A stretch of 54,218 nt of DNA from an uncultured Acetobacteraceae bacterium (GTDB lineage Bacteria > Pseudomonadota > Alphaproteobacteria > Acetobacterales > Acetobacteraceae), in assembly GCA_937902425.1 (NCBI GenBank), contig CALFNB010000490.1, forward strand, positions 1 through 54,218, read 5' to 3'. The position numbers and the translations under genes were made by a program. Below the pieces are notes generated by a model. The model was not told the DNA's origin, made no database searches, and was given only the letters and a program-made list of their open reading frames with translations. This document shows, one piece after another, positions 1 through 54,218 of this stretch (positions are counted from its first letter, which is position 1; the number at the start of each line of letters is the position of its first letter).

Positions 1-217
1 CAATCTTGATGCGTTTGGTTCGCGCGGCGATCGCGGCGGCGATGCACATCGGCGACGAAAGGACGGAGCGCGGCGGATCGAAATGCAACTCCGCGAGCCA
101 CATGACGTCGAGCCCCCAGCGTTCGGCGCCGTCGACGATATCGAAGGCTTCCTCGAAAGCGGCCGAGTCGGGACGTCCCACCAAAGCGGGAAATTCATGA
201 AAAACGCCGAATTCCAT
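1..217 (-). CDS. LLM class flavin-dependent oxidoreductase, N-terminal part
   Basis: The reverse strand from an ATG at 217 reads MEFGVFHEFPALVGRP and continues with DIVDGAERWGLDVMWLAELH, then SPMCIAAAIAARTKRIKI before leaving the window. This is the opening of the bacterial luciferase-like (F420/FMN) TIM-barrel monooxygenase family: beta strand 1, the 'aE..GfD..W.aEhH' helix-strand unit, and the 'sP...aaaiAarT.rI.i' strand. About 72 codons are visible of an expected 330-380, so substrate cannot be judged. A purine-rich AAGAAAGG and GGGG precede the start. Members oxidise alkanes, sulfonates or aromatic compounds using reduced flavin. The gene is cut only by the window edge. Confidence 0.8.
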   Translation of the reverse strand, partial: MEFGVFHEFPALVGRPDSAAFEEAFDIVDGAERWGLDVMWLAELHFDPPRSVLSSPMCIAAAIAARTKRIKI

Positions 218-290
218 CCCCTGAACCTTTCTTTGCGACACCGGCGATTTCGACACCGCGAGGCGCATCCGTCAACCGCGCGTCACGTTG

Positions 291-749
291 TCAGCGGTTC
301 GCGTACTTCTCCCGCCGGGCAGACTGACCGGACAAAGCGGTGAGAATCAGGCCGACGCCAAGGCCCCAGGTTCCGTTGATCAGCAGTGAGCGGATCCAGT
401 TGTTCAGTTGCCAGCCACCGCCGATCGGCAAACCCTTGATCGCGGCCACGATGATCAGGCCGGTCGCCGCCGCGGCTGCGCCCAACAGCAATCCGCCCCA
501 CCAGTAAGTACCCGGACGACCGCGCCATACCGCGCCAAACGCCGCGCCCCACAACCCGCCCCAAAAACACAGGTTCAAAATCCTGGGCACACCGAACGGG
601 GGAATGGGATCGGTCGGAAAGGGCGGCGGCATGGTCAGCCCTGGCACCGCGAGATAATGCAGCAGCGCCCACATGCCTTGATGAAAGATCAGTACCGAAA
701 GGACCGCCGAAAGAAAACCGACCCCGATACGCTTCTGGATACTGGTCAT
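291..749 (-). CDS. Hypothetical integral membrane protein (152 aa)
   Basis: The start MTSIQKRIG is chosen because longer in-frame starts run into the neighbouring divergent dioxygenase gene. The protein has about four hydrophobic segments: residues 10-35 (VGFLSAVLSVLIF), about 57-75, about 82-105 (a run of Gly/Ala/Leu) and about 120-142, with a basic C-terminus (SARREKYANR). That is a small polytopic inner-membrane protein. I recognise no family or catalytic motif. It lies divergent to the TfdA-like dioxygenase, sharing an 88-bp gap that holds a perfect palindrome, so the two could be regulated together. Confidence 0.6.
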   Translation of the reverse strand: MTSIQKRIGVGFLSAVLSVLIFHQGMWALLHYLAVPGLTMPPPFPTDPIPPFGVPRILNLCFWGGLWGAAFGAVWRGRPGTYWWGGLLLGAAAAATGLIIVAAIKGLPIGGGWQLNNWIRSLLINGTWGLGVGLILTALSGQSARREKYANR

Positions 750-784
750 GAACCGACTCCCTTTTCCTGCCACCCTGTTGTTAC

Positions 785-802
785 CCTGGACTTTAGTCCA
801 GG
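785..802. promoter_or_regulatory. Operator-like perfect palindrome in a divergent promoter region
   Basis: CCTGGACT-TT-AGTCCAGG has 8-bp arms with no mismatch and a 2-nt centre. It lies 35 bp before the dioxygenase start (838) and 35 bp before the divergent membrane-protein start (749). A TTGTTA (778-783) and GATATA (802-807) bracket it, compatible with a repressor site between -35 and -10 on the plus strand. The regulator is not in the window. The promoter assignment is inference; the symmetry is seen directly. Confidence 0.5.
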
Positions 803-837
803 ATATACGCACCTGACAAACCAGCGGAGGAGCGGCC

Positions 838-1728
838 ATGTCCATCGCCATACGTCCACTCGGCAACCAGTTCGCGGCGGAAGTCACCGGGCTCGATCTG
901 AGCGGTGCCATCGACGCGGCCGGCATCGCCGCGATCTGGCGGGCCATCGACGATTTCTGCGTGCTGGTGTTTCGCGATCAGTCACTGAGCGATCGCCAGT
1001 TGCACGACTTCGCCGCCCGCTTCGGACCGCTGGAGATCGGCCGCGCCGCCGCGAGGCCCGGACGGCGGCGGCTGTCGATCCCGCAGATCGGCGACATCTC
1101 CAATCTCGACGAGGACAATCGGGTCCGCGACCTGTTCGACCGCCGCCGGCTGGATTCGCTCGGCAACCGGTTGTGGCACACCGACGCGTCCTATATGCCG
1201 GTGCCCGTCGTACTGGGCATGCTCCATGCGGTCGCGCTGCCTCCTCCATCGCCGTTCGGCAATGGCGAGACCGAGTTCGCCGACATGCGCGCCGCTTACG
1301 ACGCGTTGCCGGACGCGACCAAAGCCGCGATCAACGATCTGGTGGTGGAACATGACGTGTTCTGGTCACGCGCTTTGGTCGGATTCACCGATTTTCCTCA
1401 GGCCGAGAAGGATCAATACCCGCCGTCACCGCAACGACTGGTTCGCACCCATCCCGGGTCAAAACGCAAGACATTATATTTGTCGGCGCACGGCTCGCAT
1501 GTGGTTGGTTGGCCGGTGGCGGACGGACGGTTGCTGCTGCTGGATCTCAGCGCGCACGCGACGCGGGAACGTTTCGTCTACCGCCATGAATGGCGCGTCG
1601 GCGATCTGGTGATCTGGGACAATCGTTGCACGATGCATCGCGGCCGGCCGCACGACGAAACCAAGGCGCGCGATCTGCGGCGCGCCACCACGTTGGATCA
1701 AGGCTCCACCCTCAGTGAGGCAGCGTAA
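838..1728 (+). CDS. TauD/TfdA family Fe(II)/2-oxoglutarate dioxygenase (paralog 1)
   Basis: A 296-residue member of the taurine / 2,4-D dioxygenase family. Such enzymes couple decarboxylation of 2-oxoglutarate to hydroxylation beside a sulfonate, ether or similar group of an organic acid. The iron triad is visible: H114 and D116 in LWHTDASY, and the distal His at about 267 in WDNRCTMHRG. The 2-oxoglutarate-binding arginine is in RDLRRATT (about 281-282). GGAGGAG precedes the ATG. It is the most divergent of six paralogs here: HTD instead of HSD, and a proline-rich stretch (HAVALPPPSPFGNGE) where the others have SLLSGR or SLLSAR. It stands alone, more than 31 kb from the other five. Substrate unknown. 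Confidence 0.9.
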   Translation: MSIAIRPLGNQFAAEVTGLDLSGAIDAAGIAAIWRAIDDFCVLVFRDQSLSDRQLHDFAARFGPLEIGRAAARPGRRRLSIPQIGDISNLDEDNRVRDLFDRRRLDSLGNRLWHTDASYMPVPVVLGMLHAVALPPPSPFGNGETEFADMRAAYDALPDATKAAINDLVVEHDVFWSRALVGFTDFPQAEKDQYPPSPQRLVRTHPGSKRKTLYLSAHGSHVVGWPVADGRLLLLDLSAHATRERFVYRHEWRVGDLVIWDNRCTMHRGRPHDETKARDLRRATTLDQGSTLSEAA

Positions 1729-1729
1729 C

Positions 1730-1755
1730 GGGTCCGGGACGCAGGTCCCGGACCC
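1730..1755. terminator. Bidirectional terminator-like hairpin
   Basis: GGGTCCGGGAC-GCAG-GTCCCGGACCC is a perfect 11-bp stem with a 4-nt loop, immediately after the dioxygenase stop and 6 bp from the end of the convergent DUF1993 gene. There is no T-run, so factor-independent termination is uncertain. Confidence 0.6.
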
Positions 1756-1761
1756 ATCACA

Positions 1762-2280
1762 TCACAGCCAGTTCACCCGGCCGAGGAAGTCGCCCTTGCC
1801 GATCGCCACGGCGCGATGGCGCAGGATGTCGTAAGCGGTCGTGACGAAGAAGAAGAAATTCGGCAGGCCGAACTGACGCAGATAGTCGGCGCCTTTCATC
1901 TTGCGCTCAGCGCTGCCGGCCATCCAGGAAATGACCTTGTCCTCGCTGCCCTCGATTTGCGCGCGCGTCAGGGTGTTGACGAAAGCAAGCGAGTCCTCGA
2001 CGCGCTTTTTAGCCGCCGCGAAACTGGTGTCATCCACCGCCGCGAAGTCCGGGCCCGCGACGCCAGCCAAACGGCCTGGTGTCAGGCGGCCAAAATCCGC
2101 CGCCTGGCGGATCTGCCGCGCGAGGCAGAACATGTCGGGATACAGCCGGTCGGTCAGCAGCGCCGCTTCCTCGAACTTGTGGGTGGCGCAGTGATCGGCG
2201 GCTTTGCCGATGATGGTGGCCAGAGCCCCCAACTGTTGCGCGCAGATCGGCACCGATGCGTCATACATTGAAAATGCCAT
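1762..2280 (-). CDS. DUF1993 domain-containing protein
   Basis: A 172-residue protein matching the DUF1993 pattern. It opens MAFSMYDASVPICAQQLGAL, has a helical middle with LYPDMFCLARQIRQAADF, and ends with NFFFFVTTAYDILRHRAVAIGKGDF, the characteristic 'F.F.vttaYdILRh.Gv.iGk.Dfl' tail. Length fits the family. DUF1993 proteins are compact helical bundles of unknown function, distantly resembling DinB-type folds. It is convergent to the dioxygenase and divergent to the amidohydrolase at 2417. GGGAGAAGATGTC precedes the start. No function is assigned. Confidence 0.8.
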   Translation of the reverse strand: MAFSMYDASVPICAQQLGALATIIGKAADHCATHKFEEAALLTDRLYPDMFCLARQIRQAADFGRLTPGRLAGVAGPDFAAVDDTSFAAAKKRVEDSLAFVNTLTRAQIEGSEDKVISWMAGSAERKMKGADYLRQFGLPNFFFFVTTAYDILRHRAVAIGKGDFLGRVNWL

Positions 2281-2416
2281 GACATCTTCTCCCGTTGGTT
2301 GTTTGGCGACCGGACCTTAGTCGATCTGCGCCGATCCGGCCAGAGCTTGCCGGGCCAGGATGGCGGGGCTAGCGTCAGGGGCAACAAATAGCGCAACGGC
2401 AGCACAGGAGCGTTCG

Positions 2417-3565
2417 ATGGCTGACAGATTGATCTCCGCCGACAACCATATCGACATGACCTATTGTCCACCGGATCTGTGGTCCGACGCGGCGCCGAAA
2501 AAGTGGCACGGCATGGTGCCGCGAACCGAGGAACGCGACGACGGCCTGCACTGGATCGTTGATGGCGTCGACCAGGGCATGTGGAACGGTGTGGGTCCAG
2601 GGTTCACGAAGTACCAAAAGGGCTCGTTTACGCATGTCGATGAGATGCGGGATCACGGCTTTGAATGGGATTATCGGCGCGGCGCGAAACCTCGGCCGAC
2701 GACGCCGGATTTGCGGGTCGCCGATCTCGACAAGGATGGCGTTTATGCCGAGGTCATCTACGGTTGTCTGCGCATCAACGAGATCATCAGCGACTTCGGC
2801 ATCCGCGATTGGGTGGACGGCGTGTATAACGACTGGGTGGCGGATTTCGCGAAAAAGGCTGATCCGAACCGGGTGTTTCCACTTGCGTTGATCCCGAACG
2901 CCAATCCGAAGACCGCGGCCGCGGAGGTGCGGCGTTGCGCGAAGATCGGTCTGCGCGGCGGCGATCTGGCGTTCAAGGGCATGGGCCTGCCGCTGTGGCA
3001 CCATGATTGGGATGCGCTCTGGCAGGCCAGCGCCGAGTGCAAGTTCCCGGTGTCGTTCCACTCGACTGGCTTCAAGGCGGTGCGCGCGCCGGATAATCCC
3101 GAGATGGAGAAGCAGTATTTCACCGAATGGCGGCTGGTGCGGTCGGCGCTGTTCCAGCTCGATACGATGGAAGTGCTGGTATCGCTGCTGGCCTCCGGCG
3201 CGTGCGAGCGCTTCCCGGAGTTCAATTTCGTGCTTGGCGAGTCGGGTGTGACCTGGCTGCCTTACGTGTTCGACCGGTTGGACACGGAGTATCACGATCG
3301 CGCCCGCTCGCTTGGTTTCAAACTGAAGCCGAGCGATTATTTCCGGCGCCAGGGTTACGTCACGTATCAGCAGGATAAGTTCCTGGAGCCGATCGTTCCG
3401 CTGATCGGTGAGGACCGGATCATGTGGGGCTCGGATTATCCGCACCCGGATTCACTGTGGCCGGACTCGCACAAAGTACTGGGCGAGAACCTCGCGAAGT
3501 TCTCGGAGAGCACGCGACGCAAGATCGTGCACGACAACGTGGCGGCGCTGTATAATATTCATTGA
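2417..3565 (+). CDS. Amidohydrolase family protein (amidohydrolase_2 / ACMSD-like)
   Basis: A 382-residue metal-dependent hydrolase or decarboxylase of the amidohydrolase_2 family. The N-terminal metal-site strand is LISADNHID (D-x-H in place of H-x-H is common in this branch). Mid-barrel features include LALIPNANPKTAAAEVRR and FPVSFHSTG, where His is a likely metal ligand. The C-terminal signature is IMWGSDYPHPDS, with the catalytic Asp. I chose ATG 2417 because CAGGAG sits 7-12 bp upstream; a longer reading from 2360 has no ribosome site. Relatives act on carboxylated or cyclic substrates, often in aromatic catabolism. The substrate is not predictable. A GFA-family gene follows after 13 bp, probably co-transcribed. 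Confidence 0.85.
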   Translation: MADRLISADNHIDMTYCPPDLWSDAAPKKWHGMVPRTEERDDGLHWIVDGVDQGMWNGVGPGFTKYQKGSFTHVDEMRDHGFEWDYRRGAKPRPTTPDLRVADLDKDGVYAEVIYGCLRINEIISDFGIRDWVDGVYNDWVADFAKKADPNRVFPLALIPNANPKTAAAEVRRCAKIGLRGGDLAFKGMGLPLWHHDWDALWQASAECKFPVSFHSTGFKAVRAPDNPEMEKQYFTEWRLVRSALFQLDTMEVLVSLLASGACERFPEFNFVLGESGVTWLPYVFDRLDTEYHDRARSLGFKLKPSDYFRRQGYVTYQQDKFLEPIVPLIGEDRIMWGSDYPHPDSLWPDSHKVLGENLAKFSESTRRKIVHDNVAALYNIH

Positions 3566-3578
3566 CGAGAGGACGGCG

Positions 3579-3986
3579 ATGGCGGAAGGTGGGTGCTTTT
3601 GCGGAGCCATCAGATATCGCGTGGGAGCGGAACCGGTCAGTAGCGGCATTTGTCATTGCCGCACCTGCCGAAAGATCGCGTCTTGCCCCATGCTTCCGTT
3701 TGTGGTGTTCCCCGCCGATGCCGTCACATTCACACGGGATGAGCCGGTCGAATTCCGTTCCTCGCCATTAGTGACCCGCACCTTCTGTGGCCGGTGCGGG
3801 TCACCGTTAACCTACCGAAACGACAAAGTGCCAGGCCGCATCGATGTCATGACGTGCAGCCTGGATAATCCCGAGGCGTTCGCCCCCACTTTCCATGTTT
3901 GGGCTGGTGAAAAGCTCGAATGGGACGTCATCTCGGATGGGCTGCCGGCCTTCAGGACGACAAGGACGGAAGGTCAGCGGATTTGA
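3579..3986 (+). CDS. GFA family protein (CENP-V/GFA zinc-binding domain)
   Basis: A 135-residue protein with the cysteine layout of the glutathione-dependent formaldehyde-activating (Gfa) fold. GGCFCGAIRY gives the first Cys pair, GICHCRTCRK the second cluster and RTFCGRCGSPLTY the third. These Cys residues bind two zinc ions. Most family members are not proven Gfa enzymes, so only family membership is claimed. GAGAGGA precedes the ATG at 3579, 13 bp after the amidohydrolase stop, and operon membership is likely. Confidence 0.85.
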   Translation: MAEGGCFCGAIRYRVGAEPVSSGICHCRTCRKIASCPMLPFVVFPADAVTFTRDEPVEFRSSPLVTRTFCGRCGSPLTYRNDKVPGRIDVMTCSLDNPEAFAPTFHVWAGEKLEWDVISDGLPAFRTTRTEGQRI

Positions 3987-4101
3987 ATTTTGATCGGGAG
4001 GTCGCGCGGCGCGGTACGGCACTCTTCCGCCCAGATCACCGTTCAGGCCGGTTATATGGCGGGTCTTCGCGCTGATCCGGCTGACCAGGCGGAGGGTCCC
4101 A

Positions 4102-4614
4102 ATGGACACTGAGACAGCAAGGCTAATCTTGCGCCGTACCGTTCTGGCGGACGTGCCTGATCTTTTCGAGTTTCTGGGGGATGCCGCGGTGATGCGGTAC
4201 ACCCATTCCGACGCGTCGCCGAAGGAATGCCGCCGTCGCGTGGCCGCCCACGAATGGCGGCGGCGGCGCGACGGCTATGCTCCGTGGACCGTCGTGACCA
4301 AGGCAGATGGTCGGATTATCGGCTGGGGTGGCCTGTATATCGATCCGTTCGACGAAGGTTGGGGTGTCGAGGTTGGCTACTTCTTCCACCCCTCGGTCTG
4401 GGGGCAAGGCTACGCCACCGAGCTGACGCAGGCCTGCCTGTCACTGGCTGACGACACCCTTAAGTTGCCCGAGGTCAGAGCCTTCGCGCGACCCGAGAAC
4501 ACGGGTTCACGGAGAGTCCTGGAGAAAGCTGGCTTCAAGGTAGTGCGGTTCGTCCCGGAGATGGAACGTATCCTCTACCGCCGCGGCCAATATGGTGAAC
4601 ACCCAGCGGTATAA
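4102..4614 (+). CDS. GNAT family N-acetyltransferase (RimJ/RimL type)
   Basis: A 170-residue acetyltransferase of the acetyltransf_3 group. It opens with ETARLILRRTVLADVPDLFEF, the usual 'T.RL.LR....D...l' start. The acetyl-CoA-binding motif A is VEVGYFFHPSVWGQGYATELT (about 92-112), and the C-terminal NTGSRRVLEKAGF is the standard beta6-alpha4 signature. Family members acetylate protein N-termini, polyamines or antibiotics; nothing here decides which. GGAGGG lies just upstream of the ATG. It is convergent with the amidase at 4631 across only 16 bp. Confidence 0.88.
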   Translation: MDTETARLILRRTVLADVPDLFEFLGDAAVMRYTHSDASPKECRRRVAAHEWRRRRDGYAPWTVVTKADGRIIGWGGLYIDPFDEGWGVEVGYFFHPSVWGQGYATELTQACLSLADDTLKLPEVRAFARPENTGSRRVLEKAGFKVVRFVPEMERILYRRGQYGEHPAV

Positions 4615-4630
4615 GTCGTGGCCCACCGGC

Positions 4631-6040
4631 CTACGACAGCGGCGGCCGTCTCCCGGCCCAGGGCTGAATCGCTTCAAACGCGGCTGAGGCCTGCAGCACG
4701 CCCAGATCGTCGAACCGCCGCCCAACGATCTGTAGCCCAACCGGCAGCCCGTCCGCGGTGAAACCGCACGGCACATTCGACGCCGGGTTCCAGGACATGT
4801 TGAACGGATAGGAGAACTCGGCCCAGGAAACCCAGTCCCAAGGGTGTGAGGGCCAGTGGTCGGGCATGAGTTTTTCCGCTGGGAATGCCGCGACCGAAAC
4901 GGATGGCGTCAACAGAAAGTCCCAATTTTCGAACCAGCGATGGATGTCGGCGACGTAGCGCATCTTCCGCTCGCGCGCGGCCTGGTATTCGTCGACGCGT
5001 ATGTTCTCCGCGTCGTGGATACAGGCGACGAGGCCTGGATCCATCTGCTTTTCCCATTTCGCCAGCAGTGGTTTTCGGTTGGTCATATGCGCCGACCAGA
5101 AGAACCGGATCAGTTCCGGGCCCGGTCCACCCCATGGGATCGACACTTCCTCCACATGCGCGCCGAGTTCGCTGAACCGCATGGCGGCGGTCCGCACCAG
5201 AGCGGCGACATCCGGATCGACCCGAGCGACCCCGAGGTCGGGGGAATACGCGATCTTCTTGCCCTTGACCCAATCGGACAGGCGCGCGGAGTAAGCGGCG
5301 GGCCACGCCTCCAACGTTGTGTAGTCGAGATGATGTGGACCGGCCATCAGTTCCAGCATCAGCGCGCCGTCGGCGACCGTGCGCGTCATCGGCCCCAGGT
5401 GCGAGGTCAGATCGCCGGTGCCGACCGGATAATACGGCACGCGGCCGAAGCTCGGCTTGATCCCGAACACGCCGCAGAAATGCGCCGGCATCCGGATCGA
5501 TCCGGCCCCGTCACTGCCTTGATGCAACGGCCCGAAGCCGGCAGCCGCCGCGGCACCCGCACCGGCCGAGGACGCGCCGGCATTCATCCCGTGCTTCCAG
5601 GGATTATGCGTGATGCCGGTCAACGGGCTTTGGGACACGCCTTTCCAGCCGAACTCCGGCGTCGTCGTCTTGCCAATGATGATCGCGCCTTCGGATTTCA
5701 GCCGCGGCACGACCGGCGTGTCCTCGGTCGGCTGGAATCCTTTCGATGTCAGGCTGCCGTTCTGTGTCGGCATATCCTTGGTCCAGGCGAGGTCTTTGAT
5801 CGTCACCGGCACGCCGTGCAGCCGGCCGATCCGCTCCCCGCCCATCAGCGCCTGTTCCGCCGCGCGCGCCGCGTCCATCGCCTGATCGGCGGCGAGGTAA
5901 GCAAACGCGTTGATTTTCGGTTCCAGCGCGGTGATGCGCTCCAGCAACGCGCGCATCGCCTCCACTGGGGAGATTTGTTTGGTGCGAATCTTTTCCGCCC
6001 ACTCGGTCGCGGGCATGAAGCCGATCGTTTCAGAGTCCAT
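4631..6040 (-). CDS. Amidase signature family amidase
   Basis: A 469-residue amidase-signature enzyme with the Ser-cisSer-Lys triad. K82 is in GVPVTIKDLAW, the cis-Ser is in GASSAGAG (157/158), and the nucleophile S181 is in GSDGAGSIRMPA. The C-terminal PCGFTADGLPVGLQIVG strand is standard. These cytoplasmic enzymes hydrolyse linear amides to carboxylate and ammonia. The motif reads GASSAGAG rather than the usual GGSSGGS, a mild deviation. Its start lies 12 bp after the stop of the SDR gene encoded upstream (6053), so the two form a leftward operon. It is a catabolic amidase rather than GatA: no gatB or gatC neighbours. Confidence 0.9.
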   Translation of the reverse strand: MDSETIGFMPATEWAEKIRTKQISPVEAMRALLERITALEPKINAFAYLAADQAMDAARAAEQALMGGERIGRLHGVPVTIKDLAWTKDMPTQNGSLTSKGFQPTEDTPVVPRLKSEGAIIIGKTTTPEFGWKGVSQSPLTGITHNPWKHGMNAGASSAGAGAAAAAGFGPLHQGSDGAGSIRMPAHFCGVFGIKPSFGRVPYYPVGTGDLTSHLGPMTRTVADGALMLELMAGPHHLDYTTLEAWPAAYSARLSDWVKGKKIAYSPDLGVARVDPDVAALVRTAAMRFSELGAHVEEVSIPWGGPGPELIRFFWSAHMTNRKPLLAKWEKQMDPGLVACIHDAENIRVDEYQAARERKMRYVADIHRWFENWDFLLTPSVSVAAFPAEKLMPDHWPSHPWDWVSWAEFSYPFNMSWNPASNVPCGFTADGLPVGLQIVGRRFDDLGVLQASAAFEAIQPWAGRRPPLS

Positions 6041-6052
6041 GGGAACGCTCCG

Positions 6053-6781
6053 TCAGTAAGTCGCGCGGCCGCCTGAGATATCGAACACACCGCCGGTGGA
6101 GAACGAACACTCGTCGCTGGCCAGCCACAGCACGAGCGAGGCCACCTCATCGATTTCGCCGAACCGGCCGATCGGGATTTTCGACAGCATCCAGTCGATT
6201 TGCTGTTCCGTCATCTGCGCGAACAACGGGGTTTTGACGGCGGCCGGCGTAACGCAATTGACTCGGATACCAGTGTCCGCGAGTTCCTTGCCGAGTGACT
6301 TGGTCAGCCCGATGACGCCGGCCTTGGAGGCGGAGTAGGCGGAGGCGTTCGGATTGCCGTCCTTGCCGGCGATCGAGGCGATGTTAACGATGCGTCCACT
6401 GTTTTGTGTGCGCATGAATGGCACCACGGCTCGGTTGCAATAAAAAACTCCCTTCAGATTGACATCGATCACCTTGTCCCAGGCCGCGACCGGGTAATCC
6501 CAGGTCGGCACGTTCGGACCGGTGATCCCGGCGGAGGTAACCAGAATGTCGATTTTCCCCAGTGCCGCGACGGTGGAGACAGCGGCCCGATGCACGGCGC
6601 CGGAGTCGGTGACATCCAGGGTCACGGTGTGCGCGGCGCCGGACTTCGCGAGGCCGGCCTCGTCCATGTCCCACAGGCTCAGCCGCGCGCCTTCGGCGGC
6701 GAGCCGCGTGGCGATGCCCGCGCCAATGCCTGATGCGCCGCCGGTGATGACGGCCGTGCGTCCGGCGAAGCGTCCCGCCAT
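6053..6781 (-). CDS. SDR family NAD(P)-dependent oxidoreductase
   Basis: A 242-residue classical short-chain dehydrogenase. The Rossmann glycine motif is TGGASGIGAG near residue 12, with NAG-like VTSAGITGPN, the catalytic Ser in IVNIASIAGK, YSASKAG supplying Tyr and Lys, and the C-terminal SFSTGGVFDISGG. ATG 6781 is chosen over 6802 because GGGAG sits about 10 bp before it. An acidic residue after beta 2 (LWDMDEAGL) suggests NAD(H) preference. It leads the amidase in a two-gene leftward operon and is divergent from the acyl-CoA synthetase at 6932. Substrate unknown. Confidence 0.9.
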   Translation of the reverse strand: MAGRFAGRTAVITGGASGIGAGIATRLAAEGARLSLWDMDEAGLAKSGAAHTVTLDVTDSGAVHRAAVSTVAALGKIDILVTSAGITGPNVPTWDYPVAAWDKVIDVNLKGVFYCNRAVVPFMRTQNSGRIVNIASIAGKDGNPNASAYSASKAGVIGLTKSLGKELADTGIRVNCVTPAAVKTPLFAQMTEQQIDWMLSKIPIGRFGEIDEVASLVLWLASDECSFSTGGVFDISGGRATY

Positions 6782-6931
6782 GATCGGTCTCCCTGATTGC
6801 AATCGCCCACAGTTTGGGCCGAACCGGCGCGGCGGGTCCAGACGTCACACATATGTTTCACTTGCCTCCGCCCCACGCTCCCCGTATCCACCCCGGCCAT
6901 GGGAGGTCACGCCACACTGTGAGGTGACACC

Positions 6932-9580
6932 ATGACAATCCGCAATCTCGATCGCGTTCTGGCGCCGCGCCGCGTGGCGGTGATCGGCGCCTCCGGCCGG
7001 CCGCGAGCGGTTGGGCATCTGGTGCTGGCGAACATGCGCGCGGCCGGGTTTTCCGGCACGCTGATGCCGGTCAACCCGCGCGAGACCGAGATCGACGGGC
7101 TGCGCACGTTTCCCGACGTTGACGCGCTGCCGGAGGATCCGGATCTCGCCGTCATCGCGACACCGCCTGACACGGTACCCGGTCTGATCGCGCAACTGGC
7201 GCGGCGCGGCTGCGCGGGGGCGGTTGTCATCACCGCCGGGTTTGGCGAAGGCACCGCCGAGACCGGAATGAACCTCCGCCAGGCGATGCTGGAGGCCGCG
7301 CGACCCGCGATGCTGCGCATTATCGGTCCGAATTGTCTGGGGATGGTCGCACCTGGCGTGGGGGTCAACGCGACTTTCAGTGCGTCTCCGGCGCGGGATG
7401 GCGGCATCGCGTGTTTCACCCAGTCGGGCGCGGTGGCGGCGGCGCTGATGGACTGGGGCTTCGCTCATTCGGTTGGCTTCCGCTACCTGATTTCACTGGG
7501 CGACATGGCCGATGTCGATTTCGGCGATCTGCTGGACTTCGTCGCCACCGATCCGGGCACGAAGGCGGTGCTGCTTTATGTCGAGAGCGTCACCTCGGCG
7601 CGCAAGTTCATGAGCGCGGCCCGCGCCGCCGCGCGTGGCAAACCGGTCATCGTGGTGAAGTCGGGCCGCCATCCCGCCGCCTCGGCCGCCGCGAAGTCGC
7701 ACACCGGGGCGATGGCGGGATCGGATGCCGTCTACGACGCGGCGTTCCGGCGCGCGGGATTACTGCGGGTCAAGGGATTGGGCGACCTGTTTTCGGCGGC
7801 CGAGACATTGTCGCGCGCCGTCAGCCCGAGGCGCGGCGAGCGGGTGGCGATCCTGACCAACGGCGGCGGGTTTGGCGTGCTGGCCACCGATGCCTGGCTC
7901 GATGCCGGTGGTACGATGGCGGCGCTGTCGGAGGCGACGATCGCGACATTGGACAAAGTTCTGCCACCGACATGGTCGCGCGCCAATCCGGTCGACATCG
8001 TCGGCGATGCCGGCGCGCAACGATACGACGACGCATTGTCCGCGCTGCTGGTGGACATCGGCATCGATACGATCCTGGCATTGAATTGTCCGACCGGTGT
8101 GTCCTCCCCTCTGGAGGCGGCTGACGGGTTGCTCGCGGCATGGGCGAAGCGGCCGAAATACGCCGCGCCCAATCTGCTCGCCTGCTGGCTGACCGCGAAC
8201 CATGGGGAGGCGATCAGGGCGCGCTTCAGCGAGGCGGGGATTCCAGCTTTCGACACCATCGAAAGCGCCATCGCCGGCTGCGCGGAACTGGCCGAGTTCG
8301 CCCGCAACCAGCGCCTGATGTTGCGTGTGCCGGCGCAAGGCGAAGACGCCGAGCCGGAAACCGACCTCGCGCGGGCGGGCCAATTGATCGCGGCCGCGCA
8401 ACGTCCCTGGATGGATGCCGCGGCGGCGAAACAACTGATCGCGGCGCACGGGATCCCGGTCGTGCCGGTGCTGTCCGCCGTCACGCCGGAGGAGGCGGGA
8501 CGCGCCGCCGAGGAAATGGGCGGCGCCGTCGCGTTGAAGATCAAGTCCAGCGTTTCGCTGCATAAATCCGACGTCGGTGGCGTGGTACTGGACCTGTCCG
8601 GTGCCGACGCCGTGCGTGCCGCCGCGGAGTCGATGCTGACGCGGATCGAAAATATCGACGGCTTCACCATCGAGGCGATGGCGCAACGTCCCGGCGCGTT
8701 CGAACTGATCATTGGCGCCAGCGTCGATCCCACCTTCGGTCCGGTCATCCTGTTTGGTCAGGGCGGTGTCGGCGTCGAGGCGATCGGCGACACCACACTG
8801 GCACTGCCTCCTTTGGACATGGAACTCGCCCGCGGCATGATCGCGCGCACACGGATATCGCGGCTGCTGCGAGGCTTTCGCGGCCGGCCCTCGGTGAACA
8901 TCGATGCGCTGGCCGGGGCGTTGGTTTCAGTGTCGCGACTGATGCTGGATCATTCCGAGGTGGTCGAGCTCGACATCAATCCGATCCTGGCCGACGCGGA
9001 GGGGGTGATCGCGCTGGATGCGCGGGTGCGGCTGGATGATCCGGCGCGTCGCCCGCAATCGGCGATCGTGCCGTATCCCAGGGAACTGGAGACCATCGAA
9101 CCGTTGCGTGATGGTACCGTCATGCATCTGCGCCCGATCCGGCCGGATGACGCGACAGTGGCGCGGCGGTTCCTGGAGTCGGTCTCGCCCGAGGACATTC
9201 GCGCCCGATTCCATGGCGCGATGCGCGATTTCAGTGGCGCGCTGCTGATCAGGCTGACGCAGATCGATTACGATCGCGAAATCGCCTTGATCGGGTTCCG
9301 CGACGGCGACGACCTGCCGCTTGGGGTGGTTCGGCTGTATTCCGAGCCGGACCATGTCAGCGGTGAGTTCGCCATCCTGGTGCGCAGCGACCTGCACGGT
9401 CACGGACTGGGGACCATCCTCATGCACCGCATGATCCGGGTGGCGCGCGATCGAGGATTGCAGCGGATCGTTGGCTCGGTGTTGCGGGATAATTCTCGGA
9501 TGTTGCGTCTGGTGCGGGAACTCGGTTTCGTGGCGGAGAACGCGCGCGGCGATGAGGTGACGATGGTGCTGCGCCTGTAG
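6932..9580 (+). CDS. Bifunctional ADP-forming acyl-CoA synthetase / GNAT protein (Pat-type)
   Basis: An 882-residue fusion. Residues 1-130 are a CoA-binding domain (RVAVIGASGRPRAVGH). Residues about 145-460 are succinyl-CoA-ligase-like domains with the phospho-acceptor H257 in SHTGAMAGSD and a TNGGGFGVLATDA loop. Residues about 475-700 are an ATP-grasp domain (VALKIKSSVSLHKSDVGGV, LFGQGGVGVEA). Residues about 720-882 are a GNAT domain (FAILVRSDLHGHGLGTILMHRMI). This architecture is that of protein lysine acetyltransferases (Pat/PatZ) that regulate acyl-CoA synthetases. Here H257 is retained, whereas the PatZ pseudo-ligase part is reported inactive, so real acyl-CoA synthetase activity is possible. 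GAGGTGA precedes the start. Confidence 0.87.
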   Translation: MTIRNLDRVLAPRRVAVIGASGRPRAVGHLVLANMRAAGFSGTLMPVNPRETEIDGLRTFPDVDALPEDPDLAVIATPPDTVPGLIAQLARRGCAGAVVITAGFGEGTAETGMNLRQAMLEAARPAMLRIIGPNCLGMVAPGVGVNATFSASPARDGGIACFTQSGAVAAALMDWGFAHSVGFRYLISLGDMADVDFGDLLDFVATDPGTKAVLLYVESVTSARKFMSAARAAARGKPVIVVKSGRHPAASAAAKSHTGAMAGSDAVYDAAFRRAGLLRVKGLGDLFSAAETLSRAVSPRRGERVAILTNGGGFGVLATDAWLDAGGTMAALSEATIATLDKVLPPTWSRANPVDIVGDAGAQRYDDALSALLVDIGIDTILALNCPTGVSSPLEAADGLLAAWAKRPKYAAPNLLACWLTANHGEAIRARFSEAGIPAFDTIESAIAGCAELAEFARNQRLMLRVPAQGEDAEPETDLARAGQLIAAAQRPWMDAAAAKQLIAAHGIPVVPVLSAVTPEEAGRAAEEMGGAVALKIKSSVSLHKSDVGGVVLDLSGADAVRAAAESMLTRIENIDGFTIEAMAQRPGAFELIIGASVDPTFGPVILFGQGGVGVEAIGDTTLALPPLDMELARGMIARTRISRLLRGFRGRPSVNIDALAGALVSVSRLMLDHSEVVELDINPILADAEGVIALDARVRLDDPARRPQSAIVPYPRELETIEPLRDGTVMHLRPIRPDDATVARRFLESVSPEDIRARFHGAMRDFSGALLIRLTQIDYDREIALIGFRDGDDLPLGVVRLYSEPDHVSGEFAILVRSDLHGHGLGTILMHRMIRVARDRGLQRIVGSVLRDNSRMLRLVRELGFVAENARGDEVTMVLRL

Positions 9581-9619
9581 AACCAGGAGGCGAGATGACG
9601 CGGCCAGTGGGGACTCGAT

Positions 9620-11083
9620 ATGGGGACACGATATGTGGGCGCGATCGACCAGGGCACGACTTCCAGCCGTTTCATCGTGTTCGATCGCGCCGGCCGCACG
9701 GTGGCGTCGGCGCAGCGGGAACATCGGCAGATTTTTCCTCAGCCGGGCTGGGTCGAGCACGATCCGGACGAAATCCTGACGTCGGTTCGCGCGGTGATCG
9801 AGGAGGCGTTGCGTGGGGCGTCACTGACGACGGCGGACCTCGCCGCTGTCGGGATCACCAACCAGCGGGAAACGACGGTGTTGTGGGATCGCCGTACTGG
9901 GCGAGCGGTGCATAACGCGTTGGTCTGGCAGGACACGCGGGTCGAGCCAATGGTTGCTGAATTTTCCCGGGATGGCGGGCAGGACCGGTTTCGCGCGCTG
10001 ACCGGGTTGCCGCTGGCAAGCTATTTCTCCGCGCTGAAACTGCGCTGGTTGCTGGATCATGTGTCGGCGGACGGGGACCTCGCGTTTGGCACGATCGACA
10101 GTTGGCTGATGTGGCATCTGACCGGACTGCATGTCACCGACGTGACCAATGCGAGCCGCACGCAATTGATGAACCTTTCGACGTTGGACTGGGATGACTC
10201 GCTGCTGACCGCGTTCGGCGTTCCGCGTTCGGTGTTGCCGCGGATCGTTCCGTCATCCGCGGTTCATGGTCCGGCGCGCGGGGTGCTTGAGGGCGTGGCT
10301 ATATCGGGCATTCTGGGCGATCAGCAGGCGGCGTTGATGGGCCAGGCCTGTTTTGAGCCCGGGGAGGCCAAGAACACCTATGGCACGGGCTGCTTCCTTC
10401 TGATGCACACTGGTACGGAGCCAACGCCCTCGAAGCACGGGCTGCTGACCACAGTGGCCGCGAAGCTTGGCGATGCACCGGCGACCTATGCGCTGGAGGG
10501 CTCGGTCGCGATGGCCGGCGCTCTGGTGCAATGGTTGCGGGACAATCTGGGGATCATCAAGACCAGTTCGGAAGTCGAGGCGTTGGCCCAGTCGGTACCC
10601 GACAATGGCGACGTGTATTTCGTGCCGGCGTTCTCCGGGCTTTACGCGCCGCACTGGCGGGCCGATGCACGCGGGATCATCGCCGGTCTGACACGGTTTG
10701 CCTCCGCGGGCCACATCGCGCGCGCCGCGCTGGAGGCGGTCGCGTACCAGACCATGGAGGTCGTGCGGGCGATGGAACAGGACTCCGGGGTCCCGATGCG
10801 GTCGCTGCGAGTCGACGGCGGAATGATCGTCAACCAGATGCTGATGCGGTTTCAGTCGGACATACTGAATGTACCCGTTGTGCGGCCTCGCGTGCGGGAG
10901 ACAACAGCGCTCGGTGCCGCCTATGCCGCTGGCCTCGCGGTTGGATACTGGAACGGTCTGGACGATCTGCGAGCGAACTGGGACGTGGCCGAGACGTGGA
11001 CGCCCACGATGGACGCTGGCCGCCGCGAAGCGCTGACGCAGTCATGGTCGAAGGCGGTTGAGCGGTCCATGGGATGGACGTGA
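9620..11083 (+). CDS. glpK: Glycerol kinase
   Basis: A 487-residue FGGY-family kinase making sn-glycerol 3-phosphate from glycerol and ATP. Diagnostic motifs are [16 protein letters not shown] at the N-terminus, [50 protein letters not shown] and the actin-fold [11 protein letters not shown]. Length is close to the usual 495-500. No glpF, glpD or glpR is adjacent, so it is an isolated copy 39 bp downstream of the acyl-CoA synthetase. The ATG at 9620 starts [12 protein letters not shown]. An upstream ATG at 9595 with a stronger AGGAGG lies in a different frame and leads nowhere. Confidence 0.95.
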
Positions 11084-11089
11084 GGCTGA

Positions 11090-12235
11090 ATGTTACCACC
11101 AGACCGTAGTCGACCCGGGGCATGGGCGGGAATCGCGGGTCCCGCGCTTTTCGTTACGGTCTTCACAATCGAGGGCTGGCTGCGCCCTGGCTACCGGCCG
11201 GCCAGCATGTTTATCAGCGCGCTCTCGCTTGGGCCGCGCGGCTGGATTCAAATGGCGAATTTCGTTGTTGTCGGCCTGGCGTTTCTCCTGTTCGCACGAG
11301 GTGTCGCCACTGAATTCAAAGAAGGAAGGGCCTCGCGTCTGGGCTCGGCGCTCCTCACGATCATTGGATGCTGTTTCGTGCTTTCCGGCCCTTTCGTCAT
11401 GGATCCGATAACCGTTCCGGCGGCCGAGATGAGTTTGCACAGCAAACTGCATTATGCCTTCGGGGCATTGGTGTTTACTCTGGGGCCGGTCAGCTGTTTC
11501 GCATTCGCGCTGCGTTTTCGTCATGACCGGAAATGGCGATCGTTCCTGTGGTGGACACTCGCGGTGGGAACAATAATGACCGCGGCTGTTGTATTGCTGT
11601 CCGTTGGGCCCACCCAGGCACCGGCACCACCGAACGCGTACAATGCCTGGGCTGGCGTCATTCAGCGGATGATCGTTATCCCGTACATGGCATGGGTCGT
11701 GACCTTCGGTCTGGGACTCCTCAGGTGGACCAAAACCCAGGCCCGTCCCCCGACCTCACATCCCAATCGAGAACCCGCCATCGACCGGAATCGCCGCCCC
11801 GGTCACGAAATTCGACGCCTCACTGGCCAGGAACGCGGCCACGCCCGACATGTCGCGCGGCACCCCCCACCGCCCTTCCGGCGTGCGCTTCTCCACACTT
11901 TCGTGCAGTCCCGTCACCTGCTGCCGCGCCCGCTTCGTCAAATCGGTATCGATCCACCCCGGCAGCACCGCGTTGACCTGGATGTTGTCCCTGGCCCAGG
12001 CGGTGGCGAGCGCACGGGTCATTTGCACGATGCCGCCTTTGGAGCTGGCGTAGGGTGTCGCGTAGGGCGCGCCGAACAGCGACATCATCGACCCGATGTT
12101 GATCATCTTGCCGCCGCCGACTTTCGTCATCGCGTGGTACGCCGCCTGCGAGCACAGGAAAGCGCTCGTCAGGTTGGTGTCCATGACGTGATGCCATTCC
12201 TCCTCGGTGAAGTCCTGCGGCATTTTCCGAATTGA
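11090..12235 (+). CDS. DUF998 family membrane protein with unusual antisense-overlapping tail
   Basis: The first about 215 residues are a typical DUF998 protein with six hydrophobic helices: GIAGPALFVTVFTIEGWLRPGY, SLGPRGWIQMANFVVVGLAFLLF, LLTIIGCCFVLSGPFVMDP, LHYAFGALVFTLGPVSC, then two near FLWWTLAVGTIMTAAVVL and PYMAWVVTFGLGLL. Family members are about 200 residues. The frame has no stop there. It continues for about 165 codons of Arg/His/Pro-rich sequence lying antisense to the SDR gene that ends at 11756. The natural end was probably near 11745, and a lost stop or frameshift is likely. It starts 6 bp after glpK. Confidence 0.75.
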   Translation: MLPPDRSRPGAWAGIAGPALFVTVFTIEGWLRPGYRPASMFISALSLGPRGWIQMANFVVVGLAFLLFARGVATEFKEGRASRLGSALLTIIGCCFVLSGPFVMDPITVPAAEMSLHSKLHYAFGALVFTLGPVSCFAFALRFRHDRKWRSFLWWTLAVGTIMTAAVVLLSVGPTQAPAPPNAYNAWAGVIQRMIVIPYMAWVVTFGLGLLRWTKTQARPPTSHPNREPAIDRNRRPGHEIRRLTGQERGHARHVARHPPPPFRRALLHTFVQSRHLLPRPLRQIGIDPPRQHRVDLDVVPGPGGGERTGHLHDAAFGAGVGCRVGRAEQRHHRPDVDHLAAADFRHRVVRRLRAQESARQVGVHDVMPFLLGEVLRHFPN

Positions 12236-12520
12236 GGTGCCGGCGTTGTTCACCAGGATGTCCACCCGCCCGAACAGCCGTTCCGCCTCCGCGATCAGCG
12301 CCTCGCACGCGGATTTCTTCGTGACGTCAGCCGAGACGAACTCAGCCTTGACGCCAAGTTCCCGCAATGCGGCCAAAGCAGTCGTCGCCTTCGCCGCGTC
12401 ACGCCCAGAGATGACGATGTCCGCGCCGAGCGAGGCGATCCCTTCGGCCATGCCCAGTCCGATGCCGCCATTGCCACCGGTGACGACGGCGACCTTGCCT
12501 TTGAGGTTGAACAAATTCAC
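11756..12520 (-). CDS. SDR family oxidoreductase
   Basis: A 254-residue short-chain dehydrogenase. It has TGGNGGIGLGMAEG (cofactor loop), DILVNNAGTSIRKM (NNAG), MINIGSMMSLFG (catalytic Ser), YASSKGGIVQMT (Tyr/Lys) and a C-terminal FVTGAAIPVDGGFS. It resembles gluconate 5-dehydrogenase or 2-deoxy-gluconate dehydrogenase types, but that is a family-level guess. I use a GTG start at 12520 because GGGGAGAG lies about 8 bp upstream and the protein opens NLFNLKGKVAVVTGG. The next upstream ATG (12601) would add unrelated residues. Its 3' end is overlapped antisense by the read-through tail of the DUF998 frame. Confidence 0.9.
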   Translation of the reverse strand: MNLFNLKGKVAVVTGGNGGIGLGMAEGIASLGADIVISGRDAAKATTALAALRELGVKAEFVSADVTKKSACEALIAEAERLFGRVDILVNNAGTSIRKMPQDFTEEEWHHVMDTNLTSAFLCSQAAYHAMTKVGGGKMINIGSMMSLFGAPYATPYASSKGGIVQMTRALATAWARDNIQVNAVLPGWIDTDLTKRARQQVTGLHESVEKRTPEGRWGVPRDMSGVAAFLASEASNFVTGAAIPVDGGFSIGM

Positions 12521-12659
12521 CGCGACTCTCCCCGCCAAATGCCGCGACCTCTGCTTACGGGTCGCGCGACCGCCAACGATCTCGCACGATCGGCCAGGCA
12601 TTGCCAGGTCTTCGCCTCAAATGGTAGCGCACCCAGATCACACCATGGAGAGGTGACCA

Positions 12660-12887
12660 ATGACGCGCGCCACTCTGACAGCCGTTTTCGGGTCGCCCTG
12701 CCTGGGCCTGGCCGCCTGCGTGGTCCAGCCACCACCGCCGGTCGCGGTGGCACCCGCGCCCGTCGTGATTCCGGCGCCACCGCCGCCGGTCGTGGTTGTC
12801 CCGCGCCCGCGTCCTCGCTATTGGCGGCAGGCCTGTCCGCCTGGCTTCCATCTCGGCCGCCATGGCCATGGATGCTGGCACAACTGA
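12660..12887 (+). CDS. Small proline-rich putative lipoprotein
   Basis: A 75-residue protein with a strong ribosome site (GGAGAGGTGA). A short N-terminal hydrophobic stretch ends in LGLAAC, a plausible lipobox with lipidated C19 or so. There follows a Pro/Val-rich linker (VQPPPPVAVAPAPVVIPAPP and on) and a C-terminal CPPGFHLGRHGHGCWHN containing two Cys and three His. The export signal has few basic residues, so lipidation is likely but not certain. Similar PPPP-rich small periplasmic proteins with a 'CP.G.h.g..G.C' tail are common in Acetobacteraceae; function unknown. Confidence 0.6.
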   Translation: MTRATLTAVFGSPCLGLAACVVQPPPPVAVAPAPVVIPAPPPPVVVVPRPRPRYWRQACPPGFHLGRHGHGCWHN

Positions 12888-12902
12888 TACGCGCGCGCCT
12901 CG

Positions 12903-13832
12903 TCAGTTGCCGAACGCGCGGCGCGCCCAGAGGCAGGCTTCGTCCATGGCCTCGGTCGCCTTGTCGACAATGCCGGGGAAGAAGAAGAACCCGTGGTTCA
13001 TGCCGTCCCAGCGTTTCATTTCGACCGCGACACCGGCTTTCCGTAGCGCCTCGGCATAATACTCGCCCTCGTCGCGCAGCGGATCATACTCGGCGGTCTT
13101 GACCAGCGCCGGCGGTAGTCCGGCGAGCGTCTCGGCGCGCAGCGGCGATGCGTGCGGATGCGCCCCGTCGTCATGCGAGCGGACGTAATGGTTCCAGAAC
13201 CAGATCATGCCTTCACGCGTCAGGCCGTAGCCCTCGGCGTTCTCGATCATCGACGGTGTGCCAGGCTGATAATAATCGGTCACCGGATAGATCAGCATCT
13301 GACCGATCAACCGCGGCCCTCCCTCGTCGCGCGCCCGTAACGCGACGACGGCGGCGAGGTTGCCGCCGGCACTGTCGCCCGCCACCATGATCCGGCCCGG
13401 GTCACCGTGCAAAGCGGCGGCGTTATGCGCCACCCAGCTTGTCGCCGCGAGGCAATCGTCGGGTGCGGCGGGAAATTTGTGCTCCGGCGCCAGCCGGTAG
13501 TCCACCGACACGACGACGCAGTTCGCGCCGGCGCACAGGTTGCGGCACATGCCGTCGTGGGTATCCAGACTGCACACCACGAAACCGCTGCCGTGGAAGA
13601 ATACCATCAGCGGAAACGGGCCCTCGCCGATCGGCGTATAAATCCGCAGCGGCAGCGAGCCGCCCGGTCCCTGCATGTCGCGGTTCACCACCGATGCGAC
13701 CTCGGGTTTCCGCAATCCCGGAATGTCCCGCGCCGCCATCTGCACCCGCGCGTCCGCGACCGACAGCGAATGCAACGGCGGCAATTTCGCTCGCAGGTCG
13801 AGCAGCGCCTGAATTTGTGGATCGACCGGCAT
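12903..13832 (-). CDS. Alpha/beta hydrolase (HSL-type esterase/lipase)
   Basis: A 309-residue alpha/beta hydrolase of the hormone-sensitive-lipase family. The oxyanion-hole motif is VFFHGSGFVV (HGSG in place of the commoner HGGG), the nucleophile elbow is VAGDSAGGNLAA, and the acid/His ends are in EYDPLRDEGEYYAEAL and DGMNHGFFF. These cytoplasmic enzymes cleave short-chain esters. AGGAG precedes the ATG at 13832, which gives MPVDPQIQALLDLRAKLPPL, a normal cap-helix start. It is divergent from the aminotransferase at 13948 across 115 bp. Confidence 0.9.
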   Translation of the reverse strand: MPVDPQIQALLDLRAKLPPLHSLSVADARVQMAARDIPGLRKPEVASVVNRDMQGPGGSLPLRIYTPIGEGPFPLMVFFHGSGFVVCSLDTHDGMCRNLCAGANCVVVSVDYRLAPEHKFPAAPDDCLAATSWVAHNAAALHGDPGRIMVAGDSAGGNLAAVVALRARDEGGPRLIGQMLIYPVTDYYQPGTPSMIENAEGYGLTREGMIWFWNHYVRSHDDGAHPHASPLRAETLAGLPPALVKTAEYDPLRDEGEYYAEALRKAGVAVEMKRWDGMNHGFFFFPGIVDKATEAMDEACLWARRAFGN

Positions 13833-13947
13833 GACACGTCCTCCTGTTTCGCGACACCTTGGCACGGCGTCCCGGCCAGGGCCAGGTTGTGGCCCTGGAG
13901 GCATGAACGCGGTAGGATCGCGGTTCAAATTCCAGGAGTGCTTCCCC

Positions 13948-15357
13948 ATGGCCCCGCCCCCGCCTTTCGGCGCCAACTCAGCCGCCGCGCGCGATGTCGC
14001 CAACGTGCTGCATCCCTACACCGACCTGAAAACTCATCTCGAGGTCGGACCGATCGTGGTGTCCCGCGGCAAGGGCGTGCGCGTGTGGGACGACACCGGC
14101 AAGGAATACATTGAAGGCGTCGCCGGCCTGTGGTGCGCGGCACTCGGCTTCGACAACGAACGTCTGGTCCAGGCCGCCGTGACGCAGATGCGCAAGCTGC
14201 CATTCTACCACGCGTTCGCCGCGAAATCGCACGAGCCGATGATCGACCTCGCGGAGATGCTGATCGAGCGCGCGCCGGTGCCGATGAGCAAGGTGTTCTT
14301 CGCCAACTCCGGCTCCGAGGCCAACGACTCCGCCATCAAAATGGTCTGGTACATGAACAATGCATTGGGCCGGCCCAACAAGAAAAAGATCATCGGGCGG
14401 TTGAAAGGTTATCACGGGATCACGATCGGCTCGGCCTCGCTGACCGGACTGCCCGTCAATCACCGCAGCTTCGACCTGCCGCTGCCGGGTTTCGTGCACA
14501 CCGCCACGCCGCATCACTACCACGGCGCCAAACAAGATGAGTCGGAGGAGGATTTCGCCACGCGCCTCGCCGATGAACTGGAACAACTGATCCTGAAGGA
14601 AGGCCCCGACACCGTCGCCGCGATGTGGGCCGAACCGATCATGGGTGCCGGCGGCGTGATCGTCCCGCCCGAGGGCTACTTCCCGAAGATCCAGGCAGTG
14701 CTGCGCAAATACGACGTGCTGCTGGTCGCGGATGAGGTAATCTGCGGTTTTTGGCGTACCGGCGCGTACTGGGGCAGTCAGACACTCGACATCGTCCCCG
14801 ACATTCTGGTCTGCGCCAAGGCACTGTCCGCGTCATACCTGCCGATCAGCGCGGTGCTGGTAAACCAGCGCGTGTTCGACGCGCTGGCCAAGGAGAGTAA
14901 CGAAATCGGCACGTTCGGACACGGGTTTACTTATTCGGGTCACCCGGTGCCCGCCGCCGTCGCGATCGAGACGTTGAAAATCTATGATGAGATGAACATC
15001 GGCGCGCATATCGGCCAGGTCGGTCCGTATCTGCAAAATGGACTGCGCCGGCGCTTTGGCGATCATCCGCTGGTCGGTGAAATCCGCGGCACCGGATTGA
15101 TCGCGGCGATGGAACTCGTCGCCGATAAAGCCAGCCACGGCAACTTCGACCCGCGGGAGAAAGTCGGCATCCGGCTGATGAAACTCTGCGAGGAGAACGG
15201 CGTCATCCTGCGCAGTGTCGCCAACGACTCGCTTTGCTTCAGTCCGCCGCTGGTCATTTCGCCTGAGGAAATCGACGAGATGCTCAACCGGGTTGGCGAG
15301 TCGCTCGATGCGCTGACCGTGCAGTCGCGGCGGGAGCGGATCGCCGTCGTGCGGTAG
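13948..15357 (+). CDS. Class III PLP-dependent aminotransferase (omega-transaminase type)
   Basis: A 469-residue fold-type I transaminase. Visible are GVAGLWCAALGF (substrate loop), FFANSGSEANDSAIKM (phosphate binding), GRLKGYHGITIGSASLTG, D262 in LLVADEVICGFWRTG (pyridine-nitrogen Asp) and the Schiff-base K291 in ILVCAKALSAS. It resembles putrescine, beta-alanine or taurine:pyruvate aminotransferases; the exact amine is unknown. CCAGGAG lies 10-16 bp before ATG 13948, so the longer frame from 13831 is not used. A taurine-like substrate would fit the many TauD-like genes in the window, but that link is speculative. Confidence 0.88.
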   Translation: MAPPPPFGANSAAARDVANVLHPYTDLKTHLEVGPIVVSRGKGVRVWDDTGKEYIEGVAGLWCAALGFDNERLVQAAVTQMRKLPFYHAFAAKSHEPMIDLAEMLIERAPVPMSKVFFANSGSEANDSAIKMVWYMNNALGRPNKKKIIGRLKGYHGITIGSASLTGLPVNHRSFDLPLPGFVHTATPHHYHGAKQDESEEDFATRLADELEQLILKEGPDTVAAMWAEPIMGAGGVIVPPEGYFPKIQAVLRKYDVLLVADEVICGFWRTGAYWGSQTLDIVPDILVCAKALSASYLPISAVLVNQRVFDALAKESNEIGTFGHGFTYSGHPVPAAVAIETLKIYDEMNIGAHIGQVGPYLQNGLRRRFGDHPLVGEIRGTGLIAAMELVADKASHGNFDPREKVGIRLMKLCEENGVILRSVANDSLCFSPPLVISPEEIDEMLNRVGESLDALTVQSRRERIAVVR

Positions 15358-15416
15358 GCGGGGGCGGCACGTTCGTGGGTCATGGCGATGTCATGCGGTG
15401 CTTCTGAGCCCGCCGC

Positions 15417-15526
15417 ATCACAAAGGTCACGAAGCTCGCAAAGCTCACGAAGAGGCAGGCGACCTTGGTCGACGGCTGTGGGCGTGTCAGCTTCGTGAGC
15501 TTTGCGAGCTTCGTGTCCTTTGTGAT
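15417..15526. repeat. Near-perfect 36-bp inverted repeat
   Basis: The arm at 15417-15452 (atcacaaaggtcacgaagct...) is the reverse complement of 15491-15526 with one mismatch in 36, separated by 38 bp. The arms contain the internal echo CTTCGTGAGC/TTTGCGAGC. It sits between the convergent aminotransferase and amidohydrolase and could form a long cruciform or RNA hairpin. CTTCGTG/TTTGTG-type extragenic repeats of this kind are scattered through many bacterial genomes. Confidence 0.85.
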
Positions 15527-15576
15527 AAATGGGACCGCGGCGCGCACACGGTCCAATGAATGTCCCCTGATCCGAA

Positions 15577-16938
15577 TCACACGCCCCCTCGCCGCACGAA
15601 TGCCCCGTCCCCAGGCTTCGACAGCACTGTCGCACCGTCCCAGATCATTCGGCCGCGTAACCATGTCGCCGCGACCCGCGCCCGCATCGCGCGCCCGTGA
15701 TACGGTGACCAGTTCATTTCCGGCCGGTCCACCAGCGTCGTTTCATCGAAGCTGAAGTCGCCGCGCTCCAGCACGACCAGATCGGCATCGGAACCGACCC
15801 GGATCGCACCCTTCTTAGGCCAGATGCCGTGCAGTTTCGCGCTACGCTCAGCGCAATACGTCGCCATCAGTGTCGGTGACAGTCCACGTTCGTCCAGCAG
15901 CGAGAACATCAGCGGTGCGAAACTCTGCAATCCGGTCAGGCCGGCGCCACAGGCGAAGATGTCGTCCAACGTTTTGCGCTCACGCGGCCACGGCGCATGG
16001 TCGGTAGATATATAAGAGATCTGATCCGCGATCAGACAGTCCCACATCCGTTCCACCTCAGCGGCGGTGCGGAACGGCGGGTTGCACTTCCCGAAACCTT
16101 TCAGCCGAATGATATCGTCTTCGGTCATGCACAGATAATGGATGCAGGCCTCGCCCGTGGTTCGCGCACCCAGACGGCGAAATTGTTCGGCGAGGTCGAA
16201 GCCGCGCGCGATCGAGGAGTGCGCGATGTGGACATGCGCGCCGGTCTCCAGCGCCATCTCGAAGATTTCCAGGTCGGCCATCGACTCGGCCAACGGCGGC
16301 CGCGTGCGGCAATGCATGATCGGATCGATGCGGCCGGCGGCACGCGCTTCAGCGGTGAGTTTCTCGACCAGCTCCTGATCTTCATTGTGGATCGCGCATG
16401 GCAGACCGGTTTTCGCGATCGCGTGGAACGCGGCCAGCATCGTCGGATGATCGATGCGTGGGAACCGCACGGCATCATATTCATAGGTGGACAGTTTGAA
16501 CGCCGAGATTCCCCCGGCCGCCAGCTCGGGAATCGCGTGTACGCCGCCGGTCTTGGTGATCGTGCCATAAAGCGCCATGTCGACATGCGACGTGCGTTCC
16601 ACCCAACCGATCTTATCCCGCAACAGCGTGGCGTCGGTCACCGGATGCGGCACGTCGTAGGGCATGTCGCAACAGGTCGTCACGCCGCCAGCCGCGGCAC
16701 TGCGTGACGCCGTCTCGATCCCCGGCCAACCCGTCGAGGAAGAGGTGTGCATGTGGCCATCGACGAGGCCCGGCAAGATCAGGTTGTCACCATGCGAGAT
16801 CGTTGCCAGGGCGGGCGGAGGTGTCCCCTGCCCGATCGCGGCGATGGTTTCACCACGTACCGCGACATAACCTTGCCGAATGATCGCTTCGGTGGTGACG
16901 ACGATGCCGGTGATCACGCGGTCGAATGGTGTTGACAC
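15577..16938 (-). CDS. Dihydroorotase/allantoinase-like cyclic amidohydrolase
   Basis: A 453-residue binuclear-zinc amidohydrolase. The metal site is complete: H62 and H64 (LVDGHMHTSS), the candidate carboxylated K148 (ISAFKLST), H184 (CAIHNEDQE), H240 (VHIAHSS) and D313 (ISTDHAPWP). N- and C-terminal beta-sandwich pieces (VITGIVVTTEAIIRQG; RGRMIWDG) are typical of allantoinase and hydantoinase. No purine-degradation genes are adjacent, so allantoinase is a guess. The start is a GTG directly preceded in frame by TAA, so nothing longer is possible. AAGGA lies about 13 bp upstream in an AT-rich leader, giving a weak ribosome site. Confidence 0.87.
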   Translation of the reverse strand: MSTPFDRVITGIVVTTEAIIRQGYVAVRGETIAAIGQGTPPPALATISHGDNLILPGLVDGHMHTSSSTGWPGIETASRSAAAGGVTTCCDMPYDVPHPVTDATLLRDKIGWVERTSHVDMALYGTITKTGGVHAIPELAAGGISAFKLSTYEYDAVRFPRIDHPTMLAAFHAIAKTGLPCAIHNEDQELVEKLTAEARAAGRIDPIMHCRTRPPLAESMADLEIFEMALETGAHVHIAHSSIARGFDLAEQFRRLGARTTGEACIHYLCMTEDDIIRLKGFGKCNPPFRTAAEVERMWDCLIADQISYISTDHAPWPRERKTLDDIFACGAGLTGLQSFAPLMFSLLDERGLSPTLMATYCAERSAKLHGIWPKKGAIRVGSDADLVVLERGDFSFDETTLVDRPEMNWSPYHGRAMRARVAATWLRGRMIWDGATVLSKPGDGAFVRRGGV

Positions 16939-16981
16939 TTATATATATGCATCCTTCGGTGCTCTGAGCGTGCTTGCCCCT

Positions 16982-17009
16982 GGATGCTTGCTCTCGGATG
17001 CTTGCTCTC
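16982..17009. repeat. 14-bp perfect tandem duplication
   Basis: GGATGCTTGCTCTC occurs twice head to tail, in the 174-bp divergent region between the amidohydrolase (GTG 16938) and the prpD-like gene (17113). A partial third echo (GTGCTTGCCCCT) precedes it. No function is evident. Confidence 0.8.
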
Positions 17010-17112
17010 CGACTGGCGCGACCTTAGGAAGCAACACGGAACCAGGTAACGCGGGCCAGAATGTGCGGGAACCGTGGCTCTGTCCACACCGAAGCCCACT
17101 ACGGAGGAACGA

Positions 17113-18612
17113 ATGATCACGTATGACGTCAGAGTCCACCCGTCGAAGGAGGATCTGAAACGCGAGGATCAGCTCGCCTGGAAGATCGCCGGTGTGGCCG
17201 CCGATAAAGTCGCGGTCGACAAGGACGTGGCGGAGATGATCGCCAATCGAATCATCGACAACGCCTCCGTCGCGATCGCCGCGATCAACCGCCGCCCGGT
17301 CGTTTCGGCCCGTGACATGGCACTGGCGCGCCCGCACAAAGGCGGCGCCACGGTGTTTGGTGTGCCGGCCGGCAAACGCGTCACGCCGGAGTGGGCGGCA
17401 TGGGCGAACGGTACAGCGGTGCGTGAGCTTGATATGCACGACACGTTTCTCGCCGCTGATTACTCGCATCCCGGCGACAACATTCCACCAATCCTCGCGG
17501 TCGCGCAGACCACCGGTAAGTCGGGACGCGATCTGATCCGCGGCCTGGCGACGGGGTATGAAATCCAGATCAACCTGGTGCGGGCGATTTCGCTGCACGA
17601 ACACAAGATCGATCACATCGGGCATCTGTGCCCAGCGCAGGCGGCGGGGATTGGCACGCTGCTGGGGTTGAAGCAGGAAGTGATTTATCAGGCGGTGCAG
17701 CAGGCGGTGCATGTCAGCTTCACGACCCGGCAGTCCCGCAAAGGTGAAATCAGTTCCTGGAAAGCGTACGCTCCCGCGCATTCGGGTAAGCTCGCGGTTG
17801 AGGCGGTGGACCGCGTGCTGCGCGGCGAAGGCGCGCCGAGCCCGATCTATGAAGGTGAGGACAGCGTGATCGCCTGGATGCTGGATGGTCCGAAGGCGGA
17901 TTATCACGTGCCGCTGCCCGCGCCGGGGGAACGCAAGCGCGCGATCATGGACAGCTACACGAAGGAGCACAGCGCGGAATACCAGTCGCAGGCGCTGATC
18001 GACCTCGCGTTCCGGATGCGCGAGAAGATCGCCGACCTCGAACAAATCGAGAAGATCGTGATCCACACCAGCCATCACACCCATTACGTGATCGGCACCG
18101 GCGCGAACGATCCGCAGAAGATGGATCCGAAAGCCAGTCGCGAAACGCTGGACCACTCGATCATGTATATCTTCGCCGTGGCGCTCCAGGACGGCAAATG
18201 GCACCACGTCGACAGTTACACTCCGAAACGTGCGGGCCGCGCCGATACGGTAAGGCTGTGGCATAAAATCGAGACGACCGAGGATCCGGAATGGACCCGC
18301 CGCTATCGCTCGATCGATCCGAACGAGTTGTCGTTCGGCGGCCGCGTGGAGATGTTCATGCGCGACGGATCGAAGCTGGTCGACGAAATGGCGGTCGCCA
18401 ACGCGCATCCTCTGGGCGCCAAACCGTTCGGCCGGAAGGACTACATTGGAAAGTTCCTGACGCTGACGGATGGCATCGTCAGCACGCGCGAAGCGAACCG
18501 CTTCCTGGAAGCCGCGCGGTCGGTCGCCAGCCTGCCGGCGGGTGAACTGCATCAGTTGAACGTCGCACTGCCCGCGGGCACGCTGGCCGTCGGCAAGCCG
18601 GGGATTATCTGA
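17113..18612 (+). CDS. prpD: MmgE/PrpD family protein (2-methylcitrate dehydratase-like)
   Basis: A 499-residue MmgE/PrpD protein. PrpD dehydrates 2-methylcitrate to 2-methyl-cis-aconitate in propionate oxidation. Key stretches are [80 protein letters not shown] and [18 protein letters not shown]. Length matches true PrpD (about 485) better than shorter MmgE-like racemases. CGGAGGA precedes ATG 17113. It lies 48 bp upstream of a citrate/2-methylcitrate synthase gene, the pairing expected for the methylcitrate cycle. No prpB is visible nearby. Confidence 0.9.
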
Positions 18613-18660
18613 AGCCGCATCCTCATTCGCCCCACCCTCACTCGAAGGAGAACCTGACCC

Positions 18661-19812
18661 ATGAGCGAAACCGCTTTACCGAACCGGGCGAAAAAGGGTG
18701 TCGGCCTGTCCGGCATCGTCGCCGGCAACACCGCGTTGTGCACCGTTGGCCGGTCGGGCAACGATCTGCACTACCGCGGCTATGACATCCTCGACGTCGC
18801 CGACGTCTGCGAGTTCGAGGAGATCGCCTATCTCATCGTGCACGAGCAACTGCCGACGCGGGCTGAGCTGCGAAACTACAAGGCGAAGCTGCGGTCGTTG
18901 CGCGGTCTGCCGGCGGCCGTGAAGGCCTCGCTGGAGACGCTGCCGGCCGCCTCGCATCCGATGGATGTGATGCGCACCGGCCTGTCCGCGATGGGCTGCG
19001 TTCTGCCGGAAAAGGACGACCAGAACGTTCCAGGCGCGCGCGACATCATCGACCGGCTGATGGCCTCGCTCGGTTCGATGCTGCTGTATTGGTTCCACTA
19101 CGCGCATAACGGCAAGCGCATCGACGTGGAGACGGACGACGATTCGATCGGCGGTCACTTCCTCCATCTGCTGCACGGCCGCGAGCCGAGCGCCGAGTTC
19201 GTGCGCGCGATGCACACGTCGCTGATCCTCTATGCCGAGCACGAATTCAATGCCTCCACCTTCACCTGCCGCGTCGTCGCCGGCACCGGGGCGGACATGT
19301 ACTCGGCCCTGACCGCCGGTATCGGCGCCCTGCGCGGACCGAAACATGGTGGCGCCAACGAGGTCTCTTTCGAAATCCAGAACCGCTACGCCACGCCGGA
19401 CGAAGCCGAGGCGGACATTCGCAAGCGAGTCGCCAACCGCGAGGTCGTCATCGGATTCGGTCATGCGGTTTATACGATCGCCGACCCGCGCAACGAGGTG
19501 ATCAAGAAGGTGGCGCACCGGTTGTCGGAGCAGGCGGGCGATCTACGGCTGTTCAACATCGCCGACCGCATCGAGGCGACCATGATGGACGCCAAGAAAA
19601 TGTTCGCCAATCTCGACTGGTTCAGCGCCATTTCGTACCACATGCTTGGCGTTCCGACCTCGATGTTTACTCCACTTTTCGTGATTTCGCGCACCTCCGG
19701 ATGGGGCGCGCATGTGATCGAACAGAGGCTCGACAACAAGCTGATCCGGCCCACCGCGAACTACATTGGACCGGAGAATCTGAAGTTCGCGCCGATCGAT
19801 AAACGGGGCTGA
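18661..19812 (+). CDS. prpC: 2-methylcitrate synthase / citrate synthase family
   Basis: A 383-residue citrate-synthase fold enzyme condensing propionyl-CoA (or acetyl-CoA) with oxaloacetate. Catalytic residues are present: H229 in [10 protein letters not shown]268 in [13 protein letters not shown] and D319 in [12 protein letters not shown]. The C-terminal [22 protein letters not shown] is typical of PrpC rather than hexameric GltA, as are the short length and the prpD neighbour. GFGHAVY in place of GFGHRVY removes an arginine often present next to the catalytic His. GAAGGAGAA precedes the ATG. A strong terminator follows, so prpD-prpC ends here. Confidence 0.92.
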
Positions 19813-19836
19813 ACACGCGTTTGAAACCGATACGAC

Positions 19837-19870
19837 ACCGCCGCGGCGAGACTCCGCGGCGGTTTTTTTT
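19837..19870 (+). terminator. Rho-independent terminator after prpC
   Basis: ACCGCCGCGG-CGAGACT-CCGCGGCGGT forms a perfect 10-bp stem with a 7-nt loop, followed directly by a run of eight T. It starts 24 bp after the prpC stop and is the only classic intrinsic terminator I see in the window. Confidence 0.93.
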
Positions 19871-20168
19871 GTACTTTCGATAGTTTTGCATTGACAGCGG
19901 CACGTCAGATGTCGAGAAGCGAATCTGGCTAGAGTAAAATCGATTCGTAACCCACCGAGTCGCAACGTCAAATTGGTAGGACGTTAATGGACGCTCGTCC
20001 GGTCCTCATAACGAACCGATGGTCAAAGCAACGGCCTCGTGTTTCGCAACAGGTGCGGGCCTCGACCTCGATCGCACGAAGTCGCGATCGGAATAGCTTT
20101 TGGTTTCGTAACGACACCGGTCACGACGGCCATTCGGCCATGACACCGGCAACAGGGAGTTTCCAGGC
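19871..20168. other. Leader region of the histone-like gene, no gene seen
   Basis: These 298 bp separate the prpC terminator from the histone-like GTG. No coding frame is convincing. A TTGACA at 19891 has no good -10 at 17 bp. A CGATCGC/GCGATCG inverted repeat (7-bp arms, 8-nt loop) lies near 20070-20093. The region may carry the promoter and a structured 5' leader. Confidence 0.4.
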
Positions 20169-20642
20169 GTGAACACCGACGATATCACACTCGAAGAGAC
20201 CCCGCGCGCTCAGCCTCTCGCGATGCGCGCCGGCGTGAAGAAAGCGGCGAAGAAGGCGGGCCGCAAGGCCGGGCCGAAGAAAGCCGGACGTAAAGCGGCG
20301 GCGAAGAAGGCCGCGCCAAAGAAGGCCGCCGCGAAGAAGGCGGGACGTAAGGCCGCGGTAAAGAAGGGCGCGCGTAAAGCGGCTCCGAAGAAGGGCGCGC
20401 GCAAAGTCGCCGCCAAGAAAGCGGGACGCAAGGCCGCGCCGAAGAAGGCCGGTCGTAAAGCCGCCGCGAAGAAAGCAGCGCCGAAGAAAGCCGCCGCGAA
20501 AAAGGCGGGCCGCAAGGCCGCTGTGAAGAAGACCGCGAAGAAGGCGGCGCCGAAGAAAGCAGCACGGAAAGCGCGTAAGAAAGCCGCCGCTCCCGCGCCG
20601 ACGCCTGAGGCTCCCGCCCCGTCCGAATCGCCGAGTTCGTAA
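20169..20642 (+). CDS. Histone H1-like Lys/Ala-rich DNA-binding protein
   Basis: A 157-residue, extremely basic protein. After an acidic 20-residue head (MNTDDITLEETPRAQPLAMR) residues about 24-140 consist of repeated KKAGRKA, KKAAPKKA and KKGARKA units, ending in an Ala/Pro/Ser tail. This is the composition of bacterial H1-like proteins (Hc1/Hc2, AlgP, PhaF C-terminus), which bind nucleic acid non-specifically through a disordered lysine-rich arm and help compact the nucleoid. The start is GTG at 20169, with CCAGG and CAGGGAG upstream. The coding DNA is a degenerate repeat that probably changes length by recombination. Confidence 0.82.
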   Translation: MNTDDITLEETPRAQPLAMRAGVKKAAKKAGRKAGPKKAGRKAAAKKAAPKKAAAKKAGRKAAVKKGARKAAPKKGARKVAAKKAGRKAAPKKAGRKAAAKKAAPKKAAAKKAGRKAAVKKTAKKAAPKKAARKARKKAAAPAPTPEAPAPSESPSS

Positions 20643-20659
20643 GACAAACGTTGAAGTGT

Positions 20660-20694
20660 CTGGAGACGTTTTGGTGTTAGCCGAACGTCTCCAG
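20660..20694. terminator. Hairpin between convergent genes
   Basis: CTGGAGACGTT and AACGTCTCCAG (11-bp perfect arms, 13-nt loop) flank the point where the histone-like gene and the OtnC-like gene converge. The right arm lies inside the last codons of the leftward gene. There is no T-run. Confidence 0.55.
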
Positions 20695-21309
20695 CAGTTC
20701 ATTCACCTGCGCTGGCGTCAGGACACGCGGCGCGCTGCCACGTAGCGTCAGGTACAGTTTCGCGGCTTCTTCCAGTTCTTCCGCCGCGTAGACCGCATCC
20801 AGCAATGTCTTCCCCGATACGACCGGCCCGTGATTGGCCAGCAATACCGCGCGAGCATCCGGCGCGGCGGCCTTGATCGCCGGTTCCATCGCCGGATCGC
20901 CAGGACGAAAATACGGAATCACCGGCAGGCGTCGTCCAACTCGCATTACGAAGTACGGCGTCAACGGCGGAATTGGATTGTCGGTGTTCACATCCGGCAG
21001 ACACGCCACCGCCGTGGCCAGGGTGGAATGCAGATGCACAATCGCCCCGGCGTCCGCGCGTGTCACGTAAAACGCGCGGTGCATGAACACCTCCTTCGAC
21101 GGAGGATCACCCGACACATGGTGAAACGCATGGTCGAGTTTCGCGATCCGCGCCGGATCCAGCCGGCCCAGACTTGAATTGGTGGGCGTGATCAGAAACC
21201 CGTCGTCAACCCGCATGCTGATGTTGCCGGCGCTGCCGACAGCGAAGCCGCGGGCGAACAGGGAAGCGGCGAGTTCGACCATCAGGTCGCGCGATTGAGT
21301 CTCGTTCAT
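20677..21309 (-). CDS. otnC: Class II aldolase/adducin family protein (OtnC-like)
   Basis: A 210-residue class II aldolase/adducin-fold protein. GFAVGSAGNISMRVDDGF is the phosphate-binding start, IVHLHSTLATAVA supplies two zinc His, and VLLANHGPVVSGKTL supplies another His. In the OtnK/OtnC pathway this enzyme decarboxylates 3-oxo-tetronate 4-phosphate to dihydroxyacetone phosphate; L-fuculose-phosphate aldolases share the fold. The assignment rests on its direct partner: its ATG shares one base with the TGA of the DUF1537 kinase gene (TGATG), indicating translational coupling. Confidence 0.82.
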   Translation of the reverse strand: MNETQSRDLMVELAASLFARGFAVGSAGNISMRVDDGFLITPTNSSLGRLDPARIAKLDHAFHHVSGDPPSKEVFMHRAFYVTRADAGAIVHLHSTLATAVACLPDVNTDNPIPPLTPYFVMRVGRRLPVIPYFRPGDPAMEPAIKAAAPDARAVLLANHGPVVSGKTLLDAVYAAEELEEAAKLYLTLRGSAPRVLTPAQVNELLETFG

Positions 21310-22619
21310 CACTCTCGCCCTTCCAACGTCTGGGGGCCTTCCAACATCTGGAACGCCTTCAGGAAGAAATCGGTGGCGCCGAAGTTGCCCGACTTCAATG
21401 CCAGCAGCAGATCGGCGCTCCTGCCCAAGGCGTGGGCACCGGAGGCATAGGTCCATGGCACACCCGGATCGATCTCCGCGCCGATCCGCAGCCGCTTCAC
21501 GCCAAGCCGCGTGGCGACAGCGCCAGACGTTTCGCCTCCGGCGACCACCATGCGCCGCACGCCACGCGACACCAGGCCGGCGGCGATCAGCGCCATCGCT
21601 TCCTCGAGCAACGCGCCCGCCTTATCGGGTCCGCCAAGCAACGACTGCGTCGCGGCGACTTTGTCCGGCGGCGCGGAGGCGGCGATCACCACCGGCTTCA
21701 CGCCGATCTTGCCGTCGGCCCAGGCCAGCGCATTGGCGGCGAGTTGTGCCGCGTTCGGCGTCGACAACGGATCGAGTTCGTAAACCGGCAAATGCGAACG
21801 CGCGAACCCAAGCTGCGCCAATGTCGCGCGCGAACAGGACCCCGACAGCACTGCGGTGGGCCCCGAGACCGTCGGCAACGCCGCGGCATGATCGGCCTCT
21901 GGTAACAAGCCGGCCCGGCGAAAATTGCCGGGCAGCCCCATCGCGACACCGGAGCCGCCGCCAAGCAACGCGTGGTGCGCGGCGGCTTCACCGATCGCGA
22001 TCAGATGCGCATCGGTGACGGCGTCGACAATGGCGTGACGGCGGCCTTGCTCCTTCAATTGGGTCAGCGCGTCGCGGATGGCGTTGCCGCCCTTCTCCAC
22101 CGCCGGGAAGCCGACCAGGCCCACGGTACCATCGGTCTGGTGCGACAAGACCCGCACCAGATTGGCATCGGTCATTGGGGTCAGCGGGTGACGTTCCATG
22201 CCGCTTTCGTTCAGCAGCGCGCCGCCGACAAACAGGTGCCCGAGATAAACGGTGCGCCCGTTGGTCGGGAACGCCGGACAATGCAGGGAGAAGCCGCAGC
22301 CAAGTGCCTGGATCAGTGCATCGGCGACCGGGCCGATATTGCCTTGGTCGGTGCTGTCGAACGTCGAGCAATACTTAAAGAAATATTGCCGCGCACCCGC
22401 CTTCCGCAGCCAGTCGAGGGCCAGAAGGCTTTGCTCCACGGCCCATCGCACCGGCGCGGTGCGCGACTTGATCGCCACCACCACGGCATCCGCGTCCGGC
22501 ACCGGATCGTCCGGCGCGGGCGTGCCGATCAGTTGCACCGTGCGCATCCCGCCTCGCACCAGCATGGAGCAAAGATCGGTGGCTCCAGTGAAATCGTCGG
22601 CGATAGAGCCCAATAACAT
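21309..22619 (-). CDS. otnK: Four-carbon acid sugar kinase, 3-oxo-tetronate kinase-like (DUF1537)
   Basis: A 436-residue four-carbon-acid-sugar kinase. The N-terminal domain opens MLLGSIADDFTGATDLCSML, the family signature, followed by FKYCSTFDSTDQGNIGPV. The C-terminal nucleotide-binding domain carries VSRGVRRMVVAGGETSGAVATRLG and IDPGVPWTY. OtnK phosphorylates 3-oxo-tetronate (erythronate- or threonate-derived) before decarboxylation by OtnC. GGGAG lies upstream of ATG 22619; the longer frame is not supported. No erythronate dehydrogenase or DctP-type transporter is next to it. Confidence 0.87.
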   Translation of the reverse strand: MLLGSIADDFTGATDLCSMLVRGGMRTVQLIGTPAPDDPVPDADAVVVAIKSRTAPVRWAVEQSLLALDWLRKAGARQYFFKYCSTFDSTDQGNIGPVADALIQALGCGFSLHCPAFPTNGRTVYLGHLFVGGALLNESGMERHPLTPMTDANLVRVLSHQTDGTVGLVGFPAVEKGGNAIRDALTQLKEQGRRHAIVDAVTDAHLIAIGEAAAHHALLGGGSGVAMGLPGNFRRAGLLPEADHAAALPTVSGPTAVLSGSCSRATLAQLGFARSHLPVYELDPLSTPNAAQLAANALAWADGKIGVKPVVIAASAPPDKVAATQSLLGGPDKAGALLEEAMALIAAGLVSRGVRRMVVAGGETSGAVATRLGVKRLRIGAEIDPGVPWTYASGAHALGRSADLLLALKSGNFGATDFFLKAFQMLEGPQTLEGRE

Positions 22620-22642
22620 GAACGGAGTCTCCCGCGTGGTAC

Positions 22643-23677
22643 TTATCCCAGCGCTGACGCGAACACCGCCGTCTGGGTTTCCCATGATGGCAGGGTTTGG
22701 CCGATCTGCCAGGCCTGCTCGGCCATCTCGCGCCGAAGCTCGCGGCCAAAGATCAGGCGTCGTAATGATTTCGAGACCTGGTCGCGATCGCCGAGCGGGC
22801 AAACGCATCCGGAACCCGGCGTGATCAGCGCGCCCGCCGCGCCGCCGGCGGTGACAACAACCGGCAGACCGCGTTTCAACGCCTCGGCGATCGCCATGCC
22901 GTAACCTTCGTAATTTGTCGCCAACGCGAACAGATCGGCGCCACGCCAGACGTCCTCCAGCGCCTCCCCCACCAATTCGCCGGCGAAACGCACGCGATGC
23001 GCGATTTTGAGTTCCACGGTAAGCGCGATCAGCCCGTGCGCGTGGACCGGGTCACGAGCCGGTGAGCCAACGATCGTCAGATGCCAGTCCAGATCGAACA
23101 ACCTGGCCAGCGCGCGCAACAGCAGATCATGGCCTTTGCGCGGGATCAGCGTACCGATCGACACGACCTCGCAAAACACACCGGCGGAGCCGGTACAGCG
23201 CGGCGCGTCGTCGGTACCAGGAACGACGACGTGAACACGATCGGACGGAATGTGAAACCTGGTAACGAGGGTCTCGGCGGTGGTGTCGCTGGTGACGATC
23301 AGCCGGGTCAGCCGCGGCAACAATCGGCGTTCGACCTCCGCCAGCGCGGCGTGGTCCGCGTCGTTCAGGCCGGTTTCCAGCGAAACCGGGTGGTGGATCA
23401 GCCCAACCGAGCCGCGCGCGGAGATCGCATCCTCCAGGCCGCGGAACGCCGGCAACGCGAGGCCGTCGATCACCGGTTTCGTATCGGGCGGTAATCGGTC
23501 CCACGCGGCGCAGGCCGAATCGCGCGCGAAATCATCGACCAACGGAAACGCGCCGATCAGTTCCACCACCTCGATCTGATGGCCAGCCTGGCGCAATCCG
23601 GCGACGATCCGGCGGTCATAGCCATAACCGCCGGATACCGTGTCGAATGGTGCCGGAACGATCAGCGAAACGTGCAT
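22643..23677 (-). CDS. Family 4-type glycosyltransferase
   Basis: A 344-residue GT-B glycosyltransferase. The N-terminus MHVSLIVPAPFDTVSGGYGYDRRIVAGLRQAGH resembles the GT4 start, with the Gly-rich acceptor loop. The C-terminal domain has VVSIGTLIPRKGHDLLLRAL (linker strand and nucleotide-diphosphate site) and ADLFALATNYEGYGMAIAEALKRGLPVV, with the EX7E pattern of retaining GT4 enzymes. It transfers a sugar from a nucleotide donor to an unknown acceptor. Only 23 bp separate it from otnK downstream, so they are probably one transcript, although the functional link is not obvious. Confidence 0.88.
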   Translation of the reverse strand: MHVSLIVPAPFDTVSGGYGYDRRIVAGLRQAGHQIEVVELIGAFPLVDDFARDSACAAWDRLPPDTKPVIDGLALPAFRGLEDAISARGSVGLIHHPVSLETGLNDADHAALAEVERRLLPRLTRLIVTSDTTAETLVTRFHIPSDRVHVVVPGTDDAPRCTGSAGVFCEVVSIGTLIPRKGHDLLLRALARLFDLDWHLTIVGSPARDPVHAHGLIALTVELKIAHRVRFAGELVGEALEDVWRGADLFALATNYEGYGMAIAEALKRGLPVVVTAGGAAGALITPGSGCVCPLGDRDQVSKSLRRLIFGRELRREMAEQAWQIGQTLPSWETQTAVFASALG

Positions 23678-23718
23678 GGATTGTCCCGGCTCATGGTTCG
23701 GTCTGGATTACACGCCCA

Positions 23719-23906
23719 CGACGATGTCACCGAATGGGACCCAGGTCTCGCGCCTTGCTCGTTCACCAGGCCCCGGAAAGCGGCCTTGAGCTTTCCGATC
23801 ACGCCATGGGACGAAGCCGTCACGTCGCGCGTGCCGGAAGGAACGGTGCCCGCGGCGGACTGGTCAGCAACGCGGAACCGGCGGCGGGAAGCTGTCGGCG
23901 TTTCAT
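23719..23906 (-). pseudogene. Possible remnant of a Bug-type (TctC) substrate-binding protein gene
   Basis: An excellent ribosome site (AGGGAGACGACCGAA) leads into ATG 23906 and MKRRQLPAAGSALLTSPPRA, a signal-peptide-like start, but the frame stops after 28 codons. In another frame the DNA continues with RDVTASSHGVIGKLKAAFRG then LVNEQGARPGS. These recall the 'tDvtAR..aekL.aafgqpvvveNrpGa' segment after the signal peptide of tripartite tricarboxylate binding proteins. This suggests a frameshifted, 3'-deleted remnant inside the 406-bp gap between the glycosyltransferase and the DoxX-like gene. The similarity is short and judged by eye. Confidence 0.35.
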
Positions 23907-24083
23907 TTCGGTCGTCTCCCTGTTGGCGTCCCAGCTCGCCCGAAGCGAGTTCCTGACGGAAGCCGGATCGCGTGTGGTTTCGTGGCTCAGGCGTTCGCGG
24001 CTGAAAGTCCGCCAATGCACGGGATTCGCTGTAACGTCTCGCACGCTCCTTTGTCCATCCTCCAGAAGCAAAGGAGACCGCGC

Positions 24084-24536
24084 ATGGCCGGCATCGACCG
24101 TATACACCGTCTGCTCACCTGGCCCGCCGCGTTTTACATCGCCGGCATTCTGCTTTGGTACGAGCAGTATAAGCTGACCGGCAATCCCGGCTCGGTCTGG
24201 CTGTTCACCGTGCTGTCCGACTGGCTGCACATCCACGGCTACGAAAAGCCGTTCCGGCTGTTCGTCGCGAGCATGGAAATCGCCGCGCCGCTGTTGGTGC
24301 TACCGCCTTTTACAAGAATATGGGGCGCGGCGCTCGCGCCTGGTATCATGTCGGGCGCCATCTTCTTCCATGTCGTCAGTCCCCTGGGCATTGACCCGTA
24401 CCATGACGGCGGCGCGCTGTTCAAAGAAGCCCGCGCGGTTTGGCTGTGCGCCGGGTTTGTTCTGCTGTCCTACCGGGCCGAGGCCATGGCCATCATCACC
24501 GGCCTGCTGGGGCGCAACAGGTTGGCCAGCCCGTGA
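24084..24536 (+). CDS. DoxX-like small membrane protein
   Basis: A 150-residue protein with four hydrophobic segments: LTWPAAFYIAGILLWYE, MEIAAPLLVLPPFTRIWGAA, LAPGIMSGAIFFHVVSP and AVWLCAGFVLLSYRAEAMAI. The arrangement, with 'E..a.lLll.p.tr..Ga...' in helix 2, suits DoxX/DUF417-like four-helix inner-membrane proteins. AAGGAG lies 8 bp before the ATG. Its last 67 bp overlap the 3' end of the convergent sigma-factor gene, so the two transcripts are antisense to each other there. Function unknown. Confidence 0.7.
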   Translation: MAGIDRIHRLLTWPAAFYIAGILLWYEQYKLTGNPGSVWLFTVLSDWLHIHGYEKPFRLFVASMEIAAPLLVLPPFTRIWGAALAPGIMSGAIFFHVVSPLGIDPYHDGGALFKEARAVWLCAGFVLLSYRAEAMAIITGLLGRNRLASP

Positions 24537-25216
24537 AGGACGCGCGCGACGACGTCTCCGCCGCGCGCCCCACCGCGGGCCCGCCGCGCCGGTTCCGCCC
24601 CGATCAGCGCATCGATCTCCTGGCGGATCCGGCCGCGGGCACGATGCAGCAGGACGCGCTGGTTCTCGGCGCTGATCTCCAGCACCGCGCAGGTTTCCTC
24701 GGCGTCGCGGCCTTCCACGTCGCGCAGCAGAATGACCGCCCGCTGACCGGCGGGCAGCCGGTCGATCGCCGCCTGAACACGATCCCAAAGCTGGCGGCCG
24801 CCGACGATGCGCTCCGGGTTCAGTTCGTCCCACAGCTTCGGGGCTTCCACCCAGTGGCCGTCGGGTTTGAACTCGGTGAGGGGTACGCCGCGCTCGGTGG
24901 GGAACGTGCCCTCCATCAGGAAATCCAGTCCGACGAGGCGGCCCTCCCGGGAGACCCGGGTGCGGGCGCGGTTCATGACGATGCTGAAAATCCAGGTCGC
25001 GAGGGTCGACCGTGCCTCGAAGCGGCCTACCCCCGCGTACACCGCCAGCCACGCATCCTGCACGACCTCCTCCGCCTGGGCGTGGCTGCCGATGATGGAC
25101 GCGGCGAAGCGGACCAGCGAGGCGTGGAACCGGCGGACCAGCAAGCGGTAGGCGGCGGCGTCACCTTGCCGCGAACGCGCGAGGAACCGCGGATCGTCGA
25201 ACTCGGTTGTACGCAT
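24470..25216 (-). CDS. ECF-type RNA polymerase sigma factor
   Basis: A 248-residue sigma-70 family protein. Region 2 is clear: SLVRFAASIIGSHAQAEEVVQDAWLAVYAGV, then FEARSTLATWIFSIVMNRARTRV. Region 4 follows at about 155-205 with LPAGQRAVILLRDVEG and ETCAVLEISAENQRVLLHRARGRI. Between them lies an unusually long linker (about 45 residues, DFLMEGTFPTERGVPLTEF). It directs RNA polymerase to an unidentified regulon. ATG 25216 gives MRTTEFDDPRFLARSRQGD. The C-terminal Arg/Gly-rich tail overlaps the convergent DoxX-like gene. A zinc-finger anti-sigma-like gene is divergent, 116 bp away. Confidence 0.9.
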   Translation of the reverse strand: MRTTEFDDPRFLARSRQGDAAAYRLLVRRFHASLVRFAASIIGSHAQAEEVVQDAWLAVYAGVGRFEARSTLATWIFSIVMNRARTRVSREGRLVGLDFLMEGTFPTERGVPLTEFKPDGHWVEAPKLWDELNPERIVGGRQLWDRVQAAIDRLPAGQRAVILLRDVEGRDAEETCAVLEISAENQRVLLHRARGRIRQEIDALIGAEPARRARGGARGGDVVARVLHGLANLLRPSRPVMMAMASAR

Positions 25217-25332
25217 CGGGCTCAGCTCCGGGCTCGCATGACCTGCCGGCGGGGCGATGATATGACACGCCGGGCAGGCGCTGCTAATATTCCCCATGAA
25301 CAGGATTTCCGCCCGAACCAAACGGGGACACC

Positions 25333-25566
25333 GTGCTGAAGTGCCGTGATTTCGCCGAGCTCGCGACGCCTTATCTGGAGGGCGCGCTGCCACTGACGAC
25401 CCGGCTCGCGGCATGGTGTCATTTACGGCTGTGTGAGGCCTGCCGGAACTATCTCGATCAAGTACGCCGCACGATCCGTCTTCTGGGCTCCGGGCCGCCG
25501 CCGCCTCCGCCGGAAAACGAGAGTGAAATCATGGCGTTGCTGGCGGCTGCTCAGCGCGACCGATAG
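25333..25566 (+). CDS. Small zinc-finger (zf-HC2) putative anti-sigma protein
   Basis: A 77-residue protein whose N-terminal half matches the zf-HC2 anti-sigma zinc-binding domain: MLKCRDFAELATPYLEGALP, then WCHLRLCEACRNYLDQ, with the H-x3-C-x2-C cluster. No transmembrane helix follows; the C-terminus is Pro-rich and soluble. Such proteins sequester ECF sigma factors and sense redox changes through zinc. The start is GTG at 25333 with GGGGACA upstream. It is divergent from the sigma gene rather than downstream in the same operon, so cognate pairing is likely by position but not proven. Confidence 0.75.
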   Translation: MLKCRDFAELATPYLEGALPLTTRLAAWCHLRLCEACRNYLDQVRRTIRLLGSGPPPPPPENESEIMALLAAAQRDR

Positions 25567-26140
25567 AACCGCGCGGTTATTTCGCATTTGCTGGTTTTTG
25601 TGGCAGCGCGATATGTTAGTGATATTAACTATTTTGTTAACTTTTTCTTAATCATGCACCTGTAGGTTGAATGAGCCGCGAATCGGCACGAAATGATAAC
25701 GTCTTCGATCCTTGGAAAGGACACGGGACGCGGCTTGGCGACCACGTCATACCTGATCCGGCGGACCGGCGGTCCGTGCGACTTGTCCACAGAAATGCAT
25801 GTGCCTACCATCAAAAATTGTTGAACTCGCGCGGAGCGCTCCGCACTATGCTCAACTTTCCGGGCCAGACTCGGGGGCACGGGCCGATTCGGCCCCCGCA
25901 TGTCGGGAAAAAGCCGCACGGCGCGGTGAATTGTTCATAACCCCTCGGCTACGGGGAATGCTTCATGGCCAGGCACGTTGCATGAATTCGTTAGCGAAAG
26001 TCCGACCTTCACGAAGATTCTTTCACATAGGAAGCCATCGGTACGCTACGTTAGCCCGAGTCTTGCATGGGGTGGAAAAGCCTCAACCTCGCACGGGGCG
26101 GTGTAGCTTGACCCTGGGTGTAGCTTGACCCTGTTAGCAA
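25567..26140. other. 574-bp non-coding region upstream of prkA, AT-rich at its left end
   Basis: No frame here has a ribosome site or a recognisable protein. About 25578-25665 is markedly AT-rich for this genome, with two GTTAAC/TTAAC motifs separated by TATTTTG. The remainder is GC-normal with a CGGACCGGCGGTCCG palindrome near 25763-25777. A 17-bp tandem duplication abuts the prkA start. The region probably holds the prkA promoter and a long 5' leader, or an unannotated small RNA. Confidence 0.45.
26100..26133. repeat. 17-bp perfect tandem duplication at the prkA start
   Basis: GGTGTAGCTTGACCCTG occurs twice in a row, ending 7 bp before the prkA ATG. Each copy contains TTGACC, but both lie too close to the start to be a -35 box for a normal leadered mRNA. 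Confidence 0.85.
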
Positions 26141-28099
26141 ATGGAGCGGCCAGTGCAGACCGTTGAAGATATCTTTTCAGTATACGCCCGCGGCTACGAC
26201 CAACACCGCGAGGGCGAGATGACGCTGCCCGAATTTCTCGAGGCCTGCCGCGACAACCCGATGATGTACGCCACCGCCACCGAGCGGCTGTTGGCCGCCA
26301 TCGGGGAGCCGGTGATGGTGGACACCTCCAAAGATGCCCGATTGGGCCGGATCTTCATGAACCGGACGATCCGGATGTATCCGGCGTTCAGCGAGTTCTA
26401 CGGCATGGAGGAGACGATCGAGCGGATCGTCGGCTTCCTCCGCCACGCCGCCCAAGGCCTGGAAGAACGCAAGCAGATCATGTACTTGCTCGGCCCCGTA
26501 GGCGGCGGCAAGTCGTCGCTGGCGGAGCGGCTGAAGGCGTTGATGGAAACCCATCCGATCTACGTCCTGAAGGCCGGCGATGACCTGAGCCCGGTGTTCG
26601 AAAGCCCGCTTGGACTGTTCGATCCGGAGCGCATGGGTGGGCTGCTGGAGGAACGCTACGCCATCCCGCGGCGGCGGCTGAACGGCCTGATGAGTCCGTG
26701 GTGCCTGAAGCGGCTTGACGAGTTCAACGGCGATATCTCAAAATTCCGGGTGCAGAAGCTGCTGCCATCGCGGCTGCGCCAGATCGGCATCTCGAAGACC
26801 GAGCCGGGCGACGAAAATAACCAGGACATCTCCTCCCTGGTGGGCAAGGTCGACATTCGCAAGCTGGAGATGCACGCGCAGAATGACCCGGACGCTTACA
26901 GCTATTCCGGCGGCCTCAATCGCGCCAACCAGGGACTGCTCGAGTTCGTCGAGATGTTCAAGGCGCCGATCAAGATGCTGCATCCGCTGCTGACGGCGAC
27001 GCAGGAGGGCAACTACATCGGCACCGAGAACATCGGCGCCATTCCGTTCTCCGGCATCGTGCTGGCTCACTCCAACGAGTCGGAGTGGCAGACGTTCAAG
27101 AACAATCGCAACAATGAAGCGTTTATCGATCGGATCTACGTCATCAAGGTGCCGTATTGCCTGCGGGTGACCGAGGAGCAGAAGATCTACGAGAAGCTGG
27201 TGTCCCGCTCCGAACTGGGTGATGCGGCCTGCGCCCCGGCGACGTTCGAGATGTTGGCGCGCTTCACCGTGTTGTCGCGGCTGAAGCGGCATGAGAACTC
27301 GACCATCTTCGCGAAAATGCGGGTTTATGACGGCGAGAGCCTGAAAGAGACCGATCCGCGCGCGCGGAGCCTGCAGGAGTATAAGGATGCCGCTGGTGTC
27401 GAGGAGGGCATGGATGGCGCCTCGACTCGGTTCGCCTTCAAGGTGCTGGCGGCGACATTCAATCACGACACGACGGAGATCGCCGCCGACCCGGTGCATT
27501 TAATGTATGTGCTGGAACAGTCGATCCGCCGCGACCAACTGCCGCAGGATACCGAAAAGCGCTATCTTGAGTTCATCAAGGCCGAACTCGCCCCGCGCTA
27601 CGCGGAGTTCATCGGCAATGAAATCCAGAAGGCGTATCTGGAATCGTATCACGACTACGGGCAGAATCTGTTCGACCGCTACGTATCCTATGCCGACGCC
27701 TGGATCGAGGATATCGACTTTAAGGATCCGGATACCGGGCAGTTGCTCAACCGCGAGTTGCTCAATCAGGAGCTGACCAAGGTTGAGAAGCCCGCCGGCA
27801 TCGCCAATCCGAAAGATTTTCGGAATGAAGTGGTGAAGTTCAGCCTGCGTGCTCGCGCCAACAACGCCGGCAGGAACCCGAACTGGACCAGCTATGAGAA
27901 AATCCGCGAGGTGATCGAGAAGCGGATGTTCAGCCAGGTCGAGGAATTGCTGCCGGTCATCAGCTTCGGCTCGAAGAAAGATGGCGATACCGAAAAGAAG
28001 CACACCGAGTTCGTAAACCGCATGATGACCCGCGGCTACACGGAACGTCAGGTGCGCCGGCTGGTCGAATGGTATATGCGGGTGAAGCAGGCGGGGTAA
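26141..28099 (+). CDS. prkA: PrkA family serine protein kinase (AAA+)
   Basis: A 652-residue PrkA protein. It has an N-terminal AAA+ domain with Walker A GPVGGGKS (K124) in IMYLLGPVGGGKSSLAERLK, the conserved PMYATATERLLAAIGEP-like start, and FIDRIYVIKVPYCLRVTEEQKIYEKL. The C-terminal PrkA domain has the NEAFIDR and GMDGASTRFAFKVL blocks. PrkA phosphorylates Ser/Thr targets in stress and starvation and is normally encoded with YeaH and SpoVR, as here. Start choice is open: ATG 26141 has no Shine-Dalgarno, whereas GTG 26153 has GGAG 6 bp upstream and would remove four residues. Confidence 0.95.
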   Translation: MERPVQTVEDIFSVYARGYDQHREGEMTLPEFLEACRDNPMMYATATERLLAAIGEPVMVDTSKDARLGRIFMNRTIRMYPAFSEFYGMEETIERIVGFLRHAAQGLEERKQIMYLLGPVGGGKSSLAERLKALMETHPIYVLKAGDDLSPVFESPLGLFDPERMGGLLEERYAIPRRRLNGLMSPWCLKRLDEFNGDISKFRVQKLLPSRLRQIGISKTEPGDENNQDISSLVGKVDIRKLEMHAQNDPDAYSYSGGLNRANQGLLEFVEMFKAPIKMLHPLLTATQEGNYIGTENIGAIPFSGIVLAHSNESEWQTFKNNRNNEAFIDRIYVIKVPYCLRVTEEQKIYEKLVSRSELGDAACAPATFEMLARFTVLSRLKRHENSTIFAKMRVYDGESLKETDPRARSLQEYKDAAGVEEGMDGASTRFAFKVLAATFNHDTTEIAADPVHLMYVLEQSIRRDQLPQDTEKRYLEFIKAELAPRYAEFIGNEIQKAYLESYHDYGQNLFDRYVSYADAWIEDIDFKDPDTGQLLNRELLNQELTKVEKPAGIANPKDFRNEVVKFSLRARANNAGRNPNWTSYEKIREVIEKRMFSQVEELLPVISFGSKKDGDTEKKHTEFVNRMMTRGYTERQVRRLVEWYMRVKQAG

Positions 28100-28142
28100 T
28101 CCAGGATGACGCTCGCCGACGAACCTCTAATGGTCACCTGAT

Positions 28143-29447
28143 ATGCATATTGTCGACCGCCGACTTAATCCGAGCGGAAAAAACCTCGCCAACCGGCAGC
28201 GTTTCATGCGGCGGGCGAAATCGCAGATCCGAAAGGCGGTGCATGAAAGTACCGCCAAGGGAAGCATCAAGGACGCGGACGACGGCGGCGAGGTCGTCCT
28301 CCCGGCTCAGGGTGTGCATGAACCACAGTTTCGGCGGAGTTCGCACGGCGGACTCCGCGATCACCTGCTGCCGGGCAACAAGGAATATGTGACCGGCGAC
28401 ACCATCCCGCGTCCGCGCGGTGGTGACGGCGGTGGCGGTTCCGAAGGCAGCCCCGATGGCGAGGGGGAAGATGATTTCCGTTTTGCCCTGTCGCGGGATG
28501 AGTTCGTCGACCTGTTCCTGGAAGACCTGGAGCTGCCGGATCTCGCGAAACGCAAAGTCGCGACGATGGAATCGGTCACCTGGCACCGCGCCGGTTATTC
28601 GGTGACCGGATCGCCGGCCAACCTCGCGTTGAACCGGACCGTGCGCAACTCGCTGTCGCGCCGGATCGCGCTGAAACGGCCGAAGCCGGAGGAACTCGAG
28701 GCGTTGCGCGCGGAAATCGCGGCGCTCGAAGGGCAGCCCGAACACGAGAAACGTGTGGAGGAACTGAAAGCCGAACTCGCACGGAAGGAACGGCGGACCG
28801 GCCTGATCCCTTACATCGATCCGCTGGACGTGCGTTACAAACGCTTCGATCCGATCCCGCGGCCGGTCGCGCAGGCGGTGATGTTCTGCCTGATGGACGT
28901 CTCCGGCTCGATGACCGAGCACATGAAAGACCTCGCCAAGCGGTTCTACATCCTGCTCTATATCTTTCTGAAACGCCGCTACAAGAATGTCGACGTGGTG
29001 TTCATCCGCCATACACATGAAGCGTCCGAGGTTGACGAGGACACGTTCTTCAACAGCCCGGAAACCGGCGGCACCGTGGTGTCCACCGCGCTTGAGGAAA
29101 TGGCGAAGGTGGTGGCGGAGCGCTACGATCCGGACGCCTGGAACATTTACGCCGCGCAGGCATCCGATGGCGACAACACCGCGAGCGACAACGACCGGAC
29201 CTCCGGTCTGCTGACCAAAGACATCCTGCCGATCTGCCAGTACTACGCGTATCTGGAGGTCGGTCGTGATGCGGAGCATTTTCCGCCCGGCTTCATCCGC
29301 CGCGACAGCGACCTGTGGCAAACCTACACCGGCCTGATCAAAGGCGGAGCCCCGATGGCGATGCGGAAAGTCGGGCACCGGCGCGATATCTACCCGGTGT
29401 TCCGTGAATTGTTCGCCAAGAAAACCGGCGTGGAGGTTGAGGCATGA
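28143..29447 (+). CDS. yeaH: YeaH/YhbH family protein (DUF444, VWA-like)
   Basis: A 434-residue DUF444 protein. The basic N-terminus (MHIVDRRLNPSGKNLANRQR) and a Gly-rich linker near residue 95-105 (RGGDGGGGSEGS) precede a von Willebrand A-like domain with a MIDAS motif DVSGSM at 252-257 in VMFCLMDVSGSMTEHMKD. QASDGDNTASDN and YAYLEVGR follow. It lies 43 bp after prkA and overlaps spoVR by 4 bp (ATGA), so translation is coupled. The role, known only by association, is with the PrkA kinase stress module. Confidence 0.93.
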   Translation: MHIVDRRLNPSGKNLANRQRFMRRAKSQIRKAVHESTAKGSIKDADDGGEVVLPAQGVHEPQFRRSSHGGLRDHLLPGNKEYVTGDTIPRPRGGDGGGGSEGSPDGEGEDDFRFALSRDEFVDLFLEDLELPDLAKRKVATMESVTWHRAGYSVTGSPANLALNRTVRNSLSRRIALKRPKPEELEALRAEIAALEGQPEHEKRVEELKAELARKERRTGLIPYIDPLDVRYKRFDPIPRPVAQAVMFCLMDVSGSMTEHMKDLAKRFYILLYIFLKRRYKNVDVVFIRHTHEASEVDEDTFFNSPETGGTVVSTALEEMAKVVAERYDPDAWNIYAAQASDGDNTASDNDRTSGLLTKDILPICQYYAYLEVGRDAEHFPPGFIRRDSDLWQTYTGLIKGGAPMAMRKVGHRRDIYPVFRELFAKKTGVEVEA

Positions 29448-31006
29448 GCGTCGCGATCAAATCCGACCGCCTGTTGTTCAACACCGCTGATTGGGATTTC
29501 GCCACCATCCAGCGCATCAACGACGCGGTGGAGGAGATCGCGGTCAACGAACTTGGCCTTAACGTCTACCCAAACCAGATCGAGGTGATCAGCACCGAGC
29601 AGATGCTCGATGCCTATTCCTCCATCGGGATGCCACTGTTCTACAAACATTGGTCATTTGGCAAGCAATTCGCGCGAAATGAGGCACTTTATCGCGCCGG
29701 AATGCAGGGTCTCGCGTACGAGATCGTCATCAATTCGAATCCGGTCATCAGCTATATCATGGAGGAAAATACCGCAACGATGCAGGCGCTGGTGATCGCG
29801 CACGCGGCTTATGGGCATAACCATTTTTTCAAGAACAACTACGTTTTCAAACAGTGGACCGACGCGGACGGCATCCTTGATTATCTGGAATTCGCCCGCG
29901 ATTACGTGATGAAATGCGAGGAACAGCACGGCGCGACCGAGGTCGAACGTCTGCTCGACGCGGCGCACGCGCTCATGAGCCACGGTATTCACAAATATCC
30001 GCGGCGGCGGACGACCGATCTGCGCACCGAGGAAAAGCGCGAGCGGGAACGGCGCGAGCACGATGAGCGCGTGTTCAACGATTTATGGCGCACCGTGCCG
30101 GGCAACGATGGCGGCCGGCATGATCCGACCGCGCTGGAACGCCGGCGCGCGCTGCTGGAACTGCCGCAGGAGAACATCCTCTATTTCCTGGAAAAGACCG
30201 GGCCGCGGTTGCAGGCCTGGCAGCGCGAACTGCTGCGCATCGTGCGGATCATCTCGCAGTACTTCTATCCGCAGACACAGACCAAGGTGATGAACGAAGG
30301 CTGCGCCACCTACGTGCACTATCAGATCATGAACCGGCTGCACGAGAAGGGCATGATCAACGACGGCGCGTTGATGGAGTTCCTCCGCTCCCACACCAAT
30401 GTCGTGTTCCAGCCGGACTTCGACGATCCGCGCTACTCGGGGTTCAATCCTTACGCGCTCGGGTTCGCGATGATGAAGGACATCGAGCGGATTTGTAACG
30501 AGCCCACGGCGGAGGACCACGAGTATTTCGCCGCCATCGCCGGCTGCCGCGATCATATGAATGTGCTGAAGGACGTCTGGGCCAATTACCGCGACGAGAG
30601 CTTCATCCTGCAATACCTGAGCCCTCGGCTGACACGGCATTTCGGGCTGTTCCACGTGACCGACGACGCCGAGGACCCGCATCTGAAGGTCGAGGCGATC
30701 CATGACGAACGCGGCTATCGCGCGATCAAGCGGGCGCTGGCCCGGCATTACGATCCGGCCTACTTCACGCCGGATATCCAGGTGGTGGACGTCAACCTCG
30801 CGGGCGACCGCAAACTGATCGTCCAGCACCGCGCGATGAACCGGATCCTGCTGGAGGAGAAGGACGCGCGCATGGTGCTGCAGCACATCGCCGATCTTTG
30901 GGGCTACGACGTGGTGATGACGGAGATCGATCCGGACACCGATGCGGTATTGAAGGACCATAAGGCACAGGCGCGGCCGGGGATTGTTCCGCTGGAAGGG
31001 CCGTAA
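29444..31006 (+). CDS. SpoVR family protein
   Basis: A 520-residue SpoVR/YcgB protein. Typical blocks are the start LFNTADWDFATIQRINDAVE, QMLDAYSSIGMPLFYKHWSFGK, SYIMEENTATMQALVIAHAAYGHNHFFKNN, RIISQYFYPQTQTKVMNEGCATYVHY and NPYALGFAMMKDIERIC. Despite the sporulation name the family is widespread in non-sporulating bacteria, where it is co-expressed with prkA and yeaH under stress. Its ATG overlaps the yeaH stop. It ends the three-gene operon; a hairpin without T-run follows at 31031. Confidence 0.95.
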   Translation: MSVAIKSDRLLFNTADWDFATIQRINDAVEEIAVNELGLNVYPNQIEVISTEQMLDAYSSIGMPLFYKHWSFGKQFARNEALYRAGMQGLAYEIVINSNPVISYIMEENTATMQALVIAHAAYGHNHFFKNNYVFKQWTDADGILDYLEFARDYVMKCEEQHGATEVERLLDAAHALMSHGIHKYPRRRTTDLRTEEKRERERREHDERVFNDLWRTVPGNDGGRHDPTALERRRALLELPQENILYFLEKTGPRLQAWQRELLRIVRIISQYFYPQTQTKVMNEGCATYVHYQIMNRLHEKGMINDGALMEFLRSHTNVVFQPDFDDPRYSGFNPYALGFAMMKDIERICNEPTAEDHEYFAAIAGCRDHMNVLKDVWANYRDESFILQYLSPRLTRHFGLFHVTDDAEDPHLKVEAIHDERGYRAIKRALARHYDPAYFTPDIQVVDVNLAGDRKLIVQHRAMNRILLEEKDARMVLQHIADLWGYDVVMTEIDPDTDAVLKDHKAQARPGIVPLEGP

Positions 31007-31030
31007 GGGACGGCCTGCTCCTCCGCCGTT

Positions 31031-31055
31031 ATCCTCGGGTTTCGACCCCGAGGAT
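31031..31055. terminator. Hairpin after spoVR
   Basis: ATCCTCGGG-TTTCGAC-CCCGAGGAT is a perfect 9-bp stem 24 bp after the spoVR stop. A third copy of the arm (TCCTCGGG) follows at 31063. No T-run follows, so it may be a Rho-dependent or mRNA 3'-stabilising structure. Confidence 0.55.
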
Positions 31056-31110
31056 GCGTGCGTCCTCGGGTCAGGACCGACCACGAAGGTTTTGGAGCCG
31101 GGCATATATC

Positions 31111-31140
31111 GTCATGGCCCAGATGATCTGGGTCCATGAC
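31111..31140. repeat. REP-like extragenic palindrome
   Basis: GTCATGGCCCAG-ATGAT-CTGGGTCCATGAC is an inverted repeat with a single extra T in the right arm. It shares the GTCATGGCC end with elements at 41323 and 48056. It lies between the convergent spoVR and 2-hydroxyacid dehydrogenase genes. Confidence 0.65.
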
Positions 31141-31166
31141 GGAATGGGGGATGCGACGCCGACGCG

Positions 31167-32162
31167 TTACTTCTTCAGCACCTCCGGATTGGTGACGCGC
31201 ACCGGCGTCCCGTCCATGAACGCCAAAGCGTTCTCGATCATCTGCGGATAGAAACCGTCCCAGGTCTCCTTCACCCCATAACCCATGTGCGGCATCAACA
31301 CCGTGTTGGATAACCGGCGCAGCGGGTGATCCACGGGCGACGGCTCTTTGTCGTACACATCCAGAGCGGCGATGATTCGGTTATCCTGCAACGCGGCCAG
31401 CATCGCCTCTTCGTCGACGATCGGACCGCGCGACGTGTTGATCAGGATCGCGCCCTGTTTCATCAGGGCGATGTCCGCCGTCCCGATCAGTCCGCGGCTG
31501 CGCGGCGACAACACCAGATGGATCGAAATTGCATCGGAATCGTGCATCAGGTCCTGCTTCGAGACCAGTGTGACGCCGACTTCCTTGCAGCGCTCAGCCG
31601 TCAGGTTCTGGCTCCAGGCGATCACGTTCATCCGCAACGCGAGGCAATATCGCGCCATATAGCCGCCCAACCGGCCGAGACCGACGATCCCCATGGTTTT
31701 TCCGGCGAGGCCAATCCCGACCGGCACGCCCATCTGGAACAACTCGTGCCGCATATTTTCGTCGCCCTTCGGAATGCCGCGCGCCGCCGCGAGCAGCAGA
31801 CCAAGCGCCAGTTCCGCGGTCGCCGAATCAGAATAGCCGCCGCCTTGCGTATTGCTCACGACAATGCCGCGCGCCGTGCAGGCCGGCGTATCGAGCGACG
31901 CGTTGCGCGCCCCGGTCATCCCCAGCATCCGCAGTTTCGGCAAGCGGTTGATCAGCGAACCTGGCAACGGCGTGCGCTCCCGCATCGACAGGACGATGTC
32001 AAAGTCCGCGAGTTGCGCCGCGGCGTCGTCCTCATCGCTGAACGCGTCCTGGAAAATCGTGACGTCGGCGCGCGATTCCAGCTCAAACCAGTCAGCGCTC
32101 TGCCGCGCCACACCCTGCCAGTCGTCCAGCACCGCGACTTTGGTTTTGTTGCCGCCGCTCAT
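31167..32162 (-). CDS. D-2-hydroxyacid dehydrogenase family protein
   Basis: A 331-residue NAD-dependent D-2-hydroxyacid dehydrogenase. The nucleotide loop is GIVGLGRLGGYMARY. Active-site elements are LINTSRGPIVDEEAML (Arg), a Glu near AALDVYDKEPSP, and the catalytic His in LMPHMGYGVKE. The His is followed by MGYG rather than the common IGG/LGG. The N-terminus KVAVLDDWQGVARQ is typical of a PhoD/SerA-like subgroup. GAGGAGGGAT precedes ATG 32162. It would interconvert a 2-oxo and a D-2-hydroxy acid, or reduce glyoxylate. It is divergent from the 3-hydroxyacyl-CoA dehydrogenase gene. Confidence 0.9.
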   Translation of the reverse strand: MSGGNKTKVAVLDDWQGVARQSADWFELESRADVTIFQDAFSDEDDAAAQLADFDIVLSMRERTPLPGSLINRLPKLRMLGMTGARNASLDTPACTARGIVVSNTQGGGYSDSATAELALGLLLAAARGIPKGDENMRHELFQMGVPVGIGLAGKTMGIVGLGRLGGYMARYCLALRMNVIAWSQNLTAERCKEVGVTLVSKQDLMHDSDAISIHLVLSPRSRGLIGTADIALMKQGAILINTSRGPIVDEEAMLAALQDNRIIAALDVYDKEPSPVDHPLRRLSNTVLMPHMGYGVKETWDGFYPQMIENALAFMDGTPVRVTNPEVLKK

Positions 32163-32220
32163 GCATCCCTCCTCGGTTTCGCCGCACCGTGGCGCGACCG
32201 CTGCCGCGTGACAAGAGGCC

Positions 32221-32271
32221 GTGTCTGGCCCCCGGTGTCTGGGCTCCGGGTGTCTGGCCCCGGGTGTCTGG
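32221..32271. repeat. Four-copy short tandem repeat (14-15 bp period)
   Basis: GTGTCTGG recurs at 32221, 32235, 32250 and 32264 with degenerate CCCCGG/GCTCCGG spacers, in the gap between two divergent dehydrogenase genes. It could vary in copy number and affect either promoter. Confidence 0.8.
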
Positions 32272-32322
32272 ATCATCACCGCCCAAATGCTATCATCGCT
32301 GCATTCCGCGGGAGTTCGTCGC

Positions 32323-33258
32323 ATGACCAAAGTCGCCGTCATCGGAGCCGGCCTGATCGGCCGCTCCTGGGCCATCGTTTTCGCCCGTGCCGGATTTTCG
32401 GTGAACCTCTGGGATCCGTTTCCGCGGCAGACCGCCGCCGCGATGACGTTCATCGCCGAGCGGCTACCGGAATTGCGTCATGCAAGCCTGCTGGCGGACG
32501 AACCGGACGTCGTTCTCGCCCGTATCACGCCGTTGCCATCGATGTGGGAGGCGGTAAAGGACGTTGTCCACGTGCAGGAAAACGGCCCCGAGCAGGTTTC
32601 GGCGAAGCAGGCGTTGTTCGCGGAACTGGATCGCGCGGCGAAACCGGACGTGGTGCTGGCCAGTTCAACCAGCGGCATTCCCGCCAGCGTGTTCACCGAA
32701 ACATTGAAGCATCGCGAGCGCTGTCTGGTCGCGCATCCGGTAAACCCGCCTTACCTCGTGCCGCTGGTGGAGCTTTGCCCAGCGCCGTGGACGGACGCGG
32801 GAGTGGTGGAGCGGACGAGGGATTTGATGCATCGCGCGGGTCAGGTGCCGGCGACGGTGAAGAAGGAAATGGACGGGTTCGCGCTGAACCGGCTGCAAGG
32901 CGCGCTGCTGGCCGAGGCGTTTCGTCTGCTCGCCGATGACGTGATTTCGCCGGCCGATCTCGATGCGCTGGTGAAACACGGGCTCGGCTTGCGGTGGAGT
33001 TTCATGGGACCGCTGGAAACGATCGACCTCAACGCGCCGGGCGGGCTGAAGGATTACTGCGAGCGCTATGGGCCGCTTTACGCGAAGCTGCAGGAACAGG
33101 CGGTGCCGCTGAAATGGGATGCGGCACTGGTCAATCGGCTGCACGAGGCGCGCCGCGAAGAGTTGCCGTTGAACATGGCACCGGTCCGGCAGGAGTGGCG
33201 CGACCGGCGGTTGATGGCGTTGCTGGCCCATAAGGCCGGACAACCGGATCGCAGTTGA
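32323..33258 (+). CDS. 3-hydroxyacyl-CoA dehydrogenase family protein
   Basis: A 311-residue protein with an N-terminal NAD Rossmann loop KVAVIGAGLIGRSWAIVFARAGF. LASSTSGIPASVF and CLVAHPVNPPYLVPLVELCP carry the catalytic Ser/His region (the HP.NPP motif), and a C-terminal 3HCDH domain has GFALNRLQGALLAEAFRLL. Single-domain enzymes of this length include L-gulonate 3-dehydrogenase (lambda-crystallin-like) and carnitine 3-dehydrogenase, which share the NPPYLVPLVE motif; beta-oxidation FadB-type enzymes are larger. GGGAG precedes ATG 32323. It lies 85 bp upstream of the dioxygenase array, on the same strand. Confidence 0.88.
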   Translation: MTKVAVIGAGLIGRSWAIVFARAGFSVNLWDPFPRQTAAAMTFIAERLPELRHASLLADEPDVVLARITPLPSMWEAVKDVVHVQENGPEQVSAKQALFAELDRAAKPDVVLASSTSGIPASVFTETLKHRERCLVAHPVNPPYLVPLVELCPAPWTDAGVVERTRDLMHRAGQVPATVKKEMDGFALNRLQGALLAEAFRLLADDVISPADLDALVKHGLGLRWSFMGPLETIDLNAPGGLKDYCERYGPLYAKLQEQAVPLKWDAALVNRLHEARREELPLNMAPVRQEWRDRRLMALLAHKAGQPDRS

Positions 33259-33343
33259 GCCGCACCCCTTTGCCGCACCCCTATGGCAAAACCTGCTGGT
33301 TGACGCATATACTTACCGGTAGCACCGCGTCGGAGCGTTCGGA

Positions 33344-34249
33344 ATGTCATTGTCCATCGGCCCCCTCACCCCATCCGGTTTCGCCGGAGAGGTTTCGGGC
33401 ATCGATCTGACCCGTCCCTTGGACCCGGAGCAGGTGGCGGCGATCGACGCCGGCATGGACCGTTACGGCGTGCTGGTGTTTCACGATCAGCGCTTCGACG
33501 ACGCGTCGCAAATGGCATTCAGCCGTTACTTTGGTGAGTTGGAAGTATCGTCTGGCGCAGAAATGAGCAAAGCCCAGGACCGGCGGCTGCCGCGAATGGA
33601 AATGGCGGACATCTCCAATCTGGATCGCGACGGCAAGCTCCGGGCTGCGTCGGATCGGATGCGGCTGACGGCGTTGGGCAACCGGTTGTGGCATTCCGAT
33701 GCCTCGTTTCGCGCGGTTCCGGCGAAGTACTCGTTGTTATCGGCACGTAACGTTCCCGGCACCGGCGGCAATACCGAATTCGCCGACATGCGAGCCGCCC
33801 ATGATGCGCTTGACGAAGCAACGAAAGCCGAGATCGAGGACCTGATCACCGAACACTCCAACGCCTGTTCGCGGGAGCAGATCGGCTTCATGAAAGCCGA
33901 CTACGGCGAGGAGAATCAGCTCAAACTGAAGCCGGTCCGGCATCGGCTGGTGCGCCATGATCCGCGCACCGGACGCAAGACGCTGTATCTGTCCGCGCAT
34001 ATTGGCTCGATCGTCGGCTGGCCGGTACCGGAGGCGCGGATGCTCATTCGCGACCTGATCGAGCAGGCGGTGCAACGCAGGTTCGTCTATGTACATGTCT
34101 GGCGGCAATGGGACCTGGTGATCTGGGACAACCGCACCACGATGCATCGCGCACGGCGCTATAACGATCTGACGGATGTACGCGACATGCGGCGCACCAC
34201 CATTCGCGGCGACGGCGTCACGGTCGCTCAGGTCCAGGAAGCAGCGTAA
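33344..34249 (+). CDS. TauD/TfdA family dioxygenase (paralog 2)
   Basis: A 301-residue Fe(II)/2-oxoglutarate dioxygenase. The iron triad is H117 and D119 in RLWHSDASF and H268 in WDNRTTMHRARR; the co-substrate Arg is in RDMRRTT (283-284). The sequence around the HxD motif (LGNRLWHSDASFRAVPAKYS, then TEFADMRAAHDALD) is closer to TfdA (2,4-dichlorophenoxyacetate dioxygenase) than to TauD (judged by eye). It is first of three tandem dioxygenase genes separated by 12 bp and 3 bp, so one transcript is likely. Substrate unknown. Confidence 0.92.
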   Translation: MSLSIGPLTPSGFAGEVSGIDLTRPLDPEQVAAIDAGMDRYGVLVFHDQRFDDASQMAFSRYFGELEVSSGAEMSKAQDRRLPRMEMADISNLDRDGKLRAASDRMRLTALGNRLWHSDASFRAVPAKYSLLSARNVPGTGGNTEFADMRAAHDALDEATKAEIEDLITEHSNACSREQIGFMKADYGEENQLKLKPVRHRLVRHDPRTGRKTLYLSAHIGSIVGWPVPEARMLIRDLIEQAVQRRFVYVHVWRQWDLVIWDNRTTMHRARRYNDLTDVRDMRRTTIRGDGVTVAQVQEAA

Positions 34250-34261
34250 AATCGGGAGAAG

Positions 34262-35164
34262 ATGGGAATGAATATTCGGGCGGTTCAGAACGGCTTCGTC
34301 GGCGAAGTCACCGGCATCGACATTTGCAAGCAGCTCACCAGCGATGAGGTCGCGGCGATCGAGCGAGGCATGGATCAGTACGCCGTGCTGACCTTCCCCG
34401 ATCAGCCGCTGACCGATGAGCAGCAGGTGACCTTCACCGCCAATTTCGGCGCGCTGGAAATCACCCTCGCCGGGCAGATGGCCAAACCGGAGGAGCGCCG
34501 GTTTCAACAGCTCGAACTCGGCGACATTTCTAACTTCAATGGCGCCGACACCACGCGGTTGCGGGCGCGCGACGACAAGCGGCGGATGTACGCGCTGGCG
34601 AACCGGCTGTGGCACTCGGACGCCTCGTTCCGCGCGATCGGCGCCGGCTACACGTTGTTGCATGCACGTATCGTGCCGAGCCGCGGCGCCGACACCCAGT
34701 TCGCCGACATGCGCGCCGCTTATGACGCGCTGAGCCCGTCCGAGAAGGCCGAGGTTGAAGACCTGATCTGCGAACACTCGATCGTGTTCTCCCGCGAGCA
34801 AATCGGTTTCGGCGACTACAATCCTGGGCATGAGGAGCATCTGAAGCCGGTGCCGCACCGGCTGGTGCTCACGCATCCGAAGACCGGCCGGAAGTCGCTG
34901 TATCTGTCGTCACATATCGGCGGCATCGTGGGCTGGCCCGTGCCGGAGGCACGCGCGTTCATTCGCGACCTGACCGAGCACGCGACGCAGCCTCAGTTCG
35001 TCTACAGTCACAAGTGGCGGGTCGGCGACATGGTGATTTGGGACAACCGCACCGTCTTGCATCGCGCCACGCGTTTCCGCGACCTGGAGGAGGTGCGCGA
35101 TCTGCGGCGGACCTCGATCAAGGGCGTTGGCCTGGAAGTGAAACAGGCGATGGCGGCGGAATAA
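34262..35164 (+). CDS. TauD/TfdA family dioxygenase (paralog 3)
   Basis: A 300-residue paralog with iron ligands H118, D120 (RLWHSDASF) and H267 (WDNRTVLHRAT), and 2-oxoglutarate Arg in RDLRRTS (282-283). It differs from its neighbours by ADTQFADMRAA (Gln for Glu), TVLHR for TTMHR, and an LHARIVPSRG stretch over the substrate pocket, so its specificity may differ. GGGAGAAG lies only 3 bp before the first ATG but about 9 bp before the second (34268), so the protein may start two codons later (MNIRAVQ). Confidence 0.92.
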   Translation: MGMNIRAVQNGFVGEVTGIDICKQLTSDEVAAIERGMDQYAVLTFPDQPLTDEQQVTFTANFGALEITLAGQMAKPEERRFQQLELGDISNFNGADTTRLRARDDKRRMYALANRLWHSDASFRAIGAGYTLLHARIVPSRGADTQFADMRAAYDALSPSEKAEVEDLICEHSIVFSREQIGFGDYNPGHEEHLKPVPHRLVLTHPKTGRKSLYLSSHIGGIVGWPVPEARAFIRDLTEHATQPQFVYSHKWRVGDMVIWDNRTVLHRATRFRDLEEVRDLRRTSIKGVGLEVKQAMAAE

Positions 35165-35167
35165 TCC

Positions 35168-36061
35168 ATGCCGATCAGCGTGCGGCCTCTGCATGACCTG
35201 TTCGTGGGCGAGGTCGGCGGTATCGATCTGACGCGTCCCCTCGCACCCGAGGACGTCGCCGCGATCGAGGCGGCGATCGCGGAACACGCCGTCCTGGTGT
35301 TCCGCGATCAGCGCGTCACGGACGAACAGCAACTCCGGTTCAGTCGTTATTTCGGTGAACTGGAGGAAACCCGCGGCACCGGCATCAGCAAGCCGGGCGA
35401 GCAACGCCTGCATCCGGCCTTCGCCGACGTGTCCAATCTGGACAAGGACAACACGGTGCTGGCGCGCGACAACCGGCGGCGGCTGTACAGCCTTGGCAAC
35501 ATGTCGTGGCATTCGGACAGCTCGTTCAAGCCGATCCCCGCCGCGTATTCGTTACTGTCGGGCCGTGTCGTGGTGGACCGCGGCGGTGAAACGGAATTCG
35601 CCGACATGCGCGCCGCGCACGACGCGCTGGATGACGAAACGAAGGCCGAGATCGCCGATCTGATCTGCGAACACTCGCTGATCTTCTCGCGCGAGTCACT
35701 GGGCTTTGACGATCTGACCGAAGCGGAACGCGCCACCATGCGGCCGGTGCGGCAGGTGCTGACGCGGACGCATCCGATCAGCGGGCGAAAGTCGATCTAT
35801 CTGGCCTCGCACATCGGCGAGATCATCGGCTGGCCGGTGCCGGAGGCGCGCGCCTTCATCCGCGACCTGACCGAGCACGCGACGCAACGCCAGTTCGTTT
35901 ATGCACACAAGTGGCGGCCGTTCGACCTGGTGATGTGGGACAATCGCTGCACGATGCATCGCGCGCGGCGTTACGACGCCACCAAGGTGCGCGACATGCG
36001 GCGGACGACCGTGGCCGGCGCCGCGCCAACCGTTGCCCAGGAAGCGATCGCGGCGGAGTGA
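35168..36061 (+). CDS. TauD/TfdA family dioxygenase (paralog 4)
   Basis: A 297-residue paralog beginning 3 bp after the previous stop, without its own clear ribosome site, which suggests translational coupling. Iron ligands are H115, D117 (NMSWHSDSSFK) and H264 (WDNRCTMHRARR), with Arg at 278-279 (RDMRRTT). The Ser in MSWHSD replaces the Leu of RLWHSD found in the other four clustered copies. It is the last of the left triplet; a 238-bp gap then leads to the transporter binding-protein gene. Confidence 0.92.
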   Translation: MPISVRPLHDLFVGEVGGIDLTRPLAPEDVAAIEAAIAEHAVLVFRDQRVTDEQQLRFSRYFGELEETRGTGISKPGEQRLHPAFADVSNLDKDNTVLARDNRRRLYSLGNMSWHSDSSFKPIPAAYSLLSGRVVVDRGGETEFADMRAAHDALDDETKAEIADLICEHSLIFSRESLGFDDLTEAERATMRPVRQVLTRTHPISGRKSIYLASHIGEIIGWPVPEARAFIRDLTEHATQRQFVYAHKWRPFDLVMWDNRCTMHRARRYDATKVRDMRRTTVAGAAPTVAQEAIAAE

Positions 36062-36299
36062 TGCGACGGATCGGGGGAGCTCAACCGCCGAGCGGCACGC
36101 CGGGCCTTGCCGCATGGGCGCGGCGACCGCATCCGCCGCCCAGCTCCTGAAAAGCCGATTTTTCGCATGCGGGAATGAGGGGCGGCGCACATACCCCCTT
36201 GCCCCGGACGCACGGTCCGTTCAATCCTCCGCCGTGTTCGCTTCACGGGCAGCCGTCAGGGGCCGCCATCAATCAAGCTCGAAGAGCAGGGAGACCAAA

Positions 36300-37541
36300 A
36301 TGATCACGCGTCGCGCCGCCGCCCGTTTGCTTGCCGGAACCACCGCCACCGCCGCTCTTGGCGCCGGGCTCAGCCCAGTACTGGCGGCCGATAAGGTCAT
36401 CAAGATTGGTGCCGACCTCTCGCTCACCGGCGCCGACGCCGAGGGCGCCACAAGGGTCAAGGACGGTATCATCATGGCGGTGGATGCCGCCAACCAGGGC
36501 AATGCCGTCCCGGGCTACACATTCGAGTTGCTGACATTGGACGACGGCACCGCCACCGCCGGCCAATATGATCCGGCGCAGGCGGCGACCAACGCGCGCA
36601 AGATGGTATCCGATCAGGATGTCGTCGCGGCGATCGGCCCACAGATGAGCGGCGCCGGCAAGGCGATGGCGCCAATCCTCAGCCAGGGTGACCTCGCCAC
36701 CATCACGCCAAGTTCGACAAATCCAGACATCACCAACCCGAAATTCGCGGAACAATACCGGCCGGCCGGCAAGCCGATCTATTTCCGCACGGTCACCACG
36801 GACGCCTTTCAGGGCCCCAACATGGCCAATTACATGGCCGAGAAACTGAATATCAAATCCGTCTATGTGCTTGATGACAGCGGCGCCTACGGCGTGGGAC
36901 TGGCGGATGCGTACCAGGCGCAAATTGAGAAGAAGGGCGTCAAGGTACTGGGCCGCGACCGGCTGGACCCGAAAGCGGCCGACTACATGACGGTGCTCAC
37001 CAAGATCAAGGCGCTCAATCCGGAGGCGTTGTATTATGGCGGCGTCGGCCAGGCCGGCATCAAGCTGGCCAAGCAGGCCTACGACATCATTCCGAACACG
37101 ATCAAGGCGGGCGGCGACGGCGTCTATGGTGCGTCGTTCCTGATCGGCACCGGTTTCCCGGCCGCCGACGGTTGGTATGCGACAATTGCCTCGCCGCATC
37201 TCACCGCCGACACCAAAGCCGCCAACTTCGTCAAGGCCTTCACCGACCGCTTCGGCGTGGCACCGGAGGACTATTCAATTACCGCCTATGACGCCGCGCT
37301 GGTCATCATCGACGCCGTGAAGCGCGTGGCCGCTTCCGGGAAACCGGTCACCAGAAGCGCGGTACGCGACGCCATCCAGACCGCCAAGGTGCCGACGATC
37401 CAGGGCATCGTGTCATTCGACGCCAACGGCGATCTCGCCGACCGCACCGTCAGCGTGTTCCAGATCAAGAAAGATACCAGCGCGAAGCTGGATGATATAT
37501 CAGCCCAGTACCACTACATCGACGTGGCACCGCAGGTTTAG
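36300..37541 (+). CDS. Branched-chain amino acid-type ABC transporter substrate-binding protein
   Basis: A 413-residue LivK/Peripla_BP_6 protein. The N-terminus MITRRAAARLLAGTTATAAL, ending near SPVLAADK, is an export signal, possibly Tat-type because of the RR pair. The mature part starts VIKIGADLSLTGADAEGATRV. DVVAAIGPQMSGAGKAMAPI, ITPSSTNPDITNP and FFRTV-like YFRTVTTDAFQGPNMA are family blocks. It binds a small organic ligand in the periplasm for the LivH/LivMG/LivF machinery downstream. Homologues take amino acids, amides, urea or aromatic acids. GGGAG precedes ATG 36300. Confidence 0.92.
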   Translation: MITRRAAARLLAGTTATAALGAGLSPVLAADKVIKIGADLSLTGADAEGATRVKDGIIMAVDAANQGNAVPGYTFELLTLDDGTATAGQYDPAQAATNARKMVSDQDVVAAIGPQMSGAGKAMAPILSQGDLATITPSSTNPDITNPKFAEQYRPAGKPIYFRTVTTDAFQGPNMANYMAEKLNIKSVYVLDDSGAYGVGLADAYQAQIEKKGVKVLGRDRLDPKAADYMTVLTKIKALNPEALYYGGVGQAGIKLAKQAYDIIPNTIKAGGDGVYGASFLIGTGFPAADGWYATIASPHLTADTKAANFVKAFTDRFGVAPEDYSITAYDAALVIIDAVKRVAASGKPVTRSAVRDAIQTAKVPTIQGIVSFDANGDLADRTVSVFQIKKDTSAKLDDISAQYHYIDVAPQV

Positions 37542-37551
37542 TTCCACACCG

Positions 37552-38481
37552 ATGACGCTGTTCGATCTGCTGCTGCAGCAGACGATCAACGGACTTAGCC
37601 TGGGTGCGATGTACGCGTTGCTCGCGCTCGGGTTTACTTTGGTCTACGGCATTCTGGAGCTGATTAATTTTTCCCATTTCAACGTCTTCATGGTGGGTTC
37701 GTTCATCGCCATGGGGGTGTTGCAACTGTTTGGCCTGACCGGTCAGGACGTGATCCTGACCGGTTTGCCGTTGGTGGGTGTGCTGCTGGTGACTTTCGCC
37801 GTCACCATGGTGTCGTCCGGCGCGATCGGCGTCGCGATCGAGCGTCTGTCGCTGCGGCCGTTACGCAACGTCAAGGGGCCGGCGGCGATGATCACCACCA
37901 TCGGCGTATCGTACATCCTGTTCAACATCATCCTGCTGGTGTGTGGCGCGGAGGCGAAGAACTATCCCAACCCAATGCCGACGGTGCGTTACCACATCGC
38001 CGGCGCCGTGCTGGATCTGCGCGTCGTGCTGATCTGGATCGTGGCGCTGGTGCTGATGGGCGGGCTGTATCTGTTCGTGCAGAAAAGCCGGATCGGCAAA
38101 GCAATGCGCGCCACCGCGCAGGATGCCGAGGCCGCGCGCATGATGGGCGTGGATGTGGACCGGGTCGTGATGATGGCGTTTTTCCTCGGCTCGGCACTGG
38201 CCGGGGCGGGCGGGCTGATCTTTGGCCTGTACTACAACTTCACCAGTTTCATCATCGGCTTCACCGCCGGGCTGCGCGCGTTCACCGCCGCGGTGCTTGG
38301 CGGCATTGGCAACGTGCCGGGCGCGATGGTGGGTGGCGTGATCATCGGCATGATCGAGGCGATGGGCGGGCAGTTCATCGCCACCGCCTGGACCGACGTG
38401 ATCATCTTCTCGATCCTGGTGCTGGTCCTGGTGTTCAAACCAGCCGGTTTGTTCGGGCGTATGGCGCCGACCAAATCGTGA
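37552..38481 (+). CDS. livH: ABC transporter permease, LivH type
   Basis: A 309-residue inner-membrane permease of the branched-chain amino acid family. The start LLLQQTINGLSLGAMYALLALGFTLVYGILELINFSHF is the family signature, followed by AIERLSLRPLRN, a cytoplasmic loop with IGKAMRATAQDAEAARMMGVD (the EAA-like ATPase contact) and the C-terminal FTAAVLGGIGNVPGAMVGG. ATG 37552 lies 10 bp after the binding-protein stop, with no strong ribosome site; coupling is likely. Confidence 0.93.
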   Translation: MTLFDLLLQQTINGLSLGAMYALLALGFTLVYGILELINFSHFNVFMVGSFIAMGVLQLFGLTGQDVILTGLPLVGVLLVTFAVTMVSSGAIGVAIERLSLRPLRNVKGPAAMITTIGVSYILFNIILLVCGAEAKNYPNPMPTVRYHIAGAVLDLRVVLIWIVALVLMGGLYLFVQKSRIGKAMRATAQDAEAARMMGVDVDRVVMMAFFLGSALAGAGGLIFGLYYNFTSFIIGFTAGLRAFTAAVLGGIGNVPGAMVGGVIIGMIEAMGGQFIATAWTDVIIFSILVLVLVFKPAGLFGRMAPTKS

Positions 38482-38491
38482 GGCCAACGTC

Positions 38492-40555
38492 ATGACCAAC
38501 GGCGTCACCGCCACTCTGGCGCGGCCATTCGAGCACATTCCCGACGCGTGGCGTCAGCCTTTGGGCCTGACATTGCTGATCGCCGCCGCGGTACTGTTTC
38601 CGTTGGTGCACACCAACGACGCCGACATCGACAGCATGGCGAACGCGGCGGCGTACGCCGTACTGGCACTCGGCCTGAACATCGTGGTGGGCTTCGCGGG
38701 ATTGCTCGATCTCGGCTACGCCGCGTTCTTCGCCATCGGCGCCTACACCTACGGCATCCTGAGTTCGTTCCAGTTGCAGCCGGAATGGTCGTCGTTCTGG
38801 GAGCCGTTTCGCATTCTCGGCCTGGTCCATAAGATGGCGGCCGACACCGGTGACGGCAGCGTTGTGCGCTTTACTCTGTCATTCTGGTTGGCGCTGCCGC
38901 TGTGTGCCGGCTTCGCCGCGTTCTGGGGCGTGATGTTCGGCGCACCGACATTGCGGCTGAGGGGCGACTACCTGGCAATCGTTACCCTGGGCTTTGGTGA
39001 GATCGTGCCGATCGTCGTGCGTAACTGGTCGGATCTGACCAACGGCGCCGCCGGTCTGAACGGGGTCTCGGCACCGAAACTGTTCGGCTGGAGTTTCGGG
39101 GTCAATTCGACACCGTATTATTACGTCGCGATCGCTCTCGTGGCACTGCTGATCTTCATCTCGATCCGATTGCGCGATTCACGCATCGGCCGCGCCTGGA
39201 TGGCGATCCGGGAAGATGAGATCGCCGCCGGCGCGATGGGCGTCAATCGCACCAAATTCAAATTGCTGGCGTTCGCCATTGGCGCCGCGTTCGGCGGCAT
39301 GACCGGTGTGTTCTATGTCGCCAAGCTACAGACCGCGACGCCGGAGATGTTCGGCTTCCCGGTCTCGGTGATGATCCTGGTGATGATCGTGTTCGGCGGC
39401 ATCGGCAGCGTCTGGGGCGTGGTGCTCGGCGCGTTCATTCTGCAACTGTTGCAATCCTGGTGGCTGGAAGACCTCACCGGCTGGCTGAATGTTCTCGGCC
39501 GCGCGGTGCATAGCGACTGGCTGGCGCACATCGATCTGGTGCCGTCGATCGAACTGATTTTCGGCTTCATCCTGGTCGGCATGATGCTGTTCCGCCGCCA
39601 GGGGCTGATCCCGGCGACCCGGCCTCAGACGGCACTCAGCTTCGACCAGCAGCACGCGGAAATCCGCCGCGGCGGTTTCAACGATTTGAAACTGCAAGGT
39701 CTGGGCGGCGACGTACGCACCGGCGCGCTGGCGCTGGAGATCAAAGGCGTGACGGTGAAGTTCGGCGGCCTGACCGCGCTGAACAACGTCGATCTGGTGG
39801 TGCCGAACGGTGGCGTGGTGGCGGTGATCGGGCCGAACGGTTCCGGCAAGTCGACCTTGTTCAACCTGGTTACCGGGCTGTTGGATGTCGGCGACGGCTC
39901 CATCCGCTTCCACGGCGAGGAAATTCTGGGCTTGCCGCCGCATGAGATCCTGACCAAGGGGATCGCCCGCACCTTCCAGAATCTGCGGCTGTTCCCGAAC
40001 CTGACGGTGATGGAGAACGCGCTGATCGGGCAGCACGCCCGCCTGACCACGGGAGTCCTGCAGGCGATCCTGCGTCCGCCCAGTACGCGCGCCGAAGAAG
40101 CCGCGGCGCGTGTGTGGGCCATGGAGGTGTTCGCCATTTTCGGCAATCGGTTGACGCCCCGGGTCGGGCAAATGGTCGCGGGCCTGTCCTATGCCAACCG
40201 GCGGCGGATCGAGATCGCGCGCGCGCTGGCGTCGCGGCCGCGCATTTTGCTGCTGGATGAGCCGACCGCCGGCATGAACCCGGCGGAGACGCTGGAACTG
40301 GCCGAGCAGATCAAAAGTCTGAATATGTTGGGACTGACCGTGCTGCTGATCGAGCACAAGCTGGACGTCGTGACCACGCTGGCCGACACGGTCTATGTGC
40401 TCGACCATGGCGAGGTCATCGCCCAGGGGACGCCGGCGGAAGTAAGGCGGGATGAGGAAGTGCTGCGGGCTTATCTGGGGCGGAACGCTCAGGCGGCGGC
40501 GGGAATGGCGCCTGCAGGAATGGCAAGCGTGCCTCTGCCGACTTTGGGACAGTGA
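38492..40555 (+). CDS. Fused LivM permease - LivG ATP-binding protein
   Basis: A 687-residue fusion. Residues about 30-375 are a LivM permease (AAYAVLALGLNIVVGFAGLLDLGYAAFFAIGAYTYG, TLRLRGDYLAIVTLGFGEI, VFGGIGSVWGVVLGA). Residues about 410-670 are an ABC ATPase: Walker A GPNGSGKST (K453), a Q-loop in ARTFQNLRLFP, a signature reading LSYANRRRIEIARAL in place of LSYGQQRR-type, and Walker B ILLLDEPTAGMNP (D589). LivM and LivG are usually separate proteins; fusion fixes one permease and one ATPase in one chain. GAGG lies before the ATG. Expected partners are LivH and LivF on either side. Confidence 0.93.
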   Translation: MTNGVTATLARPFEHIPDAWRQPLGLTLLIAAAVLFPLVHTNDADIDSMANAAAYAVLALGLNIVVGFAGLLDLGYAAFFAIGAYTYGILSSFQLQPEWSSFWEPFRILGLVHKMAADTGDGSVVRFTLSFWLALPLCAGFAAFWGVMFGAPTLRLRGDYLAIVTLGFGEIVPIVVRNWSDLTNGAAGLNGVSAPKLFGWSFGVNSTPYYYVAIALVALLIFISIRLRDSRIGRAWMAIREDEIAAGAMGVNRTKFKLLAFAIGAAFGGMTGVFYVAKLQTATPEMFGFPVSVMILVMIVFGGIGSVWGVVLGAFILQLLQSWWLEDLTGWLNVLGRAVHSDWLAHIDLVPSIELIFGFILVGMMLFRRQGLIPATRPQTALSFDQQHAEIRRGGFNDLKLQGLGGDVRTGALALEIKGVTVKFGGLTALNNVDLVVPNGGVVAVIGPNGSGKSTLFNLVTGLLDVGDGSIRFHGEEILGLPPHEILTKGIARTFQNLRLFPNLTVMENALIGQHARLTTGVLQAILRPPSTRAEEAAARVWAMEVFAIFGNRLTPRVGQMVAGLSYANRRRIEIARALASRPRILLLDEPTAGMNPAETLELAEQIKSLNMLGLTVLLIEHKLDVVTTLADTVYVLDHGEVIAQGTPAEVRRDEEVLRAYLGRNAQAAAGMAPAGMASVPLPTLGQ

Positions 40556-40558
40556 CCC

Positions 40559-41281
40559 ATGTTGCTTGAGTTCCGGCACGTCGATACTCATTACGGCGAT
40601 CTGCACGTCCTCAAGGACGTCAACTACGCCATCGAGCCAGGCGAGATCGTTGCGCTGCTAGGTGGCAACGCCAGCGGCAAGTCCACCACGATGAAGACGA
40701 TCATGGGCGTGGTGCGCCCCACGCGAGGCCAGGTGATTTATGACGGCGAGCCGATCGAGCGCCTCGCCACCGCCGAGCGGGTGCGCCGCGGCATTGCTCC
40801 GGTGCTGGAAGCGCGCCGGTTGTTCCCTCGCATGACCGTGTTCGAGAACCTGGAAATGGGCGCCTATCTGCGCAAGCGGGGCGCCGAGTTCGACCAGGAC
40901 CTGGAGCGGGTTTATTCGCTGTTTCCTCGGGTGAAGGAACGCCACGGCCAGATCGCCGGCACGCTGTCGGGCGGTGAACAGCAGATGGTGGCGATGGGGC
41001 GCGCGCTGATGGCGCGGCCTCGGCTGTTGTGCATGGACGAGCCGTCGATGGGCCTGGCGCCGATCTTCGTGGAGCAAACCTTTGACATCATCCAGGAGAT
41101 CAACCGGCAGGGCACCACGATCTTCATGGTGGAGCAGAACGCCAACATGGCACTGTCGATCGCGCACCGAGCCTATGTGTTGCAAACCGGGCAGGTCGTG
41201 CTGTCCGGCACCGCGGCGGAACTCCGCCAGAACCCCATGATCCGCGAGGCCTACCTGGGCGAGTTGCAGGTGGAGACGTGA
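40559..41281 (+). CDS. livF: ABC transporter ATP-binding protein, LivF type
   Basis: A 240-residue LivF ATPase. Walker A is LLGGNASGKSTTMK (K41), with GNASGK where GANGAGK is usual, the signature is LSGGEQQMVAMGRALM, Walker B is LLCMDEPSMGLAP, and the switch His region is IFMVEQNANMALSIAHRAYVL. It starts 3 bp after livM-livG and completes the transporter. The MVEQN stretch is typical of LivF rather than LivG. Confidence 0.95.
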   Translation: MLLEFRHVDTHYGDLHVLKDVNYAIEPGEIVALLGGNASGKSTTMKTIMGVVRPTRGQVIYDGEPIERLATAERVRRGIAPVLEARRLFPRMTVFENLEMGAYLRKRGAEFDQDLERVYSLFPRVKERHGQIAGTLSGGEQQMVAMGRALMARPRLLCMDEPSMGLAPIFVEQTFDIIQEINRQGTTIFMVEQNANMALSIAHRAYVLQTGQVVLSGTAAELRQNPMIREAYLGELQVET

Positions 41282-41322
41282 CTTCCACCGACCTTTACGC
41301 GAAGTGCGCGCGCGGACGACGC

Positions 41323-41343
41323 CATGGCCCGGCTCGGGCCATG
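41323..41343. repeat. REP-like palindrome after livF
   Basis: CATGGCCCG-GCT-CGGGCCATG has perfect 9-bp arms and a 3-nt loop, 41 bp after the livF stop and 53 bp before the next dioxygenase. It may separate the transporter transcript from the right dioxygenase pair. Confidence 0.7.
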
Positions 41344-41396
41344 ACATGCTACTCAATCCGGCGGATGGGGAATGATTTCAGGAGGCCCGGCATAAA

Positions 41397-42254
41397 ATGC
41401 GCATCACCCCCATCAACGAAGGCTTCGCCGCCGAATTCGCCGACGTTGACCTGACGCGGCCGGTCTCCGGCGACGTGGTCGCCGCCATCGAATCCGGAAT
41501 GAATCAATACGCAATGCTGGTATCTCGCGATCAGGCGCTGAACGACGATACCCAACGCGACTTCACCCGCCGCTTCGGCCCGTTGGAGGCGGCGTCCGGC
41601 GGTCACGTCACCGCCACGTCTGACCGCCGTCTGCCACTCGATATGCAGGACGCATCCAATCTGGATCAGCATCAACGCGTGCTCGCGCGCGATGACCGGC
41701 GACGGATGTTCAATCTGGGCAACCGGCTGTGGCATTCCGACAGTTCGTACCGTCCCGTCACCGCGCGGTATTCATTACTGTCCGGACGGATCGTGGTGAC
41801 GGACGGCGGACGCACCGAATTCGCCGACATGCGCGCCGCGTATGACGCGTTGGACAACGAAACGAAAGCCGAGATCGAGGACCTGGTGTGTGAGCACTCG
41901 CTGATGTTCTCCCGCGGCATACTGGGCTTTACCGCGCTGTCCGAGGCGGAACGCACGATGTTCGAACCCGTCCGCCACAAGCTGGTTCGCACCCACCCCT
42001 CGACCGGCCGGAAATCGCTGTTCCTGTCCGCTCATGCCGGCGCGATCGTCAACTGGCCGGTGCCCGAGGCCCGCGCCTTCCTGCGCGACCTGATCGAACA
42101 CGCGACACAGCGCCGGTTCGTTTACTCGCATGTCTGGCGACGGAACGATCTGGTGATGTGGGACAATCGCACCACCATGCATCGCGTGACGCGGTTCGAT
42201 GAAAGCCAAATTCGCGATCTGCGCCGCACCACCGTCGCGGGGATCGCCGCCTGA
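41397..42254 (+). CDS. TauD/TfdA family dioxygenase (paralog 5)
   Basis: A 285-residue paralog, shortest of the six because the C-terminus ends at TTVAGIAA. Iron ligands are H113, D115 (RLWHSDSSY) and H262 (WDNRTTMHRVTR), with Arg at 276-277 (RDLRRTT). LVSRDQALND replaces LVFRDQ in the second strand, and VNWPVPEAR replaces the VGWPVPEAR/IGWPVPEAR of the other clustered copies. AGGAGG lies 12 bp before the ATG. It is separated from livF by 115 bp that contain a hairpin. Confidence 0.92.
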   Translation: MRITPINEGFAAEFADVDLTRPVSGDVVAAIESGMNQYAMLVSRDQALNDDTQRDFTRRFGPLEAASGGHVTATSDRRLPLDMQDASNLDQHQRVLARDDRRRMFNLGNRLWHSDSSYRPVTARYSLLSGRIVVTDGGRTEFADMRAAYDALDNETKAEIEDLVCEHSLMFSRGILGFTALSEAERTMFEPVRHKLVRTHPSTGRKSLFLSAHAGAIVNWPVPEARAFLRDLIEHATQRRFVYSHVWRRNDLVMWDNRTTMHRVTRFDESQIRDLRRTTVAGIAA

Positions 42255-42317
42255 ATTTGTAAACCGCGGCGCCAGACCCTACATCTGTCCCGTCAGAAAT
42301 GCCTCGAAGGGTCCGCC

Positions 42318-43202
42318 ATGACGATTGACATCCGTCCATTGACTCCGGAGTTCGCCGGTGAGGTTTCCGGCGTTGATCTCACGCACCCGTTGACCTCCGC
42401 CGAGGTCGCCACGCTGGAAGCGGGAATGGATCGCTTCGCGGTGCTGGTTTACCACCGCCAGGCCGTCACCGATGAGCAGCAGAAGGCCTTCAGCCTGAAT
42501 TTTGGCGCGCTGGAACAGATCGAAGGCGGCAACGTAACCCAGGCCAAAGACCAGCGGCTCGGGGCGTTCATGGCGGATGTCTCCAATCTGGACGTCAACC
42601 ACAAACCGCTGGCGCGCGACGATCGGCGACGGATGTTCAATCTGGGCAATCAGCTCTGGCACTCCGACAGTTCGTTCCGGGCGATCCCGGCGAAGTATTC
42701 CATCCTGTCCGGCCGGATCACCGTCGACAACGGCGGCCGCACCGAATTCGCCGACATGCGCGCCGCGTATGACGCACTCGACGCCGCGACCAAGGCGGAA
42801 ATCGAGGACCTGATCTGCGAGCACTCGCTGCTTTACTCGCGCGGCACGTTGGGGTTCACCGATCTTTCCGACGGCGAACGCGCGATGTTCAAACCCGTGC
42901 GCCAGCGCCTCGTCCGCACCCACCCCGTCACTGGGCGAAAGTCCCTGTATCTGGCATCGCATATCGGTAGCATCATCGGCTGGCCCGTGCCGGAAGCGCG
43001 CGCATTCATCCGCGATCTGACCGAGCACGCGACGCAGCCACAATTCCTCTACAAACACGTTTGGAAACAATACGATATGGTCATGTGGGACAACCGCTCG
43101 ACGATGCATCGGGTGACGCGGTTCGATGATACCCAGGTGCGCGACATGCGCCGCACCACCGTCGCCGGAGACAGCGTGACCGTGGAGCAACTGGCCGCCT
43201 GA
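42318..43202 (+). CDS. TauD/TfdA family dioxygenase (paralog 6)
   Basis: A 294-residue paralog with iron ligands H115, D117 (QLWHSDSSFR) and H264 (WDNRSTMHRVTR), and Arg at 278-279 (RDMRRTT). It shares MHRVTRFD and LLYSRGTLGF/MFSRGILGF features with paralog 5, so these two look like the most recent duplicates (by eye). LVYHRQAV replaces LVFRDQ. It is 63 bp after paralog 5 and 19 bp before the MBL-fold hydrolase, probably one operon. Confidence 0.92.
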   Translation: MTIDIRPLTPEFAGEVSGVDLTHPLTSAEVATLEAGMDRFAVLVYHRQAVTDEQQKAFSLNFGALEQIEGGNVTQAKDQRLGAFMADVSNLDVNHKPLARDDRRRMFNLGNQLWHSDSSFRAIPAKYSILSGRITVDNGGRTEFADMRAAYDALDAATKAEIEDLICEHSLLYSRGTLGFTDLSDGERAMFKPVRQRLVRTHPVTGRKSLYLASHIGSIIGWPVPEARAFIRDLTEHATQPQFLYKHVWKQYDMVMWDNRSTMHRVTRFDDTQVRDMRRTTVAGDSVTVEQLAA

Positions 43203-43221
43203 CCGGCAGCCAGGCAGCACG

Positions 43222-44256
43222 ATGGACATTCAGGCCCTGACGTTTCCCCACGCGGCAGCGCCCGCGCCCGGTGAAGTCGTGCGCATCGCGCAAGGCGTGT
43301 TGTGGTTTCGCCTGAAACTACCGTTTCAGCTCAATCACGTGAACATCTATCTCATCGAGGACGACGACGGCTGGCTGGCGCTCGACACCGGGCTGGGCAC
43401 CGACGATTGCCGGGTCGGTTGGGACAATATCCTGACCGGACCGTTAAAGGGCGAGCGGCTCAGTTCCATGCTGGTGACGCATTTTCACCCGGATCATGTC
43501 GGGCTCGCGGGATGGCTCGCGCAATCCTTCGGGCTGCGACTGGCGATGCCGCGCACCGAGTATTTGTATCATCTGATGGCGGCACACGGCCGCGGCGACA
43601 TGTACGACGCGGCGCATCGCGAGTTCTATCATTCCAACGGTCTTTCGGCTGAAACGACCGACGTCATCCTCGGTAGCGGCCTGAATTACCTCCGGCTGAC
43701 CACCGGCGTGCCGCACGCATACGAGCGGATCAGGCACGGCGACACGCGACGGATCGGTGGTCGTGACTTCAAAGTCCTGACCGGTGGCGGCCATGCGCTG
43801 GAGCAGGCAATGCTGCACCAGGCATCGGAGCAACTGTTCTTCGCGGCGGATCAGGTGATCGCGCGCATTTCCCCAAATGTCAGCGTGCATCCCGTGGAGC
43901 CCGAGGAAGATCCCCTGGGCATCTACCTGCACGACCTGAAAGCGCTGCGTGCGACGGTACCGCATGACGTTCTGGTACTCCCCGGTCACGGGCTGCCGTT
44001 CCATGGCCTGCACGCCCGCATCGATGAACTGATCGAGCATCACGCCCAGAGATGTGCCCGGATCGCCGACGGGTGCCGCCCGCGGCCATTATCCGCCGCC
44101 GAACTGGTGCCAACCCTGTTCGACCGGGAGCTTGACGCGCACCAGACCGGGTTCGCGTTCGGCGAAGTGCTCGCCCATGTGAATTACATGGCGAAACGCG
44201 GCGAACTCGCGCGCGAGACCGGCAACGACGGAGTGTTTCGTTACCGAGCGGCCTGA
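43222..44256 (+). CDS. MBL-fold metallo-hydrolase
   Basis: A 344-residue metallo-beta-lactamase-fold enzyme. The metal motif is THFHPDHVG (H87, H89, D91, H92), later ligands are the His of TGGGHALEQ, Asp in LFFAADQVIA and His in LVLPGHGLPF. A roughly 100-residue C-terminal helical extension (HHAQRCARIADG, then PTLFDRELDAHQTGFAFGEVLAHVNYM) is the winged-helix type found in LACTB2-like thioesterase/nuclease members. It sits between the dioxygenase pair and the acetamidase gene. A role in hydrolysing a CoA-thioester or ester intermediate is possible but unproven. Confidence 0.88.
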   Translation: MDIQALTFPHAAAPAPGEVVRIAQGVLWFRLKLPFQLNHVNIYLIEDDDGWLALDTGLGTDDCRVGWDNILTGPLKGERLSSMLVTHFHPDHVGLAGWLAQSFGLRLAMPRTEYLYHLMAAHGRGDMYDAAHREFYHSNGLSAETTDVILGSGLNYLRLTTGVPHAYERIRHGDTRRIGGRDFKVLTGGGHALEQAMLHQASEQLFFAADQVIARISPNVSVHPVEPEEDPLGIYLHDLKALRATVPHDVLVLPGHGLPFHGLHARIDELIEHHAQRCARIADGCRPRPLSAAELVPTLFDRELDAHQTGFAFGEVLAHVNYMAKRGELARETGNDGVFRYRAA

Positions 44257-44323
44257 CAGCGGCCTTGCCGGCCGGTTGCGAATTGCGCACACTTCGCGCT
44301 GGCCAAAACGGGGGCATGCGCGA

Positions 44324-45328
44324 ATGGCGCGTTCAGCGAAGGCTCAATGGACGGATCAATCCATCGCGGCGCGCCGCGGGGTTGGTTGGGCGAAAAAGCC
44401 GGTATCGCATAACCTGACCGAGGCGTTGCAGGGCAAGTTCCATTACACGATCGGTCCTTATTCGGATCCGGTGCTCACCGTAGCGCCGGGCGACCGCATT
44501 CGGATCGAGACCCGCGACGCCTTCGGGGGCGCGATCCGCACCGAACGCGATAAGCCGACCAAACGGTTGCGCATGCCGTTCGTCAACCCGCAGAACGGTC
44601 CCATTATGATCGAGGGCGCCGAACCTGGCGACGCGCTGGCGGTGCACATCGAAAGCATGCTCCCGCGCGGCGAAAACCCGTGCGGCACCTGCTGCATGAT
44701 CCCGTATTTCGGCGCTCTGACAGGCACAACGCTGACCGCCACGCTCAACGCGCCGCTGCCGGAACTGACGCGCAAAATCCATGTGGACGAAAAACACGTG
44801 CGCTGGAGCACGCGCGTGACGCTGCCCTATAGCCCGCATATCGGCACGCTCAGCACGTCGCCCGAGATCGACTCGATCAATTCGCTGACACCTGACTCGC
44901 ATGGTGGGAACATGGACTTGCCGGATATGGGGCCCGGCAGCATCACCTACCTGCCGGTACGCACGCCCGGAGCGCGGCTGTTCATCGGCGACGCCCACGC
45001 CTGTCAGGGCGACGGCGAAGTCTGCGGCACAGCCGTCGAGTATCCCTCGACCACGACCATCCGGGTCGACGTCATCAAAGGCTGGACATTGGAATGGCCG
45101 CGCCTGGAGCGCGAGGACTTCATCATGACCATCGGCAGCGCGCGTCCGCTGGAGGACGCCACGCGCATCGCCTATCGCGAACTCGTGCTGTGGATGGAGG
45201 CGGAGTACGGTTTCGATCGCTGGGATGCGTACATGATGCTCAGCCAGTGCGGCCGCGTGCGTCTCGGCAATTTCGTCGATCCGAAATATACGGTCGGCGC
45301 CGGCATCCTGAAGACATATCTGGCGTAG
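44324..45328 (+). CDS. Acetamidase/formamidase family protein
   Basis: A 334-residue FmdA/AmdA protein. Blocks are HYTIGPYSDPVLTVAPGDRI, RIETRDAFGG, the loop NPQNGPIMIEGAEPGDALAVHI, then SPHIGTLSTSPEIDSINSLT, DSHGGNMDLPDMGPGSITYLPV, FIGDAHACQGDGEVCGTAVE and the C-terminal DPKYTVGAGILKTYL. These zinc-dependent enzymes hydrolyse formamide or acetamide to the acid and ammonia. The exact start is uncertain between 44276 and 44324; the latter has GGGG upstream and begins MARSAKAQWTDQS. It lies in the co-directional run following the dioxygenases. Confidence 0.88.
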   Translation: MARSAKAQWTDQSIAARRGVGWAKKPVSHNLTEALQGKFHYTIGPYSDPVLTVAPGDRIRIETRDAFGGAIRTERDKPTKRLRMPFVNPQNGPIMIEGAEPGDALAVHIESMLPRGENPCGTCCMIPYFGALTGTTLTATLNAPLPELTRKIHVDEKHVRWSTRVTLPYSPHIGTLSTSPEIDSINSLTPDSHGGNMDLPDMGPGSITYLPVRTPGARLFIGDAHACQGDGEVCGTAVEYPSTTTIRVDVIKGWTLEWPRLEREDFIMTIGSARPLEDATRIAYRELVLWMEAEYGFDRWDAYMMLSQCGRVRLGNFVDPKYTVGAGILKTYLA

Positions 45329-45339
45329 GAGACTTCGTC

Positions 45340-46101
45340 ATGGACCTCGGCCTTTCGGGGATGAAGGCATTGATCACCGGCGGTACCAAAGGCATCGGCC
45401 GCGCCGTTGCCGAACACTTCGCGGCGGAGGGTGCCGATGTCGCGATTTGCGCACGCGACGCCGCCGGGGTGACCCAGGCCGTGGCAACTCTCGCGTCGCG
45501 CGGTGTGCGAGCGACCGGGCGCGCGTTGGATGTCTCCGATGGACCGGCATTGACCGGCTGGGTTACGGACGCCGCGAACGAACTGGGCGGCCTCGACATC
45601 GTCGTATCGAATGTCTCCGCGCTGGCGATCGGTCAGGATGAGACGTCGTGGCAGGCCGAATTCGCCACCGACATGATGGGCACGGTGCGCACCGTCAACG
45701 CGGCGATGCCGTTTCTGGAGCAGTCCAAAGCCGCGTCGATCGTCGTCATCGCCTCGGTCTCAGGCCGGGAAGTGGATTTCGCGGCGGGCCCCTATGGCGT
45801 GTTCAAGGCGGCGCTCATTCATTACGCGAAGGGATTGTCGTATCAACTCGCCGGACGCAACATCAGGGTCAACGCGCTGTCGCCGGGGAATACGTACTTC
45901 CCTGGCGGGGTCTGGGAGAAGATTGAGCATGGCAACCCGGAACTGTTCAAACAGGCGATGGCGCTCAATCCGACCGGGCGTATGGGACGGCCGGAGGAAA
46001 TGGCGCGGGCGGTGGTGTTTCTGGCCAGCCCGGCGGCGAGTTTCGTTACTGGGACGAATCTTGTGGTCGATGGGGCCCTGACCAGAGGGGTGCAGTTCTA
46101 A
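45340..46101 (+). CDS. SDR family oxidoreductase
   Basis: A 253-residue short-chain dehydrogenase. The cofactor loop is ALITGGTKGIGRAVAEHF. DIVVSNVSALAIG replaces the usual NNAG. Ser is in VVIASVSGRE, the catalytic pair is YGVFKAALIHY, and FVTGTNLVVDGAL is the C-terminal strand. It resembles the 3-oxoacyl-ACP reductase-like SDRs with an SNVS motif. It starts 11 bp after the acetamidase stop with TAGGAG upstream and ends the rightward run that began at 33344. Confidence 0.9.
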   Translation: MDLGLSGMKALITGGTKGIGRAVAEHFAAEGADVAICARDAAGVTQAVATLASRGVRATGRALDVSDGPALTGWVTDAANELGGLDIVVSNVSALAIGQDETSWQAEFATDMMGTVRTVNAAMPFLEQSKAASIVVIASVSGREVDFAAGPYGVFKAALIHYAKGLSYQLAGRNIRVNALSPGNTYFPGGVWEKIEHGNPELFKQAMALNPTGRMGRPEEMARAVVFLASPAASFVTGTNLVVDGALTRGVQF

Positions 46102-46122
46102 AAAGAAGGGCGCTGCCCTGAA

Positions 46123-46190
46123 CCCGCTGGGGCCTTGAGGCCCCAGACCCCCATCCCCCGCTGGGGCCTTGAGGCCCCAGACCCCCATCC
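46123..46190. repeat. Perfect 34-bp tandem duplication, each copy a hairpin
   Basis: The 34-bp unit 46123-46156 is repeated exactly at 46157-46190. Each unit contains CTGGGGCC-TTGA-GGCCCCAG, an 8-bp perfect stem with a 4-nt loop, so two identical hairpins stand side by side between the convergent SDR and moeA genes. Likely a transcription-end structure for both. Confidence 0.9.
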
Positions 46191-46196
46191 ATGGAG

Positions 46197-47417
46197 TCAG
46201 ATCCCTGACGTATCCAGTCGGATCACCGTGACCTCGGCGCCGGCGGGAAGCGCGGGCGCGTGCGGGGCACGCAATACCAATGCATCGGCGGACGCCAGAC
46301 GACGTAACATCGCCGAATCCTGCACCGGGAACGGCGTCACCACTACCCTCCCCCGCTCATCAACGGTAACCGTGGCACGTAAATGATCCGCCCGCCGATC
46401 GTTCGCCTTCACGGGAGCCCCCAAAATGGCCGACACCGTGGGCGGCGGACCCGCGGGTAACCCTTGCATCAGCGCCAACGCCGGCAACAGGAACAGCGCG
46501 GCACATACCATCGCCGACACCGGGTTTCCAGGCAGGCCAAGTACGGGCACCGATCCCATTTGGCCAAACAGCAACGGCTTCCCGGGCCGCATCGCGACCT
46601 GCCAGAAATCGACGACAAGGCCTCGCGTCCGCAATCCCGATAACACCAGATCATGGTCCCCAACCGACGCGCCACCCGTGGTGACCAGCAAATCGAACCC
46701 GCCTGCCTGGTCTGCCACGGCGGCGATCGCTTCGGTGGTATCCTTGGCCACCGGCAGCACGGTCGGCTCGCCCCCCATCGCCCGGACCAGGGCCGCCAGC
46801 GCGTGGGAGTTGGAGCTGACGATCCCGCCGGAGGGGATCGGCTCCCCCGGCATCGCGATCTCATCGCCCGTCGCCAAAATCGCCACCCGGGGCTTGCGAT
46901 GAACGCTGAGCCACGGATGATTGGCGGCGGCGGCGAGGCCCACATCGCGCGCGGTGATCCGCCGGCCGGCCGCGATCACCGCGTCGCCCTTGGAGAAATC
47001 CTGACCCGCGCGGCGGATGTGGCGGCCGGCGACAACCGCCTCGGTGACAACGACGGTGTCGCCCAACCGCTCCGCGTCCTCCTGCAGCAGGATGGCGTCC
47101 GCGCCCGCCGGAACGACGGAGCCGGTGAACAGCCGGACGGTCTGCCCAGTACCGACGGCGCCTTCGAACGGGTGGCCCGCGGGGGCGGCGCCGATCACCC
47201 GCAGCGCGGCTCGCAGCCCACCGTCGATGGCACGCAGCGCATAGCCGTCCATGGCCGACACGTCCGAGGGAGGCTGGGTCAGACGGGCGAGCACCGGTTC
47301 GGCGGTAACCCGGTTCCAGGCGTTGGCGAGCGCCACGATTTCGGCGGGCATGGGGTGCAGGCCGGCCAGGATACGGGTGCGGGCTTCGTCAACGGTAATC
47401 ATCGCGGATTGGGGCAT
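46197..47417 (-). CDS. moeA: Molybdopterin molybdenumtransferase MoeA
   Basis: A 406-residue MoeA, which inserts molybdate into adenylylated molybdopterin. Signature blocks are PPSDVSAMDGYALR (domain I), VRLFTGSVVPAGADAILLQED, VAILATGDEIAMPG, SNSHALAALVRAMGG, DLLVTTGGASVGDHDLV, VAMRPGKPLLFGQMG and the Pro/Gly loop LGLPGNPVSAMV. ATG 47417 is used; a second Met five codons later (MITVDEA) is an alternative. It follows moaC by 76 bp in the leftward trp-mo operon. Confidence 0.95.
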   Translation of the reverse strand: MPQSAMITVDEARTRILAGLHPMPAEIVALANAWNRVTAEPVLARLTQPPSDVSAMDGYALRAIDGGLRAALRVIGAAPAGHPFEGAVGTGQTVRLFTGSVVPAGADAILLQEDAERLGDTVVVTEAVVAGRHIRRAGQDFSKGDAVIAAGRRITARDVGLAAAANHPWLSVHRKPRVAILATGDEIAMPGEPIPSGGIVSSNSHALAALVRAMGGEPTVLPVAKDTTEAIAAVADQAGGFDLLVTTGGASVGDHDLVLSGLRTRGLVVDFWQVAMRPGKPLLFGQMGSVPVLGLPGNPVSAMVCAALFLLPALALMQGLPAGPPPTVSAILGAPVKANDRRADHLRATVTVDERGRVVVTPFPVQDSAMLRRLASADALVLRAPHAPALPAGAEVTVIRLDTSGI

Positions 47418-47493
47418 GCGCGCATACTCTCGGGTGAATTCGACCAGTTTACTACCGAACCCGCCGTCGGTCACCGAAGCGCATCGCGCGGGG

Positions 47494-47973
47494 TCAAACC
47501 TGGGAGAACTCGCCCGACTTGCCGCCGGCCTTGTGCACCACGCGCAACGCCTCGATCCGCATGCCGCGATCGACGGCTTTGCACATGTCGTAGACTGTCA
47601 GCGCCGCGACGCTCGCGGCGGTCAGCGCTTCCATCTCCACACCGGTTTGGCCGGTCGTTCGCACGGTGGCGGCGATCTCGACGGCGTTCCCGGCATGATC
47701 AGGCACCAGGTCGACCACGACAGCGGCGATCGGCAGCGGATGGCACAGCGGGATCAGGTCGGAAGTCCGCTTCGCCGCCATGATCCCCGCCAGCCGCGCC
47801 ACACCCAGGACGTCGCCTTTCTTGGCGGTGCCAGCCTCGATCATCGCCAATGTGTCTGGGTCCATAACGACCCGGACACGCGCCGTGGCGGTCCTGGCGG
47901 TGACCGGTTTGGCCGACACGTCGACCATCACGGCGTTGCCGGACGCATCGAAATGAGTGAAGCCGCCGCTCAT
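47494..47973 (-). CDS. moaC: Cyclic pyranopterin monophosphate synthase MoaC
   Basis: A 159-residue MoaC, acting with MoaA to make cyclic pyranopterin monophosphate from GTP. Motifs are [47 protein letters not shown] (catalytic Lys/His region), [27 protein letters not shown] and [25 protein letters not shown] precedes ATG 47973. Length and motifs are standard. Confidence 0.97.
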
Positions 47974-48055
47974 GATGTCTCCTTCCCGGTCACGGACTTC
48001 GTATGCCATTCGCGCTGTTCTTCGCCGCTTCCTTATCACGTCTCATCTCGTCCGC

Positions 48056-48132
48056 GTCATGGCCGGGCCTGACCGGGTCACCAGCAGCTACACGATGGTG
48101 AAAGCGACGGCCCGATCAGGGCCGGCCACGAC
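48056..48132. repeat. REP-like inverted repeat between trpC and moaC
   Basis: Arms GTCATGGCCGGGCCTGA (48056-48072) and TCAGGGCCGGCCACGAC (48116-48132) are inverted complements with two mismatches in 17. Inside the right half, CGGCCC-GATCA-GGGCCG forms a further stem. It fills most of the 191-bp gap in the operon. Confidence 0.65.
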
Positions 48133-48164
48133 GTGCTCGTTGAGTGGGCCCTGACGATCAGCCG

Positions 48165-49010
48165 TTACGCATTCGTCCCGCTGTCGCCCAGAAGTGCGCG
48201 GACCGCGGCTGTCACATCGGTCTGGCGCATCAGGCTCTCACCGACCAGGTAACAGTTCGGACCGACAGCGGACAGCCGGCGCAGGTCCTCGGTGTCGCGA
48301 ATCCCGCTCTCGGCCACCAGGAAGCGGTCGGGCGGCACCAGCGGCGCCAGTTCCTCGGTAGTCGCGAGATCGGTCTTCAATGTGCGTAAGTCACGATTAT
48401 TGATGCCAATCAGTGACGTCTCCAGGCCCAAAGCGCGATTGAGTTCGCGTTTGTCGTGGACCTCGACGAGAACGTCCATCTCCAGGTTGCGGGCGACCGC
48501 CTCCAGGTCGCGCGCCTCGGTGTCGGTCAGGCAGGCCATGATCAGCAGAATGCAATCGGCGCCCATCGCGCGGCTTTCGTAGACCTGCCAGGGATCGAGG
48601 ATGAAGTCCTTACGCAGTACCGGCAACGCGACGGCGGCGCGGGCGGCGCGGAGATGCTCCGGCGTGCCCTGGAAGAACTTCTCGTCGGTCAGGACCGACA
48701 GGCAGGTGGCACCGCCATCCCGGTACGCGCGAGCCAGCGTGGCCGGGTCGAAATCGGGCCGGATCAGTCCACCCGAGGGCGAGGCTTTCTTGATCTCGGC
48801 GATCAGCCCGTACTTACCGCGGACGGTCGCGTCCTTCAGGGCGGCGCCAAAACCACGTGGCTTATCGCCGCGGGCGGCGATGGTCTGGCGCAGCGCTTCG
48901 ACCGATGTCCTGGACTTCCGGACCGCCACCTCACTCCGCGTGTTGGCGCAGATGCGAACGAGAACGTCTGGGATCAAGGCGGGGGGCGGGGAACTGGGAT
49001 CGTCTGGCAT
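48165..49010 (-). CDS. trpC: Indole-3-glycerol phosphate synthase
   Basis: A 281-residue (beta/alpha)8 enzyme closing the indole ring in tryptophan synthesis. Blocks are LIAEIKKASPSGGLIRPDFDP (catalytic Lys and phosphate site), CLSVLTDEKFFQG, LPVLRKDFILDPWQV, ILLIMACL, VEVHDKRELNRAL, IGINNRDLRTLKTD and VAESGIR, with GESLMR near the end. GAGAGGCTGA lies directly before ATG 49010. It follows trpD by 16 bp. Confidence 0.97.
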   Translation of the reverse strand: MPDDPSSPPPALIPDVLVRICANTRSEVAVRKSRTSVEALRQTIAARGDKPRGFGAALKDATVRGKYGLIAEIKKASPSGGLIRPDFDPATLARAYRDGGATCLSVLTDEKFFQGTPEHLRAARAAVALPVLRKDFILDPWQVYESRAMGADCILLIMACLTDTEARDLEAVARNLEMDVLVEVHDKRELNRALGLETSLIGINNRDLRTLKTDLATTEELAPLVPPDRFLVAESGIRDTEDLRRLSAVGPNCYLVGESLMRQTDVTAAVRALLGDSGTNA

Positions 49011-49026
49011 TCAGCCTCTCGTGGGA

Positions 49027-50043
49027 TCAGGCCGCCGTCGATACGCGCCGCATGGTTTCCAGGGTGTTAAGCGCGGCGCCGGAAGCGATGGCACGCGCGG
49101 CCTGGTCCACGCCATCGCGCAGATCGGCGGCTCGGCCGGCGACGATCAGGGCGGCGGCGGAATTCAACAGGACGGTGTCGCGATAGGCGCCGGTGGCGCC
49201 TCGCAGCACCCCCAGCAGTGCGTCGGCGTTGAACGCGGCATCGCCGCCTTTGATCGCGGCGACGGGCGCGCGCGGCAGGCCGGCGTCCTCTGGGGTAACG
49301 GAAAAGGTGCGGATCGAACCGTCTTTCAAGGACGTGACCTGATTTTCACCGGCCACGGTCAGTTCGTCCAGGCCGAGACCGTGCACCAACCACGCGGCCT
49401 CGTGACCCAGAGCGGCGAGGGTTTCGGCCATGGGCCGGGTCCAGTCGGGCGAGAAGACGCCGGTCAGTTGCCGCCGCACCCGCGCCGGGTTCGATAGCGG
49501 GCCAAGGATATTGAAGATCGTGCGGGTGCCCAGTTCGACCCGCGGTCCGGCGGCGTGGCGCATGGACGGGTGGTGGCGGGGTGCGAACAGGAACACGGCA
49601 CCGGCCTCGCGCAGGATCGCGGGCAGCCGGTCCATCGGTGCGTCGATGTTGACGCCGAGAGCGGTCAGCACATCGGCGCCGCCGGTGCGGGAAGACAAGG
49701 CGCGGTTGCCGTGCTTGGCCACCGGCACGCCAAGGCAGGCCACCACGAAGGTCACCGCCGAGGACACGTTCAATGTTCCCGCGCCGTCGCCGCCGGTACC
49801 GCAAACGTCGATCGCGCCTTCAGGGGCCTCGATCGCGGTCATGCGAGCCCGCATCGCGCGGACGGCGCCGGCGATCTCGGGCACGGTCTCACCGCGGACG
49901 CGCATGGCCATCAGCAGGGCGCCGATCTGCGCGGGCGTGGCTTCGCCGGACATGATGATGGTGAACGCGGCTTCGGCCTCGTCAGTGGAAAGCGCCTCCC
50001 CGCCGGCGAGTTTCCCGAGTGTCGGTTTCAGGTCTTGCGACAT
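49027..50043 (-). CDS. trpD: Anthranilate phosphoribosyltransferase
   Basis: A 338-residue TrpD transferring phosphoribose from PRPP to anthranilate. The PRPP loop [84 protein letters not shown] and the C-terminal [19 protein letters not shown] are diagnostic. It lies 14 bp after trpG and 16 bp before trpC in a leftward operon. Confidence 0.97.
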
Positions 50044-50057
50044 GGGGTGCGCGCGGA

Positions 50058-50654
50058 TCAGGCGGCGCGCGCGGGCGCGTTGGAGAAGCGGGCGATGGCG
50101 AGGAAATTGGCCAGGATCCGGTGGCCATGCTCACTGGCGATGCTCTCCGGGTGGAACTGCACGCCGTGGATCGGAAAATCGCGGTGGTGCATGGCCATGA
50201 TCAGCTTGTCTTCGGTCCACGCCGTGGGGATCAAGGTCGCCGGCAGCGTATTCTGGGCCACGATCAGACTGTGGTAGCGGGTGGCGGAAAACGGGCTCGG
50301 CACGCCTTCGAGAATGCCGGTGCCGTTGTGCATGATGGCACTGAGTTTGCCATGCATCGGCAGCGGTGCGCGAACGACCTGGCCGCCGAAGGCCTGGCCG
50401 ATCGCCTGGTGACCGAGGCAAACGCCCAGGATGGGGAATTTCCCGGCGGCGGCGGCGATCAGGTCGAGACAGATGCCGGCTTCATTCGGCGTGCATGGGC
50501 CAGGGGACAGCACGATCGCCTCCGGGTTGCGCGCGAGCGCGTCCGCCACCGTCAGCTTGTCATTACGCACGACTTCGCAACGCGCCCCGACGTCGCCCAG
50601 AAAATGGACGAGGTTAAAGGTGAAGCTGTCGTAGTTGTCGATGAGCAGGATCAT
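50058..50654 (-). CDS. trpG: Anthranilate synthase component II (glutamine amidotransferase)
   Basis: A 198-residue class I amidotransferase. The triad is C79 in [15 protein letters not shown] and H168/E170 in [13 protein letters not shown]; the start [20 protein letters not shown] and [14 protein letters not shown] are family marks. It supplies ammonia to TrpE, and members of this group also serve PabB. The trpE gene is not adjacent: 32 bp upstream lies the end of a toxin-antitoxin pair. Confidence 0.96.
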
Positions 50655-50686
50655 GGTCGTATCCTTGCTCCGCCGTCATGCGGTGG

Positions 50687-51001
50687 TCAACGGTGGGAAC
50701 CGGGCCGGTGGGAGCGGGGATTTGGCGCGTCCGACGACGGCTCCTCGTTCGCATCGAGCCGGTCGTCGTCGCGCGGCGCCTGCTGCGTCCCGAGGCGCGA
50801 CATCAATGCCTTCGCGCGGGCCGGCGTGGTGCGCGATCCGCGAGCCGAGAAGTAACGCTCGACCTCGGCGCGGGCCCCGACGCGGGCCGCGACGGCCGTG
50901 GCCACGAACAGGTTCATGCTGATCCCGGATATCGCGGCCTGTCGCGCGGCGGCATCCTTCAGGTCTTCCGGCAGCCGAAGCTGGATTTTCGTGTGCCTCA
51001 T
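50687..51001 (-). CDS. Ribbon-helix-helix antitoxin-like protein
   Basis: A 104-residue protein opening MRHTKIQLRLPEDLKDAAARQAAISGISMNLFVATAVAARV: a beta strand (KIQLRLP) followed by two helices, the ribbon-helix-helix DNA-binding fold of CopG/Arc/HicB-C type antitoxins. The C-terminal about 50 residues are charged and probably disordered, the part that would cap the toxin. Its ATG overlaps the end of the PIN gene by 4 bp (ATGA). Likely role: neutralise the PIN nuclease and repress the operon through the palindrome at 51477. Confidence 0.8.
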   Translation of the reverse strand: MRHTKIQLRLPEDLKDAAARQAAISGISMNLFVATAVAARVGARAEVERYFSARGSRTTPARAKALMSRLGTQQAPRDDDRLDANEEPSSDAPNPRSHRPGSHR

Positions 51002-51423
51002 GTTCTTATCCTTCTGACGAGAGGGCCCGGCCTCTGGACATTGAAGCCGAACGTCGTGCCGGCCTCTGGCATGTCTTCCAAATTGAAGGTCGCGAGCACA
51101 TCCGCGTGGCCGTTGACCGCGGTTTCGACCACCAACTCATCATCCGCGTGAGCGCCTGTCGGCCGCCACTGGTAATCGAACACGACCGGGATGCAGAGAC
51201 CGGCCAGCGCGTCCAGGATTTCCATCACGTCCGCTTCGGTCGCCCGTGCCCGCGACAAGTGATGCGGGCGCCGGAGGACAGATTCATATTCCACCAGCAA
51301 TGGCGTCGAAAGCAGCAGAGCGAATTTGCCGTCCAACGCATCAAGGATCAATTGCCTGGACGCGCCTTGCGATGAAATGAACACCGACAACCTAACATCC
51401 GTATCAACGACCACCCTCAACAT
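50998..51423 (-). CDS. PIN-domain toxin-like protein
   Basis: A 141-residue PIN-fold nuclease of the COG1569-type 'putative toxin component' family. It has LRVVVDTDVRLSVFISS (D7, first acid), the 'LLSTPLLVEYESVLRRP' helix (E45), an AHADDELVVETAV acid pair (D94/D95) and HADVLATFNLEDM (D108). PIN toxins cleave RNA with Mg2+. ATG 51423 is chosen because upstream in-frame sequence runs through the palindromes. It precedes its antitoxin, the reverse of the commonest order. The pair would be transcribed into trpG. Confidence 0.82.
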   Translation of the reverse strand: MLRVVVDTDVRLSVFISSQGASRQLILDALDGKFALLLSTPLLVEYESVLRRPHHLSRARATEADVMEILDALAGLCIPVVFDYQWRPTGAHADDELVVETAVNGHADVLATFNLEDMPEAGTTFGFNVQRPGPLVRRIRT

Positions 51424-51425
51424 AG

Positions 51426-51504
51426 TGCCATGATATATGGCGGCACTGATGTCCTCAAGCACTGACGCCAGATCAAACACTGACGCCAGATATGGCGTCA
51501 GTGT
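51426..51504. promoter_or_regulatory. Operator array upstream of the PIN/RHH pair
   Basis: ACACTGACGCCA-GATA-TGGCGTCAGTGT (51477-51504) is a perfect palindrome with 12-bp arms. The half-site CACTGACGCCAGAT is repeated directly at 51460-51473. A degenerate inverted pair (AGTGCCA...TGGCGGCACT) lies at 51426-51446, next to the toxin start. Ribbon-helix-helix antitoxins bind such repeats to autoregulate, so this is the probable operator. Confidence 0.75.
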
Positions 51505-51556
51505 GCTCGCCGCGATCGCGCCTGGTCCCTTGCGGGACTCGTCACACCGGGCCGGA

Positions 51557-53878
<2,322 letters not shown>

Positions 53879-53995
53879 GGCGATCCGTTTGCTCGCGCAC
53901 CCAGGCGCATGAGGCCTTCCGAAGGAAGCTTATCGAGCGAACGCCCGCGGCGAAATGGGGCCCTGGAAAGTGCCGCCGGTGTAATGACGACGCGG

Positions 53996-54218
53996 TTACT
54001 CGCGCCGCTGTTGTTCCAGTTCACGCTCAACGTCCGCCAAGGTGCGCGGCTCGACCAGCAGCCCTTGTCGTTCGTAACGGCGGCGGCTCCGGCTGAAGCG
54101 TACGACGACGGCGCTCCTCGCGCTTTTCGCCTTGACCCGGCGCGTGAGCAGCGGGTCGCCGGCCGGCAGGAACTCGAGATCGCCGAGGCCGACGCAGCGC
54201 AGGCACGCCGGGCCGGGA
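53996..54218 (-). CDS. DUF2293 domain-containing protein, C-terminal part
   Basis: The reverse strand reads CLRCVGLGDLEFLPAGDPLL, then TRRVKAKSARSAVVVRFSRS, RRRYERQGLLVEPRTLADVE and RELEQQRRE before TAA at 53996. The 'C..C.gL..l.FLPaGd..LtRRa' and 'vVVrfSR.rkRYERQGlLVe' blocks are typical of DUF2293 proteins of unknown function. The N-terminus lies outside the window, so the gene is cut by the window edge. Confidence 0.75.
   Translation of the reverse strand, partial: PGPACLRCVGLGDLEFLPAGDPLLTRRVKAKSARSAVVVRFSRSRRRYERQGLLVEPRTLADVERELEQQRRE

Follow-up and report, generated by a model that had tools for sequence, protein, structure and literature searches.

Soil-bacterial relatives of the iron-dependent enzymes described here are able to cleave phenoxy-acid herbicides. 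The closest described systems are TfdA-alpha of Bradyrhizobium and AAD-2 (PDB 5bke), whose Fe/2OG residues are identical to those of the genes at this locus. According to the available portion of PMC8446748, deletion of tfdA-alpha in Bradyrhizobium RD5-C2 left the degradation of 2,4-D, 2,4,5-T, 4-chlorophenoxyacetate, and phenoxyacetate unchanged, although the cad genes carry most phenoxy-acid degradation in that strain; phenoxy acids therefore need not be the native substrates. The same portion describes tfdA-alpha as lacking tfd pathway genes alongside, as is the case here. Unlike this arrangement, the tfdA gene of the 2,4-D plasmid pDB1 is accompanied by tfdK (MFS) and chlorocatechol genes in the excerpt of PMC10531765 consulted. 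A profile search of the neighbours of the present genes for tfd pathway members (tfdBCDEF/tfdK) found none; the neighbours are dehydrogenases, a Liv ABC transporter, an MBL hydrolase, an amidase, and an SDR.

The window analyzed here is a stretch of 54,218 nucleotides from an uncultured Acetobacteraceae bacterium. An ORF scan confirmed the initial annotation of five intact TauD/TfdA-family (PF02668) genes on one strand, interrupted by a transporter, and all of their reading frames are open. On the + strand, T1 (33344..34249, PF02668 E-value 4e-55), T2 (34262..35164, 1.7e-55), and T3 (35168..36061, 9.9e-60) are followed by SBP-LivH-LivMG-LivF and then by T4 (41397..42254, 8.9e-57) and T5 (42318..43202). 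PF02668 spans nearly its entire model in all five (E-values 1e-53 to 9.9e-60), with 183–203 bits against a cut-off of 27, which places them in the superfamily. The sequences are 60% (T1), 56% (T2), 64% (T3), and 64% (T4) identical to T5, and a sixth, distant family gene outside the array, T0 (838..1728, + strand), is 44% identical to it. The H-x-D...H triad, H115, D117, and H264 in T5 numbering, is invariant in the alignment of T1–T5 and T0, as are R275, R278, and R279, so that the full triad and RR motif reported earlier are indeed present in every copy. T142 is also invariant, and the residues binding Fe, 2OG, and the acid are all kept; T142 and R275 are presumed to bind 2OG, their roles being carried over from TauD.

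On sequence grounds, T1–T5 are of the TfdA-alpha/AAD-2 class and not TauD. In the tree, the T5 clade joins a clade containing Bradyrhizobium TfdA-alpha and 5bke (support 86), T5 being the nearest of the five to these proteins. T1–T4 lie inside the wider TfdA-alpha clade, where T2 is the sister group of T1 and where T4, on a long branch, is poorly placed and is treated as unplaced. T0 clusters with PDB 5j92 outside the T1–T5 clade (support 84, with long branches). The best structure match by sequence is likewise 5bke, with T5 scoring 415 bits over 294 residues and T3 scoring 381 bits. A structural model of T5 (pLDDT 91) superposes on the seven 5bke chains with TM scores of 0.83–0.96 at 58–64% identity. 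The TfdA type proposed initially is thus borne out by sequence and tree, with 5bke as the closest structure. T5 is 45–46% identical to TfdA of pDB1, and the array has in common with it an L-W-H-S-D-S motif, Ser-Arg at TauD positions 158–159, and arginines at 266 and 270. RdpA/AAD-1 (5bk9, 6d0o) has a similar fold (TM 0.76–0.80) at 27–28% identity.

The distance from TauD, the taurine enzyme of Escherichia coli, was judged by sequence and fold comparison, the tree having been built without TauD. The two share the Pfam family, the Fe/2OG residues, and a fold with a TM score of about 0.8, yet they are only 26–28% identical. TauD residues N95, S158, and R270 have equivalents in the array, but the other taurine contacts are not conserved: H70 is replaced by T/S/A and Y73 by G/T (where the alignment is unsure), D94 by G/A, F159 by R, and F206 mostly by I or A. 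A taurine or sulfonate dioxygenase is accordingly not supported, nor are the sulfonate substrates that had been envisaged for these enzymes.

By analogy with the family, iron held by H115, D117, and H264 and 2OG held by T142 and R275 would form a ferryl-oxo species. This species would hydroxylate the carbon adjoining the carboxylate and the hetero-atom of a carboxylic-acid substrate. With an aryloxyacetate as the substrate, the product would collapse to a phenol and glyoxylate.

In a genus of Acetobacteraceae that resembles Rhodopila, T1, T2, T3, and T5 each belong to an old orthogroup of their own. Of 32 relatives from this genus, 20 have a row of T1-T2-(T3 and/or T5), a count drawn from the neighbourhoods of the best matches, so that the other 12 may still carry the row; two of the 20 rows end at a contig end, and one further locus with T1-T2 at a contig end (L220) was left uncounted. 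The five-gene arrangement is not due to chance, and the suggestion that related paralogues are kept side by side holds in the synteny search. The initial annotation regarded unrelated deep clades with neighbours elsewhere as incompatible with its model; the copies do branch deeply, yet T1–T5 all fall in one wider TfdA-alpha clade, outside which T0 lies, and T1, T2, T3, and T5 are adjacent in relatives. These four genes are under purifying selection, with dN/dS of 0.09–0.14 against G027 and G006 (about 0.10 for T1, about 0.09 for T2, and 0.11–0.14 for T3); against the more distant G010, the value is 0.28 for T2 and 0.13–0.14 for the others. The fetched loci contain no intact orthologue of T4; G027 has a degenerate counterpart with an internal deletion. 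The Bradyrhizobium loci fetched have one such gene each, in contrast to the five diverged paralogues side by side in the window. Ten proteins neighbouring a T5-type gene at single loci of Bradyrhizobium, Reyranella, and Stella (including SDRs, an ADH, a class II aldolase-SDR fusion, an aldo/keto reductase, and a nitroreductase) suggest no common pathway. Judging from their listings, the papers found on Rhodopila TauD and on tandem TfdA paralogues in Acetobacteraceae, mostly from outside subscription journals, do not describe the array.

In our reading, with a probability of about 70%, T1, T2, T3, and T5, together with T4, which is intact only here, are active TfdA-alpha/AAD-2 Fe(II)/2OG dioxygenases in an old tandem array inherited within the Rhodopila-like genus. 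Their substrates are probably natural acids related to one another. The available text of PMC8446748 names no native TfdA-alpha substrate, and the array could help to find one: the four old orthogroups, each showing purifying selection among the species analysed, are a natural comparison set because each can be expressed and screened. A more speculative extension, which we consider improbable, is that an ancient TfdA-alpha battery divides natural aryloxy- and related carboxylic acids, a native role predating herbicides, and that one lineage coupled a captured importer and the amidase-SDR pair to it.

The initial annotation also held that differences among the paralogues cluster around the pocket. 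The pocket was taken as 21 positions, part of which are named in PMC9304159. The comparison included 22 rows for T1, 23 for T2, 14 for T3, and 29 for T5, counting the window, and left out T4 (one row) and rows with internal stops or sub-threshold identity. Conservation of at least 90% within every group was found in 15 of the 21 pocket columns and in 83 of all 294 columns, and these 83, with their 15 pocket columns, served as the background for enrichment. Only one of 11 group-specific columns lies in the pocket (P 0.905), and pocket-clustered divergence was therefore rejected. The chief pocket differences between groups are Ser or Ala at position 118 and Ala or Val at position 266. The three motif differences cited for changed specificity all exist in the sequence, but they either vary within a group or are private. 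The Gln of DTQF is present in 3 of 23 T2 rows; in MSWHSD of T3, the Ser is present in 1 of 14 rows and the preceding Met in 13 of 14; and the Asn of VNWP is private to T4, which is without an orthologue for comparison.

The transporter between T3 and T4 is of the Liv type, with LivHMGF and a Peripla_BP_6 SBP, and its best NCBIfam matches are Liv families, all below their cut-offs. On the + strand, it consists of a Liv/HAAT-type periplasmic SBP (36294..37541, with the start chosen within an ORF open from 36033), a LivH-type permease (37552..38481, NF008011 4e-63, under the cut-off and with the start also chosen within a longer ORF), a LivM-LivG fusion of permease and ATPase (38492..40555), and a LivF-type ATPase (40559..41281, NF008626 1.6e-80, under the cut-off). 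The same strand and tight spacing favour a single co-expressed uptake and oxidative-cleavage island, as initially proposed, in which Liv imports acids split among the five paralogues. However, Liv genes do not separate the members of any of the 20 rows found in the genus, and this absence from the rows of all relatives examined leaves the island unsupported. Six complete orthologous cassettes were found (L130–L135, with the LivM-LivG fusion at 71–82%), and none has T genes in the 6–20 kb fetched around it. Of 586 candidate named loci, the best 80 were considered; 21 of these have a Liv-like gene in the DNA fetched, at 28–49% identity, and none has an orthologue of the window's cassette. An association of TauD-family genes with Liv in the genome itself was rejected as being at chance level: 45 PF02668 matches, less 4 fragments, give 41 genes in 36 merged loci, of which 3 lie no more than 5 kb from an SBP, against 3.1 expected when contig ends are ignored. 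The SBP also retains the Ser79 and Thr102 ligand contacts of LivJ and an acidic residue at 226 (Glu226 to Asp), with Tyr202 changed to Val. Gaps of 232 and 115 bp flank the Liv block. The second contains a GC-rich hairpin of 9 bp that lacks a T run (41323..41343, + strand), a possible transcription boundary judging from its sequence; the RNA fold of 41310–41360 has −20.8 kcal/mol (z −2.3). Promoter and terminator scans gave 3 and 13 sites against shuffle means of 3.4 and 11.5. We consider the island unlikely, and the initial interpretation is partly supported, mostly failing beyond the enzyme type and the side-by-side paralogues. The transporter insertion is a warning against inferring function from adjacency in a single genome.

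The Liv cassette and an amidase-SDR pair downstream of T5 are outside the conserved unit; in our reading, the lineage of the window acquired them at this locus, or the other lineages lost them. The pair comprises an acetamidase/formamidase family gene (44276..45328, + strand, start uncertain, PF03069) and an SDR oxidoreductase identified by a profile match (45346..46101, + strand). The nearest relative lacks a Liv cassette at the array site. Both the cassette (36062–41396) and the amidase-SDR block (44236–46188) are missing from G027, which is otherwise largely collinear. This shared absence is consistent with a second explanation, in which Liv imports amino acids or amides, may cooperate with the amidase-SDR pair, and landed in the array by accident; the LivJ-like ligand residues of the SBP also favour it. 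Orthologues of the amidase (87–92%) occur in 5 of the 32 relatives from the genus, and the pair also occurs in L223–L227 and L232–L236. In G029, the pair adjoins Liv-type ATPase genes, as do an SDR (73%) and a diverged amidase (32–33%) in G023; in G017, G019, and G020, it stands next to another TauD-family gene. The G029 and TauD-family cases can also be counted for the island, as such gene kinds meet repeatedly. The Liv orthologues in L130–L135 do not adjoin the pair, however, and the two inserts are about 3 kb apart in the window, so that this explanation, though somewhat better placed than the island, remains doubtful.

A third explanation, an assembly or binning chimera, is suggested by the draft state of the genome (667 contigs, 89% complete, 4.6% contaminated). 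It is very improbable: the GC content of the Liv block (63.1%) matches that of its two sides (63.6% and 62.8%), orthologues occur in the same genus, collinearity with G027 holds on both flanks, and the dS of LivH (0.80) and LivF (0.89) to G015 is similar to the 0.74–1.12 of the T genes to G027 and G006, although different species pairs are compared. A transposition mark was rejected, as no exact direct or inverted match of at least 11 bp was found between the two Liv junctions.

Upstream of the tandem array, a D-2-hydroxyacid dehydrogenase resembling PGDH/glyoxylate reductase (PF02826/PF00389; 31167..32150 on the − strand, the part searched, with an unsettled start) is transcribed divergently from the array; its best NCBIfam match is PGDH, under the cut-off, and its orthologue adjoins the array in G006 (L062). 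It is followed by a 3-hydroxyacyl-CoA dehydrogenase family gene of the PRK06129 type (32323..33258, + strand, start picked inside a longer ORF; NF004783 438 bits, cut-off 347), which is near T1 in G027 and G006 as well. An MBL-fold hydrolase (43222..44256, + strand, PF00753/PF21221) also adjoins T5 in these two relatives. With 45 PF02668 matches, the window's genome ranks first among 33 genomes of the genus (range 3–45); several other genera of the family reach at least about 19–20 in a 120-genome sample, so the expansion is not a unique trait.

The array is a real, recurrent and uncharacterised set of a known enzyme class. As the initial annotation described, five intact TfdA/TauD-type genes with PF02668 matches lie on the + strand as three, a transporter and two. 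T1 (33344-34249), T2 (34262-35164) and T3 (35168-36061) are spaced by 12 and 3 bp and are separated from T4 (41397-42254) and T5 (42318-43202) by + strand genes for a substrate-binding protein (SBP), LivH, a LivM-LivG fusion and LivF. The T3-to-SBP gap is 232 bp, with the SBP start taken as 36294, and the 115 bp between LivF and T4 contain a stable hairpin without a T run. Genes for an HCDH-type dehydrogenase and a divergently oriented 2-hydroxyacid dehydrogenase lie upstream, and an MBL hydrolase, an amidase-family gene and an SDR follow in that order downstream. A sixth family member, T0 (838-1728), is distant, with 44% identity to T5. Also upstream are PrkA kinase and SpoVR genes (26141-31006), enclosing a gene at 28143-29447 that we take to be YeaH-like. 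In the two nearest relatives, a protein with no Pfam match is encoded between HCDH and T1 (L061 12759-13451 in G027; L062 12120-12803 in G006); the corresponding window interval, 33258-33344, is too short to hold it.

The genus is Rhodopila-like Acetobacteraceae, and 20 of the 32 same-genus relatives yielded a T1-T2-(T3 and/or T5) row. T3 is present in 11 rows (the G028 copy is cut by a contig end), accompanied by T5 in three of them, directly in G010 and G021 and after other genes in G027. The other nine rows carry T5 without T3, with T1 cut by a contig end in G019. Partial rows occur in G029 (T2-T5) and G023 (T1-T5), and outside the genus T3-T2-T5 occurs in one genome, G046. Compared with G027 and G006, dN/dS is 0.09-0.14 for T1, T2, T3 and T5; comparison with G010, a more distant relative, gives 0.13-0.14 for T1, T3 and T5 and 0.28 for T2. 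All are rough values because dS is 0.7-1.3. In five relatives (L076, L081, L082, L088, L091) T5 lies apart from the row, beside genes of one cluster; the member examined (L076) is an MFS transporter, and pDB1 tfdA likewise has an MFS neighbour.

The proposal that transporter and dioxygenases form one uptake and cleavage island is not supported, as Liv genes lie between row members in none of the 20 same-genus rows. The nearest relative, G027, is collinear with the window over 32322-36061 and 42308-44235, the latter including part of T4. It lacks 36062-41396 and the amidase-SDR pair and instead has a FAD_binding_3 gene adjoining a T4 counterpart whose middle is deleted (L061 9442-9724). The transporter insertion has so far been seen in one genome. 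Seven of the 32 same-genus genomes encode an orthologous SBP (54-77% identity), and six of these seven hold a complete Liv cassette (L130-L135) with no T genes in the fetched DNA around it. Among five further SBP loci (L136-L140), L137 also encodes two remote TauD-family members (28-30%) at a distance of 13-16 kb from the SBP. In named genomes, none of the best 80 of 586 candidate loci contains the orthologous cassette; in 21 of these 80 the fetched DNA contains a Liv-like gene of some kind (28-49% identity). Proximity of TauD and SBP genes in the window's own genome is at chance level. This 6.8-Mb draft has 54 Peripla_BP_6 matches and 45 PF02668 matches, some of the latter being pieces of the same gene.

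A TauD/Liv link might still be read from the amidase-SDR pair, which recurs at 84-92% conservation in 5 of the 32 same-genus relatives, in gene surroundings unlike those in the window. In three relatives the pair adjoins an unrelated TauD-family gene, and in G029 other Liv-type ABC genes; in G023 a related SDR and a diverged amidase adjoin Liv-type genes. These cases argue only weakly for the link, because the three occurrences beside a TauD-family gene appear to go back to a single inherited arrangement. The pair (44276-46101; L223-L227, L232-L236) acts as a two-gene cassette.

Relative to LivJ, the SBP retains Ser79 and Thr102, while Glu226, presumably with a ligand-site role, is Asp and Tyr202 is Val. 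In a docking study, LivJ Ser79, Thr102 and Tyr202 touch the ligand (PMC6983066).

Catalytic residues are invariant across T1-T5. The nearest solved structure, by sequence as well as fold comparison, is 5bke (AAD-2), which shares 96.6% identity with a Bradyrhizobium betae gene and belongs to the TfdA-alpha type. T5 is 45-46% identical to plasmid TfdA (pDB1) and 26-28% identical to E. coli TauD. Among the positions at which TauD contacts taurine, N95, S158 and R270 are retained in the array enzymes and H70, Y73, D94, F159 and F206 differ; an Arg replacing Phe159 is common to TfdA and the array. The paralogue differences had been thought to cluster around the pocket; pocket columns make up 1 of 11 group-specific columns, and the motif differences quoted vary within their own group or are private; only the Met of 'MSWHSD' in T3 is typical of its group (13 of 14 T3 rows). 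Small between-group pocket differences occur at positions 118 (Ala in T1/T2, Ser in T3/T5) and 266 (mostly Ala in T1-T3, Val in T5).

In a 185-row tree, built by a quick method with SH-aLRT support only, the T1 (98) and T2 (94) clades are sisters (100) and T3 forms a separate clade (100). T5 and its orthologues group with Bradyrhizobium TfdA-alpha and 5bke (86), T4 is an unplaced long branch, and T0 lies outside, grouped with 5j92 (84). An Asaia bogorensis MAG carries four consecutive TfdA-alpha-like genes (L158 840-4300), three of which cluster in another clade of this tree; the row is a second tandem array, which appears to be independent of that in the window.
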